Source: an uncultured Mycobacteriaceae bacterium
GTDB lineage: Bacteria; Actinomycetota; Actinomycetes; Mycobacteriales; Mycobacteriaceae
Assembly (NCBI GenBank): GCA_902826815.1
Contig: CADEGF010000042.1
Location: 1-64,000 of the forward strand
Reading direction: 5' to 3'
Length of the DNA stretch: 64,000 nt
The translations under genes and the position numbers were made by a program. Positions within the stretch are counted from its first letter, which is position 1. Each line of letters begins with the position of its first letter. The notes beneath the pieces were generated by a model that was not told the DNA's origin, searched no databases, and saw nothing but the letters and a program-made list of their open reading frames with translations. Below, piece by piece: positions 1 through 64,000 of this stretch.

Positions 1-114
1 CCTCCCGAACCGCCACCACCGACATGACCCGAACATACATTCGAACACCGACAAACAAGCCCGGCCCGCAAATGTGACGCTTGAAACCAAAGTGTCAGAA
101 GTGAATTCAGCGGA

Positions 115-528
115 CTAATCGCCGGTGCGGTCGAGCAGTTCGGACGAGCCGAGCACGCGCTCGACCCTGACCTCGATCACGACCCGACGGGGGTTGACCC
201 GCGGGGTCCGGTAGCGCTGCGCGTAGCGGAGTTCGGCGTCCCGGACGGCCTCGGCCTCGGTGTTCACCGTGGCGCTGCCCTCGAGCGATAACCACCGGGC
301 GCCGTCGACCTGGCTGAGCACTGCGATTCCGCGTTCCTCCGCGTTGACCGCCTTCTGCGACCCTCCGCTGGTGATGACCCGCGCGATATGAGTCTTCGGG
401 TCGAACGTGAATCCGACCGCGACGACGTGCGGTGAATTGTCGGACCGCAGTGTCGTGAGCATCGCGAGATGACGCTCTGTCAGGAACGCCAGCGCGTCGT
501 TCGTCAGCCGGGTAGTCGCGTTCGCCAT
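115..528 (-). CDS. F420-dependent PPOX-fold oxidoreductase (Rv2074-like)
   Basis: The 137-residue product matches the compact split-barrel PPOX family, and its length and sequence agree well with M. tuberculosis Rv2074, described as an F420-dependent biliverdin reductase. Conserved stretches include HLAMLTTLR near the N-terminus, [11 protein letters not shown] and the C-terminal YAQRYRTPR. The ATG at 528 is chosen because it gives family length; the frame stays open to 795, but that part has no family similarity and runs into the divergent SDR gene. The neighbouring cobalamin genes make a tetrapyrrole-related role plausible, but substrate and cofactor are inferred from the family only. Confidence 0.88.
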
Positions 529-562
529 CGGGGTCCAAACTAGCGCAGGAGATAATCGCAAC

Positions 563-1312
563 GTGGACGACACGAGTCGCGGACCTGTGGTGATTTTCGG
601 TGGCCGCAGCGAGATCGGCATCGAGCTCGCTGCCCTGCTGGCGCCCGGCGCAACAGTGGTGCTCGCCGCGCGCGGCCACGAGCGGCTGTCCGAGCAGGTC
701 GCGGCTGTAGAGAGGGTCGGCGCAGTCAAGGTCGACGTCCGCGAGTTCGACGCCGACGACCTCACCTCACACGCGCCTCTGGTGGCCTCGATCATCGCTG
801 ATCACGGCGTCATCGGAACCGCTGTGCTCGCGTTCGGGATACTCGGCGACCAGGCTCGCGCCGAGAAGGACCCCGCGCACACCGCGGCGGTGCTTCACAC
901 CGATTTCGTCGCCCAGGCGAACCTGCTGACCGTGCTGGCCCACACGATGAGGACGGCCGGCTCCGGTGCGATCGTCGTGTTCTCATCCGTGGCCGGGGTG
1001 CGGGTGCGCCGCGCCAACTATGTCTACGGCTCGGCGAAGGCCGGGCTGGACGGCTTCTGCAGCGGACTCGCCGACGCACTGCACGGTTCGGGTGTTCGGC
1101 TGTTGGTCGCCCGCCCCGGGTTCGTCAAAGGCCGGATGACCGAAGGCATGAAACCGGCACCCATGTCGAGCACGCCACCACAGGTGGCCGCCGCGACCGC
1201 CAAGGCCCTCGCGAAGGGCCGTCGCACGGTCTGGATTCCGTGGACGCTTCAGCCGTTTTTTGTCGGGTTGAAACTGCTGCCGCAGTGGGTGTGGCGGAGG
1301 ATGCCGCGATGA
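563..1312 (+). CDS. Short-chain dehydrogenase/reductase (Rv2073c-like)
   Basis: A 249-residue SDR with an N-terminal Rossmann fold (GGRSEIG at residues 13-19), Ser141/Ser142 and the catalytic Tyr155-x3-Lys159 in YGSAK. The start is a GTG preceded by AGGAG. The stop overlaps the cobL start as ATGA, so it is translationally coupled to the cobalamin genes, as in M. tuberculosis where Rv2073c sits next to cobL. No cobalamin step is known to need it. The substrate is unknown; decaprenyl-ribose-type reductases and related lipid SDRs of mycobacteria look broadly similar. Confidence 0.9.
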
Positions 1313-2487
1313 TCATCGTTGTGGGCATCGGCGCCGACGGGATGGCTGGGCTGGCACCGGCCTCGCTGGCCGAGTTGCGCAGGGCCACCGTCATTTACGG
1401 GTCGCAGCGCCAACTCGATCTGCTCGACGAGAGCGTTGCCGCTCTCAAGCGGCCATGGCCGTCGCCGATGCTGCCCGCGCTGCGCACGATTCTGGACGGC
1501 GCAGATGCAGACGTCCACGTCGTCGCCAGCGGTGACCCGCTCCTTCACGGAGTCGGCGGGAGCCTCATCCGGCTGTACGGCGCCGAGCGGGTCGCAGTGT
1601 TGCCACACGTGTCGTCGGTGACGCTGGCGTGCTCGCGGGTGGGTTGGGCCGTGCAGGACACCGAGGTGATCTCCCTCGTCACAGCCGAACCGCAAGGCGC
1701 GGTGCGTCAAGGCGGGCAGGCCGTGGTCATGTCCCGCGACGGCTCAACCCCGGCCGCGTTGGCGCGACTGCTCGCCGACGCCGGGCGTGGTGATTCCGAG
1801 ATCACGGTGCTCGAGCAACTCGGCGGCCCCGCCGAGCGTCGACGGTCGGCCAAGGCGCGCGAGTGGGCGGCACGACCGCCGGCCGACGTCGACGACCTGA
1901 ACGTCATCGCCGTGCGCTATCTGCCTGACGGCCGGCAATTCGCGGTGCTGCCCGATGACTCATTCGCCCACGACGGACAGATCACCAAACAGTCGGTGCG
2001 AGCCGTGACGCTGGCTGCCCTCGGGCCGCGGCCTGGTCAGCTGTTGTGGGATGTCGGTGCCGGGTCGGGAAGCATCGCCATCGAGTGGTGCCGGAGCGGT
2101 CCTGGCTGCTGGGCGGTGGCGTTCGAACGTGACGAGCAACGCCGGAAACGGATCGCCGACAACGCGGCAGCTTTCGGCGCCAAGGTAGAAGTGCATTTCG
2201 ACGCGCCTGAGGCATTCGACTTCGTGCCACCGCCGTCGGCTGTCTTCATCGGAGGGGGCCTGACGGGGCCTGGACTCCTCGACGCGTGCTATGACCGGCT
2301 GGTCGACGGCGGAAGGCTGGTGGCGAACGCGGTGACCGCTGAATCCGAAGCCATTCTGACGCAATCGTATTCGCGTCTGGGCGGGGAACTGCGGCGCTAT
2401 CAGCATTACCGTGGCGAGCCGCTCGGCAAGTTCACCGGCTGGCGTCCGGCGATGCCCGTGACGCAGTGGGTGGTCACCAAGGGATGA
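1309..2487 (+). CDS. cobL: Precorrin-6Y C5,15-methyltransferase (decarboxylating) CobL
   Basis: A 392-residue bifunctional enzyme that methylates precorrin-6Y at C5 and C15 and decarboxylates the C12 acetate to give precorrin-8X. The N-terminal half is a CbiE-type tetrapyrrole methylase beginning [10 protein letters not shown]. The C-terminal half is a CbiT-type methyltransferase with the SAM motif DVGAGSGS at about residues 248-255. The ATG at 1309 is chosen because it overlaps the SDR stop (ATGA) and places the glycine-rich loop at the N-terminus; the frame open from 1240 lies inside the upstream gene. The next gene, cobM, also overlaps by ATGA, so SDR-cobL-cobM-cobK is one operon. Confidence 0.96.
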   Translation: MIIVVGIGADGMAGLAPASLAELRRATVIYGSQRQLDLLDESVAALKRPWPSPMLPALRTILDGADADVHVVASGDPLLHGVGGSLIRLYGAERVAVLPHVSSVTLACSRVGWAVQDTEVISLVTAEPQGAVRQGGQAVVMSRDGSTPAALARLLADAGRGDSEITVLEQLGGPAERRRSAKAREWAARPPADVDDLNVIAVRYLPDGRQFAVLPDDSFAHDGQITKQSVRAVTLAALGPRPGQLLWDVGAGSGSIAIEWCRSGPGCWAVAFERDEQRRKRIADNAAAFGAKVEVHFDAPEAFDFVPPPSAVFIGGGLTGPGLLDACYDRLVDGGRLVANAVTAESEAILTQSYSRLGGELRRYQHYRGEPLGKFTGWRPAMPVTQWVVTKG

Positions 2488-3239
2488 CCGTCTACTTCAT
2501 CGGTGCAGGACCCGGCGCCGCCGATCTGATCACCGTGCGCGGACAGCGGGTGCTCAGCAGTTGTGCGGTGTGCCTGTACGCGGGGTCGATCATGCCCGAC
2601 GATCTGCTGGCGCTCTGCCCACCCGATGCGCGCATCGTCGACACCGGACCGCTGACGCTCGAGGCGATCATCGATGAACTCGCCGACGCCGACACGGCCG
2701 GACATGATGTGGCGCGGCTGCATTCGGGTGATCCGTCGTTGTACAGCGCGCTCGCCGAGCAGTGCAGACGTCTCGACGCCCTCGGCATTGGATACGAGAT
2801 CATTCCCGGCGTACCCGCTTTCGCGGCGGCCGCGGCCGCGCTCGGCAGGGAGCTCACCGTGCCAGGGGTTGCGCAGACGGTCACGCTGACGCGGGTCGCG
2901 ACGCTGTCGACGGCGATGCCGCAGGGAGAAGACCTCGCGACGCTGTCGGCGCCGGGAGCGACGCTGGTGCTGCATCTGGCCGCAGCCCAGGTCGACGCGA
3001 TCGTTCCGCAGCTGCTGGCAGGCGGCTACCGCACCGAAACCCCTTGTGCGGTTGTGGCGTTCGCCAGCTGGCCGCAAGAGCGGGTGCTGCGGTGCACGCT
3101 GCGCGACCTCGCCGACGAGATGCATGCGGCAGATATCACCAAAACCGCGGTGATCGTCGTCGGTGACGTGCTGGCCGCCGAAGGTTTTGCGGACAGCTAT
3201 CTCTATTCGAGCGGCAGAACACGAGAGGATCACCACTGA
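2484..3239 (+). CDS. cobM: Precorrin-4 C11-methyltransferase CobM
   Basis: A 251-residue class III tetrapyrrole methylase with the N-terminal motif VYFIGAGPGAADL and the family motif LHSGDPSLYSA. It transfers a methyl group from SAM to C11 of precorrin-4, giving precorrin-5. The ATG at 2484 overlaps the cobL TGA by four bases. Its own TGA shares one base with the ATG of cobK. No internal stop or missing motif was seen. Confidence 0.96.
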   Translation: MTVYFIGAGPGAADLITVRGQRVLSSCAVCLYAGSIMPDDLLALCPPDARIVDTGPLTLEAIIDELADADTAGHDVARLHSGDPSLYSALAEQCRRLDALGIGYEIIPGVPAFAAAAAALGRELTVPGVAQTVTLTRVATLSTAMPQGEDLATLSAPGATLVLHLAAAQVDAIVPQLLAGGYRTETPCAVVAFASWPQERVLRCTLRDLADEMHAADITKTAVIVVGDVLAAEGFADSYLYSSGRTREDHH

Positions 3240-3970
3240 TGCGGATGCTGCTGCTCGGCGGCACGTCGGAGGCCAGGGCGCTCGCCGCGCGACTGCATCC
3301 CGGCGTCGACGTGATGAGTTCACTCGCCGGGCGGGTGCCCGATCCCGCCCTTCCTGTCGGCGAGGTGCGCATCGGCGGGTTCGGCGGTGTCGACGGGTTG
3401 CGACGCTGGCTCGTCGAAGCGAAGGTCGACGCCGTCGTCGACGCCACACATCCCTACGCCGCGACGATCACCGCAAACGCCGCCGAAGCATGTGGCGCCC
3501 TGCGTATTCCGCATCTGGTTCTTGCGCGGCCTGCCTGGCCTCTCGGAGAAGCCATCCCGGCGGGCTCTGATGATGACGCCGTCAAGGCCGTCAGGGACAA
3601 CGGGTTCGAGCGGGTGTTCCTGACCACAGGACGGTCAGGCGCCGAAGTGTTCAAGCAGTCCGATGCGTGGTTCCTCATCCGCGCCGTCACCGCACCCGAC
3701 CCGCACACCCTCCCGCGTCACCATCAGCTCGTTCTTTCGCGCGGACCGTACCGCTACGACGATGAGCACGCCCTGCTCGCCGAACACCGAATCGACTGTC
3801 TCGTGACGAAGAACAGCGGAGGCGAGATGACCAGGCCGAAGCTGGACGCCGCTGCCGCGCTTGATGTTCCGGTGGTGATGGTGGATCGGCCGCCGCTACC
3901 CGACGGCATCAACACGGTGTCGACGGTGGACGACGCCGTGGCCTGGGTCAGTTCTGTTGGTAAGTCCTGA
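3239..3970 (+). CDS. cobK: Precorrin-6A reductase CobK
   Basis: A 243-residue NADPH-dependent reductase that converts precorrin-6A to precorrin-6B, the substrate of CobL. Family features are LLLGGTSEARALA at the N-terminus, VDATHPYA in the middle, and the C-terminal VTKNSGG and KLDAA segments. The start codon shares one base with the cobM stop, and the gene ends the + strand cob operon. Its last 23 bases overlap the 3' end of the convergent kinase gene. Confidence 0.95.
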   Translation: MRMLLLGGTSEARALAARLHPGVDVMSSLAGRVPDPALPVGEVRIGGFGGVDGLRRWLVEAKVDAVVDATHPYAATITANAAEACGALRIPHLVLARPAWPLGEAIPAGSDDDAVKAVRDNGFERVFLTTGRSGAEVFKQSDAWFLIRAVTAPDPHTLPRHHQLVLSRGPYRYDDEHALLAEHRIDCLVTKNSGGEMTRPKLDAAAALDVPVVMVDRPPLPDGINTVSTVDDAVAWVSSVGKS

Positions 3971-5015
3971 TCAGCTCGAGTGTCTCCAGCTCGCGGATCG
4001 CCTGGCACCCGCGGCTCAACATGGCCATCATCATGTCGTCGCCCCGTTCGGTCGTCGACGCGAACGCGGTGCCGAGGGCTACCAGCAGTGGCACCTGCAC
4101 CACCCCGAGCCGGTAGTCGCTCCAGCAGGTGTCTAGGTCGTAGTCGGTGACGTCGAATCCGAGCAGCGATCGGTGATACCGCTCGACGAGATCGCGTTCG
4201 ATCTCCGAGCGCACCGAAGGCTCGAGGCTCGTCCCGGTGAAGTAGGCGAGATCGCGCCCAGGCAATCCGATCCCGACGGTCTGCCAATCGACAACGGTGA
4301 TACGAGTCCGATCGGGATCGAACAACATGTTGTCCAGCCGGTAGTCACCGTGCATGAGGGCATAGCGCTTCGGCTCGGCTTTGAGCCACGGAGTCACCAA
4401 CGACATTGCGGCAACAAGGGTTTCCTGGTCCTGGGGGAGGATCTTCGCGCCGAGCCGGTCGATCACGATGTCGGCCGCCATCCGAGAAATGTCGCCGAGC
4501 CCCTTGGCGGCGTCGTCGTCGCCCGGCTTCGGCATCACGATGGCAGGCAAATCCATCCAGTGCGGATCGCACCAACTCGGGCCGTGCAGCCCGGCGAGGG
4601 CAGCCACCGCGAGTTGCGCCTCGGCCGGCGAGCAGCCGGCGATCTGGTCGCCCTGCACCGCTGGTGCCATATCGGCGAGAAGCAGCACGACGTCCGCGCC
4701 GTCCTCGGAGATCTCGGTGTGATAGCTCCGCGGAACGGGGATAGCCATCTCGTCGGCGATCCGCGAGTAGAACTCGACCTCCGAGCGGTAGCCGAGGGCA
4801 ACCCGCTCGCGGACCGCATCGTCCTGTGCGCTCAGTTTGACCGCGAATGACGGTGGCAGATCCGGCTGTTCGGCTGTGTACGTCGCCGCCACCCGGTACG
4901 TCGCGCCGGTCTGGCCCGTGCCGATCGCAGTGACGTCGACCCGGTCCACTTCGGTGCTCAACACCGAAGCGAGCCAGGACGGCGTTACATCTTCAGGCCC
5001 GCGTGGAATGCTCAT
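3948..5015 (-). CDS. APH-family phosphotransferase (ecdysteroid-kinase-like)
   Basis: A 355-residue protein with the aminoglycoside-phosphotransferase/choline-kinase fold: a glycine-containing loop GTGQTGATYR near residue 33, the Brenner-type catalytic motif [10 protein letters not shown] from residue 222, and a metal-binding VVDWQTV about 20 residues later. It starts 12 bases after the cobIJ stop, so it is the probable last gene of cobG-cobH-cobIJ. M. tuberculosis has Rv2067c, blaC and sigC at this point instead. It closely resembles the N-terminal half of the fusion protein at 25529-27508. The substrate is unknown and small-molecule phosphorylation is inferred from the fold. Confidence 0.85.
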   Translation of the reverse strand: MSIPRGPEDVTPSWLASVLSTEVDRVDVTAIGTGQTGATYRVAATYTAEQPDLPPSFAVKLSAQDDAVRERVALGYRSEVEFYSRIADEMAIPVPRSYHTEISEDGADVVLLLADMAPAVQGDQIAGCSPAEAQLAVAALAGLHGPSWCDPHWMDLPAIVMPKPGDDDAAKGLGDISRMAADIVIDRLGAKILPQDQETLVAAMSLVTPWLKAEPKRYALMHGDYRLDNMLFDPDRTRITVVDWQTVGIGLPGRDLAYFTGTSLEPSVRSEIERDLVERYHRSLLGFDVTDYDLDTCWSDYRLGVVQVPLLVALGTAFASTTERGDDMMMAMLSRGCQAIRELETLELIRTYQQN

Positions 5016-5027
5016 GAAGGTCAGATC

Positions 5028-6485
5028 CTAGGTGGGATAGCGCCGCGGCGTGTACACCCGGTCGTCATACCACTGCGTTTGCGACGACCCGACGATCAGC
5101 AGGCACCGCATATCCACGTCGCCGGGATCGAGGTCGGCCAGCCGCACCACCGTCACCTCTTCGTGCGGACCCGAGACATCCCTGCCGATCACCACCGGTG
5201 TGCCAGGGTCGCGGTGCTCCAACATCAGATCCCGCATGGCGCCGACCTGCCAGGTGCGCGTCTTGGAGGCGGGGTTGTATATCGCGAGCACCAGATCGGC
5301 CTCGGCCGCGGCGGTCAGCCGGGCGGCGATGACGTCCCACGGCTTGAGCCGGTCGGACAGCGAGATCACCGCGTAGTCGTGGCCGAGCGGTGCGCCGACC
5401 CGACTGGCGACGGCCTGCGCCGCGGTCATCGCCGGGATCACCCGTACTTCGACGCCCGGCCACTGTTTGGCCTCCTCGAGCACCGCGGTCGCCATCGCGA
5501 ACACGCCTGGGTCACCGGACGACACCACGGCGACCGCACGGCCCTCTTCGGCGAGGCTGCATGCGAGCCTGGCGCGCGCAGGCTCGTCGGTGTTGTCGCT
5601 CGGATGTAGGCGTTGTCCGTCGCGGGGGCAGATGCGGTCCAGATACGGGCCGTAGCCGATCAGGTCGGTGGCCGCCGCAAGCTCTCGGCGGCTCTGCGGG
5701 GTCATCCAGTCGAGGTCGCCGGGCCCGAGCCCGACGACGGCGACGATGCCCGCGGTCGACCGTCTGGCCGGGGTGCCGGGCAGCATGGCAAGTGAGAAGT
5801 ACGGCACCTTGTCGGCATCGACGTCGGCGGCAGGCTGGACCCGCTGCTTCGGTGTGCTTGCCCGCTCGACGTAAAACGTGTCGTCGAGTCGCCCTGCCGA
5901 CGAAAGCGCCTCTCGCACAGCGGGATATGACCGCCCGAGCTTCAGTACGACGGCCGCGTCGGTGTCGGCCAGCCTGCGCTTGAGTTCCTCGACGGGCAGG
6001 GTGCCCGGGAGAATCGTCAGCACTTCGTCGCCCTGCACGAGGGGAGTCCCGGTCGCGGCAGACGCCGCGCTGACAGACGTCACACCGGGCACGATCACCG
6101 CGTCGAACCGCTCGGTAAGGCGGGTGTGCATATGCATGTAGGAGCTGTAGAACAGGGGATCGCCCTCGGCCAGCAGCGCGACGTCGCGGCCCGCCTCCAG
6201 ATGGGCGGCGATGCGCTCGGCGGCCTCGCGGTAGAAGTCCTCCATCGCGCCCGCGTAACCGCCGGGATGGTCGGTGGTCTCGGTGGTGACGGGGTAGACC
6301 AGGTGCTCCTCGGTCTGGCCAGGTCGCAGATAGGGCTCGGCGATACCGCGCGCGATGCTGCGGCCGTGCCGTGCGCTGTGATACGCGACGACGTCGGCCT
6401 GCGCTATCACGCGGGCGGCCTTGACCGTCACCAGTTCCGGGTCTCCCGGCCCCAGTCCGACGCCCCACAGTGTCCCGTTGGTCAT
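5028..6485 (-). CDS. cobIJ: Fused precorrin-2 C20- / precorrin-3B C17-methyltransferase CobIJ
   Basis: A 485-residue fusion of two tetrapyrrole methylases, as in other mycobacteria (Rv2066, annotated cobI). Residues 1 to about 240 are CobI ([18 protein letters not shown], then [13 protein letters not shown]). Residues from about 243 to the end are CobJ ([15 protein letters not shown], then [13 protein letters not shown]). It methylates C20 of precorrin-2 and C17 of precorrin-3B with ring contraction. The ATG at 6485 is preferred because it overlaps the cobH stop (ATGA); the upstream extension of this frame is a shadow of cobH. Confidence 0.95.
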
Positions 6486-7108
6486 TCGGCGCTGCTTGCG
6501 ATCGCGTTGACTGCGGCGGCGGCCATCGCGCTGCCGCCGCGACGTCCGGTGACGACGAGATAGGACATTCCGCGCGGTCGGTCGATGAGCTCCTGCTTGG
6601 ACTGCGCGGACCCGACGAATCCGACCGGTCCACCGAGCACGGCCGCAGGAGCGGGTGCGCCCTCGTCGACGAGCTCGAGGAGCCGGAACAAGGCGGTCGG
6701 CGCGTTGCCGATCGCCAGCACCGCGCCGCCGAGCCGGTCGGCCCACAAATCCACCGCGGCGGCCGAGCGGGTGCTGCCGAGCCGGGCTGCCAGATCGGCG
6801 GCCCTTGCATCGGCCACCAGCGAAACCACTTCGTTGTCGGCTGGCAGCCGGGAGCGGGTGATTCCTGCCGCCACCATCGAGGAGTCGCACAGCACCGGCG
6901 CGCCAGAGGCGAGTGCGGCGTGCGCCTTGCCGACCACGTCCTCGCTGTAGGCGATGTGCTCGCCGACGTCGACCTGGCCGCAGGTGTGGATCAACCGCAC
7001 GACCACGCGGGCGATGTCATCCGGGAACCGGGAGAGATCGGCCTCCGCACGGATCGTCGCGAACGACTGCCGGTAGATCTCGGCTGCGTCGCGGGTGTAG
7101 TCGAGCAC
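6482..7108 (-). CDS. cobH: Precorrin-8X methylmutase CobH
   Basis: A 208-residue precorrin isomerase that moves the C11 methyl group to C12, forming hydrogenobyrinate. Typical family segments are [21 protein letters not shown] (containing the conserved active-site His) and [16 protein letters not shown]. The GTG start lies nine bases downstream of the cobG stop, and the 3' end overlaps cobIJ by four bases. Confidence 0.95.
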
Positions 7109-7117
7109 CCGCTCACC

Positions 7118-8269
7118 CTACGGGTGCGGTGTGCGCAGCACGTATCCGTCTGCGGTGGCGATCAGCACCTCACCGTCGGGCGGGCTGCCGCAGGCCCTTT
7201 CGCACCCGACGAAGTGCCGGTGAACCGAACCAGGGTCGTCGACCGCGCGGGCGGCGTCGGCACGGACGTCGGATGCGGAGTGTTCACAACCGGGGCTGCC
7301 GGTGCATGCGCTGACGTCGAGCCATGGCGAGTCGTCGTCGAATACCAGGGCCATCGGCGCGAGCACCCGCAGCGCGGCGTCCGCGACACCCTCGTCGAGG
7401 TCGCAGACGAGCACCGAACGCCACGGTGTGATGACGATCGGCGCGTCGACGGCCGCCAGGAACTCGGCGACCCGCGCCTGCAGAACGCCTAGTTGTACGG
7501 CCGCGCCCAATGCGACGCGCCCGTCGTCCTGAGCGAGCCAGCCCACCGGAGGCCGGGTGACCGCAGGCCAGGTCGCGCCAGGTTCGGCGGCCAGGGGGAG
7601 GCCGTCGAGCAGGGCCGAGGTGTCGGCGAGTTCGGCGATGCGCCATGCATTTTCCCGAATCTCGACGAATCGCTTCGCAATCGAGGTCAAGGTCGCCACC
7701 ACGTCCGATGGTTCGACCCGCACGCCGGTGTCGCGCCCTGCCAGCAGGATGGCGACCGTCGCTCCGAGGGCATGCGCACCGACGTCGGCGGCAAGGCCGG
7801 AGACGTCGCCGCGACCGTCGTCGAGGCTGAACCAGAAGCGGCCGGGCAGCTCGGCGAGGGCGGGCTCGGCGCAGATCGCGGCGTCAAGCAGGCGTACCCA
7901 GTCGCGCACGTCGGCGGTTCCGCCGAGCCTGCCAGAAAGCGGCGAGGCGACGATGTTGCGCACCCGCTCATGCGTCGGTGACGGCAGTAACCCGGCCGCC
8001 GCCACGGCGTCGGCGAGGTCTGCGGCGGCCTCGTCATCGCGGATTCCGCGGATCTGGATATTGCCCCGCGAGGTCAGCTCCATCGCAGGCGAGCCGAACC
8101 GGGTCGCGACGTGTGCGAGCGCCTCGAGTTGGCGCGGCCCGATCATCCCGCCTGGCAGCCGGATCCTGGCCAGTGCGCCGTCGGCGGCCCGGTGCAGTTG
8201 AAGCGCACCTGGGCATGCGTCCTGGTCACGGGCTCGGGCCACCAGCCTCACCGTACGCGTATGGGGCAT
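7118..8269 (-). CDS. cobG: Precorrin-3B synthase CobG
   Basis: About 383 residues, of the nitrite/sulfite-reductase-like CobG family, which uses O2 and an Fe-S/heme centre to hydroxylate C20 of precorrin-3A. It has two ferredoxin-like half-domains and a C-terminal cluster-binding set of cysteines (ACTGSPGCEHS followed by GCERACGSP). The presence of CobG marks this as the aerobic pathway. Start choice is uncertain: ATG 8269 is used here, GTG 8290 adds seven residues, and GTGs inside the first ten codons would better match the shorter M. tuberculosis protein. No clear ribosome binding site decides it. Confidence 0.93.
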   Translation of the reverse strand: MPHTRTVRLVARARDQDACPGALQLHRAADGALARIRLPGGMIGPRQLEALAHVATRFGSPAMELTSRGNIQIRGIRDDEAAADLADAVAAAGLLPSPTHERVRNIVASPLSGRLGGTADVRDWVRLLDAAICAEPALAELPGRFWFSLDDGRGDVSGLAADVGAHALGATVAILLAGRDTGVRVEPSDVVATLTSIAKRFVEIRENAWRIAELADTSALLDGLPLAAEPGATWPAVTRPPVGWLAQDDGRVALGAAVQLGVLQARVAEFLAAVDAPIVITPWRSVLVCDLDEGVADAALRVLAPMALVFDDDSPWLDVSACTGSPGCEHSASDVRADAARAVDDPGSVHRHFVGCERACGSPPDGEVLIATADGYVLRTPHP

Positions 8270-8387
8270 CCGTCGACTGGGGTAGTGCACTACGCGTGCG
8301 TCAATAAATCACCCGACTTAGTTTCAAGACATCAGGGAGCCCGCGGCAGTAGAGCACGGGACATTGGGGCGGTTTGGAGTAGGAGAA

Positions 8388-8708
8388 ATGACCACGCTGG
8401 AGACCAACGCTGGCACGACTGACGCGCAAGGCAAGCAGACAACGAAACCGGAGAGCGCACCGGCGAAGGCCGTCGAGGGGTCGGCCGACACCGCGGCATT
8501 GATCACCGAACAGCAGGTGCTTTTCGCGTCGTCTGCGGCGCTCGCGCCTGCCAGGCAGGGCCACATCGGGCATGTCGCCCACGAGTTCGCTTCGGCGGTA
8601 CGGGCGGTGTTCACCCGGCCTGAGAAGCCGCATGCGCGCAAGCACTACCCGCAGCGGTTCAACTATTTGGAGAACTCCGCGATGTCGCGCGAGATGGACA
8701 GGCTCTGA
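8388..8708 (+). CDS. Small hydrophilic protein of unknown function
   Basis: A 106-residue protein, not recognised. It starts at an ATG with a good ribosome binding site (TAGGAGAA directly upstream). The first 40 residues are low-complexity and rich in Thr, Ala, Glu and Lys. A more ordered part follows (TAALITEQQVLFASSAALAP), then a basic segment with KPHARKHYPQRF. There is no signal peptide or membrane segment. It lies divergently from cobG and before a pseudogene. Good codon use and the ribosome binding site support a real gene. Confidence 0.7.
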   Translation: MTTLETNAGTTDAQGKQTTKPESAPAKAVEGSADTAALITEQQVLFASSAALAPARQGHIGHVAHEFASAVRAVFTRPEKPHARKHYPQRFNYLENSAMSREMDRL

Positions 8709-8718
8709 CGGCCTGCGT

Positions 8719-9040
8719 TCAACTGGCCAGCGGTACCGGATCGACCACATCCGAGTACTGCGATGCATCGCCTGCGACCACCCGGCTGCGCCGGCCGTGG
8801 ACGCCCACCGGGATGTCGCCGGCCAGCGTGACGCGGTTCAGCATGCGGAACTGGTCGTCATAGTCGGAAACGGCATAGTGCTGCATCGCGCGTCCCAGAT
8901 GGCCAGGTCTCCTGGCTGCCAGTTCCGACGAACGTGACGTCGGTGTGCCAGCTGTTGGCCTGTCGTAGCGCGAGTCGAGATCGTGCTGCTCGCGAAAGAA
9001 GATTCTGCCCAGCGGGCACCGAACGGAATGTGACCGGCAT
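8719..9040 (-). pseudogene. Remnant of TauD/TfdA-type 2-oxoglutarate dioxygenase
   Basis: Pieces of one dioxygenase are found in order in all three - strand frames. First comes [13 protein letters not shown], then [10 protein letters not shown] with the iron-binding HxD motif. Next is [10 protein letters not shown], and last a C-terminus running from [14 protein letters not shown] through [18 protein letters not shown] to a TGA at 8719-8721. The jump from the WHTDVTF segment to the [10 protein letters not shown] segment removes roughly 100 or more residues, and a short deletion after AIWD changes frame. The N-terminus is absent. The intact family (TauD, AtsK; Rv3406 in M. tuberculosis) releases sulfite or sulfate from sulfonates or sulfate esters. 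The gene is clearly dead. Confidence 0.85.
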
Positions 9041-9114
9041 CACAGCCTTGGCCTGCGAGTTCCGTCCGGCACATGTCGATCCCTACTTGCCGGTTACGTC
9101 GTACATTCCTCGCA

Positions 9115-9132
9115 GTTACACGTGTGTGTAAC
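9115..9132. promoter_or_regulatory. Operator-like palindrome upstream of cobN
   Basis: GTTACAC and GTGTAAC form perfect 7-bp arms around a GTGT spacer. The site ends 20 bases before the start of the short ORF at 9153 and about 145 bases before cobN, where a repressor could act. Spacing and symmetry resemble sites of dimeric TetR- or GntR-type regulators. The cognate protein is unknown. Confidence 0.5.
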
Positions 9133-9152
9133 AACGAATGGAGGGACCAACG

Positions 9153-9251
9153 ATGTTCTCCTTGATCGTCTTCGGCGCTGTACTCGTCGCGTTGGTCGCG
9201 GCCACCGGGCTGCCCTACCCGCAGACCTGGCACGGCCGTTTCGGCGACTGA
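9153..9251 (+). CDS. 32-residue hydrophobic peptide upstream of cobN
   Basis: A small ORF missed by length cut-offs: ATG at 9153, TGA at 9249-9251, with a strong GGAGG ribosome binding site seven bases upstream. The peptide begins MFSLIVFGAVLVALVAATG, a single probable transmembrane helix, and ends in a short polar tail PYPQTWHGRFGD. Third codon positions are nearly all G or C, as expected for translated mycobacterial sequence. It ends 25 bases before the cobN start, so the two are probably co-transcribed. Function is unknown; a membrane-anchoring or cobalt-related role is only a guess from position. Confidence 0.6.
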   Translation: MFSLIVFGAVLVALVAATGLPYPQTWHGRFGD

Positions 9252-9276
9252 CCCGCGCTTGCGATAGGAATGGTGG

Positions 9277-12200
9277 GTGCCGGAACCCACCATCCTGTTG
9301 CTGTCCACGTCCGATACGGACCTGATCACCGCGAGGTCGTGCGGCGCGCAGTACCGGTGGGCGAACCCGTCGCGGCTTGTCGACGGTGAGCTCGCCGAAC
9401 AACTCGACGGCGCCGATCTCGCGGTGGTGCGGATCCTCGGCGGGTACCGATCCTGGCAGGACGGCATCGACACCGTCATCGCCAGCGGGGTGCCCACCGT
9501 GGTGGTCACCGGCGAACAGGCTCCCGACGCCGAGCTGATGAGCCATTCCACGGTTCCGGCAGGTGTCGCTGTGCAGGCGCACGTCTACCTCGCCCAGGGC
9601 GGGATGGACAACCTGCGGCAGCTGCATGCGTTCCTGTGCGACACCGTGCTGATGACCGGACTCGGCTTCGCGCCACCTGCGATCATCCCGAACTGGGGCG
9701 TCCTCGACCGCGCGGCCACCACCGGCGGTGGCCCGACCATCGCCGTGCTCTTCTACCGGGCTCAACAACTCGCAGGCAACACCGGTTACGTCGAGTCGCT
9801 TTGCAGCGCAATCGAAGACGCCGGCGGCAACGCGCTGCCCGTGTACTGTGCCTCGCTCCGCACCGCCGAGCGGGACATGCTCGACCTATTGAAATCGGCC
9901 GACGCGATGGTGACCACCGTGCTCGCCGCGGGCGGTGCGGTTCCTGCCTCCGTTTCGGCGGGCGGCAGCGACGACACCTGGAATGTCGCGCACCTTGCGG
10001 CACTGGATATTCCGATCCTGCAAGGGCTCTGCCTGACCAGTTCGCGGTCGCAGTGGCATGGCAACGACGACGGCCTGAGCCCGCTCGACGTCGCGACCCA
10101 GGTGGCGGTGCCCGAGTTCGACGGCCGCATCATCACAGTCCCCTTCTCTTTCAAGGAGATTGACGGCGAAGGGCTGATCTCCTATGTCGCGGACCCGGAA
10201 CGCTGCGCCCGCGTCGCCGGTCTCGCGGTGCGGCATGCGCGCCTGCGGGCCGTTGCGCCGCAGGACAAGCGGGTGGCGTTGGTGTTCTCCGCGTATCCGA
10301 CCAAGCACGCCCGCATCGGCAACGCGGTCGGGCTCGACACGCCTGCGAGCGCGGTCGCCCTGCTGCGGGCCATGCGCGCCGCAGGCTATGACATCGGGGA
10401 CATCCCTGGCGTCGACGCGCAGGATGGCGACGCATTGATCCACGCGCTCATCGAGCGTGGCGGTCAGGACCCGGACTGGCTCACCGAAGTCCAGTTGGCG
10501 GGCAATCCGATTCGACTGTCGGCCAAGGACTATCGCGCCTGGTTCGCCACGCTGCCCACAGGGCTCACCGCTGCGGTCGAGAAGCACTGGGGCCCGGCGC
10601 CGGGGGAGCTGTTCGTCGACCGCACCCGCGACGCCGACGGTGAGATCGTCATCGCCGCCATACAGGCGGGCAACGTCGTGTTGATGGTGCAGCCACCGCG
10701 CGGCTTCGGCGAGAACCCGGTCGCCATCTACCACGACCCGGATCTGCCGCCGAGCCATCACTATCTGGCGGCATATCACTGGCTGAACCAGGGTTTCGGC
10801 GCCGACGCCATCGTGCACCTCGGCAAGCACGGCAACCTGGAATGGCTGCCGGGTAAGACGCTCGGCATGTCCGCGGCCTGCGGTTCGGATGCCGCGCTCG
10901 GGGACCTTCCGCTCATCTACCCGTTCCTCGTCAACGACCCCGGTGAGGGCACCCAGGCCAAGCGGCGCGCCCACGCAACGCTTGTCGACCACCTAATCCC
11001 GCCGATGGCCCGTGCCGAAAGTTACGGGGACATAGCGCGTTTGGAGCAGCTGCTCGATGAGCATGCCAACATCGCCGCCCTCGACCCTGGCAAGCTGCCC
11101 GCGATCCGGCAGCAGATCTGGACGTTGATGCGGGCCGCGGAGATGGACCACGATCTCGGCCTGGCAGAGCGTCCCGAGGACGACTCGTTCGACGACATGC
11201 TTCTGCACGTCGACGGCTGGCTGTGCGAGATCAAGGACGTCCAGATCCGCGACGGGCTGCACATCCTCGGCCAGGCTCCCGCCGACGACGCCCAGCTCGA
11301 TCTGGTGCTAGCCATTCTGCGGGCGCGACAGCTGTTCGGCGGTGACCAGACGGTGCCCGGCCTGCGACAGGCACTCGGCCTTGCCGAGGACGGCAGTGAC
11401 GAGCGCGCGGCCGTCGACGACGCCGAAGACCGTGCTCGCGCCCTGCTGGCCGAGCTGCAGCGCGCGGGTTGGGATGCGGCCGTCGTCGAAACCCTCACCG
11501 ATGACAGCGATGTCGCGGCGATCCTGCGATTCGCGGCAACCGAGGTGGTGCCGCGCCTGGCGGGCACCTCGAGAGAGATCGACGAGATCCTGCGGGCACT
11601 GGACGGCCGGTTCATCGCCGCTGGCCCTTCGGGCTCGCCACTGCGCGGACTCGTCAACGTATTGCCGACCGGACGCAACTTCTACTCCGTCGACCCAAAG
11701 GCGGTGCCGTCGCGGCTGGCCTGGGAAACCGGAAGCGCGATGGCCGACTCGCTGCTGGAGCGCTACCGCGAGGACCATGGCGACTGGCCGAGGTCGGTCG
11801 GCCTCTCGGTGTGGGGCACCTCGGCGATGCGGACCTCGGGCGACGACATCGCCGAAGTTCTTGCGCTGCTGGGTGTCCGGCCGGTGTGGGACGACGCGTC
11901 GCGGCGCGTCGTCGACCTGGAGCCGATCACGCCTGCCGAACTCGGCAGGCCGCGCATCGACGTCACCGTGCGGATCTCCGGCTTCTTCCGGGACGCCTTC
12001 CCGCACGTGGTAACCATGCTCGACGACGCCGTCGCGCTCGTCGCAAACCTCGACGAGCCTGCCGAGGCGAACTACGTGCGGGCGCACGCAGACGCCGACA
12101 TCGCCGAGCACGGAGACCGACGCCGAGCCACCACAAGGGTTTTCGGTTCCAAACCCGGCACCTACGGGGCCGGACTACTGCCGCTGATCGACAGCCGCAA

Positions 12201-12849
12201 CTGGCGCGACGACGCTGACCTCGCAGAGGTCTACACCGCATGGGGTGGCTTCGCGTACGGTCGCGACCTCGACGGGGCGCCGGCCGCCGACGATATGAGC
12301 CGGCAGTACCGCCGAATCGCCGTCGCCGCCAAGAACACCGACACCCGTGAGCACGACATCGCCGACTCCGACGACTACTTCCAGTACCACGGCGGCATGG
12401 TGGCTACCGTGCGCGCATTGACCGGCAAGGCGCCAGCCGCATACATCGGTGACAACACCCGACCGGACGCCGTGCGCACCCGCACGTTGTCGGAGGAGAC
12501 CACGAGGGTGTTCCGCGCCCGTGTCGTCAACCCGCGCTGGATGACCGCAATGCGCAGGCACGGCTACAAGGGCGCATTCGAGATGGCCGCCACCGTCGAC
12601 TATCTGTTCGGCTATGACGCCACCGCACACGTGATGGCCGACTGGATGTACGAGCGGCTCACCCAGGCCTATGTCCTCGACGACGAGAACCGCAAGTTCA
12701 TGGCCGAGTCGAACCCATGGGCACTGCACGGGATGGCCGAGCGACTGCTCGAAGCCGCCGACCGGGGCATGTGGGCCGAGCCCGACGCCGACACCATCGA
12801 CGGATTGCGCCGGGTGCTGCTGGAAACCGAGGGGGACCTCGAAGGCTGA
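9277..12849 (+). CDS. cobN: Cobaltochelatase subunit CobN
   Basis: The 1190-residue large subunit of the ATP-dependent aerobic cobaltochelatase, which inserts cobalt into hydrogenobyrinate a,c-diamide. Length and motifs fit the CobN/magnesium-chelatase H family: ADAIVHLGKHGNLEWLPGK near residue 510 and GLVNVLPTGRNFYSVDP near residue 790, plus the C-terminal WALHGMAERLLEAA. The start is a GTG preceded by AGGAA. The partner subunits CobS and CobT are not in this window. Confidence 0.96.
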   Translation: MPEPTILLLSTSDTDLITARSCGAQYRWANPSRLVDGELAEQLDGADLAVVRILGGYRSWQDGIDTVIASGVPTVVVTGEQAPDAELMSHSTVPAGVAVQAHVYLAQGGMDNLRQLHAFLCDTVLMTGLGFAPPAIIPNWGVLDRAATTGGGPTIAVLFYRAQQLAGNTGYVESLCSAIEDAGGNALPVYCASLRTAERDMLDLLKSADAMVTTVLAAGGAVPASVSAGGSDDTWNVAHLAALDIPILQGLCLTSSRSQWHGNDDGLSPLDVATQVAVPEFDGRIITVPFSFKEIDGEGLISYVADPERCARVAGLAVRHARLRAVAPQDKRVALVFSAYPTKHARIGNAVGLDTPASAVALLRAMRAAGYDIGDIPGVDAQDGDALIHALIERGGQDPDWLTEVQLAGNPIRLSAKDYRAWFATLPTGLTAAVEKHWGPAPGELFVDRTRDADGEIVIAAIQAGNVVLMVQPPRGFGENPVAIYHDPDLPPSHHYLAAYHWLNQGFGADAIVHLGKHGNLEWLPGKTLGMSAACGSDAALGDLPLIYPFLVNDPGEGTQAKRRAHATLVDHLIPPMARAESYGDIARLEQLLDEHANIAALDPGKLPAIRQQIWTLMRAAEMDHDLGLAERPEDDSFDDMLLHVDGWLCEIKDVQIRDGLHILGQAPADDAQLDLVLAILRARQLFGGDQTVPGLRQALGLAEDGSDERAAVDDAEDRARALLAELQRAGWDAAVVETLTDDSDVAAILRFAATEVVPRLAGTSREIDEILRALDGRFIAAGPSGSPLRGLVNVLPTGRNFYSVDPKAVPSRLAWETGSAMADSLLERYREDHGDWPRSVGLSVWGTSAMRTSGDDIAEVLALLGVRPVWDDASRRVVDLEPITPAELGRPRIDVTVRISGFFRDAFPHVVTMLDDAVALVANLDEPAEANYVRAHADADIAEHGDRRRATTRVFGSKPGTYGAGLLPLIDSRNWRDDADLAEVYTAWGGFAYGRDLDGAPAADDMSRQYRRIAVAAKNTDTREHDIADSDDYFQYHGGMVATVRALTGKAPAAYIGDNTRPDAVRTRTLSEETTRVFRARVVNPRWMTAMRRHGYKGAFEMAATVDYLFGYDATAHVMADWMYERLTQAYVLDDENRKFMAESNPWALHGMAERLLEAADRGMWAEPDADTIDGLRRVLLETEGDLEG

Positions 12850-12861
12850 TCGGAGACTACG

Positions 12862-13254
12862 TTGGGGGCCGTGCCTGTCACTTTTACTGACGTCGCGAAG
12901 AGCGAATACATCTTGCTGACCACGTTCACCAAGGACGGCCGCCCGAAGCCGACGGCGATCTGGGCGGCGCCGAGAGGGGACGCGCTTGTGGTGATCACCC
13001 AGGAGTCATCGTGGAAGGTCAAACGCATCCGCAACACCCCTCGGGTAACCGTCGCTGAATGCGACCGGGTCGGAAACCCCAAGGGCGAGCCGGTCGAGGC
13101 GGTGGCAACGATCCTCGACAAATCCGCCAACGGCGCCACCTACGATGCCATCGGCAAGCGGTACGGCCTGATCGGCAAGGGCTTCAGCTTCTTCTCGAAG
13201 CTCAAGGGCGGTTTGAAGACCAACGTATCGATCGAACTGAATGCGGTGAGCTAG
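12862..13254 (+). CDS. PPOX class F420-dependent oxidoreductase (Rv2061c-like)
   Basis: A 130-residue split-barrel protein with the family segments LLTTFTKDGRPKPTAIW, WKVKRIRNTPRVTVAECD and the C-terminal FSFFSKLKGGLKTNVSIEL. It follows cobN, as Rv2061c does in M. tuberculosis. The start is uncertain: TTG 12862 has a GGAG at the right distance, while GTG 12871 would shorten the protein by three residues. The substrate is unknown. Confidence 0.88.
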   Translation: MGAVPVTFTDVAKSEYILLTTFTKDGRPKPTAIWAAPRGDALVVITQESSWKVKRIRNTPRVTVAECDRVGNPKGEPVEAVATILDKSANGATYDAIGKRYGLIGKGFSFFSKLKGGLKTNVSIELNAVS

Positions 13255-13287
13255 GAACCTCGTGGCCTGCCGAATCGTTGAAAACAC

Positions 13288-13797
13288 ATGGCTATGCGGC
13301 TGCTCCTGATCTACCTGGTCGTCGAGCTGGCGGTTGTCGTGGCCTTGGTCTCGACGATCGGCTTCGGCTGGACTGTACTGGCACTGCTCGGCACGTCGGT
13401 GCTCGGTTTCGTGCTCGCCGGTTCCCAGGTCAAGCGCCATATCCAGCGGCTGCGGACGGGGTTGACCACGCCACAGGGCGCGGTCACCGACAGCGCGATG
13501 GTGGCATTGGGCACCGTGCTGGTCTTCGTGCCAGGCGTCGTGACGACCGTCGCGGGGCTGCTGCTGCTGACGCCGCCCACCCGTGCTGTCGCCCGCCCGG
13601 TGCTGACCGCTCTGGCGGTCCGCCGGATGCCTTTGATCACCGTGGCGACGGCCGCGGCAGCGGGCGCAAGGTCCAGCGCGGGCCGCGGCGACTACATCGA
13701 CGGCGAAGTGATCGAGGTCGTCGACAGTGACGTTGTCGACAGTGACGTCACTGTCGTCGACGTCGAGCCGCCTGCGTTGCCTCGCAAGCCCGATTGA
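13288..13797 (+). CDS. fxsA: FxsA family membrane protein
   Basis: A 169-residue cytoplasmic-membrane protein corresponding to Rv2053c. Three or four hydrophobic segments (residues about 5-50 and 75-95) are followed by a hydrophilic acidic tail with repeated VVDSDV units. The FxsA core motif spans TSVLGFVLAG. In E. coli, FxsA affects exclusion of phage T7 by the F plasmid; its role in mycobacteria is unknown. An alternative ATG lies two codons downstream. It ends two bases before the amidohydrolase start. Confidence 0.9.
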   Translation: MAMRLLLIYLVVELAVVVALVSTIGFGWTVLALLGTSVLGFVLAGSQVKRHIQRLRTGLTTPQGAVTDSAMVALGTVLVFVPGVVTTVAGLLLLTPPTRAVARPVLTALAVRRMPLITVATAAAAGARSSAGRGDYIDGEVIEVVDSDVVDSDVTVVDVEPPALPRKPD

Positions 13798-13798
13798 G

Positions 13799-15391
13799 TT
13801 GACGACGCTCCTTCGAGGCGGCCGGATCCACAGTCCCGCCATGCCGGACGCCACCGCGATGGCCGTCCGGGACGGCACCGTCGTCTGGTTGGGTAGCGAC
13901 GACGTCGGCCTCGCCCAGTTCCCCGACGCCGAGGTCACCGATCTCGACGGCGGCTTCGTCGCACCCGCGTTCGTCGACAGCCACGTGCACCTCACCTCGA
14001 CCGGCCTGATGGTCACCGGACTGGATCTGCGTGCGGCTACCTCGGCGCGGCAGTGCATGCAGCTCGTCGCCGAATTCGCGCAGTCCAACCCGGATTGGCC
14101 GATCTGGGGGCACGGATGGGACGAGTCGCGGTGGCCGGACGCGGCCCCGCCGAGCACCGGCGACCTGGACGCGATCGTCGGCGACCGGCCCGCCTACCTG
14201 GCCCGTATCGACGTTCATTCCGCAGTGGCATCCACGGCGCTTCGACGACTCACGCCGGGGCTCTCGGAGGCGAAGGGATTCGATCCGCAGCGGCCGCTGA
14301 CTGCCGACGCCCACCATCTCGTCCGCGCAGCAGTCCGCGACCGGCTTTCGTCGGAGCAGCGCGACCACGCCCGCGCCGCCGCTCTCGACCTGGCCGCAGC
14401 CAACGGAATCGTCGCCGTCCACGAATGCGCGGGGCCTGACATCGGCGGCCTCGACGACTGGCAGGAGCTGCGTGACATCCGGCACGGTGTGGAGGTCGTC
14501 GGGTACTGGGGCGAGGCCGTCTCCGACCGCGATCAGGCCGAAGCGCTGATCGCGACGACGGGCGCCCGCGGGTTGGCGGGGGATCTCTTCGTCGACGGCG
14601 CCCTCGGGTCGCGGACCGCCTGGCTGCACGAGCCGTACAGCGACGCGCCCGACCGTTGCGGCAACACCTACCTCGAGCCCGACGCCATCGCGGCGCATCT
14701 GCGCGCCTGCACGGAAGCCGGCATCCCCGCGGGCTTCCATGTGATCGGCGACGCCGCGGTCGGCGCGGTGGTCGACGCGCTGCAGCGGGTGGTGGACGGG
14801 CTCGGCGCGCAGGCCGTCGCGCGCTGCGGGCACCGCCTCGAGCACCTCGAAATGGTCACTGCTGAACAGGCGGCCCGGCTGGGCGAGTGGGGTGTCATCG
14901 CCAGCGTGCAGCCGAACTTCGACGCGCTGTGGGGTGGCGAGAACGGCATGTACGCGCAGCGTCTCGGCCGGGACCGAGCCATGCGGCTCAATCCACTCGC
15001 GCTGTTAGCATCCCAAGGCGTGCCACTCGCCTTCGGTTCCGATTCGCCGGTCACCAGGATGAATCCGTGGGACACCGTCCGGGCCGCGGCCCGGCACCAG
15101 ACCCCGCCGAGCGCGATCTCGATGCGTGCGTCCTTCTCTGCCGCCACCCGTGGCGCGTGGCGAGCAGGCGGCGTGTGCGACGGCATTGCCGGGACGCTCG
15201 TCCCCGGCGCACCGGCGTCGTACGCGGTGTGGGACGCCGACGAGTTGGAGGTCAGCGCCCCCGACAATGCCGTGCAACGCTGGTCGACCGACCCGCGGTC
15301 GCGGGTACCCGCGCTGCCTCGCCTCGGTGCAGGCGACCCGCTGCCGCGCTGCCGCCGGACCGTTCACCGGGGAGTCGTCATCCATGGTTAG
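13799..15391 (+). CDS. YtcJ-like metal-dependent amidohydrolase
   Basis: About 530 residues of the amidohydrolase_3 family. The N-terminal composite beta domain ([21 protein letters not shown]) is followed by the metal motif SHVHLTSTG, a GFHVIGDAA segment, [10 protein letters not shown] and the C-terminal [13 protein letters not shown]. These supply the HxH, His, His and Asp ligands of the TIM-barrel site. The TTG at 13799, just after the fxsA stop, fits the usual MTTLL-type start; the frame is open further upstream inside fxsA. The substrate is unknown. Confidence 0.87.
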
Positions 15392-17210
15392 GCGAGCGCG
15401 GAAACGCGACTGGGGCCGCGCTGACGACGACACCGACTCCTTCCCCGTCGTCACCGAGGAGCCGGAAGGCGATCCGGTCGACGAGCACGTCACTGACGAT
15501 CCCGACCCTGCCGACGAGAGCCTGCCGAAGCGGGAAGTGCCCGCATGGGTCAAACGGTTCGGCGAGGCGGTAGTGGCTCGGCTGCCGCGCATCAGCGCCG
15601 CGGTCGCGGGTGGGCTGCTGCTGTGCCTGAGCTTCCCGCCGTTCGGCTGGTGGTACCTGGCGATCGTCGCGTTCGCGTTGCTGGCCTGGGTGTTGACTCG
15701 GGACACCACGAAGCTTGTCGGCGGATTGGGCTACGGCTTCCTGTTCGGCGCCGCGTTCCACATCCCGCTGTTGCCGTGGACCGGCGAAATGGTCGGCGTC
15801 ATGCCGTGGTTGGCGCTTTCGATCATGGAGGCGGTGTTTCCCGCCCTGTTCGGCATGTGTGCAGTCGCGACGCGCAGGTTGACCGGCTGGCCGATTTGGT
15901 TCGCCGGCCTCTGGGCGCTCTTCGAGTGGCTCAAATCAACGGTTCCGTTCGGCGGATTCCCCTGGGGCGTAGTTGGTTTCGGCCAAACCGACGGCCCGCT
16001 GCTGCCACTGGCCCAGATCGGCGGCGCGCCGCTGGTGTCGTTCGCCGTTACGCTGCTCGGCTTCGGTCTCGCCGCGCTGGCCTTCGAGATCTTCGTCTGG
16101 TGGCGAAGCGGAGGTGACCGCAAACCCGGCTCGGCGCCACCCGCGGTGGTGCTGCCCGGCGCATGTGTATGTCTCGTGCTGATCGCCACGGCGGCGATTT
16201 CGCCCGCGGTGCGGCACGCGGGTGCGGGTGCTGCGGACGAGCCGTCGGTCAACGTCGCGGCAGTGCAGGGCAACGTGCCGCAGCTGGGACTGGATTTCAA
16301 CGCTCAACGCCGCGCGGTCCTCGACAACCACGTGCGGGAGACGATGAGGCTGGCCGACGATGTGCGCGCAGGCAAGGCGCCGCAACCGTTGTTCGTCGTC
16401 TGGCCGGAGAACTCGTCGGACATCGATCCGCTGGCCAATCAGGACGCCGCCGACCAGATCGCTGTCGCGGTGGATGCGATCAAGGCCCCGATCCTGGTCG
16501 GGGGCGTGCTGGCGGCGCCGGGCTACACCCGCGACAACCCGGTGTCGACCAATTCGGTGATCGTCTGGAACCCCGAGACCGGGCCCGGCGACCGGCACGA
16601 CAAGAAGATCGTCCAGCCGTTCGGCGAATACCTGCCGTGGCGGAGCTTCTTCAAGCACTTCTCCGAATATGCGGATCGGGCCGGCTACTTCCAGCCGGGC
16701 GGCGGCAATGGTGTCGTCGACGCCGCGGGTGTGCCGATCGGCGTTTCGACGTGCTGGGAGGTCATCTTCGACCGCTCGCCGCGCGAGTCGGTGCTCAGCG
16801 GCGCCCAGGTGTTGACCGTTCCGTCCAACAACGCCACGTTCAACGAGACGATGAGCGTCCAGCAACTCGCGTTCGGCAGGCTGCGCGCCGTTGAGCACAA
16901 CCGCTTCGTCATCGTGGCCGGGACCACCGGGATCAGTGCCATCATCGCGCCCGACGGACGGGTGCTTGCTCACACCGAATTCTTCGAGCCCGCCTATCTC
17001 GATATGGCGATCCGGCTGAAGACGCAGCTCACGGTTGCGACGGAGTGGGGTCCGTGGGTGCAGGGTCTGCTGGTTGCCATCGGGATCGGGGCTCTGATCG
17101 CCGCGATCATGCAGAATGGAAGGTTCGTGCGTGGTCGCCGCAGGGCGGCCGACGCCGGCGGTCAAGACACACCACCCGACGCGGGTGGCACCGAAAGAGG
17201 AACCACATGA
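15384..17210 (+). CDS. lnt: Apolipoprotein N-acyltransferase Lnt
   Basis: A 608-residue membrane enzyme that adds the third acyl chain to the N-terminal Cys of lipoproteins. A charged 60-residue N-terminal extension precedes about six transmembrane segments (residues about 70-260), then a nitrilase-fold domain. The catalytic set is visible: Glu in WPENSSDID, Lys in [15 protein letters not shown] and Cys457 in [10 protein letters not shown]. The ATG at 15384 overlaps the preceding stop by eight bases and has a GGGGAG upstream. In M. tuberculosis this domain is fused to Ppm1 in Rv2051c; here it is separate but coupled by an ATGA overlap. Confidence 0.93.
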
Positions 17211-17974
17211 GCGGCCCAGGGCCAGCCGAACGCCCGAGTCAGCGCACTCTGGTCATCATCCCGACCTACAACGAGCGGGAGAACCTGCCGTTGATCGTGG
17301 GCCGGGTGCACAGCGCCCTTCCCGACGTCCACGTTCTCGTCGTCGACGACGGCAGCCCCGACGGCACCGGCGAACTCGCCGACGAGCTGGCGCTGGCCGA
17401 CCCCGACCGCATGCACGTCATGCACCGCAAGAGCAAGGACGGGCTCGGTGCGGCGTATCTGGCGGGCTTCGCGTGGGGCTTGAGCCGTGAGTACTCGGTT
17501 CTGGTCGAGATGGACGCGGACGGCAGCCACGCGCCAGAGGAACTGCACCGCCTGCTCGACGCGATCGACGGTGGCGCGGATCTCGTGATCGGATCGCGCT
17601 ATGTGCCAGGCGGGGCCATCCGTAACTGGCCGCGTCGCCGGTACGCACTGTCCAAGACCGCCAACACCTACGCCAGGGTGCTGCTCGGCGTGAACGTGAA
17701 CGACATCACCGCGGGCTACCGCGCGTACCGGCGCGAGGTGCTGGAGAAGATCGATCTCGGCGCAGTCGATTCCAAGGGCTACTGCTTCCAGATCGACCTG
17801 ACCTGGCGGGCCATCAACAACGGATTCACCGTCGTCGAGGTGCCGATCACGTTCAGCGAGCGTGAATTCGGCGTGTCGAAGATGAGCGGCTCCAACATCC
17901 GCGAGGCGATGGCCAAGGTGGCGGAGTGGGGTATCCGCGGGCGGCTGGATCGTGCCCGCGGCGTGGTGCGCTAG
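17207..17974 (+). CDS. ppm1: Polyprenol monophosphomannose synthase Ppm1
   Basis: A 255-residue GT2 glycosyltransferase that makes polyprenyl-phosphate-mannose for lipomannan, LAM and protein O-mannosylation. Motifs are [32 protein letters not shown] (DxD) and [12 protein letters not shown]; the C-terminal [11 protein letters not shown] is typical of dolichol-phosphate-mannose synthases. No membrane anchor is present, so it probably relies on Lnt, as shown for separate Lnt/Ppm pairs in other mycobacteria. The start ATG overlaps the lnt TGA and has AGAGG seven bases upstream. Confidence 0.95.
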
Positions 17975-17987
17975 CGGTTAGGGACGG

Positions 17988-18326
17988 TCAGCTGCCGCGG
18001 CGGCGGGTCTTGATGATGTCGAGGCGCTCCTTGAGCAGTTCGTCGAGCTCCTCAACAGATCGACGCTCCAGCAGCATGTCCCAGTGGGTACGCGGCGGCT
18101 TCACCTTCTTGGGCTCCGGCACATCACCCTCGATCAGAGTGCCCTCCATGCCGTTGCGGCACAGCCAGGTGCCGGGGATTTCGGCGTCATCGGCGAACGG
18201 GACGTCGAATTCCTCGCCGTTGTCGGTGCGATAACGGGCGACCTGACGCGGCGCAAGGTCGTGGTTGCGGTCGGTCTCGTAGCTCACGGCTCCGAGGCGA
18301 CTGCCTCTCAATACCCGATCAGCCAT
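17988..18326 (-). CDS. rbpA: RNA polymerase-binding protein RbpA
   Basis: The 112-residue actinobacterial transcription factor that binds group 1 and 2 sigma factors and stabilises the open complex. It is nearly identical to Rv2050: MADRVLRGSRLGAVSYETDR, the core GTWLCRNGMEGTLIEGD, the basic linker KKVKPPRTHWDMLLERRS, and the C-terminal sigma-interaction helix. The ATG at 18326 is fixed by homology and by a GAGGAG ten bases upstream. It is convergent with ppm1. Confidence 0.98.
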   Translation of the reverse strand: MADRVLRGSRLGAVSYETDRNHDLAPRQVARYRTDNGEEFDVPFADDAEIPGTWLCRNGMEGTLIEGDVPEPKKVKPPRTHWDMLLERRSVEELDELLKERLDIIKTRRRGS

Positions 18327-18365
18327 TTCGTCAATACTCCTCACAAGCATTTGGTCCGGAAGAGC

Positions 18366-18392
18366 AACGCGACGGCGTGCATAGAAGTTCCC
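18366..18392 (-). promoter_or_regulatory. Candidate ECF-sigma promoter of rbpA
   Basis: Read on the - strand, GGGAAC (18392-18387) and CGTT (18369-18366) are separated by 17 bases, matching the GGAAC/GTT pattern of stress sigma factors SigE and SigH. The -10 element lies about 40 bases before the rbpA start, giving a short leader that contains the GAGGAG site. RbpA homologues are known to be stress-induced. The exact sigma factor cannot be decided from sequence. Confidence 0.5.
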
Positions 18393-18458
18393 GACTCGAC
18401 GGTCCATGATACCGGGATCGGGGCGGTAGCCGGTCTAAGGTCAGGTTCCGTGGAGACC

Positions 18459-18791
18459 ATGACCAAAAGGCGCGCCAGAACGGGACCCTGCCGATGGTGC
18501 GGTCGCGAGGTCGACGACGCAGGGCTCGGGCGGCGCCGCCAGTACTGCAGACAGTCCTGCAGGCAGCGCGCCTACGAGCAGCGTGCACAGGTCAAGGGCA
18601 CCTCGCTGGCACCCGATTCGGTGGTGCTGAGCGCCGAGGAGGCATCACAGCTCTCCGACCGGGTTTACCAGGTGAGATGCGCCGCAGAGGACGTCGCGAC
18701 GGCGGTCGACGAAGGTGCGGAGCCGACAGAACTGCGAGAACTGTGCGACGCTCTGATGCGCGCGGCCAAGGCGGCCGACGGCTGGCGATAG
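18459..18791 (+). CDS. Putative zinc-ribbon protein of unknown function
   Basis: A 110-residue protein. Its N-terminal third holds a CxxC...CxxxC arrangement (CRWCG, then YCRQSCRQRAYEQ) in a very basic context, suggesting a small metal-binding, perhaps nucleic-acid-binding, module. The rest is helical and acidic (SAEEASQLSDRVYQV, then TELRELCDALMRAAKA). The start could instead be the GTG at 18450. It is divergent from rbpA. Function is not known. Confidence 0.75.
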   Translation: MTKRRARTGPCRWCGREVDDAGLGRRRQYCRQSCRQRAYEQRAQVKGTSLAPDSVVLSAEEASQLSDRVYQVRCAAEDVATAVDEGAEPTELRELCDALMRAAKAADGWR

Positions 18792-18803
18792 GGGACCCCC
18801 AGC

Positions 18804-20027
18804 TTGTGGCGCTTCGACGACTTCGTGCTCGACACCCAGCGCTACGAACTCCGTAACGGCGACCAGGTCGTGCGTGTCGAACCACAGGTGTTCGACGTCC
18901 TCACCCAGCTCGTCGGAAACCACGAACGCTGCGTCACCAAAGAAGAACTGTTCGACTCGGTGTGGGGCGGAAAATTCGTCGGCGAGGCGGCCCTGACGAG
19001 CCGGATCAAGGCGGCGCGGCGGGCCTTGGGAGACGACGGCGAATCGCAGCGCTACATCAGGACGGTGCGCGGCCGCGGCTACCAGTTCGTCGGGACCGTC
19101 GTCGGAGCCGGGCCGCCAGCGACATTCAATCGCGACGATGCGCCCGCCGCAGCGGCCGAGCCGGAACCGCCCGAGGAACCGCCACCGCCGCGACAGCACA
19201 TCGCGTTCTGCCGGGCCGCCGACGGGGTGCGGCTGGCCTATGCGGTGGCGGGGGAGGGCCCGCCGCTTGTCCGTGCTGCCAACTGGATGACCCACCTCGG
19301 CTACGACATCGAGAGCCCGGTCTGGCGGCACTGGGTGCGCGATTTGTCGCTTCGGCACACCTTCATCCGCTACGACGAACGAGGCTGCGGTCTATCCGAC
19401 TGGAGCGCAACCGATTTCAGCTTCAACGACTGGGTCAGCGATTTGGAGTCCGTGGTCGAGGCGCTCGGGCTGGAGTGCTTTCCGCTTCTCGGTGTGTCCC
19501 AGGGCGGCGCCGTGGCGGTGGCGTATGCCGCTCGACATCCCGACCGCATCAGCAAGCTCGTGCTGTGCAGCTCCTACGCGCGTGGCCGTGGCACCCGCGC
19601 GGTCAGCGAGGAGGAGAAGCGCGCCGCGGCGCTCGACCTCGATCTCGCGCGGGTGGGTTGGGGCCGTGACGACCCGGCCTTCCGGCAGGTGTTCGCAGCG
19701 CAGTTCATTCCCGACGGCACGCGCGCGGACTGGGCCGCCTTCGACCAATTGCAGCGACGCACCACCTCGCCGGACAACGCGGTGCGGTTCCTGGAGGAGT
19801 TCGGCCGCATCGACGTGCGCGACGAGGCGGGCAAGGTGGCCTGCCCCACGCTGATCCTGCATTCGCGCGACGATCACCGGCAGCCGCTGCGAGCCGCCGA
19901 GGAACTCGCCGCCCTGATCCCCGACTCCCATTTGGTGGCGCTGAACAGCAATAACCACCTGTTGACGGCCACCGAACCGGCCTGGCCGGTGTTCCTGGAG
20001 GAAGTGGAGAGCTTCCTGGCGGAGTGA
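18804..20027 (+). CDS. OmpR-type winged-helix domain fused to alpha/beta hydrolase
   Basis: A 407-residue fusion. Residues 1-98 form a Trans_reg_C winged-helix DNA-binding domain (YELRNGDQVVRVEPQVFDVL, recognition part near ALTSRIKAARRALGD, wing RTVRGRGYQFVG) with no receiver domain. A Pro/Ala/Glu-rich linker at about 100-130 joins an alpha/beta hydrolase with nucleophile Ser232 (GVSQGG), an acid at Asp356/357 and His385. The hydrolase domain may sense or turn over a small ligand that controls DNA binding. The start is TTG 18804. Eleven-bp direct repeats lie just downstream, before the next gene. Confidence 0.88.
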   Translation: MWRFDDFVLDTQRYELRNGDQVVRVEPQVFDVLTQLVGNHERCVTKEELFDSVWGGKFVGEAALTSRIKAARRALGDDGESQRYIRTVRGRGYQFVGTVVGAGPPATFNRDDAPAAAAEPEPPEEPPPPRQHIAFCRAADGVRLAYAVAGEGPPLVRAANWMTHLGYDIESPVWRHWVRDLSLRHTFIRYDERGCGLSDWSATDFSFNDWVSDLESVVEALGLECFPLLGVSQGGAVAVAYAARHPDRISKLVLCSSYARGRGTRAVSEEEKRAAALDLDLARVGWGRDDPAFRQVFAAQFIPDGTRADWAAFDQLQRRTTSPDNAVRFLEEFGRIDVRDEAGKVACPTLILHSRDDHRQPLRAAEELAALIPDSHLVALNSNNHLLTATEPAWPVFLEEVESFLAE

Positions 20028-20057
20028 ACGCGCCACAATTGGCTACGCGCAGGCCGA

Positions 20058-20085
20058 TCTCCACGCAATCTCCATACATTCTTCA
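20058..20085 (+). promoter_or_regulatory. Three 11-bp-phased direct repeats
   Basis: TCTCCA at 20058, TCTCCA at 20069 and TCTTCA at 20080 repeat exactly every 11 bases. This spacing is typical of head-to-tail binding by OmpR/PhoB-type winged-helix proteins. The array lies 35 bases before the lipoprotein start at 20120 and just downstream of a gene encoding such a DNA-binding domain. Confidence 0.45.
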
Positions 20086-20119
20086 TGTGCGGCGGCTGTG
20101 AGCGATTCATGCTGGTCAC

Positions 20120-20854
20120 ATGAAAAAGTACATCCGCATCCTGCTGCTGGGCGTCATCGCGCTTCTCGCGCTCGGCACCCTGTCCGCTTGCTCGAGCGGC
20201 ACGAAGGAAGCCACGGAGACCTCGGAATCCACCGCGGCCACTGAGGCCTCAGGAACTTCGGCCAGCCCCGCTCCTGCCACCGCATCACCGTTCCCGCAGT
20301 CGGCGAAGTACATCGCCGACACCAAGTCGCCCGACGGCAAGCCGATGGTCATCGGCATCGCCGTCGACGGCACCGAGATCGCCGCGTACGCCTGCAACGG
20401 CACCGACGACGAGGCATGGTTCTTCGGCAACCAGAAGGACGGGAAGATCGACATCACGTCCCGGTTCAAGGACACGCTGACGGCCGAGTTCAACGGTAGG
20501 GACGTCGTCGGCGATCTGACCATGAACGGGGTCGCGTTCAAGTTCAGCGCCCCAGCCGTTCCCGCACCCGCGGGCATGTACACCGCCGATTTCGACGGCG
20601 TGCGTGCGTCGTGGGTGGTTCGTCCGGACGGCAGCGCCACAGGTGTGCAGTTCAACGGTGGCATCAGCGGCCGTGACTTCGAACAGGCCGAGCTGCAGCA
20701 GCTGAACGAGCTGCAGTTCCGCAACAGCGTGCGCAACAAGCGCCAGCTGCAGCAGGCGCAGCAGATCACCTTGCTGGCGAACAAGTCGGCACGGTCGGAG
20801 ATCAACGGCACCGAGGTCATGCCCGTCATCGTCGACGGCAACTTCCGGTTGTGA
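20120..20854 (+). CDS. Secreted lipoprotein of unknown function
   Basis: A 244-residue protein with a classical signal peptide and lipobox LSAC (Cys24). A Ser/Thr/Ala/Glu-rich linker runs to about residue 58, followed by a beta-rich domain (VIGIAVDGTEIAAYACNG, FKFSAPAVPAPAGMYTADF). Near residues 190-215 is a Gln-rich helical stretch (QAELQQLNELQFRNSVRN) that could form a coiled coil. The product should be anchored on the outer face of the membrane by Lgt/LspA/Lnt. No specific family was recognised. A hairpin follows the stop. Confidence 0.88.
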   Translation: MKKYIRILLLGVIALLALGTLSACSSGTKEATETSESTAATEASGTSASPAPATASPFPQSAKYIADTKSPDGKPMVIGIAVDGTEIAAYACNGTDDEAWFFGNQKDGKIDITSRFKDTLTAEFNGRDVVGDLTMNGVAFKFSAPAVPAPAGMYTADFDGVRASWVVRPDGSATGVQFNGGISGRDFEQAELQQLNELQFRNSVRNKRQLQQAQQITLLANKSARSEINGTEVMPVIVDGNFRL

Positions 20855-20878
20855 CCACAACCACCTAGAGATTCAGGG

Positions 20879-20929
20879 CAACGGCCCTGCCGGAGTGCGT
20901 TTTTCGACGCTTATCCGGCAGGGCCGTTG
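20879..20929 (+). terminator. Long perfect hairpin terminator
   Basis: Sixteen-bp perfect arms (20879-20894 and 20914-20929) flank a 19-base centre that itself contains a 4-bp stem, GCGT/ACGC, around TTTTCG. It starts 25 bases after the lipoprotein stop. No T-tract follows the right arm, which is common for mycobacterial terminators. Confidence 0.75.
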
Positions 20930-20949
20930 ATTGCAGTCCCACGAGCGCG

Positions 20950-21228
20950 CACCGTTGTACGGTTTCAGGCCTCAAATTCGTACAAGCAAGGTCCGTTTCG
21001 GTATCCGGCTGCACACGATCAGCCGCGACACCTCAGCGGCAGCGTGGGCGGTCGCCGACGAACTGCTTTCCGGGTTGTCTGCAGAGCAGATTGCCAAACA
21101 GACTGAGCTGCATGCCAACCCAATCTCTGGGCGGGTGTCGGGCTCGTGCGTGGCGGCGCAGGCACCGCGCTGGTCGGCAGCACGAGGAAGTCGCGAACCT
21201 GATTTGCGAATACCACTCGGTTGGGTTC
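20950..21228 (+). pseudogene. Remnant of SsuD-type alkanesulfonate monooxygenase
   Basis: Three successive frames give pieces of the C-terminal half of a flavin-dependent alkanesulfonate monooxygenase. Frame one has VRFGIRLHTISRDTS and ADELLSGLSAEQIAK. After a deletion, frame two has [20 protein letters not shown]. After a one-base shift, frame three has [16 protein letters not shown]. The N-terminal half and true C-terminus are missing. Intact SsuD cleaves alkanesulfonates to sulfite and aldehyde using FMNH2. It is non-functional. Confidence 0.87.
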
Positions 21229-21275
21229 GCTGCTCCGGCAGAAGGGCGTTGCCTGCCTGGCACACAGAAAAAGGC

Positions 21276-21965
21276 TCAGCAGCTGTACTTCTCGCCGATT
21301 CCAGCGGGCGGTGACACCTTCTGCAGACAGCCGAACGGAACGATGCCTGCGTCGCTGAACCGGGCTGCGGACTGGTTGGCGTAGTTGACGCAGTAAAGCC
21401 CGGCCTCGTCTGAGCGGCAACGGTAGTCGCCGAAGGCCAGTGCCTGACCGTAGGGCAACGGCGGGCCTGTGCCGCTTCCGAACCGGCCCGGATCGCCGTG
21501 TGCCGAACCGATTTCGATGCTGTTGCCTGCGAAATCGACCCAGCCGCCCTTCCACTGGCCGTAGATGTCGGGCGGCTGGAGCGGCGGGATGGCGAGGTCA
21601 ACCAGGCAGGCAAGGGCGCCGTCGAAGTTCTTCGAGTCGGTCATGCACTGCGACTTGCCCGACGGGGTGGTGAACGCGATGTCCTCGCCCAGTTGCGTCG
21701 CAGCGCCGTCCCGCGTGGCGGTGTGGAACTGGCCTGCATCGGCGGGCTGGCCGGACTCGACGAAGCTGATCACCTCGGCGATCTCGGCACCCGATTCCGG
21801 GGCTTTAACCGGGGTGGGCGACACCTGGGTGGTCGTTGGCGGCGTGGACGCTGTGGTCCTGACCGGGGCCGACAAAGAGGGCTGGGCCTTCTCGGCATCT
21901 CCGCCGACCCCCTGTGAACATCCCCCGACCAGCACAGACGCCGCGATGAGCACAGCAATCCGCAT
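21276..21965 (-). CDS. lppI: Lipoprotein, probable LppI (Rv2046-like)
   Basis: A 229-residue lipoprotein: a short signal peptide MRIAVLIAASVLVGGC with lipobox Cys16, a Pro/Thr-rich linker to about residue 60, then a globular domain with conserved Cys residues (KSQCMTDSKNFDGALACLV, YRCRSDEAGLYCVNY, CLQK, and a C-terminal Cys) that probably form disulfides. It is divergent from the lipT-like gene, the same arrangement as Rv2046/Rv2045c. The ATG at 21965 places the lipobox correctly; the longer open frame does not. Function is unknown. Confidence 0.82.
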   Translation of the reverse strand: MRIAVLIAASVLVGGCSQGVGGDAEKAQPSLSAPVRTTASTPPTTTQVSPTPVKAPESGAEIAEVISFVESGQPADAGQFHTATRDGAATQLGEDIAFTTPSGKSQCMTDSKNFDGALACLVDLAIPPLQPPDIYGQWKGGWVDFAGNSIEIGSAHGDPGRFGSGTGPPLPYGQALAFGDYRCRSDEAGLYCVNYANQSAARFSDAGIVPFGCLQKVSPPAGIGEKYSC

Positions 21966-22041
21966 ATCGGCCAGGCTAGCGAACTCTGCCACCGGAACCC
22001 GCAAGGCGCGGCGCGGCGAGTTAATTAGATACGGTCGATTG

Positions 22042-23550
22042 ATGCACGAACACGTCGTCCGCGCAACGATCGGATCCGGCACCGTCGAGGGCTTCACCCG
22101 CGACGGCGTGCACCGATGGCGGTCGATCCCGTTCGCGCAACCGCCGACAGGCCCACTGCGGTATCGGGCGCCGCGGCCCGTGCAGCCCTGGCGGGGGGTT
22201 CGCTACTGCCACGGGTTCGGGAACTGCGCACCCCAGCAGCGCATGTACACCGCCCTCGGGGTCGGCCGATACCAGTCGATGGGTGAGGACTGCCTGACGC
22301 TGAACGTGACCACGCCCAAGCGACGACGTGATGAGCCGATGCCGGTGATGGTGTTCATTCACGGCGGTGGCTACATCCTCGGCAGTTCGGCGACGCCGAT
22401 CTACGACGGCGCCGCGTTGGCGCGTAAGGGATGCGTGTACGTCTCGGTGAACTACCGGGTAGGGGCACTGGGCTGCCTCGACCTGTCGTCGCTGTCCACC
22501 GGTGAGGTGACGATCGACGACAACCTCTTCCTGCGCGACCTCGTGATGGCATTGCGCTGGGTGCGTGACAACATCGCGCAGTTCGGCGGCGATCCGGAGA
22601 ACGTGACGATCTTCGGGGAAAGCGCAGGCGCGCAGGCGGTCGCCACGTTGCTCGCGGTACCCGCGGCGAAAGGGTTGTTCGCGCACGCGATCTCGGAGAG
22701 CCCGGCCAGTGGCATGACCGGCACCAAAGAGGTGAGGGCGCAGTATGCCGAGCAGTTCGCCACTCTGCTCGGGGCGGACCACCGGAACGCGGCCGGTGCG
22801 TTGATGACGACCAAGCCTGCCGACCTGGTCAACACACTCGACAAGCTGATCAAGGGTGCACAGAAGGGAATGCTCGGCGCGTTTGCCGTCGGCCCGACCA
22901 GCGGCACCGACTATCTGCCGCTCGACCCGGTCGACGCCATGCGGAGCGGAGCGGCTCACCCGGTACCCCTGATCGTCGGCAGCAACGCCCACGAGGGCAG
23001 GCTGTTCACCCGGTGGCTCAGGCTGCTGCCGACCAACGAATCCATGATCGAGGGTCTGCTGGGTGGTCTCGAACCCGAACAGCGCGAACGCATTACCTCG
23101 GCCTACCCGGGCTATCCGGACGAGGGGGCCTGTATTCGTCTCGGCGGTGACTTCGCCTTCGGCACCGCGGCGTGGCAGATCGCCGAGGCCCACAGCACCC
23201 ATGCCCCGACCTACCGGTACCGCTACGACTACGCGCCGCGCACGCTGCAGATCGCAGGGCTTGGCGCCACTCACGCCACCGAACTGTTCGCCGTCTTCGA
23301 CGTCTACCGGACCAGGTTCGGCTCGTTGCTCACCGCTGCCGCGGACGGGCGGTCGGCGCGCAGAGTCAGCGACGACGTCCAAACCCGCTGGCGCGAGTTC
23401 AGCCGCACGGGGGTGCCTGGCGACGACTGGCCCGCCTACACCCACTCGGACCGCGCCGTGATGGTTTTCGACCGTCGGTCCCGTGTCGTCCACGACCCGC
23501 ACGCCGAACGTCGCGTCGCCTGGGAAGGCTTCACGCTCGCGACACGCTGA
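22042..23550 (+). CDS. lipT: Type B carboxylesterase, LipT-like
   Basis: A 502-residue alpha/beta hydrolase of the carboxylesterase B family. It has the oxyanion motif FIHGGGYILGS, nucleophile Ser194 in GESAGAQ, the N-terminal segment WRSIPFAQPPTGPLRY and EDCLTLNV. The order lppI-lipT matches M. tuberculosis Rv2046-Rv2045c. No signal peptide is seen. It hydrolyses short or medium esters by family; the native substrate is unknown. The ATG at 22042 is chosen; a TTG lies one codon upstream. Confidence 0.9.
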   Translation: MHEHVVRATIGSGTVEGFTRDGVHRWRSIPFAQPPTGPLRYRAPRPVQPWRGVRYCHGFGNCAPQQRMYTALGVGRYQSMGEDCLTLNVTTPKRRRDEPMPVMVFIHGGGYILGSSATPIYDGAALARKGCVYVSVNYRVGALGCLDLSSLSTGEVTIDDNLFLRDLVMALRWVRDNIAQFGGDPENVTIFGESAGAQAVATLLAVPAAKGLFAHAISESPASGMTGTKEVRAQYAEQFATLLGADHRNAAGALMTTKPADLVNTLDKLIKGAQKGMLGAFAVGPTSGTDYLPLDPVDAMRSGAAHPVPLIVGSNAHEGRLFTRWLRLLPTNESMIEGLLGGLEPEQRERITSAYPGYPDEGACIRLGGDFAFGTAAWQIAEAHSTHAPTYRYRYDYAPRTLQIAGLGATHATELFAVFDVYRTRFGSLLTAAADGRSARRVSDDVQTRWREFSRTGVPGDDWPAYTHSDRAVMVFDRRSRVVHDPHAERRVAWEGFTLATR

Positions 23551-23607
23551 ACCGTATTGGCCCTCGAAACGCCTACGCGGAATCTTCCGATGTGATTGCG
23601 TAATCGG

Positions 23608-25542
23608 GTGAATTACCCATTGGATCCGTTATCGGCAGACGAGTTCACGAAGGTGGCGGCGATCCTGGGGCGCGAGCAGGGCGTGGGGGACGGCTGGCGG
23701 ATCGCCTCGATCGAACTCGTCGAACCGACTAAAGCGCAATTGGCCGACTTCGACGGCGGGGGTGCGGCCCCGCCGCGTCGTGCCGAGGTGGTCTGCCTGC
23801 AGCGTGCCAACAACGCCACATACAAGGGCGTGGTTTCGTTGGCCGACGACCGGGTCGAGTCGTTCGACCACATCCCCGGCGTGCAGGCCAACTTCACCGT
23901 CGACGAGTTCCTCGAATGCGACGAGCTTGTGCGCAAACATCCGGAGTTCATCGAGGCGCTGGCCAAGCGGGGTATCACCGATCTGGACCTGGTCTTCGTC
24001 GACACCTGGACGTACGGCGACGCCGTCGCTCCGCCGGAGTACCGCGACCGACGACTCGGCTGGTCGGACACGTGGCGTAAGGACGGGCCAGGCCAGAGTC
24101 CCTACGCACATCCGATCAGCGGGCTGCACTGCGTCATCGACGTCAACACCATGGAGGTGCTGCGCGTCGAGGACAACGGCGGCGTGGAAGAACCCAACGT
24201 GATGGGCGAGTACGTACCCAAGCACATCCCGGAGCGGATCCGCGCGGCGTCGCGGCGCGAGCCGCTCAAGCCGCTGCACCTCACACAGCCGGAGGGGGTG
24301 TCGTTCACCCTCGACGGCAACCTGCTGCAGTGGCAGAACTGGTCGCTGCGGGTCGGCTTCAACCACCGTGAAGGGATGACCCTGCACACCATCCGGTACC
24401 GCGACGGGGACCGCACCCGCTCTGTGGCACACCGGATCTCGCTGGCCGAGATGATCGTGCCCTACCGCGACTCGTCCGAGGACCACTACCGCCGCACCGC
24501 ATTCGACATCGGCGAATGGGGTCTGGGCTTCATGACGACGTCGTTGGAGCTCGGCTGCGACTGCCTCGGCGAGATCCGCTATCTGGATGCCGTGCTGCAC
24601 AACAGCAAGGGCGAGCCGTACACCATCACCAATGCGGTCTGCATCCATGAGGAAGACAACGCGGTGCTGTGGAAGCACGTCGACCACGATGCGGGCGCCG
24701 AGGTGCGCCGGATGCGCAGGCTGACGATCTCCTTCCACGTCACGGTTGCCAACTACGAGTACCTCGTCTACTGGCGGCTCTACCAGGACGGCAACATCGA
24801 ATGCGAGATCCGGGCGACCGGCATCATGGTGACCACACCGGTGGCTGCCGGAGCGCCGCATCCGAACGGAACACTGGTGGACGAACGCACGTATGCGCCG
24901 TTCCACCAACACTTCCTGGTGGCCCGGCTGGATATGGATGTCGACGGCGGCGACAACACCGTGTTCATGTCGGAGTCGTACGCCGAGCCGATGGGGCCGG
25001 ACAACCCGTACGGGCTCTCGGTGGTGCTGCGCAACGTTCCGCTGAAAACGGAGAGTGAAGGCAAACAGGACGTCAGCTTCTCCACACAGCGGTCGTGGAA
25101 GGTCGTCAACACCAACGTGGTCAACGGGCTCGGCACCAACCCGTCGTACAAGTTGGTTCCCAGCGGCGCGCTGCCGATGATGTTCGACAAGAACTCACCG
25201 GTCTTCCAGCGGGCCACAGTGATCGGTCACACGCTGTGGGTGACCCCCAACAGCCCTGACGAGCGGTGGCCCGCAGGTGAATTCGTCAACCAGTCGTCGA
25301 AAGACACCGGGCTCGCCGAATGGACTAAGGGTGACCGCAACATCGAGAACACCGACGTCGTGCTCTGGTACGTGTTCGGCATCCACCACATCACCAGGCC
25401 AGAGGACTGGCCGGTGATGCCGGTCGACGTGGTGTCGTTCTGGCTCAAGCCGTACGGGTTCTTCGACCGAAACCCGGCACTCGACGTCGTCGGCACCCCA
25501 CCGGACACCTGCCACACGGATAGCACGAGTGCCGGACACTAG
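23608..25542 (+). CDS. Copper-containing primary amine oxidase
   Basis: A 644-residue TPQ-type copper amine oxidase that oxidises primary amines to aldehydes with release of ammonia and H2O2. The cofactor tyrosine is Tyr383 in ANYEYLVYW, the catalytic base Asp300 in AFDIGEWG, and two copper His are 433 and 435 in FHQHFLV; a further His lies in GIHHITRPEDWP. This spacing matches Arthrobacter globiformis amine oxidase. No signal peptide is seen, so it is probably cytoplasmic. GTG 23608 is the likely start. Its 3' end overlaps the next gene by 14 bases. Confidence 0.94.
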   Translation: MNYPLDPLSADEFTKVAAILGREQGVGDGWRIASIELVEPTKAQLADFDGGGAAPPRRAEVVCLQRANNATYKGVVSLADDRVESFDHIPGVQANFTVDEFLECDELVRKHPEFIEALAKRGITDLDLVFVDTWTYGDAVAPPEYRDRRLGWSDTWRKDGPGQSPYAHPISGLHCVIDVNTMEVLRVEDNGGVEEPNVMGEYVPKHIPERIRAASRREPLKPLHLTQPEGVSFTLDGNLLQWQNWSLRVGFNHREGMTLHTIRYRDGDRTRSVAHRISLAEMIVPYRDSSEDHYRRTAFDIGEWGLGFMTTSLELGCDCLGEIRYLDAVLHNSKGEPYTITNAVCIHEEDNAVLWKHVDHDAGAEVRRMRRLTISFHVTVANYEYLVYWRLYQDGNIECEIRATGIMVTTPVAAGAPHPNGTLVDERTYAPFHQHFLVARLDMDVDGGDNTVFMSESYAEPMGPDNPYGLSVVLRNVPLKTESEGKQDVSFSTQRSWKVVNTNVVNGLGTNPSYKLVPSGALPMMFDKNSPVFQRATVIGHTLWVTPNSPDERWPAGEFVNQSSKDTGLAEWTKGDRNIENTDVVLWYVFGIHHITRPEDWPVMPVDVVSFWLKPYGFFDRNPALDVVGTPPDTCHTDSTSAGH

Positions 25543-27508
25543 AGTCGAGCGGCCGGATGACCTGACCGCCGAGTGGCTGACGGCTGCCATCGGCTCGGGC
25601 ACGGTGGAGAGTTTCAGCACAGAACGCATCGGTACCGGCCAGATGAGCGAGTGCTACCGCGTCGCGCTGACGTATGCCGACGGAGCTGCGGGCCCTGCGT
25701 CGGTGGTGCTGAAGGTCGCCGCCTCCGATCCCGCGAGCAGGCAGACGGGTCTGGCACTCGGACTCTACGAACGTGAGGTGCGCTTCTACACCGATATCGC
25801 GCCCCGCGTCGGCGGACCCGTTGCACCTTGCTACAGCTCGGGTTTCGACGGTGAGACGGGCGTGTTCCATCTACTCCTCGGGGATGCCGCTCCTGCGGCT
25901 GTCGGCGATGAGATCCGCGGTGCCACAGTGGAACAGGCACTGCTGGCGATGACCGAATTGGGCCACCTGCACGCGCCGCTGCTCGGACAAATGGCGATGG
26001 CCGAAGTGGATTGGCTCAATCGTGATTCGCCAATGAACCAGGCGCTCATCACGCAGCTGTACGCCGGATTCGTCGACCGGTACGGCGACGACATCGCGCA
26101 GCCTCATCGTGAGGTGTGTGAGCGGTTGGTTGCGAGCTTCGACGCTTACCTCGCTGAGGCGCCGGATCTCATTCACGGGCTGGTGCACGGGGACTACCGG
26201 CTGGACAACATGCTGTTCGGACAACCGGGAGCCGACCGGCCGCTCACCGTCGTGGATTGGCAGACCGTCACGTGGGGCCCCGCGACGATGGACGTCGCCT
26301 ATTTCATGGGCTGTGCATTGCCCGACGAAATTCGGCGCGAGAACTACGACGCACTTCTCGGCGCGTATCACACCGCGTTGGGGCCAGAGCCGTTGCTCAG
26401 CATCGACGACGTGCGCGAAGGCGTTCGGCGACAGAGCTTTTTCGGCGTGATGATGGCGATCGTCTCCTCGATGCTCGTGGAGCGCACCGAGCGCGGCGAC
26501 GAGATGTTCATGACGATGCTGCGGCGGCACAGTCAGCACGTGCTCGACACCGACGCCCTGGCGACACTGCCGGCTCCGGCCGCCCCCGAACCATTGCAAC
26601 CCGCTGCCGACGACGAGGGCGCGCACCCGCCGGGCGCCGAGCCGCTGTGGAGCGAGAGTTGGTACGCCGACTTCGTCGACGAGAAACAGGCGATCGGCGG
26701 CTGGTTCCGGCTGGGCCTGATGCCCAACCAATCGATCGCGTGGGTCAACGCGCTGCTGTGCGGACCCGATATGCCCACCGTCGCGGTCAACGACTTCGAG
26801 GTGCCGGTGCCGGTAGATGCCGGCGTCGTACAGACCGACGCCTTCGAGCTGACTCACACCGCGACCGAACCCTTGCAGACGTACCACGTCCGGCTGCGCG
26901 GCAGCGGCCAGGCTTACGACGATCCGTCTGCACTGTTGCGGGGAGAAGCGGGGCGACCGGTCGAACTCTCGATGGACCTTCACTGGTCGACTGCGGGCAC
27001 CCCATACCAGTACCGCCTGACGCCCCGGTACGAGATTCCGTGCACGGTGTCGGGCACCGTCAGCTTCGGCGATACGACGATCGAGGTGAATGCCGTTGCC
27101 GGACAGCGCGACCACTCGTGGGGGGTGCGGGACTGGTGGAGCATGGACTGGGTGTGGAGTGCCCTGCATCTGCAGGACGGAACGCATCTGCACGGCGTCG
27201 ACTTGCGAATCCCCGGGGCCCCTCCGATGGGCGTCGGCTACATCCAGCCGCCATCAGGGCCGCTGATCGAACTCCGAGCCGTGACGGCAAGGGAAACGTT
27301 CGGCGACAACGACTTACCTGCGACGACCGAGCTGATCCTGAAGCCAGCAGACGTTACGGCAGCGGTGCAGATCATGGGCCATGCGCCGGTGCTGCTGACG
27401 TCGACTGACGGCAGGGTGAGCCGGTTTCCGCGCGCGTGGGCGACCATCACAACCGCCGACGGCCGCACCGGGGTCGGCTGGCTGGAGTGGAACCGAAGCC
27501 AACGATGA
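25529..27508 (+). CDS. APH-type kinase fused to a beta-rich C-terminal domain
   Basis: A 659-residue two-part protein. Residues 1 to about 350 are an APH/ecdysteroid-kinase-like phosphotransferase with the catalytic [12 protein letters not shown] and VVDWQTV motifs, very like the kinase at 3948-5015. After a Pro/Ala linker (about 348-375) comes a second domain of about 280 residues, rich in beta strands, with a distinctive [13 protein letters not shown] motif seen in proteins paired with such kinases (DUF7064/7065-like). It overlaps the amine oxidase stop, suggesting co-translation. Kinase substrate and role of the second domain are unknown. Confidence 0.85.
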
Positions 27509-27509
27509 C

Positions 27510-27773
27510 GTGCTCAAGTCGATCGTGCTGTTCATCATCGGGTCTCTGCTGTGGGGAATGGTCGCCGACGGGTTCCGGCCCGATCGATGGGACGCGGCCG
27601 GCGCGCTGATCTGCCTGGTCGGCGTCGGCATCGTCATGTACGCCCGCGCTGGGGGCGCCTTGCACGCGGGGCAACTCAGGCCAAGTGGGCGCTGTCGTCG
27701 TCGAGGTCATCGCGGCTCAGACCCATCGGTGTGGCCGCGGGTACATCTCCTGCCGCGACGACCGCCCTCGTGA
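27510..27773 (+). pseudogene. UPF0060/YnfA-like gene with internal deletion
   Basis: The ORF starts like the UPF0060 family (LKSIVLF after a GTG) and then jumps directly to the last conserved part, [20 protein letters not shown] followed by [14 protein letters not shown]. Roughly 55-60 central residues of the usual ~108 are missing and the reading frame is kept across the junction. After MYAR the frame runs on into unrelated sequence and overlaps the next gene on the other strand. YnfA-type proteins are four-helix SMR-like transporters; here at most one full helix pair remains, so it is probably non-functional. Confidence 0.75.
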
Positions 27774-28557
27774 TCGGTGTGAGGGTTTGGAACAGCCTGT
27801 CGACCTCGGCGTCGTCGAGTCCGTCCAATGCGCTCAACGCCACCTCGTCGGTGGTGTCCTCGAGGCGCTGCTTGAATTCGCGGCCCGCATCGGTCAGCGC
27901 GCCGTGGCTGTCCAGCAGACCGCGCGTCACCAGCCGGTCCTGATAGTGACGCCACTGCTCCTCGTCGTAGTCCCTGCTGCGCATGATCATCTCTTGGGGA
28001 ACTCGGCCCGCTGCCGCGTGCAGCACATTGCACTCGCGACCGGACAACCCCGACGAGGTCAACACCGCCACATGCGCATCGCCGCGCTGCTCGCGCAGCA
28101 GCGTGGTCGCGTGCCACAGCGTGGCGAGCGGCTCGGTGGGCCAGGGCAGGGCCGCGTTGGCGGCGAAAAGTGGCCTGCCGTCGAGTGGTGCGCTGCGCGC
28201 GGCCTTGGCGGCCAGCTCGGCAGCTTCGGAGACACCGTCGTCCGACAACCCGTATCGGCGCAATGCGGCGACCGCGGAGTCCTCGCGGGCACGAAGCGCA
28301 GCGTCGGGGGACGCCACTTTCCATGCCGCAGGCAGCGCCTTGGCCACCCGGGTGTCGGCGAAGTTGTAGAACACGGCGGTGACGACCTCTGTCGGCACAA
28401 CCCCCAGTGGGGCGGACCGACCCGCGAAGTACCCCATCCAGAAGCCGCGATAGCCGAGGCCGTCGAACGCGGCCCTGCTCTCCGGCGAGAAGTAGGTGAC
28501 GGCGTGCACGGGTTCGAGCCGATCGAAGAAGCGACGTGCCAGACGCGGTTCCCTCAC
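27676..28557 (-). CDS. SCO6745-family protein
   Basis: A 293-residue all-helical protein of the actinobacterial SCO6745 family, with the characteristic segments [20 protein letters not shown] and [11 protein letters not shown] in the first third and [18 protein letters not shown] later. The C-terminal half looks like a winged-helix-type domain ([20 protein letters not shown]), so a regulatory role is possible. The start is a GTG. Function is unknown. Confidence 0.85.
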
Positions 28558-28642
28558 AGTTAATTACTCCACTCCGGTTGATACTGGTATGGTCTCCGAA
28601 AATCTACGCAATATGTAGTTATAGCAAACAGCAAGAGGTGTC

Positions 28643-29200
28643 ATGTATCCGTCGACTGCAGTCATGACTGCGGCCGGGATGCTGTGCTGCCTGCTGGCTG
28701 CCTGCAACGTGAACAGCGGCGGTTTGAATGTACCCAGGGTGGCCAAACGGGCTTTGCAGGAGGACATCGCGGGTCGGCTGGCCGGTGCGGGGGAGAAGCC
28801 GGAGTCGGTGACCTGCAACCAGGATCTGATCGGCGAGGTCGGAACCACGGTCCGGTGCGAGGTGGTGATCAGCCCGTCCAACCGCTTCGAACCGATCATC
28901 ACGGTCACCGGCGTCGACGGCGCCGCAATCGACTACGACATGACCCCCGCGGTGTCGCGAAGTCAGCTCGAGTCGGTGGTCTTGCGACTCGTAGCCGATG
29001 CCGGAACGGTTGACGTCAAAGCGGTTTCGTGCGATACGGGAATCGAGGGCACGGTCGGAGCGGTCGCCCACTGTGATGTCGATGCCGGCAATCTGCGCTC
29101 GCGGCGCACTGTCGAGGTATCCGGTGTCAACGGTCTGATGATGAAGCTGGAAGTGGTCCCACTGCCCAGGCGGATGCGGCCGGCCCGACCGTCAAACTGA
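28643..29200 (+). CDS. Lipoprotein with two DUF4333 domains
   Basis: A 185-residue lipoprotein with lipobox LLAAC (Cys21). Two tandem copies of the mycobacterial DUF4333 fold follow, each with a paired-cysteine pattern: SVTCNQDLIGEVGTTVRCEV in the first and AVSCDTGIEGTVGAVAHCDV in the second. Each is followed by a VTGVDG or VSGVNG turn. AGAGG precedes the ATG. It is convergent with the GntR gene, overlapping it by nine bases. Function is unknown; it is presumably exposed outside the membrane. Confidence 0.87.
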   Translation: MYPSTAVMTAAGMLCCLLAACNVNSGGLNVPRVAKRALQEDIAGRLAGAGEKPESVTCNQDLIGEVGTTVRCEVVISPSNRFEPIITVTGVDGAAIDYDMTPAVSRSQLESVVLRLVADAGTVDVKAVSCDTGIEGTVGAVAHCDVDAGNLRSRRTVEVSGVNGLMMKLEVVPLPRRMRPARPSN

Positions 29201-29938
29201 CGGCGGCGACGCCACGTCTTGATCGGTGTCAACGGCGAATTCGTCGGCGACCGCGGCTGTCGCCTCATCAATGATCGCGCGCATGGCGCGTTCGGCGCTG
29301 GCCTCGTCGCGCAACCGGATCGCGCGGGCGACCTCGTCGTGCAACTCGATGGCCACCGGATTCGGCGTCGCGGGCATCATGTGGTGATGGGTTCGCCCGG
29401 CCAGAATCTCTGACACGACGTCATTGAGTGCACGAAACATCTCGTTGCCGCTGGCTTCCAGCAGTGTTCGGTGAAAAACCTTGTCGGCCAATAGATAGGA
29501 TTCGAGGTCGCCGGCTCGGCCGTGAATCACCATGTCCGACACCGCCGCAGCCATGATGCGGCACTGGTGTGGATCGGCGCGGCGCGCCGCCAATGCGGCG
29601 GCCGTGGGTTCGAAGCCGCGCCGCAATTCGGACAGCGATACCAAAACGGCTGCACGGTCGTCGGATTCGAGACGCCAGCGGATCACCACAGGGTCGAAGA
29701 CGTTCCACTTGTCCGACGGCTGGATCGTGATGCCGACCCGGCGGCGCGACGCGGCCATGCCCATCGACTCGAGAACCCGGATCGCTTCGCGGGCGACGCT
29801 TCGTGAGACGCCGTGTTCCGCGCTCACGCCGTCGAGGGTGAGCACCTGGCCCGCCGGGTATTTCCCGGACGCGATTCCGGTGCCGAGCGTCGCCAGCAGG
29901 TTGCGATGCAAGGCGCCGACGTTTGAGGGCGAAGCCAC
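29192..29938 (-). CDS. GntR/FadR-family regulator, probable gluconate repressor
   Basis: A 248-residue regulator: an N-terminal winged-helix GntR domain (about residues 8-75, with GVSRSVAREAIRVLESMGM) and a C-terminal FCD effector domain (about 95-230) with the metal/ligand His and Asp positions DKVFHRTLLEASGNEMF and ELHDEVARAI. It is divergent from the fused gntK/gntP remnant, the usual arrangement for gluconate repressors, so its original target was probably that operon. With the operon destroyed, its present target is unclear. Confidence 0.9.
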   Translation of the reverse strand: MASPSNVGALHRNLLATLGTGIASGKYPAGQVLTLDGVSAEHGVSRSVAREAIRVLESMGMAASRRRVGITIQPSDKWNVFDPVVIRWRLESDDRAAVLVSLSELRRGFEPTAAALAARRADPHQCRIMAAAVSDMVIHGRAGDLESYLLADKVFHRTLLEASGNEMFRALNDVVSEILAGRTHHHMMPATPNPVAIELHDEVARAIRLRDEASAERAMRAIIDEATAAVADEFAVDTDQDVASPPSV

Positions 29939-30062
29939 GCATACATGTTGTCATAGGTTTGCTATCAGTTATTAAGAACATATCTGTTCGTGATGGGGTT
30001 ACAATAGTATGACGATTAATGCATGCTGTGTGACGCCGGGCACAAAGGGGTAGCTGGAGTCG

Positions 30063-30569
30063 ATAGCGTCACCGATCGTCGTGATGGGTGTTTCAGGGTC
30101 CGGTACGTCGACGGTCGGCGCCGCGCTCGCGCAGCGCATACGGGTTCCGTTCGCCGACGCCGACGACTTCCACCCGCCCGCCAACATCGCGAAGATGACG
30201 GCCGGCGAACCGTTGAACGACGACGACCGGCACCCCTGGCTGGATGCGATCGGAGAATGGCTCGGCGCGCGCTGCCCCGACGTCATCTTCCTTCACCTCG
30301 CCGGTTCGGCGACGGTGGCGACGATCACCGCGTCATCCCTGATGCTCGGGTTGGTCGGGGGGATGAGCACTGGTCAGGTCTCGCTCATCGTGCTCGCCGT
30401 CGGCGCGGGATCGGTGTTCTTCTCCCATCTCAACGACGCCGGCTTCTGGCTGGTGAAGGAGTATTTCGGGATGAGCATCGGTCAGACGATCAAGACCCGG
30501 TCGATCATGGAGACCGTGTTGTCGGTCACCGGGCTGATCCTGGTGCTGATACTCGGGATCTTTATCTGA
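30063..30569 (+). pseudogene. Collapsed gluconate operon: gntK-gntP fusion
   Basis: One open frame joins the first ~90 residues of a gluconokinase to the last ~75 residues of a gluconate:H+ symporter. The GntK part has [25 protein letters not shown] and EPLNDDD. The join is near [15 protein letters not shown], after which [20 protein letters not shown] is typical GntP C-terminus. Three defects support inactivity. The Walker A lysine is Thr (GSGTST). The CSALKxxYRD region of GntK is deleted. The expected start codon before ASPIVVMG is ATA at 30063, leaving a GTG at 30081. The protein predicted from 30081 is 162 residues. Confidence 0.87.
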
Positions 30570-30597
30570 CGTCCCGGACGCGAGGAAGAGGGCGCCG

Positions 30598-31080
30598 TCA
30601 GCCCTTGACGACCTGAGTTCCGCCCGCGAGGTCGTCGTGCTTGCCCTGTTTGGTCGGGCTGCCGGTGATGGTCACCGCGATGACGATCATGGCGACGAAG
30701 GCGAGCAGGCCGCCGATGAACGGGATGATCGGCAACAGGGTCCATACGTTGCGGATCGCGGACTGCTTCGCAGTAGGTTTCGGCGCGCCACCGGGTCCGT
30801 GCACCCGCAATCCGAGCACCCGCTTGCCGGGCGTCCAGCCCTGGGCGGTCTCGAATGCGACGAAGTACACGAACATCAGCAGACCGGTGAACAAACCGGT
30901 CACCCAGATGCTGGACAGCGTCTCGGTGAAGAAGCTCAGCAGGAAGGCGACGATGCCGACGATGATTCCGTCGATCAGCCTGGCGAAGAATCGCACGAGG
31001 AGGCCGCCCGGCTCGAGGCCTGCCGGAAACGGCGGTGGATAGCTCCTCGGATCGCTGCCGTATGTCGGATCGGTAGTCAT
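30598..31080 (-). CDS. RDD-family membrane protein
   Basis: A 160-residue membrane protein: a Pro/Tyr-rich cytoplasmic N-terminus, then an RDD domain with RFFARLIDGIIVGIV, a second helix, and the TPGKRVLGLRV motif between helices, ending in a third hydrophobic segment and a charged tail. RDD proteins are of uncertain function; some are linked to ion exchange. ATG 31080 is preferred over an in-frame start at 31089. Confidence 0.88.
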   Translation of the reverse strand: MTTDPTYGSDPRSYPPPFPAGLEPGGLLVRFFARLIDGIIVGIVAFLLSFFTETLSSIWVTGLFTGLLMFVYFVAFETAQGWTPGKRVLGLRVHGPGGAPKPTAKQSAIRNVWTLLPIIPFIGGLLAFVAMIVIAVTITGSPTKQGKHDDLAGGTQVVKG

Positions 31081-31120
31081 GCCGATCAATCTACCGACCG
31101 GCGCTCATACGCGGTGCGGC

Positions 31121-31963
31121 TCAACCCAGGCGGCGGCGCTGCTTCCTGGTCTCCTTACGCGCTGTATCGGCAAGAACGCCTGCCCGGTCGCGTGTGGCTT
31201 CGGCCCGGTTCCGCGCTGCGTCGGCGATCTCCGGTGCGCGTTCGCGCGCCACCTCCGCGAAGTCGGATGCCCGTTCACGGGCTGCGTCGGCGATCTCGGG
31301 TGCCCGTTCCCTGGCGATCTCGGCGAGCCCGGCGGCTCGCTCGCGTGCGGCGTCGGCGATCTCGGGGCCGCGGTCACGAGCGACGTCTGCCAGTTCTGCG
31401 CCTCGCTCACGGGCGGCGTGCAGGCCGTGGCCCAACTTCTCGGCGAACGCGCTGTCGGCCAGCGCACCACCGGAGGCCGCTCCTGCCGGGAGCGCCGCGG
31501 TCACCGCCCCGGAGACCTTGCGTGCCGCGCGACGGCCGCGCCAGCCGAGCGACGGTTTGCCCTCGGTGTCGACGGCGGCGATGATCAGCCCTCCGAGCAG
31601 GCTCAGGTCGGTCATGAAGGCGCGTCGTTCGTCGGCCTTGCGCTGCGGGTCGGGCTGGTTCCAGAACATGTGCCCGCCCATGCTGCCCGGGATGACAGTG
31701 AAAGCCAGTGCCGCAGACGCCAATCGCGGCAACTTGCCGGTTGCCAGCAGGAGGCCGCCGCCGACCTGCACCGCGGCGTTGATCCGCGCGAAGGTCTCGG
31801 CGTCGGTCGGCACCTTCGTGCCGACCGGGTCGGGAAGCTGGCGCATGCCCTCGAGTGCGGGGCGGGCCGCGTCGGCGGCCGGTTTCGGGTTGCGGAGGGC
31901 GTCCACCCCTTGCCCGATGAAAGCGACTGACAGAAGGGGACGCGCTATACGACGGATCAACAT
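31121..31963 (-). CDS. DoxX-family membrane protein with 11-residue repeat tail
   Basis: A 280-residue protein. Residues 1 to about 135 form a DoxX-like four-helix membrane domain (RPLLSVAFIGQGVDALRNP, QVGGGLLLATGKLPRLA). Residues 184-260 are seven near-perfect 11-residue units of the type ARERAPEIADA, followed by a basic end KETRKQRRRLG. The tail should form a long amphipathic or coiled-coil helix. Similar DoxX proteins occur in other mycobacteria; the function of the tail is unknown. Confidence 0.88.
   Translation of the reverse strand: MLIRRIARPLLSVAFIGQGVDALRNPKPAADAARPALEGMRQLPDPVGTKVPTDAETFARINAAVQVGGGLLLATGKLPRLASAALAFTVIPGSMGGHMFWNQPDPQRKADERRAFMTDLSLLGGLIIAAVDTEGKPSLGWRGRRAARKVSGAVTAALPAGAASGGALADSAFAEKLGHGLHAARERGAELADVARDRGPEIADAARERAAGLAEIARERAPEIADAARERASDFAEVARERAPEIADAARNRAEATRDRAGVLADTARKETRKQRRRLG
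31184..31414 (-). repeat. Seven tandem 33-bp repeats encoding 11-residue units
   Basis: The coding repeat of the DoxX tail. Units run ARERGAELADV, ARDRGPEIADA, ARERAAGLAEI, ARERAPEIADA, ARERASDFAEV, ARERAPEIADA and a degenerate ARNRAEATRDR. The alternation suggests a 66-bp duplication step after the original 33-bp unit. Such tracts can change length by slippage. Confidence 0.9.
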
Positions 31964-31999
31964 GGACGAGGTGTTCCCCAGGTCAGGGGATCACAAACA

Positions 32000-32506
32000 C
32001 TAATAAGACACGTCGCTCCTGCGGCGCAGGGGTAGCGGGACCAGGAACCACAGGACGACGAACGCCGCCAGTGTGCATCCGCCCGCTATCCAGGCTCCGG
32101 TCCGGCCCACCACGGTGTCGAATACGACGACGCCGACGCCGGCAAGTGCCATACCCAGCAGGATCAAGCCTGCGATTGCGCAGGCGTGGGAGGCGGACAC
32201 GATCGCATCCAGTCGGTGCCTGCGGAAGAGCACTCGATGCATGCCGACAGGCGCGACCAGCAACACGGTCGCGCCCAGCGAGCACGCCACGGTGGCGAGG
32301 TAGACGGAGCGCATCGTGCCGTCGAGCACCGTGAAGCGTTGCTGGAACGGGAGGGTCAGCAAGAAGCCGGTCAGCAACTGGACACCGGTCTGCGTCACCC
32401 TCAGCTCCTGGAGCAGGCTCGACCAATTACGATCCAGCCGTTGGGCTTCCGTTTCGTCGCGGTCCGCATCCCAGCGCTTGTTCGCTTCCGGATGCTCGAT
32501 GTCCAC
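32000..32506 (-). CDS. DUF6328 family membrane protein
   Basis: A 168-residue protein with a polar N-terminal helix ([19 protein letters not shown]) followed by four transmembrane segments, including [16 protein letters not shown] and a central [20 protein letters not shown]. This layout matches the actinobacterial DUF6328 family. The GTG start lies close to the divergent xylulokinase gene. Function is unknown. Confidence 0.83.
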
Positions 32507-32597
32507 GTGCTCATTCTGGCAGGGAAGTCATTGGGGACTGCACGGTTTCTTCCACTCTGCCGATCTCGTCGCCGGGATTCGGGGTAGCTTCGCAAGA

Positions 32598-33998
32598 GTG
32601 ACCCTCGTCGCCGGTGTCGACTCGTCCACGCAGTCCTGCAAGGTCCTGGTGTGCGATTCGGACACCGGTGAAATCGTCCGGTCGGCAACGGAGCCGCATC
32701 CCGATGGCACCGAGGTCGATCCGCAGCGGTGGTGGGCCGCCCTGCAGGCCGCCGTCGAGAATGCCGGGGGCCTCGACGACGTGGCCGCCGTTTCTGTCGG
32801 TGCTCAGCAACACGGCATGGTGTGTCTGGACGATGCAGGCAAAGTCGTCCGAGATGCGTTGCTGTGGAACGACACTCGTTCGAGCACCGCGGCAACTGAA
32901 CTCGTCGACGATCTTGGCGGCCCAGGGGAGTGGGCGAAGCGCATAGGTGTCGTGCCGGTGGCGGCGATCACCGTGAGCAAACTGCGCTGGCTCGCCGACA
33001 ACGAACCCGAACACGCCGCAGCCACGGCTGCGGTGTGCCTGCCACATGACTGGCTCACCTGGCGCCTGAGCGGCTCAGCCGATCTCGGCGCGCTGCGCAC
33101 CGACCGCAGCGACGCCAGCGGGACCGGCTACTTCTCGGCGGAGACCGACAGTTACCAACACGATCTGCTGGAGCTGGCGATGCGCGGACGGCGACCCGCG
33201 CTGCCGACGGTGCTCGGCCCACACGACACCGCGGGCCAGACGTCCAGCGGCACCATGCTCGGCCCGGGGGCGGGCGATAACGCAGGCGCCGCGCTTGGCC
33301 TCGGCGCGCAACCCGGCGACTGCATCGTCTCGCTGGGCACCTCGGGTGTGGTGAGCGCGGTCGGGCACGCGGCACCGCACGACGCCGAGGGAATCGTCGC
33401 GGGCTTCGCCGATGCGACGGGCCTGCAGCTGCCGCTGGTGTGCACGCTCAACGGAGCGCCGGTGTTGGCCGCCGTCGCGGCGATGGTCGGCGTCGACTAC
33501 GACGAACTGGATCGGTTGGCGCTCTCGGCGCCCGCCGGCGCCGAGGGGCTGACGCTGGTGCCATACCTGGAAGGCGAACGGTCGCCGAACCTGCCGAACG
33601 CCTCCGGGGCGCTGCAGGGAATGACCGCGCGCAACCTCACCGCGGCCAATATCGCGCGCGCCGGAGTCGAGGGGTTGCTCTGCTCACTGGCGTACTGCCT
33701 CGACAAGATCTCGGCACACGGGGTCGACGCGGAGCGGATCATCCTGGTCGGCGGCGGAGCGCGGTCGGAGGCGGTTCGGGTCATCGCACCCGCGATCTTC
33801 GGTAAGCCGGTGCTGGTGCCGACGCCCGCGGAGTACGTGGCGTTGGGCGCGGCGCGGCAGGCGGCCTGGACGCTGTCGCAGTCGGACTCACCGCCAGGAT
33901 GGTCGTTCGGAATCACCACGATGTTCACCGCCGCGCCGACACCGGAGGTTCTCGATCAGTACCGGTCGGCTCAGCCGCTGACACTCGGACAGAACTGA
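32598..33998 (+). CDS. xylB: Xylulokinase
   Basis: A 466-residue FGGY-family sugar kinase that phosphorylates D-xylulose to xylulose 5-phosphate. It begins [17 protein letters not shown] (phosphate-1 motif) and contains [21 protein letters not shown], the ISLGTSGVV-like region [11 protein letters not shown], and [17 protein letters not shown] near the C-terminus. The GTG at 32598 is the likely start; the frame is open upstream without family similarity. No xylose isomerase or transporter is nearby. The MBL-fold gene starts three bases after its stop. Confidence 0.9.
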
Positions 33999-34001
33999 GC
34001 G

Positions 34002-34694
34002 GTGAACTACGCCTGGGAACAACTGGCCGAGGGTGTGCATCGCTGCCGGCTGCCGTTCCTCGACGTCACCATCGGCCTGGTCTGCGGACGAACGGGCACA
34101 CTGCTCATCGACACTGGAACAACATTGGCCGAAGCGAACGCCATCAACGCCGACATCGCCGAGATAACGGACCACCCTGTGAGTCATATCGTGTTGACAC
34201 ACAACCACTTCGACCACATCCTCGGCACGTCGGCGTTCGCAGGCGCAGCCGTTTACTGCGCGCCCGAAGTGGCACAGGCGATCGCCGACCACACCGCAGA
34301 CCTGCATGCCCATGCCATGCGCTACGGCGCCGATCCTGACGAGGTGGCAAGTGCCATCGCGGCACTCCTGCCGCCGGAGCACCTCGTCCACGACGCCGAA
34401 CTCGATCTCGGTGGAATGACGGTGACGATCACCCATCCGGGGCGCGGCCATACCCGCCACGACCTGATTGCCATCGCCGATGGTGAGCCCGCCGTTGTGT
34501 TCTGCGGTGACCTCGTCGAGGAGTCCGGCGATCCAGCCATCGGTCCGCAGTCCGATCTGGCGGCCTGGCCCGCCACGCTGGGCTGCGTGGTGGAGGCAGG
34601 CGGACCCGCTGCGGTGTTCGTTCCTGGGCATGGGTCTGTCGTCGACGCCGACTTCATCGAGCGTCAGCGACGCTGGCTACGCGAGCAACTGTGA
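34002..34694 (+). CDS. MBL-fold metallo-hydrolase
   Basis: A 230-residue metallo-beta-lactamase-fold protein with the zinc motif LTHNHFDHILG, a third ligand in HPGRGHTRHD, an Asp in FCGDLVEE and a final His in VPGHGSVVD. It follows xylB by three bases and is probably co-transcribed. By family it is a hydrolase (thioester, lactone or phosphodiester type); the substrate is unknown. Confidence 0.87.
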   Translation: MNYAWEQLAEGVHRCRLPFLDVTIGLVCGRTGTLLIDTGTTLAEANAINADIAEITDHPVSHIVLTHNHFDHILGTSAFAGAAVYCAPEVAQAIADHTADLHAHAMRYGADPDEVASAIAALLPPEHLVHDAELDLGGMTVTITHPGRGHTRHDLIAIADGEPAVVFCGDLVEESGDPAIGPQSDLAAWPATLGCVVEAGGPAAVFVPGHGSVVDADFIERQRRWLREQL

Positions 34695-34699
34695 CGAGG

Positions 34700-35617
34700 T
34701 CAGGGCACCGGTCGCGGCCACTGCGGGCTCGGCAGCGGCTCATTCGGCGCCGGACGAAGTCGGTCGAGCACCACCCGCAGCGGCGGCCAGGTGGATCTGC
34801 CCCTGCGGGTCGCGGCGTAGGCGGTCATCACGACCTTGGGATCCGATAGCGGCAGCACTGCGACATCCGGATGTGTCGGCCTGTCGATCGGGAGCAGGCC
34901 GACGCCGTATCCGGCGACGATCAGATCCTCCACCAGATCGAGGCTGTCGATCTCGTGGGCGATCCTCGGTGTGAAGCCGGCGAGGGACGCCAGTGTCCGC
35001 ACAGCGTCTTCGTCAGCGGTGTTGCGGGAGTTGACGATCCACGTCTGATCGGAATATGCACCGATAGCCGAATCTCCGCTCGCCGCGCATTCGGCGGGCA
35101 CCGCAATGCCCCACTCGACCGACCACAACGGGGCGGTCTCGAGGGCGGGGCCAGGGGAGGCGGGCGCGAGGTTGTAGTCGTAGGTCAGCGCCACGTCGAG
35201 GTCGTCGTTGGTCAGCAGCGAGAACGCCTCGATGGGTTCGTACTCGCTGATCAAGAACTCGACCTTCGGGTATCGCTCCGCGAGGTCGGCCACCACGGGC
35301 AGCAGCGACACCCGCAGGCCGGTCGCGAAGCCGCCGATGCGGATGGTGCCCGCAGGCTCGGCATCCGGGTCGAGGTCGAGGCGGGCGCTGTCGATGGCGG
35401 CCAGGATCGTGACGGCGTGGTCGGCCAGGCGCTGACCGGCAGGTGTCAGGCGCACCCGTCGGCCCTCGGGCTCGATCAGCTGCGCGCCGGTTTCCCTTGC
35501 CAGCGCGGCGATCTGCTGAGAAACCGTGGAGGTGGTGAGGTGATGGACGTCGGCGACCGCGCGCATGGAGCCCAGCCGCGACAGGGCCAGAAGCAGTTGC
35601 AGTCGTCGAGTGTCCAT
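34700..35617 (-). CDS. LysR-family transcriptional regulator
   Basis: A 305-residue LysR-type protein: helix-turn-helix at residues about 1-60 (LALSRLGSMRAVADVHHLTT, then TSTVSQQIAALARETGAQL), a linker helix, and a periplasmic-binding-like effector domain (TIRIGGFATGLRVSLLPVVA). The ATG at 35617 gives family length. The SnoaL-like gene ends three bases upstream, so the two are probably one unit. The target is unknown. Confidence 0.9.
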   Translation of the reverse strand: MDTRRLQLLLALSRLGSMRAVADVHHLTTSTVSQQIAALARETGAQLIEPEGRRVRLTPAGQRLADHAVTILAAIDSARLDLDPDAEPAGTIRIGGFATGLRVSLLPVVADLAERYPKVEFLISEYEPIEAFSLLTNDDLDVALTYDYNLAPASPGPALETAPLWSVEWGIAVPAECAASGDSAIGAYSDQTWIVNSRNTADEDAVRTLASLAGFTPRIAHEIDSLDLVEDLIVAGYGVGLLPIDRPTHPDVAVLPLSDPKVVMTAYAATRRGRSTWPPLRVVLDRLRPAPNEPLPSPQWPRPVP

Positions 35618-35619
35618 GG

Positions 35620-36051
35620 CTACCGCATCAGGCTGTCGGGGGAGAAGCCGTCGGCGGAGGCCTCGCGCGATGCGAACAGCCAGCGGTCGTCGACAGGCAC
35701 GAGTGCGTCTCGATATCTGCCCCAATGGTCGACACCGATATTTGTCACGGCGAGGAAATAGCTGCTCACCTCGACCCGGTCGCGGGTCACCCGGCCGAAC
35801 CGCACGCTCGAAACATGGTGGCGCACATGGGTCAACGGGACCAGTCCCGCAGCGAAGCGGTGCACTTGCGCGCTCAGCCCCGCCACTATCGCATCGGGCC
35901 CGACCATCGGATCCCCGCCGCTGATCTTCAGCACGCCGTCCTGCGCGAAGCACGCCGCGATGTCCTCGAGCCGATTGCGGTCGGTGCCTGCGGTGTAGTC
36001 GGCCATCGTCTGCCGGACCGACTCACGGACGGCGACCTCCCAAAGCTCCAT
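35620..36051 (-). CDS. SnoaL-like (NTF2-fold) protein
   Basis: A 143-residue NTF2-fold protein typified by YTAGTDRNRLEDIAACFAQD in the first helix region and a C-terminal WLFASREASADGF. Such proteins act as small-molecule isomerases, hydrolases or dehydratases, or as non-catalytic domains. The ATG at 36051 is used; a TTG at 36072 would add seven residues. Function is unknown. Confidence 0.8.
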   Translation of the reverse strand: MELWEVAVRESVRQTMADYTAGTDRNRLEDIAACFAQDGVLKISGGDPMVGPDAIVAGLSAQVHRFAAGLVPLTHVRHHVSSVRFGRVTRDRVEVSSYFLAVTNIGVDHWGRYRDALVPVDDRWLFASREASADGFSPDSLMR

Positions 36052-36101
36052 GAGGAGATTGTTCGTGATCAACGCAGGACTGGGGACTGTTTAGAAATAT
36101 C

Positions 36102-36153
36102 GAACGGTATGTCCAGGTAAATCACGTGGACGCGAACGGTATATGTACCGTTC
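36102..36153. promoter_or_regulatory. TetR-type operator: perfect palindrome plus extra half-site
   Basis: GAACGGTA-TATG-TACCGTTC at 36134-36153 has perfect 8-bp arms. An extra half-site, GAACGGTAT, lies at 36102-36110, 32 bases (three helical turns) upstream. The palindrome ends nine bases before the EamA transporter start codon, so bound protein would block initiation. No regulator of the right type lies beside it. Confidence 0.65.
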
Positions 36154-36162
36154 AATGCAAGA

Positions 36163-37032
36163 GTGACCGACAACCAGGCCCGCACGGGTGCCTTCATGGC
36201 AATGGGGTCGATGGCCTGTGTGCAGGTCGGGCTGGCGATTGCGGTCACGCTGATCGACCGCATCGGCGTCGAGGGCGCCGCATGGCTGCGCCTGGCATGG
36301 GCCGGCGTTCTGATGCTCCTGATCATCCGGCCCCGTCGGGCGGCGTTCACCAGACAGACCTTTCTGGTCTGTGTGGCACTCGGCGTGGTGACCGCGTCGG
36401 TGACCATGCTGTTCATGGCGGCGGCAGGCCGGATCCCGCTTGGCACCGCAAGCGCGCTGGAGTTCCTCGGGCCGCTCGGTGTCGCCGTCGCCAACGGCAA
36501 GGGCGCGGGTCGTGCACTGTGGCCGGGTATCGCCGCCGCAGGTGTCGTGCTGCTCACGCAGCCGTGGGCGGGTGACATCGACCCCGTCGGCGTCATGTTT
36601 GCCCTCGGCTCGGCCGTGTGCTGGGCCGGCTACATCCTTCTCACGCAACGAGTCGGCGACGAGGTCGCGGGCATCAACGGCCTTGGCGTGTCGATGCCGG
36701 TCGCGGGCATCGTCGCGACGATCGTGGTGGGGCCGAGCGTGTTCGAGCGGATGACTCCCGAGATCCTGCTGATCGGAATCGGTTTGGCGATCCTGCTGCC
36801 CGTTGTCCCGTTCGCGCTGGAGATGCTGGCGTTGCGCAGGCTGACCACGGCCGCCTTCGGCACATTGATGGCGCTGGAACCGGGTTTCGCGATGATCGTC
36901 GGCCTGGTGATCCTGCATCAGGTTCCGGGTGTGTTCGGCGTCGTGGGAATCTGTCTGGTCGTCGCGGCGGGCATCGGCGCTGCACGCACAGGCGCGCGGT
37001 CGTCCCCGCCCGTACCTGTGGAGATCGGTTGA
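36163..37032 (+). CDS. EamA/RhtA-family exporter
   Basis: A 289-residue drug/metabolite transporter with ten predicted transmembrane helices in two EamA repeats. Segments such as [35 protein letters not shown] and [17 protein letters not shown] are typical of RhtA-like threonine/homoserine exporters. The start is GTG 36163, immediately after a perfect palindromic operator. The exported molecule is unknown; amino acids or related amines are the family precedent. Confidence 0.88.
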
Positions 37033-37059
37033 CGCTAGCGGCGTTGGTAGCTTGGCGAG

Positions 37060-37413
37060 ATGGCACGGGGCATCTTCAATTCGCCGGTATTCGGCATCGT
37101 CAACAGGGCCTTCGTCGGCCTGATGAACGCACCGGGTATCGGGGCGATCATCCGCCGAGGTCTGGTCGTGATCCGATACACCGGCCGACGCTCCGGTCGG
37201 ACGTTCGAAACCCCGGTGGGTTATCGGCGTTCGGGCAATACCGTGCGGATCAACATCGTCGGACCCGACTCCAAGAACTGGTGGCGCAACTTCCTCGGTG
37301 ACGGCGGCGCGATAACACTGCTGAACCTCGACGGCCGCGACCGGAACGGCCACGCCGTTGCCGACCGGGACGAAAAAGGCAGCGTCGCGGTCACCGTCAC
37401 GCTCGACGGCTGA
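37060..37413 (+). CDS. DDN-type F420-dependent nitroreductase-family protein
   Basis: A 117-residue split-barrel protein of the deazaflavin-dependent nitroreductase family, with VVIRYTGRRSGRTFETPVGY, GPDSKNWWRNFLGDGG and the short C-terminus. Members use F420H2; the best-known one activates pretomanid, and quinone reduction is a proposed native role. The N-terminal FNSPVFGIVNRAFVGLMNAP may associate with membranes. Its last bases are close to the convergent ABC permease gene. Confidence 0.88.
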   Translation: MARGIFNSPVFGIVNRAFVGLMNAPGIGAIIRRGLVVIRYTGRRSGRTFETPVGYRRSGNTVRINIVGPDSKNWWRNFLGDGGAITLLNLDGRDRNGHAVADRDEKGSVAVTVTLDG

Positions 37414-37420
37414 CGAGCGT

Positions 37421-38266
37421 TCAGGCGTCCAACCGCTTGCGGCGGAACAGGGTTCCGACGGCCAGCAGGACGAGGCTGATCATCAGGATCGCGGTTGCCA
37501 ACACGTTGATCTGCGGGGGAACCGCGGCCTTGACGGCTGCGTTCACGTACAGCGGATAGGTCACCGTCGAGCCGCTGACGAAGTAGGTGATGATGAAGTC
37601 GTCGAGCGACAACGCGAACGAAAGCATCGCGGCGGCGATGATGCCGGGAACGATCAGCGGCAGCGTCACTTTGAAGAATGTGCGGGTGGGGCCGGAACCG
37701 AGGTCCATCGACGCATCTTCGAGAGTCCAGTCGAATCCGCGTACCCTTGCCCGCACCGTCATGGCGATGAAGCTGATCTCGAAGGCGATGTGCGCGATCA
37801 GAATCGTGGTGTAGCCGGCCGCCCAGCCGAAATCGAGGAACAGCGTGAGCAGCGCTGCGCCCATCACGACTTCGGGAGCGGTCAGCGGGATCACCAGGAA
37901 GGTATCGACGGCTGTCGAGCCACGGAACCGTTGTCGCACAAGCGCTATCGCGACCAGGGTGCCGAGGACAAGGGCGATCGCCGTGGATACCGCGGCGACG
38001 TTGAGGCTCAGCATCAGCGCGTCAGTGAGCGCGGGATACTTGAACGGGTCGGCCCAGTTCTTGAGGGTGAAGCCCTCCCAGGAGTAGTTGAACTTGCCCT
38101 TCGGTTCGTTGAAGGAGAACAGGATGATCACGAAGATCGGCAGGAACAGATACAGCAGCACCAGGCCTGCGACGACCCGCAGGATGACATCGCCCCATTT
38201 CGGGGTGCCCTTAACGGTTTTCGCCGGTGTGGGGCTGGTCGCCTCCGCCATCGCCTGGGTCGTCAT
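37421..38266 (-). CDS. ABC transporter permease, PotC type
   Basis: A 281-residue inner-membrane permease with six transmembrane helices and the EAA loop LEDASMDLGSGPTRTFFKVT followed by LPLIVPGIIAA. It pairs with the PotB-type permease, whose stop it overlaps by ATGA. It is the last gene of a PotA-D-B-C type importer operon. Spermidine/putrescine is the family precedent; other small cationic or amine substrates are possible. Confidence 0.9.
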   Translation of the reverse strand: MTTQAMAEATSPTPAKTVKGTPKWGDVILRVVAGLVLLYLFLPIFVIILFSFNEPKGKFNYSWEGFTLKNWADPFKYPALTDALMLSLNVAAVSTAIALVLGTLVAIALVRQRFRGSTAVDTFLVIPLTAPEVVMGAALLTLFLDFGWAAGYTTILIAHIAFEISFIAMTVRARVRGFDWTLEDASMDLGSGPTRTFFKVTLPLIVPGIIAAAMLSFALSLDDFIITYFVSGSTVTYPLYVNAAVKAAVPPQINVLATAILMISLVLLAVGTLFRRKRLDA

Positions 38267-39138
38267 ACCAGGTCCTCCGTGCCCAGCGCCCTTGTATAGA
38301 GCAGCACGCCGACCAGAATGATCACCATCAGCACCATCGACAGTGCTGCGGCCGCGGGGTAGTCCTTGACCACGAGGAACTGCTTCTGGATGACGTTGCC
38401 GATCATGGTGGTCTGGGTGCTCCCCAGGTAGTCGGCGTTGATGAAGTCGCCGACGGCAGGGATGAAGGTGAGCATGCCGCCCGCAATCACACCGGGCATC
38501 GCAAGCGGCAGAATGACTCTGCGGAAGGCGCGCGCGTTGGACGAGTACAGATCCTTCGACGCCTCGATGAGTCGCGGGTCGATCTTCTCCAGGCTGACAT
38601 ACAGCGGAAGGATCATGAAGATGATCCAGTTGTAGGTCAGCCCGCCGATCACGGCCCAACTCGTCGACAGCAGACGTCCTTCATCGGGCAGCATGCCGAC
38701 TGAACCGAGTGCGCTGACCACCCAACCATCGTCGGCGAGAATTGTTTTCCACGCGATTGTGCGAATCAGGAACGTGACGAAGAAGGGCAGGATCACCAGG
38801 CCGAGGATGAGGTTCTTGTAGCGACCCGCCTTGAACGCGATGACGTAAGCCAGCGGGAACGCCAGCAGCACACACAGCACCGTCGCAGCGCCCGCGTAGG
38901 TGAACGACCGGATGATCTGTTCCTCGTAGGTCCTGAACGCCTCGAGGTAGTTACTGAAGTCCCACGAGAACGTCAGCGTCGGTAGGTAGATCGAACCGCC
39001 CGTCGATGACAGCGACGTACGTGCCAGCGAGAAGAACGGCACCACGAAGAAGATCGCGAGGTACACAAGGGCGGGCAGGATCATGAGGTACGGAGCGATT
39101 TTGCTCCGCTGCCGACTGCTGCTGGCTACGCCTGCCAT
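38263..39138 (-). CDS. ABC transporter permease, PotB type
   Basis: A 291-residue permease with six transmembrane helices and the EAA motif LIEASKDLYSSNARAFRRVI followed by LPLAMPGVIAGG. It begins four bases after the stop of the substrate-binding protein and overlaps the PotC-type permease by four bases. It is half of the membrane channel of the importer. Confidence 0.9.
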   Translation of the reverse strand: MAGVASSSRQRSKIAPYLMILPALVYLAIFFVVPFFSLARTSLSSTGGSIYLPTLTFSWDFSNYLEAFRTYEEQIIRSFTYAGAATVLCVLLAFPLAYVIAFKAGRYKNLILGLVILPFFVTFLIRTIAWKTILADDGWVVSALGSVGMLPDEGRLLSTSWAVIGGLTYNWIIFMILPLYVSLEKIDPRLIEASKDLYSSNARAFRRVILPLAMPGVIAGGMLTFIPAVGDFINADYLGSTQTTMIGNVIQKQFLVVKDYPAAAALSMVLMVIILVGVLLYTRALGTEDLV

Positions 39139-39142
39139 CGGA

Positions 39143-40342
39143 TCAGGCGCCGGTGACCGACGCGTACAACGTGTTGAACTCTTGGGTCTGCTCGTCGGTG
39201 AGCGGCGCCCATGACTGCAGCCTGGCTGCGTCCGCCTCCGGCGGAACGATCAGCGGATTCTTCGCCAGCGCCGGATCGAGCTTGTCGAGCTCCTCGTTCA
39301 TATCCGACAGCACCGGAACGTATTGCACGAAAGCCACCAGCTTGGCGTAGTTGGGGCGGTCGTAGATGTAATTGATCCACTCCTCGGCGGCGGCCTGGTT
39401 CTGCGTCGTGTACGGGATCACCATGGTGTCGATGAACCAGTCGCCGCCGGACTCCGGGATGATGAACTGCAGGTCGGGATTGTCGGCTTGCAGCTGAACG
39501 ACGTCACCCGAATATGCCTGCGCGACAGCGATATTGCCCGCCGCGAGATCATCGGCGTAGTCGTTGCCGGTGAATCGGCGAATCTGGCCCTTGTCTTTCT
39601 GCTCCTTCACAAGGTCGACGGCTTTCTGAACCGATTCGGTGGTGGGGTCCTCGACCGAGTTGCCCTGCGACTGCATGATCATGCCCAGCCCGTCCTGGGT
39701 GTCGGACAGCAGGCTGACGCGACCCTTGAACGCCGGATCCCACATGTCGTCGATGGTCCTGATGTCGCGACCTGTCGCCGCCTTGTTGTAGGCGAGGCCG
39801 ACCATGCCCGTCATGTACGGCGCCGTCGACTTGCGGCCGGGGTCGACCTTCGTGTTCAGCAGGTCCTCGCGGAGGTTCTTCTTGTTGGTCCAACGAGCTT
39901 CGCGGATCTCGTTGAGCCAGCCGAGGTCCAGGATGCGGGCCGCCATGAACTGGGTCGGCACCGCGAGGTCGGCGCCGATGTCCTGCTTACGTGACAGCGG
40001 TTCCTTGACCTTGGCGAACCACTGCTCGTTGTCGTTGAAGTCTTCCTTGTAGTCCACCGTGATCCCGGTCGCCGTCTGGAACGCGGCGACGAATCCGTCG
40101 GCCATGTACAGGGGCCAGTTCGAGACGCGAAGCTCGCCCGACGCGGGCGCGCCGTCGTCAGCCGGCGCGGACGCCGAAGGCGCACTGCCACCGCCGTTGT
40201 CGGATGACCCACAGGCCGCGAGGAATGACGGACCGAGGATCGCGGCCGCGGCTGCGGCGGCGCCGCCACCGATGAAACGGCGACGCGAGGTGCGATTGGT
40301 AGCGAAGCGAGACAGGAGCCGGGGATCGATTTCGTTGGGCAT
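39143..40342 (-). CDS. Polyamine-type substrate-binding lipoprotein, PotD type
   Basis: A 399-residue solute-binding protein. The N-terminus carries a twin-arginine motif (SRRRFIGGG, residues 19-27) and a lipobox LAAC at Cys44, so it is probably Tat-exported and lipid-anchored. The mature part is a class D binding protein: LRVSNWPLYMADGFVAAFQ, FIIPESGGDWFIDTMVIPY and YDRPNYAKLVAFVQYVPV resemble PotD/PotF. It lies between the ATPase gene and the permeases. Ligand identity is not proven by sequence. Confidence 0.9.
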   Translation of the reverse strand: MPNEIDPRLLSRFATNRTSRRRFIGGGAAAAAAAILGPSFLAACGSSDNGGGSAPSASAPADDGAPASGELRVSNWPLYMADGFVAAFQTATGITVDYKEDFNDNEQWFAKVKEPLSRKQDIGADLAVPTQFMAARILDLGWLNEIREARWTNKKNLREDLLNTKVDPGRKSTAPYMTGMVGLAYNKAATGRDIRTIDDMWDPAFKGRVSLLSDTQDGLGMIMQSQGNSVEDPTTESVQKAVDLVKEQKDKGQIRRFTGNDYADDLAAGNIAVAQAYSGDVVQLQADNPDLQFIIPESGGDWFIDTMVIPYTTQNQAAAEEWINYIYDRPNYAKLVAFVQYVPVLSDMNEELDKLDPALAKNPLIVPPEADAARLQSWAPLTDEQTQEFNTLYASVTGA

Positions 40343-40395
40343 AGCAAGTGCGCCTTTCGTTGGGGAGAAAGCGGGACGGGGTCGAACGCGGACCG

Positions 40396-41607
40396 CTACG
40401 AATCGTCGAGCATCTCCTCGAGGTCCTCGGTGGTGGGGATATCGGCAGCCGGAAGTACCAGCGATGCCTCGGGTGCCCAGCTGGCATGGACGCTGTCGCC
40501 CGGACGCAGCAGCGGGAGGTCCTGCTCGGGCCCGATGTGCGCGACGATCGTCGAGTCATCCGGTGCGGCGAGCAACAGCCGGACGACGGGACCTTGGAAG
40601 GTGAGGTCCGTGACCGTCGCGGGAACCGTTGCGACGTCGCCCGTCGGCGCCTCCATGGACACCCTGACTCGTTCCGGCCGGATCATCAGCGTTGCGTGGC
40701 CGCCCGGCTCGATGGTCGTGTCACCAGGTCTGGCCTTCAGCGTAGTGCCGAGCACCTCGACCTGAACGAAGTCACGGTTGGCCCGTCCGGTCTGCGTACC
40801 CGCCCACAGGTTGGCCTGTCCGATGAAGCTGGCCACGAAGACTGTCGACGGCCGGTCATAGATCTCGGTCGGGCTGCCGATCTGGTCCACGTTGCCCGCG
40901 TTCATGACCGCGATGCGGTCACTCATCGTCAACGCTTCTTCTTGGTCGTGGGTGACATAGACGAACGTGATGCCGACCTCGCGCTGGATGCGCTTGAGCT
41001 CGAACTGCATCACCTGACGCAGCTTGAGGTCGAGCGCGCCGAGCGGCTCGTCGAGCAGTAGCGCGCTCGGATAGTTCACCAATGCTCGGGCCAACGCAAC
41101 GCGCTGCTGCTGCCCGCCGGAGAGCTGAGCAGGCTTGCGCTGGGCGAAGTCGGTGAGGCGAACGATCTCGAGCAGTTCGTCGACGCGTCTCTTGACCTCG
41201 GCTTTGTCCTTCTTCATGCTGCGAGGCCCGTACGCGACGTTGTCCCACACCGTCATGTGGGGGAACAGTGCGTAGTGCTGGAACACGGTGTTGACGTTGC
41301 GCTTGTGCGGGGGCACCCGCGAAACGTCTTTGCCCTCCAGACGGATGGCGCCCTCTGTCGGTGTCTCGAATCCGGCGATCATCCGCAGCGTGGTCGTCTT
41401 CCCGCAGCCCGACGGGCCGAGCATCGAGAAGAACTCGCCGGAACCTATCGAGAAGTCGGCTTCTTTGACGGCCACGTAGTCGGAGAAGCGCTTCGTGACG
41501 TTGTCGATCTCGATGACCGGGCTGCCCTTGGGACGGGCGACCCCATCGGATCCTGTCGCGTGCTCCTCGTGGGTGGTGTGTATGTCGGTCAGGACGGTTC
41601 CTCCCAT
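40396..41607 (-). CDS. ABC transporter ATPase, PotA type
   Basis: A 403-residue ATPase with Walker [10 protein letters not shown], signature [15 protein letters not shown], Walker [12 protein letters not shown] and a C-terminal TOBE domain (about 300-385). It powers the importer encoded downstream. The first 30 residues before [11 protein letters not shown] are a non-family extension, and GGGAGG occurs within the first codons, so translation might begin further in. It heads the operon; 240 bases without a recognisable gene precede it. Confidence 0.92.
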
Positions 41608-41847
41608 AGAGCCCCCGGTGCTTTCGGGTAAACAATCGCGGATTACGTCGCCCTTCGCAAGCGATTCCGCAACGAATTTACATATTCACAATGGAATCCC
41701 TCGCCGACGGGCCGATCGAGGGGCAGATTTCGCGGGTACGGCCGCAATCGCACGACGGCTGGCATTCGCCATCCGGATAGCTGTGCGTGGGTCACGAGAA
41801 CTGTCAGTTTAGTTTCGCGGCCGGTCATCCGTGGGTAGCTGGACGTT

Positions 41848-42276
41848 ATGGCAAAGATTGATGTGGCGGTGACGACTGACCTGGCTCCGCCGCAGGCGTG
41901 GAAGCTGGCATCGGATCTGCACCGCTTCGACGAATGGTTGACGATCTTCGGTGGCTGGCGCACTGAGGTGCCTGATGACATCGAAGTCGGCACCTGCGTG
42001 TCCTCGATCATCAAGGTCAAGGGGTTTCGCAACGTCATCCACTGGCAGGTCACCCGCTACGACGAGCCGAAGCTGATCGAGATGTCCGGTGCGGGCCGCG
42101 GCGGGGTCCGCATTTCGTTGACCGTCGAGGTGCAGAACGCCCCGCCGGGGTCGAGGTTCCGGGTGCTGGCCGAATTGAAGGGTGGCCTGCTTGGCACCCG
42201 GGTCGGTCAACTCGTCGCGAGGGTGCTGCAGTCGGAGATTCGCAAGTCGGTGACCAACCTGGCCGCCCTGCGCTAA
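41848..42276 (+). CDS. SRPBCC-family protein (Rv0910-like)
   Basis: A 142-residue START/Bet v1-like protein: MAKIDVAVTTDLAPPQAWKL, LHRFDEWLTIFGGWR and a C-terminal helix GTRVGQLVARVLQSEIRKSV. It resembles the mycobacterial Rv0910 group, annotated as a toxin of a type II toxin-antitoxin pair, but no antitoxin gene is adjacent here. Its stop overlaps that of the convergent MFS gene. A lipid-binding role is equally likely. Confidence 0.85.
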   Translation: MAKIDVAVTTDLAPPQAWKLASDLHRFDEWLTIFGGWRTEVPDDIEVGTCVSSIIKVKGFRNVIHWQVTRYDEPKLIEMSGAGRGGVRISLTVEVQNAPPGSRFRVLAELKGGLLGTRVGQLVARVLQSEIRKSVTNLAALR

Positions 42277-43745
42277 CCCCACTCGTGGTTCATGGCACGG
42301 GATTCGTAGCGCGCCTCGACGGAATCGTTGCCGCCCGCCTTCACCCGCGACAGTGCGATGAGCACCATCGCCAGCCCGCCCGTCACCGCTCCACCGGTGA
42401 AGATCGCGACGAAGCTGCTCTCCGCTGGCACAGACGTGCCGCTCCCTGCCCGGCCCAATAGGACGGCGACGAGCGCCGCGGCAATGGAGCTGCCGATTGT
42501 GCGCGCGATCGCGTTCATCCCGGTGGCGACGCCGGTTTCGCCCTTGGTGACCTCGCTGACCACCAATGCGGGTAGCGCGCCGTAGCCGAGGCTGATGTAG
42601 GCGTTGGCCAGGATGCTGGCCACGATGACCTGCCACGGGGCGGAATGAGCGAGCGCGATGAACAGGAAACCGGTGATGCCGACGGCCGCTGCGATCACAA
42701 GCACCGGCCTGGCGCCGAAGCGGTCGATGAATCTGCCGCTGACCAGGGCGACAAGGAAACCCGTCAGCGCGCCGGGCAGCAGATAGATGACGCTGGCCTC
42801 GAGGACGGTCGCGCCGAAACCGTATCCCGCTGCCTCGGGCGGTATCTGGACGAACTGCGTCAACCCGAGGAACGCGAAGTACAACCCCATGCCGACGAAG
42901 ATGGTGGCGAGGTTGGTCAGCATGATCGGGCGTCGGCGCAGCATCTTCGTCGAGACCAGCGGCTGCTTGGCGCGTCCCTCCCAGAGCCACCAGCCGACCG
43001 TGATGAGGAGTCCGCCGACCGCGCTCGCCAACGTGCGGGGTGATGTCCAGCCCCACGTGTGGCCCTGGGTGATCGCCAGCAGGATCGCGGACAGTCCGGC
43101 GGCGAGGCCGACGGCGCCGAGCCAGTCGATCGATCCCGTCGCACTGCGCGGGCGGGCCGGTACCACGAACACCACGATGACGATGACGACGAGCGTGAAT
43201 GCGGTGGTGAGCCAGAAGACGCGGTGGTAGTCGGCGCCGTGGTCAACCAGCAGGCCGACGACGACCAGTCCGGTTCCACCTCCGAAGCCGAGCGTTGCGG
43301 AGAGCACCGACATCGCCGACACCATGCGGTCCTCGGTGAGTTCTTCGCGAAGGATCGCGACGCCGATGGGATACAACGCGAACGAGGCCGCCTGAAGGAT
43401 GCGGCCCACGATCAGCAGCGGCAGCGACGACGTGGTTGCCGCGAGCACCGACCCCGCAAGCACGACGGCCAGCACCCATAGCAGCACCCGCTTCTTGCTG
43501 TGCAGGTCGGCGAGACGACCGAGCAACGGGGTGGCCGCCGCGGCGGCAAGCAGGTTCGCGGTGACAGCCCAGCTGACCGCGACGGTCGAGGCGTCGAGTT
43601 GGTCGGCGATGACGCCGAGAACGGGTACGACGGCGGTCTGCAGAATGGCGACGGTCAGGACCACGATGCTCAGCCCGACGATCAACGCGCGGGGTCTGCG
43701 AATCTGTTCGTAGGTCGTGGAGTGCGTCGGTTCCGCCCTGACCAC
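42273..43745 (-). CDS. MFS transporter, 14-helix DHA2 type
   Basis: A 490-residue transporter with about 14 hydrophobic helices. Motif A-like GRLADLHSKKRVLLW follows helix 2, and a central loop carries PARPRSATGSIDWLGAVG. DHA2 proteins export drugs or metabolites by proton antiport. The GTG start lies 40 bases after the P1 peptidase stop, so it may be the last gene of the amine-catabolism operon. The C-terminal tail is hydrophilic and short. Substrate is unknown. Confidence 0.9.
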   Translation of the reverse strand: MVRAEPTHSTTYEQIRRPRALIVGLSIVVLTVAILQTAVVPVLGVIADQLDASTVAVSWAVTANLLAAAAATPLLGRLADLHSKKRVLLWVLAVVLAGSVLAATTSSLPLLIVGRILQAASFALYPIGVAILREELTEDRMVSAMSVLSATLGFGGGTGLVVVGLLVDHGADYHRVFWLTTAFTLVVIVIVVFVVPARPRSATGSIDWLGAVGLAAGLSAILLAITQGHTWGWTSPRTLASAVGGLLITVGWWLWEGRAKQPLVSTKMLRRRPIMLTNLATIFVGMGLYFAFLGLTQFVQIPPEAAGYGFGATVLEASVIYLLPGALTGFLVALVSGRFIDRFGARPVLVIAAAVGITGFLFIALAHSAPWQVIVASILANAYISLGYGALPALVVSEVTKGETGVATGMNAIARTIGSSIAAALVAVLLGRAGSGTSVPAESSFVAIFTGGAVTGGLAMVLIALSRVKAGGNDSVEARYESRAMNHEWG

Positions 43746-43785
43746 TCCACGCTCCGATCGTTAGCCCATCTTAGGTTCTACCCGA

Positions 43786-44946
43786 TTATGTCCCGTGGTC
43801 GACAAGCGCCGCCAACCGAGCGTGTGGCAGGCACGGCGAGCGGTGGCCGTCACGGCCGACCATGTCGTCGTTGACGACGAGCGCATTGAGGACGGCTTCT
43901 TCGACCGATTGCACGACGGCGGTGTAGAGGTCGTCCATCCGGCCCCATGGCACGAAGGAGATGGTGCCGAACTCGTCGGCGCCGACGGGGCCGATCGGGA
44001 ACGCACTGGCCAGGCCGGGCACATCCGCCGTCGAGAAGGCCAGGAAGATGTCACCGGAGAAGTGGCTGCCCGAGGTGCCCGTGCGCGCAAGCCCGAGCGG
44101 AACGCGTCTGGCGAGTGCCTTGCACTGGCCGGGTAGCAGGGGGGCGTCGGTGGCGACGACGACGATGACCGATCCGGCGCCTGCAGGCGGTTTGAGCCCG
44201 AGATCGACCTCGAACCAGTCTCCGTCGAGCGGGTTGTCGTCCAGCAGGTCGGGACCGATATGCCTTCCGGCGACGGACAGTTCGGCGCGCGAACCGAAGT
44301 TCGCCTGGACGAAGGCGGCGACGGTGAAGGTGGTGTCGCCGTAGGGGACCAGCCTCGAAGCGGTGCCGTTGCCGCCCTTGAACTCGTAGCAGTTCATCCC
44401 GGTCCCGCCGCCGACCGAGCCTTCGGCCACGGGTCCCGGTGTGGCGGTGTCGAGCGCCGCCTCGACGTGTTCGGGGTGAACGTGGCCGCCGTTGATGTCA
44501 TTGAGGTAGCCGTCCCACGTTTCCGCGCACACCGGAAGCAGCCACTGCCGCGCAAGCGTCGGATTGACCCGGTTGACCCAGCGGATGACGCCGGTGTGGC
44601 AGGCCCCGATCGAGTGCGTATTCGACAGCACGACAGGCAGATTGAAGGACCCGGCCTCGTCGATCCATGTGGTGCCGGTCATCTCGCCGTTGCCGTTGAG
44701 CGAATACCATCCCGCCGCGCACGGCTGCCCGACGCCGTCCCGGCCTCGCGGCAGGATGGCGGTGACGCCGGTACGGACCGGGCCCTCGCCCACCACGAGT
44801 GGGCCGTCGCCTTCGATCAACGTGGTCACCCCGACCTCGACGCCCGCGACATCGGTGACGGCGTTGAGCGGGCCAGGGTCGCCGGGCGGGGCGATGCCGA
44901 GCGCCCGCGCCCTTGGTCTGCCGTCAGTGGTGTGCGTCGTGGTCAC
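43786..44946 (-). CDS. P1-family (DmpA-like) peptidase/amidohydrolase
   Basis: A 386-residue N-terminal-nucleophile hydrolase of family S58. The autocleavage site is visible as Gly258-Ser259 in AGSVIVVVATDAPLLP, corresponding to Gly249-Ser250 of DmpA. Other conserved parts are LNAVTDVAGVEVG, SNTHSIGACHTGVIRW and EGSVGGGTGMNCYEFKGG. Members remove N-terminal D- or beta-amino acids or hydrolyse amides. It starts 11 bases after the APC permease stop, in the same operon as the glutamine-synthetase-like ligase, so it might cleave a gamma-glutamyl amide. Confidence 0.92.
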   Translation of the reverse strand: MTTTHTTDGRPRARALGIAPPGDPGPLNAVTDVAGVEVGVTTLIEGDGPLVVGEGPVRTGVTAILPRGRDGVGQPCAAGWYSLNGNGEMTGTTWIDEAGSFNLPVVLSNTHSIGACHTGVIRWVNRVNPTLARQWLLPVCAETWDGYLNDINGGHVHPEHVEAALDTATPGPVAEGSVGGGTGMNCYEFKGGNGTASRLVPYGDTTFTVAAFVQANFGSRAELSVAGRHIGPDLLDDNPLDGDWFEVDLGLKPPAGAGSVIVVVATDAPLLPGQCKALARRVPLGLARTGTSGSHFSGDIFLAFSTADVPGLASAFPIGPVGADEFGTISFVPWGRMDDLYTAVVQSVEEAVLNALVVNDDMVGRDGHRSPCLPHARLAALVDHGT

Positions 44947-44957
44947 TGAAGACGAAT

Positions 44958-46406
44958 CTAGCGGTGCTCGGGTAGCGAATCATCGCCTTCGGCAAGCGAT
45001 GTGCCGATTCGCTCCATCACCTCGGGACGTTTGCGCAACGTGAAGAAGAGCAGGCCGACTCCGACGACGATCCAGGCCAGGAACACGAACGGCAGGGCCC
45101 CGTAGATCCCGGTCTGCAACGGCCAGACGGTCTTGTACAGCGGGTACAGGAACACGATCGATCCGAGCAGGCCAAGAACCCCGTGTCGGAACCACCTGAA
45201 CTCACCGATGCGCCGCATGTACCGGATCAGCCCGAAGTTGGTGAATATGTACGACACCAGGAATGCGATCGAGATGAGGAAACCGAAGTAGCCCCACACG
45301 TTGAACGGGCCGACCAGGAAGGCAAGGGGCACACCGAGTGCCATCGACAGCACGGCCATCACCGCGATCCCGGCCAACGGCGTCTGACGGGCGGACACGG
45401 TGCCGAGGCGGCGCGGAAGAACGCCTTCGCGGCCCAGCGTGTAGAGCACGCGTGCACCGGCGAGGAATGCGGTCTGGCTGAACGCCAGGATGCTGCTGAG
45501 TGTGGCCAGCACGACGATCGCGAGGCCGAACTCGCCCCAGTAGGAGTTCGCGATGGTCTGCAGCGGGGCAGGGTCTTCGCCGAACTCGGTCATCTTGTCG
45601 ATCCCGTAGCCGTAGACCATGGCGTAGGCCACGAAAATGTAGAAGGCGGGAACCACGACGGCGGCCACCCAAAGTCCGAGTGGGATCTGCCGTTTGGGCT
45701 CCTTGACCTCCATCCCGAGTGTCGCGCCCTCTTCGATGCCGACGTGGGAAAGCACGGCGTAGGTCATCGCGAGGCCGACGCCTCCGAGACCGAGCGCACC
45801 GGCCGAGGAGACCTGGAACGGGGTGAGCCCGAAGTTTCCGCCGGACTGTGGTCCGGAGATGAAGATCCAGATCCCGAGCGCGAGTAGCACGACCATCTCG
45901 AAGCCAAGCAGCGCCAGCGCAGCGTGCAGCGACTGCGTGATACCCAGATAGGCCAGCGTGCTCACGTAGGCCAGCGCAAGGAACGTGAAGATCCACCATG
46001 GCACCGACACCCCGAACTGGGTGTTCAGCCATTCCTCGACCCAACCACCGAACACGGCGAAGCCTGCGGCCGAGAAGACCAGGTAGGCGCCGATGAACAT
46101 CCAGCCGTACACGAAGCCGACGTTGGCACCCCAGGCCTTGGAGTTCCACGTGTACAGACCACCCGATGTAGGCAGCCTCTTGGAGAACTCGGCGAACGTG
46201 TTGACCAGCAACAGGATTCCGGGCCAGACGAGGACGAAGGCAAGGACCAGCGCCGCGCCTGCGAACTGGCCCATGAACTGGAGGTTCAGTGCGATGACCG
46301 ACGCCGGTCCGCAGCCCGCCACCGACAGCACCGCGACCTGTTTCCAGTTGATCGCGCCGCGTCGCAGGCTGCGCTCGGCTGTTACGACTTCGTTGGTATC
46401 CGGCAT
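44958..46406 (-). CDS. APC-family amino acid/amine permease
   Basis: A 482-residue transporter with 12 predicted transmembrane helices. Typical APC features are GCGPASVIALNLQFMGQFAG in the first helix, FSKRLPTSGGLYTWN and a SHVGIEEGATLGMEVKEPKR loop. It lies between the ligase and hydrolase genes, where E. coli puu has the putrescine permease PuuP. It probably imports the amine or amino compound degraded by the operon. Confidence 0.91.
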   Translation of the reverse strand: MPDTNEVVTAERSLRRGAINWKQVAVLSVAGCGPASVIALNLQFMGQFAGAALVLAFVLVWPGILLLVNTFAEFSKRLPTSGGLYTWNSKAWGANVGFVYGWMFIGAYLVFSAAGFAVFGGWVEEWLNTQFGVSVPWWIFTFLALAYVSTLAYLGITQSLHAALALLGFEMVVLLALGIWIFISGPQSGGNFGLTPFQVSSAGALGLGGVGLAMTYAVLSHVGIEEGATLGMEVKEPKRQIPLGLWVAAVVVPAFYIFVAYAMVYGYGIDKMTEFGEDPAPLQTIANSYWGEFGLAIVVLATLSSILAFSQTAFLAGARVLYTLGREGVLPRRLGTVSARQTPLAGIAVMAVLSMALGVPLAFLVGPFNVWGYFGFLISIAFLVSYIFTNFGLIRYMRRIGEFRWFRHGVLGLLGSIVFLYPLYKTVWPLQTGIYGALPFVFLAWIVVGVGLLFFTLRKRPEVMERIGTSLAEGDDSLPEHR

Positions 46407-46451
46407 TGCGCACCCGTTCCCTTCCTCATGCGTGAAACGCTTTTAGTTGAA

Positions 46452-47843
46452 CTACATCGGCTCGAGGTAACGCGCGATTTCCCAGTCGGTGACCGCGAGC
46501 GACTGCGCCTTCACCTCGGCGCGCTTCATCTGCACGTAGTGGTCGACGAAGTCGTCGCCGAACCATTCGCGCGCCGTCGGACTCTGGTGAAGGAGATCGA
46601 TTGCCTCGCTGAGTTCGGTTGGCAACGTGGTCAATTGCTCGGCAGGCTGGCTGTAGACGTCGCCCTGGTTGAGTTCGCCGGGATCGATCTTGTTGAGCAA
46701 CCCGTGCAGGCCGCCCGCCAGTGCGGCGGCCGTGACGAGGTATGGGTTGGCGTCGCCGCCCGGTTGGCGGTGCTCGAGGCGGGTTCCGTGCTCGCCCTCC
46801 CGGATCGCCCGGAGGCCGACCGAGCGGTTGTCGACACCCCAGGTCGCGGTGGTGCCCGCCCAGGAATACGGGACGTAGCGGCGATAGGAGTTGGGTGTCG
46901 GCGCCATCAGCGCGGTGAACTCTCGCATCGTGCTCAACACGCCGCCTGCGAAATATCGCATGGTGTCCGACAGTTGCCCTGGAGCGTCGGCGTCGAAGAA
47001 CACGCCTCTGTCCTGCTGATCGCGCAGGCTGATGTGCACGTGGCAGCTGTTGCCCGCCCAACTGGTCGTCGGTTTCGCCATGAACGTCGCCAGCAGATCG
47101 TTCTGTGCGGCAACTTCTTTGACACCTGATTTGAAGAGAAACGCATCGTCGGTCGACTTGAGGCTATGGCCGTACCGCAGCGTGATCTCGAACTGGCCTG
47201 GGCCTGTCTCGGGATTGCACGCTTCGACCGGCAGCCCGTAGGCGAGCATCCGCGACCGGATGATCGAGCCGATGCCCTCCTGCAGCGAGCCCATCACCAC
47301 GCCGTAGGTGCTCGGCACGCCTTGCAGCGGTACGAGCTCGTCGGGGCGCTTGTGATGGGGAGTTCCCGCCTTCTCCCGAAGCAGATAGAACTCCAGCTCC
47401 AGCGCGCTCATCGGTTCATAGCCCATTTCGCGGGCGCGCTCGACGATGCGGCGCAGAATGCCGCGCGGTGAGATCGGCACCGCGCCACGGCCTTCGGGCA
47501 GCTCCCAATCGCATACGAACAGGGCGGTGTCGGGATGCCATGGCACGATCCGCACGCTGTCGAGATCTGGTATCGCGTGGATGTCCGGATAGCCCTTGGC
47601 TTCGGTGGGGAAGTAGCCGGAATAGTCGTCGGGTCTGGCCACGAGATCGGATTCGTCGACATGCATCACCCAGAACACGTCGCAGACGGGCAGACCGTGT
47701 GCCAGCACCGCCTCGAGGCCGCCGACGGGAATACGCTTTCCACGCATCACCCCGTGGGTGTCGCAGCCACCCAGTACGACGGTGGAGATCCCGTCGGACA
47801 TCAGTCGCTCGACGACTTCGGCTGGTGAGCTCTCGGCCGTCAT
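46452..47843 (-). CDS. Glutamine-synthetase-family ligase (gamma-glutamylamide synthetase type)
   Basis: A 463-residue member of the GS fold that lacks the housekeeping GlnA pattern and resembles PuuA/GlnA3/GlnA4-type enzymes, which join glutamate to amines using ATP. Catalytic segments are SALELEFYLL (metal site), NSCHVHISLR (His loop), GVDNRSVGLRAI and LEHRQPGGDANPYL. The ATG at 47843 overlaps the upstream monooxygenase stop by four bases. The amine substrate is not deducible; operon partners suggest an alkylamine or amino alcohol. Confidence 0.9.
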   Translation of the reverse strand: MTAESSPAEVVERLMSDGISTVVLGGCDTHGVMRGKRIPVGGLEAVLAHGLPVCDVFWVMHVDESDLVARPDDYSGYFPTEAKGYPDIHAIPDLDSVRIVPWHPDTALFVCDWELPEGRGAVPISPRGILRRIVERAREMGYEPMSALELEFYLLREKAGTPHHKRPDELVPLQGVPSTYGVVMGSLQEGIGSIIRSRMLAYGLPVEACNPETGPGQFEITLRYGHSLKSTDDAFLFKSGVKEVAAQNDLLATFMAKPTTSWAGNSCHVHISLRDQQDRGVFFDADAPGQLSDTMRYFAGGVLSTMREFTALMAPTPNSYRRYVPYSWAGTTATWGVDNRSVGLRAIREGEHGTRLEHRQPGGDANPYLVTAAALAGGLHGLLNKIDPGELNQGDVYSQPAEQLTTLPTELSEAIDLLHQSPTAREWFGDDFVDHYVQMKRAEVKAQSLAVTDWEIARYLEPM

Positions 47844-49501
47844 GAGTGGCACTCCTCGCTGACCGGGATCGGGCGGATGCCGAGCAGGAAACCCTCGTAC
47901 CCGCGGGTGATGATCTGTTCGCATTCACGCCGGTACTGGCCGCATCCGGCCACGTAGGGCATGAAAATGCGCGGTTTGCCGGGTATGTTCGAACCGACGT
48001 ACCACGAATTCGCCTGGGGGTAAAGCGTTTCGGCGGCCAGCTCGGCGACGTGGTCCATCCATTGCTCCTCCGCAGCCTGGGACGCCTCGATGCGCGTGAG
48101 CCCGAGCGTGCGGAGATGGATGAGGCAGTCTGCGATCCAGTCCACATGCTGCTCGATCGACACGACCATGTTGCTCAGCACCGACGGGCTACCTGGACCG
48201 GTGACGGTGAACAGATTGGGAAAGCCCGCGGTCTGCAGTCCGAGCAGCGTGCGGGGGCCGTCGGCCCATTTTTCGCGCAGCGACAAACCGTCGATTCCGC
48301 GGATGTCGATGTCGGCAAGGGCGCCGGTGATGGCGTCGTACCCGATGGCGAACACGACGATGTCGACGTCGAGATGCCGGTCCGACAGTTGGATGCCGGT
48401 GGGGGTGAGGCACTCGATCGGGTGTGCGCGGACGTCGACGAGTTCGACATTGGCCCGGTTGTAGGTTTCGAAGTAGCCGATGTCCACACAGGTCCGTTTG
48501 GTGCCGATGTGGTGTTTCGGGCACAACAGTTCGGCGGTTTCGGGATCGCGGACAGTCTCGCGAATCTTGTTGCGCGCGAAGTCCTGCGCCTGCCTGTTCG
48601 CGGTTTCGTCGGTGAAGAAGTCGGTGTACGCGGCAGAAAGGGCGTTGATGCCGCCCCGCCGCCATCCGTCCTCGAAGCGGGTGAGCCGCTGTTCTTCTGA
48701 CATTTCGAATGTCGACTGGGTCGGAGGGGGATGGGGTACACCGGCATCGGAGTGTTCGCAGATCCTGCGCCTGTCTGCGAATGTCGAGATGGCTTCCTCG
48801 ATCTCGCGGGCGTCGAGGGGACGGTTCTGCGCAGGCATGCTGTAATTGGCTGTCCGCTGCAGGACATGCAGGTGAGCCGCGGTTGCGGCGATCCGCGGAA
48901 TGGCCTGGATGCCTGACGATCCGGTGCCGATCACGGCGACGGTCTTGCCTGCGAAGTCCACCTGGCGGTGCGGCCAGCGACCGGTGTGATACCACTCACC
49001 GCCGAAGTCGGCAAGGCCGGGGAAGTCCGGCTGCTTGGCCACCGATAGGCAGCCCGACGCCATCACGCAATAGGTGGCTCGAACCGTCTCGCCGGTGTCG
49101 CAGCGGACCGTCCACTCGTTGTCGGTGTCGTTCCATTCGGCCGTTGTCACGGTGGTGCGAAAGGAGATGTGCTTGCGAAGATCGAAGCGGTCGGCGGCAT
49201 GGCCCAGGTACGCGAGGATCTCCGGTTGGGCCGCATAGCGTTCGGTCCAGCGCCACTCCCGGGTCAGCGATTCGTCGAACGAGTACGAGTAGTCGATGCT
49301 CTCGATGTCGCAGCGCGCCCCCGGGTAGCGATTCCAGTACCAGGTGCCGCCGACGTCGTCGCCGCGTTCGAAGACACGCGCGGTGAGGCCGAGCCCGCGG
49401 ATGCGGTGCAGCATGTACAGCCCGGCGAAGCCGGCGCCGACGATCACGACGTCGACGCGGTCGGGTGCGCGTCGGTCTGAAGAGGACCCGGGTGTGCCCA
49501 T
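47840..49501 (-). CDS. Type I Baeyer-Villiger-like flavin monooxygenase
   Basis: A 553-residue FAD/NADPH monooxygenase. It has FAD motif GAGFAG at residues 22-27, the NADPH Rossmann motif GTGSSG, and between them the Baeyer-Villiger fingerprint FGGEWYHTGRWP (FxGxxxHxxxW). Type I enzymes insert oxygen into ketones or oxidise N and S atoms. It starts four bases after the alcohol dehydrogenase stop and overlaps the ligase start by ATGA. The ATG at 49501 is preferred; the upstream open frame is a shadow of the dehydrogenase gene. Confidence 0.92.
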   Translation of the reverse strand: MGTPGSSSDRRAPDRVDVVIVGAGFAGLYMLHRIRGLGLTARVFERGDDVGGTWYWNRYPGARCDIESIDYSYSFDESLTREWRWTERYAAQPEILAYLGHAADRFDLRKHISFRTTVTTAEWNDTDNEWTVRCDTGETVRATYCVMASGCLSVAKQPDFPGLADFGGEWYHTGRWPHRQVDFAGKTVAVIGTGSSGIQAIPRIAATAAHLHVLQRTANYSMPAQNRPLDAREIEEAISTFADRRRICEHSDAGVPHPPPTQSTFEMSEEQRLTRFEDGWRRGGINALSAAYTDFFTDETANRQAQDFARNKIRETVRDPETAELLCPKHHIGTKRTCVDIGYFETYNRANVELVDVRAHPIECLTPTGIQLSDRHLDVDIVVFAIGYDAITGALADIDIRGIDGLSLREKWADGPRTLLGLQTAGFPNLFTVTGPGSPSVLSNMVVSIEQHVDWIADCLIHLRTLGLTRIEASQAAEEQWMDHVAELAAETLYPQANSWYVGSNIPGKPRIFMPYVAGCGQYRRECEQIITRGYEGFLLGIRPIPVSEECHS

Positions 49502-49505
49502 CGAT

Positions 49506-50702
49506 CTACCCGGAGGCCGCCGTGAGCTGACGCTCCCGGAGGGACAGGGCCGAGGCGAAGGCGGTGTACACCTCGGCCCTGTCCCACGGCTCGGGTGACA
49601 TGGAGATGAAATAGTCGGCGAGTGCGAGGTCGGTGAGCCGCTCGAGGTCAGCGTCGGCCAGCCCGAGTTCGGACATGACGGGGAACTGGAGTTCGGCCAA
49701 AAGCGTTCGGACGGCGGTGACGAGGCGCGACCCGTCGCGCGTGCCGTCGTCGGGCAGGCCCCACGCATCGGCGCAGCGTTCGAGTTGACCGGGCACCCAA
49801 CGACGTTCCCTCTCCAGGGTTTCGACGAGGACGAGGCCGATGGTCAGGCCGTGTGGAGCCCCGGTGAGGCCGCCGATCGCCTGGCCGAGGGAATGTTCTG
49901 CGGCGCAGTCGGAGATGTTCATCGCAAGACCGGCCATCATGGCACCGCACGACATGTTCGACCGCGCCGTGGCATCGGAGCCGTCGCGAAATGCGGCGAG
50001 CAGCGAGTCACCCATCAACCGGACCGCTTCGAGGGCGATCGCGTCGCCGATCGGGGTACGAACCTTGGCCACCGTAGCCGCGATCGCCTGCGCCAGTGCG
50101 TCGATACCGGTGTTGGCCGTCATGGTCGGCGGCATGCTCCATGTCAGCTCGGGATCGACGACCGCATACTGCGGTCGCAGGTTCGGGTGTGCGATCCCGG
50201 CTTTACGTCCGGCGTCGGGGTCGGAGATCACCGAACCGCCCGAGACCTCGGAACCGGTGCCCGCGGTGGTCGGAACCGCGATCAGCGGAACCGTCGGCTC
50301 CGGGTAGACACGGTTACCTTCGAGAAACTCGGCGAATGACACATTCAGCTGGTGGCACAGTCGCGCCGCCTTCGCGGTGTCGATCACCGACCCGCCGCCG
50401 AGGGCGATCACCGCGTCGGTGTGCTCGGCCCGCATCCGCGACGTCGCGACATCCACCATCGCGATGGTCGGCTCACCCGGAGGCTTCTCCATACGAGTGA
50501 TGGCCAGACCCGATTCGCGCAGCGCAGCGGTGACGCGTGCGACCGCCGGGTTGTAGGTCTCGGCATTCTCGTCGGTCAGGAGCAGGATGTGGGTTGCCCC
50601 GGCGGACTTGGCGATATCGGAAAGCCGGTGGGCGGTGCCGTCGCCGAACGTGATGCGTACCGGCAGATGATTGGCGAAGTCGGCAATCGAACCAACCGTC
50701 AT
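49506..50702 (-). CDS. Iron-containing alcohol dehydrogenase family protein
   Basis: A 398-residue group III alcohol dehydrogenase with the NAD-binding GGGSVIDTAKA and PTTAGTGSEVSGGSV. Metal ligands expected in FucO are Asp196, His200, His263 and His277. Here Asp201, the His of AEHSLGQ and the His of APHGLT are present, but the second position is Gln205 (DALAQ instead of DALTH). It may use another metal geometry or act as a maleylacetate-reductase-like enzyme. It heads the six-gene - strand operon and is divergent from the FadR gene. Confidence 0.9.
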   Translation of the reverse strand: MTVGSIADFANHLPVRITFGDGTAHRLSDIAKSAGATHILLLTDENAETYNPAVARVTAALRESGLAITRMEKPPGEPTIAMVDVATSRMRAEHTDAVIALGGGSVIDTAKAARLCHQLNVSFAEFLEGNRVYPEPTVPLIAVPTTAGTGSEVSGGSVISDPDAGRKAGIAHPNLRPQYAVVDPELTWSMPPTMTANTGIDALAQAIAATVAKVRTPIGDAIALEAVRLMGDSLLAAFRDGSDATARSNMSCGAMMAGLAMNISDCAAEHSLGQAIGGLTGAPHGLTIGLVLVETLERERRWVPGQLERCADAWGLPDDGTRDGSRLVTAVRTLLAELQFPVMSELGLADADLERLTDLALADYFISMSPEPWDRAEVYTAFASALSLRERQLTAASG

Positions 50703-50756
50703 GGTCTTGCTTCCATACCAACAGACAATAGGTCCAAGCGCGGTAGCCTTCAAGAG

Positions 50757-51446
50757 ATGCCAGACGAGTTTCTGCTGAGACCGCTCGACACGCCGCCGGC
50801 CTATGTCGCGGTCGTCGGCCGAATTCGGCGTGCCATGGCACTCGGCGTTTTGCTGCCCGGCGACCGACTGCCTGCCGAGCGGGCACTGGCCGACGGACTG
50901 GGAGTCTCGCGGGTCACCGTCAGGGAGGCGCTGCGAGTGCTGCAGGGGGAGGGCCTGCTGATCACGAAGCGGGGCAACAGCGGCACGATCGTGTCGCACG
51001 CCGTGACGAGCTGGGGATCTTTCGATGAGTACGACAAAAAGCTGGCCGAGGTCTTCGAACTACGGCTGGCTGTCGAAACAATGACGGCCCGGCTGGCCGC
51101 CGAACGCGCCGGGGCACAAGATCTTCGACGGCTGACTGCGTGCCAGCAGGCGCTCGAGACGAGCAACGACATGCACGCGTTTCGGCGGGCCGACTCCGAG
51201 TTCCACCTCACCGTGGCCCGGATGAGCGGCAACAGCATGCTCAGCGACGTGGTCGAGGACGTCCGCGCGGCGGTCATCTTCCGCCTGGACAGATACGACT
51301 TCAACGTGATCTACGAATCGTCGATCCGCGGCCACGCCCGGGTCATCGATGCAATCACAAAACGCGATGCCGAAGGCGCGGCTGCGGCTATGGATGCGCA
51401 CCTCGAGGAGGCCCGCGCGGAGGTGATGGCGGTGCTGTCGGGCTGA
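50757..51446 (+). CDS. FadR-type GntR regulator
   Basis: A 229-residue regulator with an N-terminal winged helix (PGDRLPAERALADGLGVSRV, then TVREALRVLQGEGLL) and a FadR C-terminal domain (about 85-225; DSEFHLTVARMSGNSML and GHARVIDAI). It is divergent from the alcohol dehydrogenase operon, with 54 bases between starts, so it probably controls both that operon and its own. The ATG at 50757 is fixed by family length. Confidence 0.9.
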   Translation: MPDEFLLRPLDTPPAYVAVVGRIRRAMALGVLLPGDRLPAERALADGLGVSRVTVREALRVLQGEGLLITKRGNSGTIVSHAVTSWGSFDEYDKKLAEVFELRLAVETMTARLAAERAGAQDLRRLTACQQALETSNDMHAFRRADSEFHLTVARMSGNSMLSDVVEDVRAAVIFRLDRYDFNVIYESSIRGHARVIDAITKRDAEGAAAAMDAHLEEARAEVMAVLSG

Positions 51447-51469
51447 TCCCGTCGTGATCGAATGGACCC

Positions 51470-52873
51470 ATGACACATGGGGGTTCTTCATCGAGTGCGC
51501 TGACGGCGCCGACGTTCAGCGGCCGCACTCCGTCCGGCGCAGGGGATCTGTCGGTCGAGACGCACGGCATCGCACCGATCCGGGCGGACCAGCGTTACGG
51601 CAGCCCGCGGCGGCTGTTCACCGTTTGGTTCGCGCCGCAGGTCAACATGACCGGTGTCTTCACGGGTGCGCTGGCGATCGCGCTGGGGCTCGGGTTCTGG
51701 CTCGGCATGCTCGCCATGGTGATCGGAACCGTGCTCGGCTCCCTTGTGGTCGGCTACCTGTCGACATGGGGTCCTCGCACAGGGGCTGCGCAGCTGCCGA
51801 ACTCCCGGATGGCCTTCGGCGGCGGCGTGGTACTTCCCGGTGTGCTGCAATGGCTTTCGTCGATCGCATGGGATGCGCTGGTAGGCCTGTTCGGCGGTGA
51901 GGCGCTCGCCACCCTTCTCGGTATCCCGTTCTGGAGCGCCGTTCTCATCGTGTTGGCCGTGCAGGGTGTGGTCGGGTTCTTCGGATACGAGATGATCCAC
52001 CGCATCCAGGCGGTGTTGACGGTCGTTCTGCTGGTCACCTTCGTCGTGTTCGCGATCAAGCTGGCCGCGGGCCACGAGATCATCACGCCTGCGACGGTGC
52101 AGGGTCCCGACCTCGTCGGTGCCTTCATCCTCGAGGTGACCATCGCGCTGAGCCTGTCGATCTCGTGGGCAAGCTACGCGGCCGACTTCAGTCGGTATCT
52201 GCCCGCCGAATCGTCGCGGCTCCGGGTCTTCGGATTCACGTTCGCCGGAATAGTTTCGGCGTACGTGTTCGTGCAGGGAATCGGGATCGCGGCGGGTGAT
52301 CTGGTGTCCGAGCACACCGCCGACGGCGTCCGGTCGGTGATGGGTGGCGGGATCCTCGGAGCGCTGGCGCTTCTCGTCATCGCCCTTGCGTCGATCGGCT
52401 CCGGTGTGATGAACGACTACAGCGGGTCGCTGGCGCTGCAGACCATCGGAGTGAAGGTGCGCAGGCCGGTCTCGGCCATCGTCGTCACCGTCATCGCGTT
52501 CGGTCTGATCCTGTGGCTGCACGGTGGTGAGACAGCGTCCCGATTCGAGCACGTGCTGCTTCTGGTGAGCTACTGGATTCCGGCCTTCGTGGCGGTCGTC
52601 GTGATCGATTGGGCGTTGCGGGTGCGGGGACGGACGTCGATCAACCCCGCCGAGGAACACACAGGCCGCGGCGACGCGATCGCCGCGGTGGTGGCATTCG
52701 TCCTCGCCTACGCCGCCGCGGTGCCGTTCATGAACACCTCGTTGTTCACCGGCCCGGTGTCAGCAGCGTGGCACGGCGCCGACGTCGCGTACTTCGTCAA
52801 TTTCCTTGTCGCAGCGCTTCTTTACGGTGGCTACCGGCTCCTGGGCTCCCGCCGAGCCAACTTGGACAGGTAG
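51470..52873 (+). CDS. NCS1-family purine/cytosine-type permease
   Basis: A 467-residue transporter with 12 helices of the nucleobase:cation symporter 1 family (LFTVWFAPQVNMTGVFTG, AQLPNSRMAFGGG, SWASYAADFSRYLP). It starts 23 bases after the FadR stop and is probably co-transcribed with it. The family imports cytosine, purines, allantoin or thiamine-like molecules; here it may deliver a nitrogenous substrate for the divergent operon. Its 3' end overlaps the convergent acetyltransferase gene by 43 bases. Confidence 0.88.
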   Translation: MTHGGSSSSALTAPTFSGRTPSGAGDLSVETHGIAPIRADQRYGSPRRLFTVWFAPQVNMTGVFTGALAIALGLGFWLGMLAMVIGTVLGSLVVGYLSTWGPRTGAAQLPNSRMAFGGGVVLPGVLQWLSSIAWDALVGLFGGEALATLLGIPFWSAVLIVLAVQGVVGFFGYEMIHRIQAVLTVVLLVTFVVFAIKLAAGHEIITPATVQGPDLVGAFILEVTIALSLSISWASYAADFSRYLPAESSRLRVFGFTFAGIVSAYVFVQGIGIAAGDLVSEHTADGVRSVMGGGILGALALLVIALASIGSGVMNDYSGSLALQTIGVKVRRPVSAIVVTVIAFGLILWLHGGETASRFEHVLLLVSYWIPAFVAVVVIDWALRVRGRTSINPAEEHTGRGDAIAAVVAFVLAYAAAVPFMNTSLFTGPVSAAWHGADVAYFVNFLVAALLYGGYRLLGSRRANLDR

Positions 52874-53355
52874 AGCCACGTCGGTCGATAGCCGCGCCGC
52901 TCGTACAGCCGGATGGCGTCGGCGTTACCGGCAAGCGCGCCGAGAATGACGTCCTCGATACCGAGGTCGCGCAGGTGCGCCTCGAGCCGCTCGAGAAGCT
53001 CTGAGCCCAGACCGGTTCCGCGGTAGGCGGGCAACACGCTGAGCGACTCGATCTCGCCGATCCGGTCACCCGTCTGCCAGGTGTCCTCGATCCATGAGCC
53101 AGCGACGGGCATCACGTGGGTCAGGCCGTACCCAATCGGCTCGCCGTCGACGATCGCCAGCAGAAGCAGGCTGTCCGGCTTGGCGAGCAGCTCCTCGTAA
53201 AGCTCCCTGCGGGCGCGCCACGTTTCGGCGTCGTCGATGTAAGGCGCGAGCTCCGGCATGCTCTCGATGTGCCGGTGATGGACCGCGACCCACAGCGGTC
53301 CGACGAGATCCAGATCGTCTGCGCTGCCGACCCGAAGCGGCCCAGCAGGTGCCAT
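52831..53355 (-). CDS. GNAT-family N-acetyltransferase
   Basis: A 174-residue acetyltransferase with the acetyl-CoA motif LSVLPAYRGTGLGSELLERL and the late NADAIRLYERRGYRPTWLYL typical of GNAT enzymes. The substrate is unknown. It is followed by the sigma factor gene in the opposite end of the same strand, 14 bases away. Confidence 0.88.
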   Translation of the reverse strand: MAPAGPLRVGSADDLDLVGPLWVAVHHRHIESMPELAPYIDDAETWRARRELYEELLAKPDSLLLLAIVDGEPIGYGLTHVMPVAGSWIEDTWQTGDRIGEIESLSVLPAYRGTGLGSELLERLEAHLRDLGIEDVILGALAGNADAIRLYERRGYRPTWLYLSKLARREPRSR

Positions 53356-53369
53356 TCGGTCACGCTAGC

Positions 53370-54284
53370 TCAACCACGCGTGATGCCATCGGCGATCGCG
53401 TGCAGCTTGTCCGGGTTGGCGACATTGTGGATGGCGACGATGCGGCCGTCGTCGTCCAGATCCACGGTGAGGGTGGCGATGACCCGGCCAGCGCCACTGA
53501 ACACCACGCCAGGTGCACCGTTGATCTCGGCGACTTCGGCTGACATGGAGCCGATTTCGACACCCTCGTAGGGTCGGCTGGCCGCACCGGCGAGCCAGCG
53601 GATGACCTTGTCGACCCCGATGATCGGCCGCATTGCCTGCCGGACCTTGCCGCCGCCGTCGGTCCAGAGCGCGACGTCTGGAGCGAGCAACTCCATCAGC
53701 TCGTTGAGGTCCCCGCCCATGCTTGCGGCGAAGAACCGCTCGGTGAGCTCCCGCCTCTTGGTGCGATCGGTCTCGAAGCGAGGCCGCCGCGCCTGAATGT
53801 GGTTGCGGGCGCGGTGGCCGGCTTGACGTACTGCCGCCTCCGAACGGTCAACGGCATCAGCGATTTCAGCGTAGGAGAAATCGAAGACCTCTTTGAGTAC
53901 GAAGACGGCACGCTCCAGTGGGCTGAGCGTTTCGAGCACCACCAGCATCGCCACAGAAACGGATTCGGCGACGACGACGTCCTCGGAGGCGTCTGGTTCG
54001 GTCAGGATTGGCTCCGGCAACCACGGCCCGACATAGGCTTCCCGTTGGCGTCGCGTTGAGCGGAGCCGGTCCATCGCCAGGTTGGACACGATGCGGGCGA
54101 GGTAGGCCTTCGGATCCGACACCTGTGCGCGTTCGGCCGCCGACCACCTGAACCATGCGTCCTGAACCACGTCCTCGGCGTCTGCGGCCGATCCCAGCAG
54201 CCGATACGCGATGGCGAACAACAGCTTTCGGTGCTCGGAGAAGGTCTGTTCGTCGACCGTCACTTCGTACCGCCGCGCCGCCAT
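53370..54284 (-). CDS. SigJ-type ECF sigma factor with SnoaL-like C-terminal domain
   Basis: A 304-residue sigma factor of the ECF41/SigJ type. Sigma-2 (LLGSAADAEDVVQDAWFRW, residues about 15-75) and sigma-4 (LSPLERAVFVLKEVFDFSYA, about 115-165) are followed by an NTF2/SnoaL-like domain of about 110 residues containing DVALWTDGGGKVRQA and ending VANPDKLHAI. That domain replaces an anti-sigma partner. The start may be ATG 54284 or GTG 54263; the latter makes a GTGA overlap with the oxidoreductase stop. Pairing with an oxidoreductase gene is usual for ECF41 loci. Confidence 0.9.
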   Translation of the reverse strand: MAARRYEVTVDEQTFSEHRKLLFAIAYRLLGSAADAEDVVQDAWFRWSAAERAQVSDPKAYLARIVSNLAMDRLRSTRRQREAYVGPWLPEPILTEPDASEDVVVAESVSVAMLVVLETLSPLERAVFVLKEVFDFSYAEIADAVDRSEAAVRQAGHRARNHIQARRPRFETDRTKRRELTERFFAASMGGDLNELMELLAPDVALWTDGGGKVRQAMRPIIGVDKVIRWLAGAASRPYEGVEIGSMSAEVAEINGAPGVVFSGAGRVIATLTVDLDDDGRIVAIHNVANPDKLHAIADGITRG

Positions 54285-55414
54285 GTCATCGATCCGATGG
54301 ACGGCACCGCCCTGATCAGTCGGTAGGTGGTCCACGGGCTGGAGCTCACAGTCTCTTTGTACGCCGCCGCGAGCCTGCCGGAAAGGTAGAACCGCCTGGG
54401 ACTGTCGTCGGCGCGGGTGAACTGGATGACAGCATCGTGCCTGCCGAGGCTGACGGGCTGGTGCACGTAACCGAATCGGAACGCCTTGGGCTGCTTCCCG
54501 TTCAACTCCCGTGCGATCGACGCGGCCGCGTGGATCGAGGTCGGGATGCCGCTCTGGCAGGTGCCGTGGATCACCCCGTAGCCCTGCCGGATCGCGGCCG
54601 CGTCGCCGACGGCGTAGACGTTCGGATACGAAACCGATCGCAGGGACTCGTCGGTGAGGATGCGGCCACTGCCGTCGACCTGCAGGCCCGCGGCCGAGGC
54701 AAGTGGTGACACCCGCACCCCGGCGGTCCACAGCACCGCCTGGGCGGGCACGACCTTGCCGTCGGCCAACGCGACTCCGTCGGCCATCACCTTGACGATG
54801 TCGGCGCCGACCCGGACTTGTACCCCGAGCCGGGCCAGGCCGGCATGCAGGCGGGCGCGAGCCTTGGCGCCCATCATCGATCCGGGCTCGTCTCTGCTGA
54901 GCAGGACGACGTCCACGTCGGGATGCTGTTCGGCGATCTCGGCTGCCGATTCGATCCCGGTCAGGCCGCCACCCGCCACGACGACTGTTGCAGTGCCGAG
55001 CCGGTCCAGCTCGCCGGCCAGCGCAGCGGCGTCCTGCCGGCTGTTGAGTGTGTAGGCGAATTCACCGACACCGGGCACGGATTCGGTGTCGGCCACGCTG
55101 CCAAGCGCGTAGACGAGAGTGTCGTATGCCAGAACGTACTCATCGTCGATCCGAACGGTCTGCGCGTCGGCGTCGATGGCCGTCACCCAGCCCGCGACGA
55201 AATCGACACCGGTTCCGCCGAGCCGGTCGGGAATCTCCAGGTCGGCCAGCTCCTGGCCGGAAGCGGTCTGATGCAGTCGAAGGCGCTCTGTGAACCGAGT
55301 CTGTGGGTTGACCAGGGTGATGTGGACGTCGTCGCGGCCCCGCAGACGGCCCGCCAGCGCCATCGTCGCGCCCATGCCGGTGTAACCGGCGCCGAGGATG
55401 AGGATCTCCGTCAT
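54260..55414 (-). CDS. NAD(P)/FAD-dependent oxidoreductase (NDH-2-like)
   Basis: A 384-residue pyridine-nucleotide-disulfide-type flavoprotein. FAD motif ILILGAGYTGMGA at the N-terminus, NAD(P) motif VVVAGGGLTGIESAAE near residue 150, and a C-terminal FAD segment YAVGDAA. It resembles type II NADH dehydrogenases and is the likely target of the overlapping SigJ-type sigma factor. AAGGAC precedes the ATG. The C-terminus is short and polar, without an obvious membrane anchor. Confidence 0.9.
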   Translation of the reverse strand: MTEILILGAGYTGMGATMALAGRLRGRDDVHITLVNPQTRFTERLRLHQTASGQELADLEIPDRLGGTGVDFVAGWVTAIDADAQTVRIDDEYVLAYDTLVYALGSVADTESVPGVGEFAYTLNSRQDAAALAGELDRLGTATVVVAGGGLTGIESAAEIAEQHPDVDVVLLSRDEPGSMMGAKARARLHAGLARLGVQVRVGADIVKVMADGVALADGKVVPAQAVLWTAGVRVSPLASAAGLQVDGSGRILTDESLRSVSYPNVYAVGDAAAIRQGYGVIHGTCQSGIPTSIHAAASIARELNGKQPKAFRFGYVHQPVSLGRHDAVIQFTRADDSPRRFYLSGRLAAAYKETVSSSPWTTYRLIRAVPSIGSMTWRRGGTK

Positions 55415-55508
55415 CGTGGTGTCCTTTCGATTCGAATTCGGGTTGATGACCACTAGACGGATGCAGAAGGCTGGTTTGTGACATCGGCGCAGAGGTTAAT
55501 TAACGTCC

Positions 55509-55988
55509 ATGCGTCCGGGCACACTTGCGAAATCGGCAGCGGCGGTGTTCGTGACCGCGACGGTCGGCAGCCTCGTCAGCCGCCCCGCGCAGTCAGACTG
55601 GTACGACAAGCTGCGTAAACCGTCTTTTCAGCCGCCGCGGCAGGTGTTCCCGATCGTCTGGCCGATCCTTTACGCCGACATCGCGGCCGTGTCCGCCTCG
55701 ACGATCGATCAGCTGAAGGATGAGCACCAGCCCGATAAGGCCCGTGCCTACCGCAACGCGCTGGCGCTCAATCTTGTGCTGAACGGCAGTTGGTCGTGGC
55801 TGTTCTTCAACCGCCGCATGCTGGGCCCCTCGGCCGTCGTGGCGGCAGCGCTCACCGCGAGCAGTGCCGACCTGACCCGACGGGCGGTCGAAGTGCGGCC
55901 AGGCCGCGGTGCGCCGCTGGCCCTGTATCCGCTCTGGTGTGCGTTCGCGACCGCGCTATCCACCCGAATCTGGATGTTGAACCGCTGA
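55509..55988 (+). CDS. tspO: TspO/MBR family protein
   Basis: A 159-residue five-helix membrane protein of the TspO/peripheral benzodiazepine receptor family. Typical parts are DWYDKLRKPSFQPPRQVFPI followed by VWPILYADIA, and NLVLNGSWSWLFF. TspO proteins bind porphyrins and other tetrapyrroles and respond to oxidative stress. GAGG precedes the ATG, with the 8-bp palindrome TTAATTAA between. It overlaps the next gene by one base. Confidence 0.88.
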   Translation: MRPGTLAKSAAAVFVTATVGSLVSRPAQSDWYDKLRKPSFQPPRQVFPIVWPILYADIAAVSASTIDQLKDEHQPDKARAYRNALALNLVLNGSWSWLFFNRRMLGPSAVVAAALTASSADLTRRAVEVRPGRGAPLALYPLWCAFATALSTRIWMLNR

Positions 55989-56515
55989 TGGCTAAATCGG
56001 AGAGCGAACACGAAGAAGACGAAGCGGAACGCCAGCGCCTCGCCGACCGGGTGCTCGGCGTGCTCGAAGACGCGGTCTATTGGGGAATCGCGCTTGTCCT
56101 GATCATCGGATCGGTAGCGCTATTGATCGCGCAGTTCAACACCATGCTGGCGCTGCGCGAGTCGCCCGTGAAAACCGTCATGCTCGAGATCCTGGACGGG
56201 CTGCTGCTCATCTTCATTTTCGTGGAGCTGCTCTACGCCGTACGGGCCTGCCTGCGGTCGCACGAGATCGTGGCCGAGCCGTTCCTGATCGTCGGCATCC
56301 TGGCGGGCATCAAGGAGATTGTGGTGCTGTCCGTCGAGGCCGCGACCCTGCTCGAGAAGGGGCCCGCATTCTCGCGTGCCGTCGTCGAGATCGGCGTCCT
56401 GGCCGGCGTCGTCCTTGCACTGGCCCTGGCGGCATTCGTGCTGCGGGAACGCCGCCGGGATACCGAAGATGCGGGAGAACGGGCCAGCGAAGAAGAGCAA
56501 CCAGTACAAGGCTGA
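55988..56515 (+). CDS. PsiE-like membrane protein
   Basis: A 175-residue protein with a charged N-terminus (ESEHEEDEAERQRLADRVLG), four transmembrane segments and an acidic tail. The layout and ILDGLLLIFIFVELLYAVR resemble phosphate-starvation-inducible PsiE. The start shares a base with the tspO stop, indicating co-translation. Function is unknown. Confidence 0.82.
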   Translation: MAKSESEHEEDEAERQRLADRVLGVLEDAVYWGIALVLIIGSVALLIAQFNTMLALRESPVKTVMLEILDGLLLIFIFVELLYAVRACLRSHEIVAEPFLIVGILAGIKEIVVLSVEAATLLEKGPAFSRAVVEIGVLAGVVLALALAAFVLRERRRDTEDAGERASEEEQPVQG

Positions 56516-56532
56516 ACGTTCGCGCATGAGGG

Positions 56533-56554
56533 TTATGTATGCCATCATATATAA
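56533..56554. promoter_or_regulatory. Probable TetR autoregulatory operator
   Basis: TTATGTATG and CATATATAA flank a CCAT spacer; the 9-bp arms match at eight of nine positions. The right arm ends one base before the GTG start of the TetR gene, so binding would repress the TetR gene and the molybdoenzyme coupled to it. Confidence 0.6.
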
Positions 56555-56555
56555 C

Positions 56556-57146
56556 GTGGTCAGTAACCCGCGGGAGCGGATGGTGGTATCCGCCGCACTG
56601 TTGATTCGTGAACGCGGCGCCCAGGCGACCGCCATCTCGGACGTGTTGAAGCACAGTCGCGCGCCGCGCGGCTCGGCCTATCACTATTTCCCCGGCGGCC
56701 GGATGCAGCTGCTGGAAGAGGCGACCGACTATGCGGGCGCCTATATCGCGGGCAAGATCTCGGCTGCGGAGAGTGCGGCCGTGTTGTTGGACGAGTTGAT
56801 CGGGATGTACCGCGAACAGCTGATCCGCAGCGACTATCGCGCCGGTTGCCCGATCGTCGCGGTGACGGTCGAAGCGGGCGACCCCGACAATGCCGAGCGC
56901 ACCACGAAAGTCATCGAGCGTGCGGCGGCCGCGTTTGCGCTGTGGACCGACCTGATACGCCAGCGGCTGGTCGCCGAAGGCGTCGCGGCGGCTCGCGCAG
57001 AAGAACTGGCCATGTTGGTCACGACGTCGATCGAGGGCGCGATCATCGTGGCCCGCGCATCGCGCGAGGTGAAGCCGCTCGACCTCATCCAGCATCAGCT
57101 CCGCGGCCTTCTTGACGCCGCGACGGCCGAAGGGAAGTCCTCATGA
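56556..57146 (+). CDS. TetR-family regulator
   Basis: A 196-residue TetR protein. The helix-turn-helix region is ATAISDVLKHSRAPRGSAYHYF, followed by PGGRMQLLEEA typical of the YxiF/LmrA-like group. The ligand domain contains GCPIVAVTVEAGDPDN. GTG 56556 gives the usual NPRERM start. Its TGA overlaps the ATG of the molybdopterin oxidoreductase (ATGA), so it probably controls that enzyme, through the AT-rich palindrome at its own start. Confidence 0.9.
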   Translation: MVSNPRERMVVSAALLIRERGAQATAISDVLKHSRAPRGSAYHYFPGGRMQLLEEATDYAGAYIAGKISAAESAAVLLDELIGMYREQLIRSDYRAGCPIVAVTVEAGDPDNAERTTKVIERAAAAFALWTDLIRQRLVAEGVAAARAEELAMLVTTSIEGAIIVARASREVKPLDLIQHQLRGLLDAATAEGKSS

Positions 57147-59394
57147 CCGACGATTGGCAGTCGACGGCCTGCATCCTCTGCGAGTGCAACTGCGGCATCG
57201 TCGTTCAGCTCGAGGGGCGCACGCTGTCGAAGATCCGCGGCGACAAGGAGCATCCGGCATCGAAGGGCTACACGTGCAACAAGGCGTTGCGGCTCGATCA
57301 CTACCAGAACAACCGCCGCAGGCTGACATCCCCGATGCGGCGCCGCCCGACGGCAGTTACGAGGAAATCGACTGGGACACCGCGATCACCGAGATCGCCG
57401 AGGGTTTCAAGCGAATCCGGGATAGCTACGGCGGAGACAAGGTCTTCTATTACGGTGGCGGCGGTCAGGGAAACCATCTCGGTGGCGGCTACTCGGGCGC
57501 GTTCCTCAAAGCGATCGGCTCGCGGTACCGATCGAATGCGTTGGCGCAGGAGAAGACCGGCGAGGCGTGGGTGGACGCGCACCTGTACGGCGGGCACACC
57601 CGTGGTGAGTTCGAATACGCCGAGGTGTCGGTGTTCGTCGGCAAGAACCCGTGGATGTCGCAGAGCTTTCCGCGGGCCCGCACGGTGCTCAACGACATCG
57701 CCAAGGATCCCGGCCGCGCGATGATCGTCATCGATCCGGTCATCACCGATACGGCCAAGATGGCCGATATGCACCTGCGGGTGCAGCCGGGCACCGACGC
57801 GTGGTGCCTTGCCGCGATGGCCGCTGTGCTGGTGCAGGAAAACCTTTGCAACGAGGAGTTTCTGGCCGACCGCGTCAACGGCGCAGACGCCGTCCGAGAT
57901 GTGCTGCGCGACGTGCCTGTTGCCGAGTACGCCGAGCGGTGTGGCGTCGACGAGGAGTTGATCCGCGCGGCGGTGCGGCGCATCGCGAGCGCAAGCACGG
58001 TGGCCGTCTTCGAGGATCTCGGCATCCAGCAAGCTCCTAACAGCACACTGTGCTCGTATCTGAACAAGATGCTGTGGATCTTGACGGGTAACTTCGCCAA
58101 ACGCGGTAGCCAGCATCTGCATTCGGCATTCGCGCCATTGTTCACATTCGGCGGTGTCGGGCGTACACCGGTGACGGGTGCGCCGGTGATCTCAGGTCTG
58201 GTGCCGTCCAACGTTGTGCCGCAAGAGATCTTGACCGACCATCCCGACCGCTTCAGGGCGATGATCGTGGAGAGCAGCAACCCGGCCCACTCGATAGCCG
58301 ACTCCGTGGCGTGCCGGCAGGCGTTTCGGTCGTTGGAGCTGATGGTCGTCATCGATGTCGCGATGACGGAGACGGCCCGGCTCGCCCATTATGTGCTCCC
58401 CGCGGCGAGTCAGTTCGAGAAGCCGGAAGCGACGTTCTTCAATCTCGAGTTCCCGCACAACACATTTCAACTTCGGCATCCGCTGATGGAGCCGCTGCCG
58501 GGGACGCTGCCCGAGCCCGAGATCTGGGCGCGACTGGTGCGTGCGCTGGGTGTCGTCGACGAGGGCGATCTCGAGCCATTGCGGGCGGCAGCTGCTGAGG
58601 GCCTGGAGGCGTACGCGCAGGCCTTCCTCGGGGCGGTCAGAGTCAACCCCGCGATGTCGCGGGTGTTGCCCTTCGTTCTCTACGAGACGTTGGGCCCGAC
58701 ACTGCCCGAGCATCTCAAGGGAGCCGCGGCGCTGTGGGGGCTCGCACAGAAGACCGCGATGACGTATCCCGAGGCGGTGCGGCGCGCCGGCCACGCGGAC
58801 GGCAATGCGCTTTTCGAGGCGATCCTTGCGAGTAAGTCGGGGGTGACGTTCACCGAACACGAATACGAGGACGACTTCGCTCTGATCGCCCATGCCGATC
58901 ACAAGATCGCGTTGGAGATGCCCGAAATGCTCGACGAGATCAAGGGGCTGCGGGACGCGCCCTCTGCGCTGACGACTCCGGAGTTCCCGGTGGTGTTGTC
59001 GGCGGGTGAGCGCCGCGCCTACACCGCCAACGACATCTTCCGTGATCCGAGCTGGCGCAAGCGCGACGCGGAAGGAGCTCTTCGCGTCAGCGTGGAGGAC
59101 GCCCAGGAGCTGGGTCTGGTTGCCGGTGGACGCGCACGCATCACCACCGCGGCGGGAAGTGCCGAGGCCAGCGTCGAGATCAGCGAGGCGATGCTTCCAG
59201 GACATGCATCGCTGCCCAATGGGCTTGGCCTCGACTTCGTCGACGAGGAGGGGCAGACGCTCGTTCCCGGTGTCGCGCCGAACGCGCTCACGTCGACGCA
59301 GTGGCGGGACGCGTACGCGGGTACGCCGTGGCACAAGCACGTGCCTGCCCGCATCGAGGCTGTCGAGACCGAAAGGGTCTCGGCGACTGCATGA
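57143..59394 (+). pseudogene. Molybdopterin oxidoreductase with one frameshift
   Basis: The ATG at 57143 overlaps the TetR stop and opens a 4Fe-4S domain, CILCECNCG then GYTCNKA. After about residue 68 (PMRRRP) the frame is lost: the continuation DGSYEEIDWDTAITEIAEGF is in the frame one base back, consistent with loss of a single base near 57349 (CCGAC where CCGGAC would restore it). The rest is intact to 59394, with the bis-MGD binding domains (FYYGGGGQGNHLGGGYSGAF, VFVGKNPWMSQ) and a C-terminal MGD domain. Restored length is about 750 residues. The substrate is unknown; formate dehydrogenase and nitrate reductase relatives share this fold. A sequencing error is possible. Confidence 0.85.
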
Positions 59395-59563
59395 GCGTCG
59401 CCTGCCAAGAAATCAAGTAGCGCACTACTCATCCCACCGCGCCGGATTCGGGTGATGATCCGACGTGAGAGTGACTGCGACGCAGACACTACGCCGACGG
59501 TGGGAGCATCTATGGACAAGATCGCAAAGCCATTCGACCACTGCCTGCAAAGGGCGATCTGCA

Positions 59564-60409
59564 ATGCCGGCTGACGTACGGGCGCCTCGGGTGGGGGTTC
59601 AAGTCCCCAATCCGATACCGACCCTCGACAGTATCGATGACGTCATCGACGCGCTCGAGACGATCGTCGCGTGGTCCATCCGCTCGTCGAGTCGCCTCGG
59701 ATACTTCGCCGCCTTGTACAAGCGGGTCACGATCGGCGTCCGAACAGCGTTGCGTGACGGAATGTTCGAGGATGGGCCACGTTTGGAGCGGCTGGATGTC
59801 GGCTTCGCCAACCGCTACTTCGCCGCCATCAACGGCTTGTTCCATCCCGCCAATTTCAGCAAACCGACCCACGCGTGGCAGGTGACATTCGATGCCGCCG
59901 ATGAGTCACATCCGATCATCGTCCAACACATGCTGGCGGGGGTTAACGCCCACATCGGCCTTGACCTGGGTGTCGTCGCCGAAGAGATGTCGTCGGGGCT
60001 GTCACTGCTCGACCTGCGAGAGGACTTCGATCGAATCAACGCGGTGCTCGCCAGTCAGGCCACCGCCATCGTCGAGGACATCAACGAGCTCTCGCCTGTT
60101 TTGGCCGACGTATTCGCGGTGTTGGGGCAGAACGAAATCAACCTGATCAACGGAGCGGTGAAATCGCTTCGCGACGACGCGTGGCGGTTCGCCTTATCGC
60201 TGGCAGCATCGCCGGAGATCACCGACCCCATCGTCATCTCGCTGCGAGATCTACAGATTGCGCAGCAAGGTGCACTCGTATTCCAGGGCGGCCCATTCGC
60301 CCCGGCAATCGTCAGCATCGCGGCACGAGAGAGCCGCGACGTTGTGCGAAATGTGCGCGTGCTGAACGAGATCGCCTCGGTGCCTGCGCAGATCAGGCTC
60401 ACGCTGTGA
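59564..60409 (+). CDS. DUF5995 family protein
   Basis: A 281-residue mostly helical soluble protein. The family hallmarks are WQVTFDAADESHPIIVQHML and GVNAHIGLDLGVVAEE, with conserved His residues that might bind metal. It starts at ATG 59564; a short ORF (59512-59574) precedes and overlaps it. No signal peptide. Function is unknown. The following membrane-protein gene starts 34 bases after its stop. Confidence 0.83.
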   Translation: MPADVRAPRVGVQVPNPIPTLDSIDDVIDALETIVAWSIRSSSRLGYFAALYKRVTIGVRTALRDGMFEDGPRLERLDVGFANRYFAAINGLFHPANFSKPTHAWQVTFDAADESHPIIVQHMLAGVNAHIGLDLGVVAEEMSSGLSLLDLREDFDRINAVLASQATAIVEDINELSPVLADVFAVLGQNEINLINGAVKSLRDDAWRFALSLAASPEITDPIVISLRDLQIAQQGALVFQGGPFAPAIVSIAARESRDVVRNVRVLNEIASVPAQIRLTL

Positions 60410-60443
60410 AGGCGAGTTGCCGTTATTCGGGTAAGGAGGCGCC

Positions 60444-62126
60444 ATGTCGGCCGTGAAGAACTCAGTCAGCGAAGCGCCGCGGGCTTCGTTGGTCACCTCC
60501 GAGGAAACCGGGGCGCCGTCTACGACGAGATCTGACACCGAACGGGCCGGAACGCGGGATCATTCCGCCGCCGACCGCCTGAACGCCAGCGCAAGTCACG
60601 GGAGCCGCAGGCGCGGTGATGTGCCGTCGGCGAGGGCGCCGTTCACCGACGGTAGTTTCCTGCTTGCCCTCACGTTGGCCATTGTCGGCGTCCTCGCGTT
60701 TGGTGTCGCGATGGTCATCGACCTGTCTCGCGGGTTCATGAGTGACCACGCGTCGTGGATCTTCGTCAGCTTCGTGGTCCTCCTCGCCGCCATTAGCGTA
60801 GCGATCCTGGACTGGTGGTCGAAACCGCGCGGGACAGCAGTACGGGCCGCCGCCATCATGCTGGTCGGTTTCCCCGCAATTCTGATCGCCCTTGGCACCG
60901 TCCTCTTCGTCCTTGACCCTGTCTGGCAAGTGAACACGCTGCGCTCGGTACTGGTTGTCATCCTCTTTCTCACCCCCGCGGTGATGTGGTGGCTCTTTCT
61001 GGTGGTGCAACGGGCAAGCCTGCTCAATGAGTTTCTCGCCAACTTGCAGAGGTTGGGGCTTCTCGACCCGCGCCAGTCAATGGCCGAAACGGAAGAAGCG
61101 CGAGCGACGCGAATTGACAGCTATCTGCAGAAGTTCGAAGCCACGTACGGCCGGATACCTCAGCGAGTCCACACCGACGTCATTCGACAGAACTTTCGGC
61201 CATACTCTCGGGAAGAGGCGTGGGTACAGCCACCCGTTTCCATCGCGGCCGTGCCGGTCTTGGTCACGTTGGTGCTGCTCGCAATTGGTTGGTCGGTAAC
61301 GCTTCCGCCCATCAAGGAGATGCCGGAAGGCCGTTCGGCCTGGGTGGTTGCTTTGGATGCGACCTCGACGCCGGTCACATTCGCCTTCCTGGGCGCATAC
61401 TTCTTCTCGATCCAAATGCTCTTTCGGCGTTATGTCCGTGCCGATCTGCGGGGCAGCGCCTACGTCGCCGTCGTGATGCGAATCATCCTTGCTCTCATCG
61501 GGGTTTGGGTGTTTCAGAAGGTCGCCGAAAACCTGGCGTGGCCGGCCCTGTCGGAATCGCAGATGTTGATGGTCGGGTTCGCGGTTGGAGTCTTCCCGGT
61601 GGTTGTGTGGCAGGTCATCCGCAGTCTGATGGCGAGCGTGTTCGCGTTCGCCTTGCCCAGCCTCCGGGCAGAACTTGCTCTCGACGGTCTCGACGGACTG
61701 ACGGTATGGCACGAGGCCAGGCTCGAAGAAGAAGACATCGAGAACATCCCGAACATGGCGACGGCGGACATCGTCAGCCTCCTCGTGTGTACCCGCTTGC
61801 CCGCTGATCGCATCGTGGATTGGGTTGACCAGGCAATCCTGCTGACGTATCTGGGGCCCGATCATGGCCACGAATCGGATCGGAGTAGTCCGCGTGATCG
61901 GCTGGCGAGCAACGGAATTCGGATGGCCAGCGCATTGTTGGTGTCCGCGAAGTGTGCGGACTCACGCGGAGAGTCCGATTCGTTTGCCGCGCTGGTCACC
62001 GATGAGACCGGCCGGTCGGCCATGCCGTCGCTTCTCTCGTCGATTCGGACGAACTGTAACCTCGACCTGGTCCTGCGGTGGCGCGGAATGCCAGATGAGG
62101 TGGTAAAGATAAGCGCGGCAGTGTAA
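60444..62126 (+). CDS. Large membrane protein of unknown function
   Basis: A 560-residue protein with a long polar Ser/Thr/Arg-rich N-terminus (1-65), four hydrophobic segments at about 70-190, a soluble loop (about 190-275, EATYGRIPQRVHTDVIRQNF), and four more hydrophobic segments at about 275-405. The last ~150 residues are cytoplasmic, with a helix-hairpin-like module LTVWHEARLEEEDIENIPNM and LPADRIVDWVDQAILLTYLG. No transporter or enzyme motif was recognised. GGAGG precedes the ATG. Confidence 0.8.
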   Translation: MSAVKNSVSEAPRASLVTSEETGAPSTTRSDTERAGTRDHSAADRLNASASHGSRRRGDVPSARAPFTDGSFLLALTLAIVGVLAFGVAMVIDLSRGFMSDHASWIFVSFVVLLAAISVAILDWWSKPRGTAVRAAAIMLVGFPAILIALGTVLFVLDPVWQVNTLRSVLVVILFLTPAVMWWLFLVVQRASLLNEFLANLQRLGLLDPRQSMAETEEARATRIDSYLQKFEATYGRIPQRVHTDVIRQNFRPYSREEAWVQPPVSIAAVPVLVTLVLLAIGWSVTLPPIKEMPEGRSAWVVALDATSTPVTFAFLGAYFFSIQMLFRRYVRADLRGSAYVAVVMRIILALIGVWVFQKVAENLAWPALSESQMLMVGFAVGVFPVVVWQVIRSLMASVFAFALPSLRAELALDGLDGLTVWHEARLEEEDIENIPNMATADIVSLLVCTRLPADRIVDWVDQAILLTYLGPDHGHESDRSSPRDRLASNGIRMASALLVSAKCADSRGESDSFAALVTDETGRSAMPSLLSSIRTNCNLDLVLRWRGMPDEVVKISAAV

Positions 62127-62157
62127 TTGGCCAGCAGGGCAGGCTAAATCAGCCGAG

Positions 62158-63408
62158 TCAGGGCCGCCTCTGGGGTGCGCCATGGACGCCTTCTGTATAT
62201 GCGGTCTCCGCGTGCTGTGCGAGGTCGATCCCGGAGATCTCGTCGTCGCGTTCGATGCGGAACCCGAACGTCGAGTCGATGACCTTCCCGATGACGAAGG
62301 ACACCGCGAACGCGTAGACCGCGACGACGGGAATGGCCAGCATCTGCTTACCCAGTAGGGACAATCCGCCGCCGTAGAACAGGCCCTCGGCGCCACCGGA
62401 CACCACCTGTGCGGCGAGCAGCCCGATCAGGAAGGTGCCGACGACGCCACCGACGAAGTGCACACCGACTACGTCGAGTGAGTCGTCGTAACCGGCCTTG
62501 AACTTCCAGCCGACTGCGTAAGAACAGACCACTCCGGCAGCCAGCCCGACGACGAATGCGCCTATCGGGGCGACGAATCCGCACGCCGGAGTGATCGCGA
62601 CGAGTCCGGCGACCACACCCGAGGCCGCGCCGAACGTCGTCGGCCGACCGTCACGCAGGCGTTCGACGAAGATCCAGCCCAGCATCCCGAGGCACCCGGC
62701 GATCAGCGTGTTGAGAAACACCACCGAGGCCTTGCCGTCCGCGGCGAGCGCCGAGCCCGCGTTGAAACCGAACCATCCGAACCACAGCAACCCAACGCCG
62801 AGCAACACGAACGGGAGGTTGTGTGGCCGCATCGCCTCGGACTTGAATCCGATGCGTGGGCCGAGTACGAGCGCCAGCGCCAGTGCGGATGCCCCGGACA
62901 CGATCTCGACGACAAGGCCGCCCGCGTAGTCGATGGTTCCGAACGACGCGAGCCAGCCGTCGGGCCCCCAGACCCAGTGGGCGACGGGGGCGTAGATGGC
63001 CACCGTCCAGACGGCGAGGTAGATCATCCATGCCGAGAAGCGGGCGCGGTCGGCGATCGCGCCGCAGACGAGCGCGGCGGTGACGATCGCGAAGCCTAGC
63101 TGGAACGTCACGAAGAGCAGTTCTGGGATACCGGATCGAACGGTCGTCGGGTCGATACCCAGTAGCCCGAAGTGGGCGAGGTTGCCGATGAGGCCACCGC
63201 CCGCGTCCTGGCCGAAGGCCAGTGAGTAGCCGGCGAGCAACCACACGATCGTCACGACGGGAATGGAGATGAAGCACATCATGATCATGTTGAGCACGCC
63301 CGTCGACCGGACCATGCCGCCGTAGAAGATGGCGAGACCGGGCGTCATCAACAGGACGAGTGCCGTGCAGGCAAGCACCCACGCGGTCGCTGCCGGGTCG
63401 ATCTCCAT
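62158..63408 (-). CDS. amt: Ammonium transporter Amt
   Basis: A 416-residue channel of the Amt/Mep/Rh family with 11 helices. Conserved parts are GLAIFYGGMVRSTGVLNMIM, the pore His in APVAHWVWGPDGW, the second His in VVGVHFVGGVVGT, and the cytoplasmic C-terminus ERDDEISGIDLAQHAETAY that couples the subunits. It takes up ammonium when nitrogen is scarce. Unlike the usual amtB-glnK pair, no PII gene follows within the window; the downstream gene is a P450. Confidence 0.94.
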   Translation of the reverse strand: MEIDPAATAWVLACTALVLLMTPGLAIFYGGMVRSTGVLNMIMMCFISIPVVTIVWLLAGYSLAFGQDAGGGLIGNLAHFGLLGIDPTTVRSGIPELLFVTFQLGFAIVTAALVCGAIADRARFSAWMIYLAVWTVAIYAPVAHWVWGPDGWLASFGTIDYAGGLVVEIVSGASALALALVLGPRIGFKSEAMRPHNLPFVLLGVGLLWFGWFGFNAGSALAADGKASVVFLNTLIAGCLGMLGWIFVERLRDGRPTTFGAASGVVAGLVAITPACGFVAPIGAFVVGLAAGVVCSYAVGWKFKAGYDDSLDVVGVHFVGGVVGTFLIGLLAAQVVSGGAEGLFYGGGLSLLGKQMLAIPVVAVYAFAVSFVIGKVIDSTFGFRIERDDEISGIDLAQHAETAYTEGVHGAPQRRP

Positions 63409-63456
63409 CGGTGGCTCCTATGTCCGTAGCAAAAATGCTCGGAGAATTATGACCCG

Positions 63457-64000
63457 TCAGGAGTGGTAGCGGACCGGAACCCCTCGATGGGGGAGCAGCA
63501 CGATCCCGCGCCGGACCTGGCGATCCTGGTCGTCGTGGACGGCCTCGAACGTGCCGGCGCGAAGCAGGGTCTGCAGGACGACCGTGAGCTCCAGGATGGA
63601 AAAGCTCGCGCCGAGGCACCGCTTGATGCCGCCGCCGAATGGGATCCACGCATAGGTCGGCGGACTGGAGTCCAGGAAACGCTCGGGCCTGAACTCGTGG
63701 GGGTGGTCGTACGTCTCAGCGTTGAGATTGACCTCGACGATGTGCGGGACGATCCGTGTTCTGGCGGGCACCGTGTATCCGCCGAGCCGGTAGTCATCGA
63801 CCGTATAGCGCCCGGTGAAGGGCGACGGTGGCCGAATGCGAAGCGTTTCGTTGATCACCGCCTGCGCATACGCCGTCGACTCGGCCGCGTCGGCCTCGGC
63901 TTGAACTTTCGCCAGCACGTCTGGGTGATGGAGCAACAGATCGATCATCCACGCCAGCGTCGTTGCGGTCGTCTCGTGGCCCGCCAGCATCAGGGTGACG
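63457..64000 (-). CDS. Cytochrome P450, C-terminal part (cut by window edge)
   Basis: The last 181 codons of a P450; the 5' part lies beyond base 64000 and the frame is still open at the edge. Visible are the I-helix oxygen-binding motif AGHETTA, the ExxR motif in NETLRIRP, PERFLDS, and the heme-binding loop FGGGIKRCLGA with the axial Cys. The stop is at 63457-63459. Substrate and redox partner are not deducible. Confidence 0.93.
   Translation of the reverse strand, partial: VTLMLAGHETTATTLAWMIDLLLHHPDVLAKVQAEADAAESTAYAQAVINETLRIRPPSPFTGRYTVDDYRLGGYTVPARTRIVPHIVEVNLNAETYDHPHEFRPERFLDSSPPTYAWIPFGGGIKRCLGASFSILELTVVLQTLLRAGTFEAVHDDQDRQVRRGIVLLPHRGVPVRYHS

Follow-up and report, generated by a model that had tools for sequence, protein, structure and literature searches.

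A recurrent actinobacterial gene cassette that may join amine glutamylation to Baeyer-Villiger oxidation

A compact run of six minus-strand genes in a 64,000-nucleotide stretch of an uncultured Mycobacteriaceae genome (the window) raises the question of whether an amine could be tagged with glutamate and then oxidised by a Baeyer-Villiger monooxygenase (BVMO). The initial annotation had read the run, from an iron-type alcohol dehydrogenase (Fe-ADH) to an MFS transporter, as a single operon for such a route, divergent from a FadR regulator and an NCS1 permease. The genes, their strands and the divergent pair are all present as described, and the gaps of 4, -4, 45, 11 and 40 bases were reproduced with the called starts, so the run is genuine by the window gene calls (Table 1). 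The MFS gene falls outside the interval given for it, 43786..52873.

Table 1. Positions of the cassette, its candidate operator and neighbouring genes in the window
Feature	Position	Strand	Remarks
FadR-type (GntR/FCD) regulator	50757..51446	+	PF00392 and PF07729; divergent from cassette
Iron-type alcohol dehydrogenase (Fe-ADH), cassette	49506..50702	-	PF00465 and PF25137
Type I BVMO, cassette	47840..49501	-	Best solved relative phenylacetone monooxygenase 1w4x
GS-fold gamma-glutamyl organic-amine ligase (predicted), cassette	46452..47843	-	PF00120; 4-base overlap of its start with the BVMO stop
APC-family permease, cassette	44958..46406	-	PF13520
P1/S58 (DmpA-type) hydrolase, resident neighbour	43786..44946	-	PF03576; 11 bases past APC
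MFS transporter, resident neighbour of S58	42273..43745	-	Proximity to S58 in other genomes
NCS1-type permease, resident neighbour	51470..52873	+	Immediate divergent neighbour of S58 in L104-L106
Pot-type polyamine ABC transporter genes, resident block	37421..41607	-	TIGR01187, PF13416, sequence-named permeases
Carboxylesterase, copper amine oxidase and EcKL/DUF7064 genes	21565..27508	+	Distant neighbours of cassette
Conserved inverted-repeat motif TGGTATGGAAGCAAGACCA	50702..50720	-	Ends at ADH start codon; probable FadR operator

A cassette in which FadR diverges from Fe-ADH, BVMO and a GS-like ligase, often with an APC permease, was found in 15 copies including the window, in mycobacteria, Nocardioides, Actinomadura, Planosporangium and one MAG. 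These copies were retrieved via the ligase and not via the BVMO, their gene families were verified on member proteins, and the closely related L039 and L042 amount to nearly one copy in the counts. The BVMO-GS pair recurs in other genera at 60-85% identity, and the same 4-base overlap is possible in all 15 copies across several genera; judged by these two features, the arrangement is beyond chance. The cassette BVMOs form one clade (0.999), as do the cassette ligases (0.994). FadR is present in 14/15 copies (in 13 of the 14 others as a 57-78% homologue, likewise divergent from the cassette), Fe-ADH accompanies the pair in 12/15, and APC is found in 8/15 (81-85% homologues in 7/14 others). The expected conservation of gene neighbours in related genomes therefore holds for the core and fails for the six genes as a set. 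We infer that the cassette has spread horizontally among actinobacteria. A look for terminal repeats gave short ones, none of them at both cassette ends among the 20 of 32 direct families listed. Among the 15 loci examined with more distant ligases (L047-L061, 34-40%), none has a cassette-like BVMO; ALDH and Fe-ADH follow the ligase in eight and flank it in one.

Further genes join the core in some copies: a C26 gamma-glutamyl-hydrolase-type gene (PuuD family) in 7/14 copies other than the window, hence 7/15, an HSL esterase in 5/15 and an ALDH in 4/15, where it always adjoins ADH directly (4/4). Actinomadura L041 holds all seven genes in the order C26-ALDH-ADH-BVMO-GS-HSL-APC. The C26 and ALDH proteins of L037 score under the curated PuuD, PuuC and aminobutyraldehyde-dehydrogenase cut-offs. 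The three copies without ADH (L039, L042, L043) also miss C26 and ALDH. A carboxylesterase/copper amine oxidase/EcKL-DUF7064 trio directly follows APC in L037, L038 and L046 (3/15 copies) but in the window is well separated from the cassette genes; it was rejected as a cassette part, and its link to the pathway is uncertain.

The 19-base motif TGGTATGGAAGCAAGACCA stands beside FadR in all 14 FadR-bearing copies, exactly in 12 and with one mismatch in two. It matches the window once, with 0.01 matches expected. The whole genome has one match versus two for a reversed control pattern, so position and conservation alone speak for the motif, which is probably the FadR operator. A promoter scan found no sigma-70-type site, with 1.4 expected.

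The hydrolase and the outer transporters have a different distribution. The S58 protein belongs to the S58/DmpA family (PF03576, 363 bits) and its Gly-Ser, whose Ser we take to be the S58 self-cleavage site, aligns with 1b65. Eighteen genomes of the same genus that lack the cassette ligase carry homologues at 68-88% (two of these genomes are just 70-73% complete), and S58 adjoins the cassette in 2/15 copies, those of the window and M. agri (L044). MFS lies near S58 in 12/24 short stretches and in 4/4 longer ones. In three other mycobacteria (L104-L106), NCS1 is directly divergent from S58-MFS-Pot with no cassette between; NCS1 is absent in L107. The Pot block, comprising an ATPase above the TIGR01187 cut-off, a PF13416 binding protein and two permease genes named by sequence, is also present, cassette-free, in L104-L107. 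Because NCS1 adjoins S58-MFS-Pot without the cassette, P1/S58, MFS and NCS1 are resident neighbours, and by gene order they belong to an older, separate block. S58 is possibly co-transcribed with APC, 11 bases away. The supposed six-gene unit is a composite, and on gene distribution we rejected P1/S58 as a conserved pathway part and MFS and NCS1 as pathway transporters. The claim of an unusual hydrolase is likewise not supported: where the cassette includes a hydrolase of known glutamyl-amide type, it is C26 (7/15), and six of the 15 copies lack both C26 and S58.

The ligase contains the GS catalytic domain (PF00120, 334.6 bits) and retains equivalents of the metal and glutamate residues E129, E131, E212, E220, H269, R321, R339, R344, E357 and R359, in what we take to be GS numbering for the aligned sites. 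Equivalents of the ammonium-site residues D50 and E327 are lost. Two GlnA-type proteins of the same genome have DGSS and the Glu in PGYEA/HGGEA, and the window ligase has neither; on these losses, its reading as an ordinary GS was rejected. Among its nearest plasmid homologues, two carry the annotation IpuC (40-41% identity). These features support its prediction as a glutamyl organic-amine ligase of the GoaS/GlnA4/IpuC type.

To our knowledge, described routes that work by gamma-glutamylation rely on an oxidase, a P450 or a dioxygenase for oxidation of the tagged amine. The E. coli Puu pathway has the ligase, permease, ALDH and C26 hydrolase types of the cassette and its relatives, with the PuuB oxidase where BVMO, esterase and ADH stand here; unlike PuuA, the window ligase scores 235.8 versus 650 bits on NF045547 (GGputSyn), far under the curated cut-off. 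The ipu clusters of Paenarthrobacter aurescens TC1 (pTC1/pTC2), which hold the two IpuC homologues, likewise have a glutamine amidotransferase, an ALDH and an oxygenase close by, but a P450 accompanied by ferredoxin and reductase serves as the oxygenase, an SDR is present and no BVMO is annotated. The hydroxylating P450 that is the Ipu hallmark in TC1 was not found between FadR and MFS in the window, where a BVMO stands instead. The GlnA4 ethanolamine cluster of Streptomyces coelicolor (SDR, ALDH, GATase) resembles the cassette and its relatives in combining a gamma-glutamyl ligase of GS-like type with genes for dehydrogenase, ALDH, GATase and transport, and its ligase has also lost the ammonium residues; as listed in the part of the source consulted, it differs in having a short-chain dehydrogenase for Fe-ADH and neither BVMO nor esterase (PMC6529630). 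The ligases NpaA1 (1-naphthylamine) and AtdA1 (aniline), named GoaS, similarly begin oxidative breakdown with glutamylation, but of aromatic amines and with a dioxygenase system, according to the portion of the source used (PMC11335346). A piperidine/morpholine lead was dropped, as no glutamylation-plus-BVMO pathway was found in the consulted part of that source (PMC9477822). Among the matches listed from the open literature, titles and abstract starts give no description of a GS-ligase and BVMO combination.

The closest solved relative of the window BVMO is phenylacetone monooxygenase (1w4x, E 1.6e-198). Like that enzyme it is a type I BVMO with motifs and catalytic residues retained, namely the fingerprint FGGEWYHTGRW and the equivalents of R337 and D66. 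Two Rossmann motifs with FxGxxxHxxxW are presumably the type I signature; the fingerprint is present in 12/12 cassette BVMOs examined, and the second Rossmann motif of the L040 protein ends GTGSSA. The window enzyme differs from 1w4x at, for example, A442V, Q152C and V54T (hand-counted on the alignment), which we take to be pocket positions. Class B enzymes such as BVMOs can also oxidise nitrogen or sulfur. Relatives of the Fe-ADH include the solved alcohol dehydrogenases 8zrl and 6jko. Its metal-site Gln (His in 8zrl) was dismissed as a meaningful change, as 6jko and 9/9 cassette ADHs examined also have Gln.

Taken on gene content, the best reading is that the known route via glutamyl amino alcohols is extended at its front by BVMO and esterase. 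APC would import a ketone-bearing amine, and the ligase would use ATP to join glutamate to it, masking the amine. The BVMO would insert oxygen beside the ketone, giving an ester. Cleavage of this ester by an esterase would yield a carboxylic acid plus a gamma-glutamyl amino alcohol, which Fe-ADH, followed by ALDH, would convert into a gamma-glutamyl amino acid; from the latter, C26 would release glutamate and a small amino acid. In the window strain, esterase, ALDH and deglutamylation would be supplied from elsewhere in the genome, or deglutamylation by the adjacent S58. We infer the amino-ketone substrate and the step order; the initially proposed sequence of glutamylation, BVMO oxidation, hydrolysis and alcohol oxidation is still the best one. 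A glutamylation-type amine route with a BVMO as oxidative enzyme is supported by the ligase's missing ammonium residues, by the IpuC homologues and by the C26 (7/14) and ALDH (4/14) genes of other copies; S58, MFS and NCS1 are not supported as members. Against the route, genes for C26, ALDH and esterase are all missing from the window cassette, and C26 is absent from 8/15 copies, adjacent HSL from 10/15 and ALDH from 11/15. The low L037 scores, the nitrogen- or sulfur-oxidising capacity of class B enzymes and the genome-wide motif count also weigh against it. On balance, we consider a FadR-controlled amine-catabolism cassette for an amino ketone, acting by glutamylation, BVMO, esterase, Fe-ADH, ALDH and deglutamylation, to be slightly favoured.

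The ADH and ALDH genes also bear on the first oxidation. Fe-ADH, kin to solved alcohol dehydrogenases and directly upstream of BVMO in 12/15 copies, could act first, oxidising a gamma-glutamyl secondary alcohol to the ketone that the BVMO takes, with later steps unchanged. However, the ADH-less copies retain BVMO-GS, so the BVMO seems independent of ADH, and an ALDH directly beside ADH fits consecutive alcohol-aldehyde oxidation, which makes this amino-alcohol start unlikely. Phenylacetone monooxygenase accepts simple ketones, and its kinship could instead mean that the BVMO acts on a free ketone from the amine skeleton and the ligase on a different amine fragment, with no glutamylated ketone; we regard such branching as slightly less likely still. 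The possible overlap of the two genes in every copy speaks against it, but weakly, given that the ligase served to retrieve the copies. Least probable is that S58 replaces C26 as the deglutamylase in the window and M. agri. Both lack C26 and have S58 beside the cassette, but S58 occurs with MFS, NCS1 and Pot cassette-free in other mycobacteria, 13/15 copies are without it (six of these also without C26), and elsewhere in the genome C26 genes adjoin other GS genes.

For the favoured amino-ketone route, the same genome provides a second, separate cluster, GS-GS-HSL-SDR-BVMO-C26, whose full order is repeated in L119 and L120; a point against it is that C26 adjoins BVMO in 2/4 other genomes with sufficient flank. 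This second combination of GS, BVMO, esterase and C26 supports the logic of tagging before Baeyer-Villiger oxidation. Glutamylation would keep the amino ketone from cyclising; as a cyclic imine, it would no longer offer its ketone to the BVMO. More tentatively, and with the balance somewhat against it, glutamate may serve as a removable protecting group for Baeyer-Villiger amino-ketone breakdown, BVMO and esterase cutting the chain and the product joining a glutamyl-ethanolamine-like route; such chemistry would have arisen at least twice, as the two cluster types in this genome.

In summary, a gene set common to scattered soil actinobacteria appears, from its composition, to attach glutamate to an amine, whose carbon chain a BVMO then cleaves. 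The cassette is compact, has a regulator with a candidate operator, and is present in named environmental strains such as Mycolicibacterium agri and Actinomadura formosensis. If true, a BVMO at this step would bring a novel type of carbon-chain cleavage to amine catabolism, would explain the co-occurrence of BVMO and GS-like genes, and would give the phenylacetone monooxygenase-like BVMO clade a physiological substrate class and a natural role.

The window has a run of six genes, for a Fe-type alcohol dehydrogenase (ADH), a type I Baeyer-Villiger monooxygenase (BVMO), a ligase of GS fold, a permease of the APC family, an S58/DmpA hydrolase and an MFS transporter, at intergenic distances of 4, -4, 45, 11 and 40 bases. 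Opposite in orientation are a regulator of FadR type and a permease of NCS1 type. The cassette ligase is rare. At the thresholds used, and with the mycobacterial window genome included, it occurs in 2 of 148 relatives; the phylum set gave 2 of 396 genomes and the genus set 9 of 396. When a collection with one genome per species was scanned with two peptide patterns, whose recall is incomplete, 27 loci with a relative came up. The BVMO immediately precedes the ligase in all 11 loci at ≥60% identity and likewise in three further loci from the genus search. L045 (56%) has the ligase, APC and a C26 (gamma-glutamyl-hydrolase-type) match and no BVMO.

Fifteen copies, each found via its ligase, were compared (the window and loci L035-L044, L046, L128, L131 and L132 of other genomes). 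BVMO and ligase occur in 15/15, FadR in 14 (not L043), ADH in 12 (not L039, L042, L043), APC in eight (window, L037, L038, L040, L041, L044, L046, L128), C26 in seven (L035, L037, L038, L040, L041, L046, L128), HSL esterase in five (L039-L042 and L132, where it lies beyond FadR), ALDH in four (L037, L038, L041, L046) and S58 in two (window and L044, from M. agri); C26 and S58 are both absent from six (L036, L039, L042, L043, L131, L132). The C26, ALDH and HSL names were HMM-checked on L037, L039, L040 and L041 and rest on tblastn elsewhere; the L037 C26 and ALDH score under the curated cut-offs for PuuD, PuuC and aminobutyraldehyde dehydrogenase. None of these three families lies within the window cassette. 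Conservation of neighbours, as asked for in the initial annotation of a candidate six-gene amine-catabolism operon, extends to the cassette core and not to all six genes. A four-base, in-frame overlap of the ligase start codon with the BVMO stop is possible in all 15 copies (13 ATG, 2 GTG), several of which have alternative in-frame starts. In quick trees of 12 cassettes, the BVMOs form one clade (0.999) and the ligases another (0.994).

Coordinates of the cassette and associated features
Feature	Location	Strand
Six-gene run, Fe-ADH to MFS	window 50702 -> 42273	-
Fe-ADH	window 49506-50702	-
BVMO	window 47840-49501	-
GS-fold ligase	window 46452-47843	-
S58 hydrolase	window 43786-44946	-
Cassette within NCS1/S58-MFS-Pot block	window 37421-52873	
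Carboxylesterase-copper amine oxidase-EcKL trio	window 21565-27508	
EcKL-like kinase with DUF7064/DUF7065, overlapping the copper amine oxidase gene	window 25529-27508	
Orn/Lys/Arg-decarboxylase-like gene, flanked by Pot-type genes and by BVMO-GS	L043 5332-6810	
Glycine cleavage, SHMT, lipoyl synthase and serine dehydratase genes adjoining the Nocardioides cassette	L039 17-7177; L042 4-7269	
Separate cluster, same genome: GS, GS, HSL esterase, SDR, BVMO-like, C26	L071 (G000:C10:22000-32000) 1734-9518	-

S58 homologues were found in 24 of 147 other relatives. Of these, 18 belong to the same genus (68-88% identity), and at E 1e-100 the ligase was detected in none of these 18 genomes, two of which have a completeness of just 70-73%. 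In 24 short stretches, S58 has MFS nearby in 12 and NCS1 in 3. Among four longer stretches, NCS1 runs divergently from S58-MFS-small gene-Pot genes in three (L104-L106), 40-97 bases from S58 as measured between aligned parts, and L107 has S58-MFS-Pot without NCS1. S58, MFS and NCS1 are resident genes; MFS and NCS1 are set aside as pathway transporters because they occur beside S58 without the cassette in L104-L106 (MFS also in L107). Compared with L104-L106, the window has FadR-ADH-BVMO-GS-APC inserted into this block, exactly between NCS1 and S58, as has M. agri. In L037, L038 and L046 the cassette lies at a different site, where the carboxylesterase gene of a carboxylesterase-copper amine oxidase-EcKL trio follows APC; the window has this trio too. 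The cassette thus seems to move as one unit; no mobility mechanism was found for it.

A 19-base imperfect inverted repeat, TGGTATGNAANNNNNACCA, adjoins FadR in all 14 FadR copies (exact in 12, one mismatch in L036 and L046), ahead of the first cassette gene or at its start; the pattern was derived from these same stretches, the window among them. It matches once in the window (expected 0.01). Genome-wide, with one mismatch allowed, it matched once and a reversed control pattern twice; since control matches outnumber motif matches, these counts are uninformative, and the argument for the motif is its conserved position across diverged loci. We regard it as a putative FadR operator.

The window ligase keeps the metal and glutamate residues and lacks the DGSS segment and the Glu found in the genome's two GlnA-type proteins. 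The paper on GlnA4 (PMC6529630) describes a like kind of loss, and that on NpaA1 (PMC11335346) gives such differences as a likely cause of the inability of these ligases to use ammonium. Among the best plasmid hits of the window ligase are two IpuC-annotated proteins (40-41%); in the L043 ligase, Pro replaces one usual Arg. The solved protein closest to the window BVMO is phenylacetone monooxygenase, and the BVMO fingerprint is present in 12/12 cassette BVMOs examined. The window BVMO keeps the equivalents of Arg337 and Asp66. The Fe-ADH has Gln at the position of His in the solved relative 8zrl, as does 6jko, and this Gln is kept in 9/9 cassette copies examined.

Three recurring modules can be made out. 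Ligase, ALDH and Fe-ADH without a cassette-like BVMO are found in distant bacteria: by tblastn with cassette proteins, eight of 15 distant loci (L047-L061) have the order ligase, ALDH, ADH, one has the order ALDH, ligase, ADH, and two have a C26 match. The GlnA4 cluster (PMC6529630) includes SDR, ALDH and GATase. Paenarthrobacter ipuC clusters have a P450, whereas the cassette has a BVMO in its place, plus the HSL esterase in five copies. The C10 cluster of the window genome differs from the cassette (BVMO 28-29%, ligases 32-33% identical). Its BVMO has orthologues (74-84%) in five other relatives, all retaining HSL-SDR-BVMO; C26 adjoins the BVMO in L111 and L114 and was not seen in the flanks of L112 and L113, and the L110 stretch is truncated. 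The full order recurs in both loci fetched at length, L119 and L120 from other mycobacteria, and is absent from two weaker homologues (44-45%). This cluster lends independent support to the ligase/BVMO pathway logic.

The simplest reading of these gene sets is a BVMO/esterase front end, which would convert a gamma-glutamyl amino ketone to a gamma-glutamyl amino alcohol, whose breakdown ADH, ALDH and C26 would then complete. As ALDH and C26 are likewise missing from the three copies that have no ADH, these genes may form a late block. The glutamylation route with a BVMO proposed initially keeps its core, but S58, resident and in 2/15 copies, loses its place as pathway enzyme. We infer the substrate, step order and protecting-group rationale; the L043 decarboxylase-like and Pot-type genes before the BVMO are a possible hint consistent with an amine substrate. 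The glycine-cleavage genes of L039 and L042, a single lineage in which the L042 neighbourhood was deduced from gene clusters, would be in keeping with glycine being an end product. Among the matches listed from the open literature, none describes a pathway of this kind. C26 matches number 13 in the window genome; some are weak, and most of the strong ones adjoin other GS genes. Contig C28 carries a GS-C26-ALDH locus. The late steps in this strain could therefore be supplied in trans, and a late step could also fall to the adjacent S58 gene.
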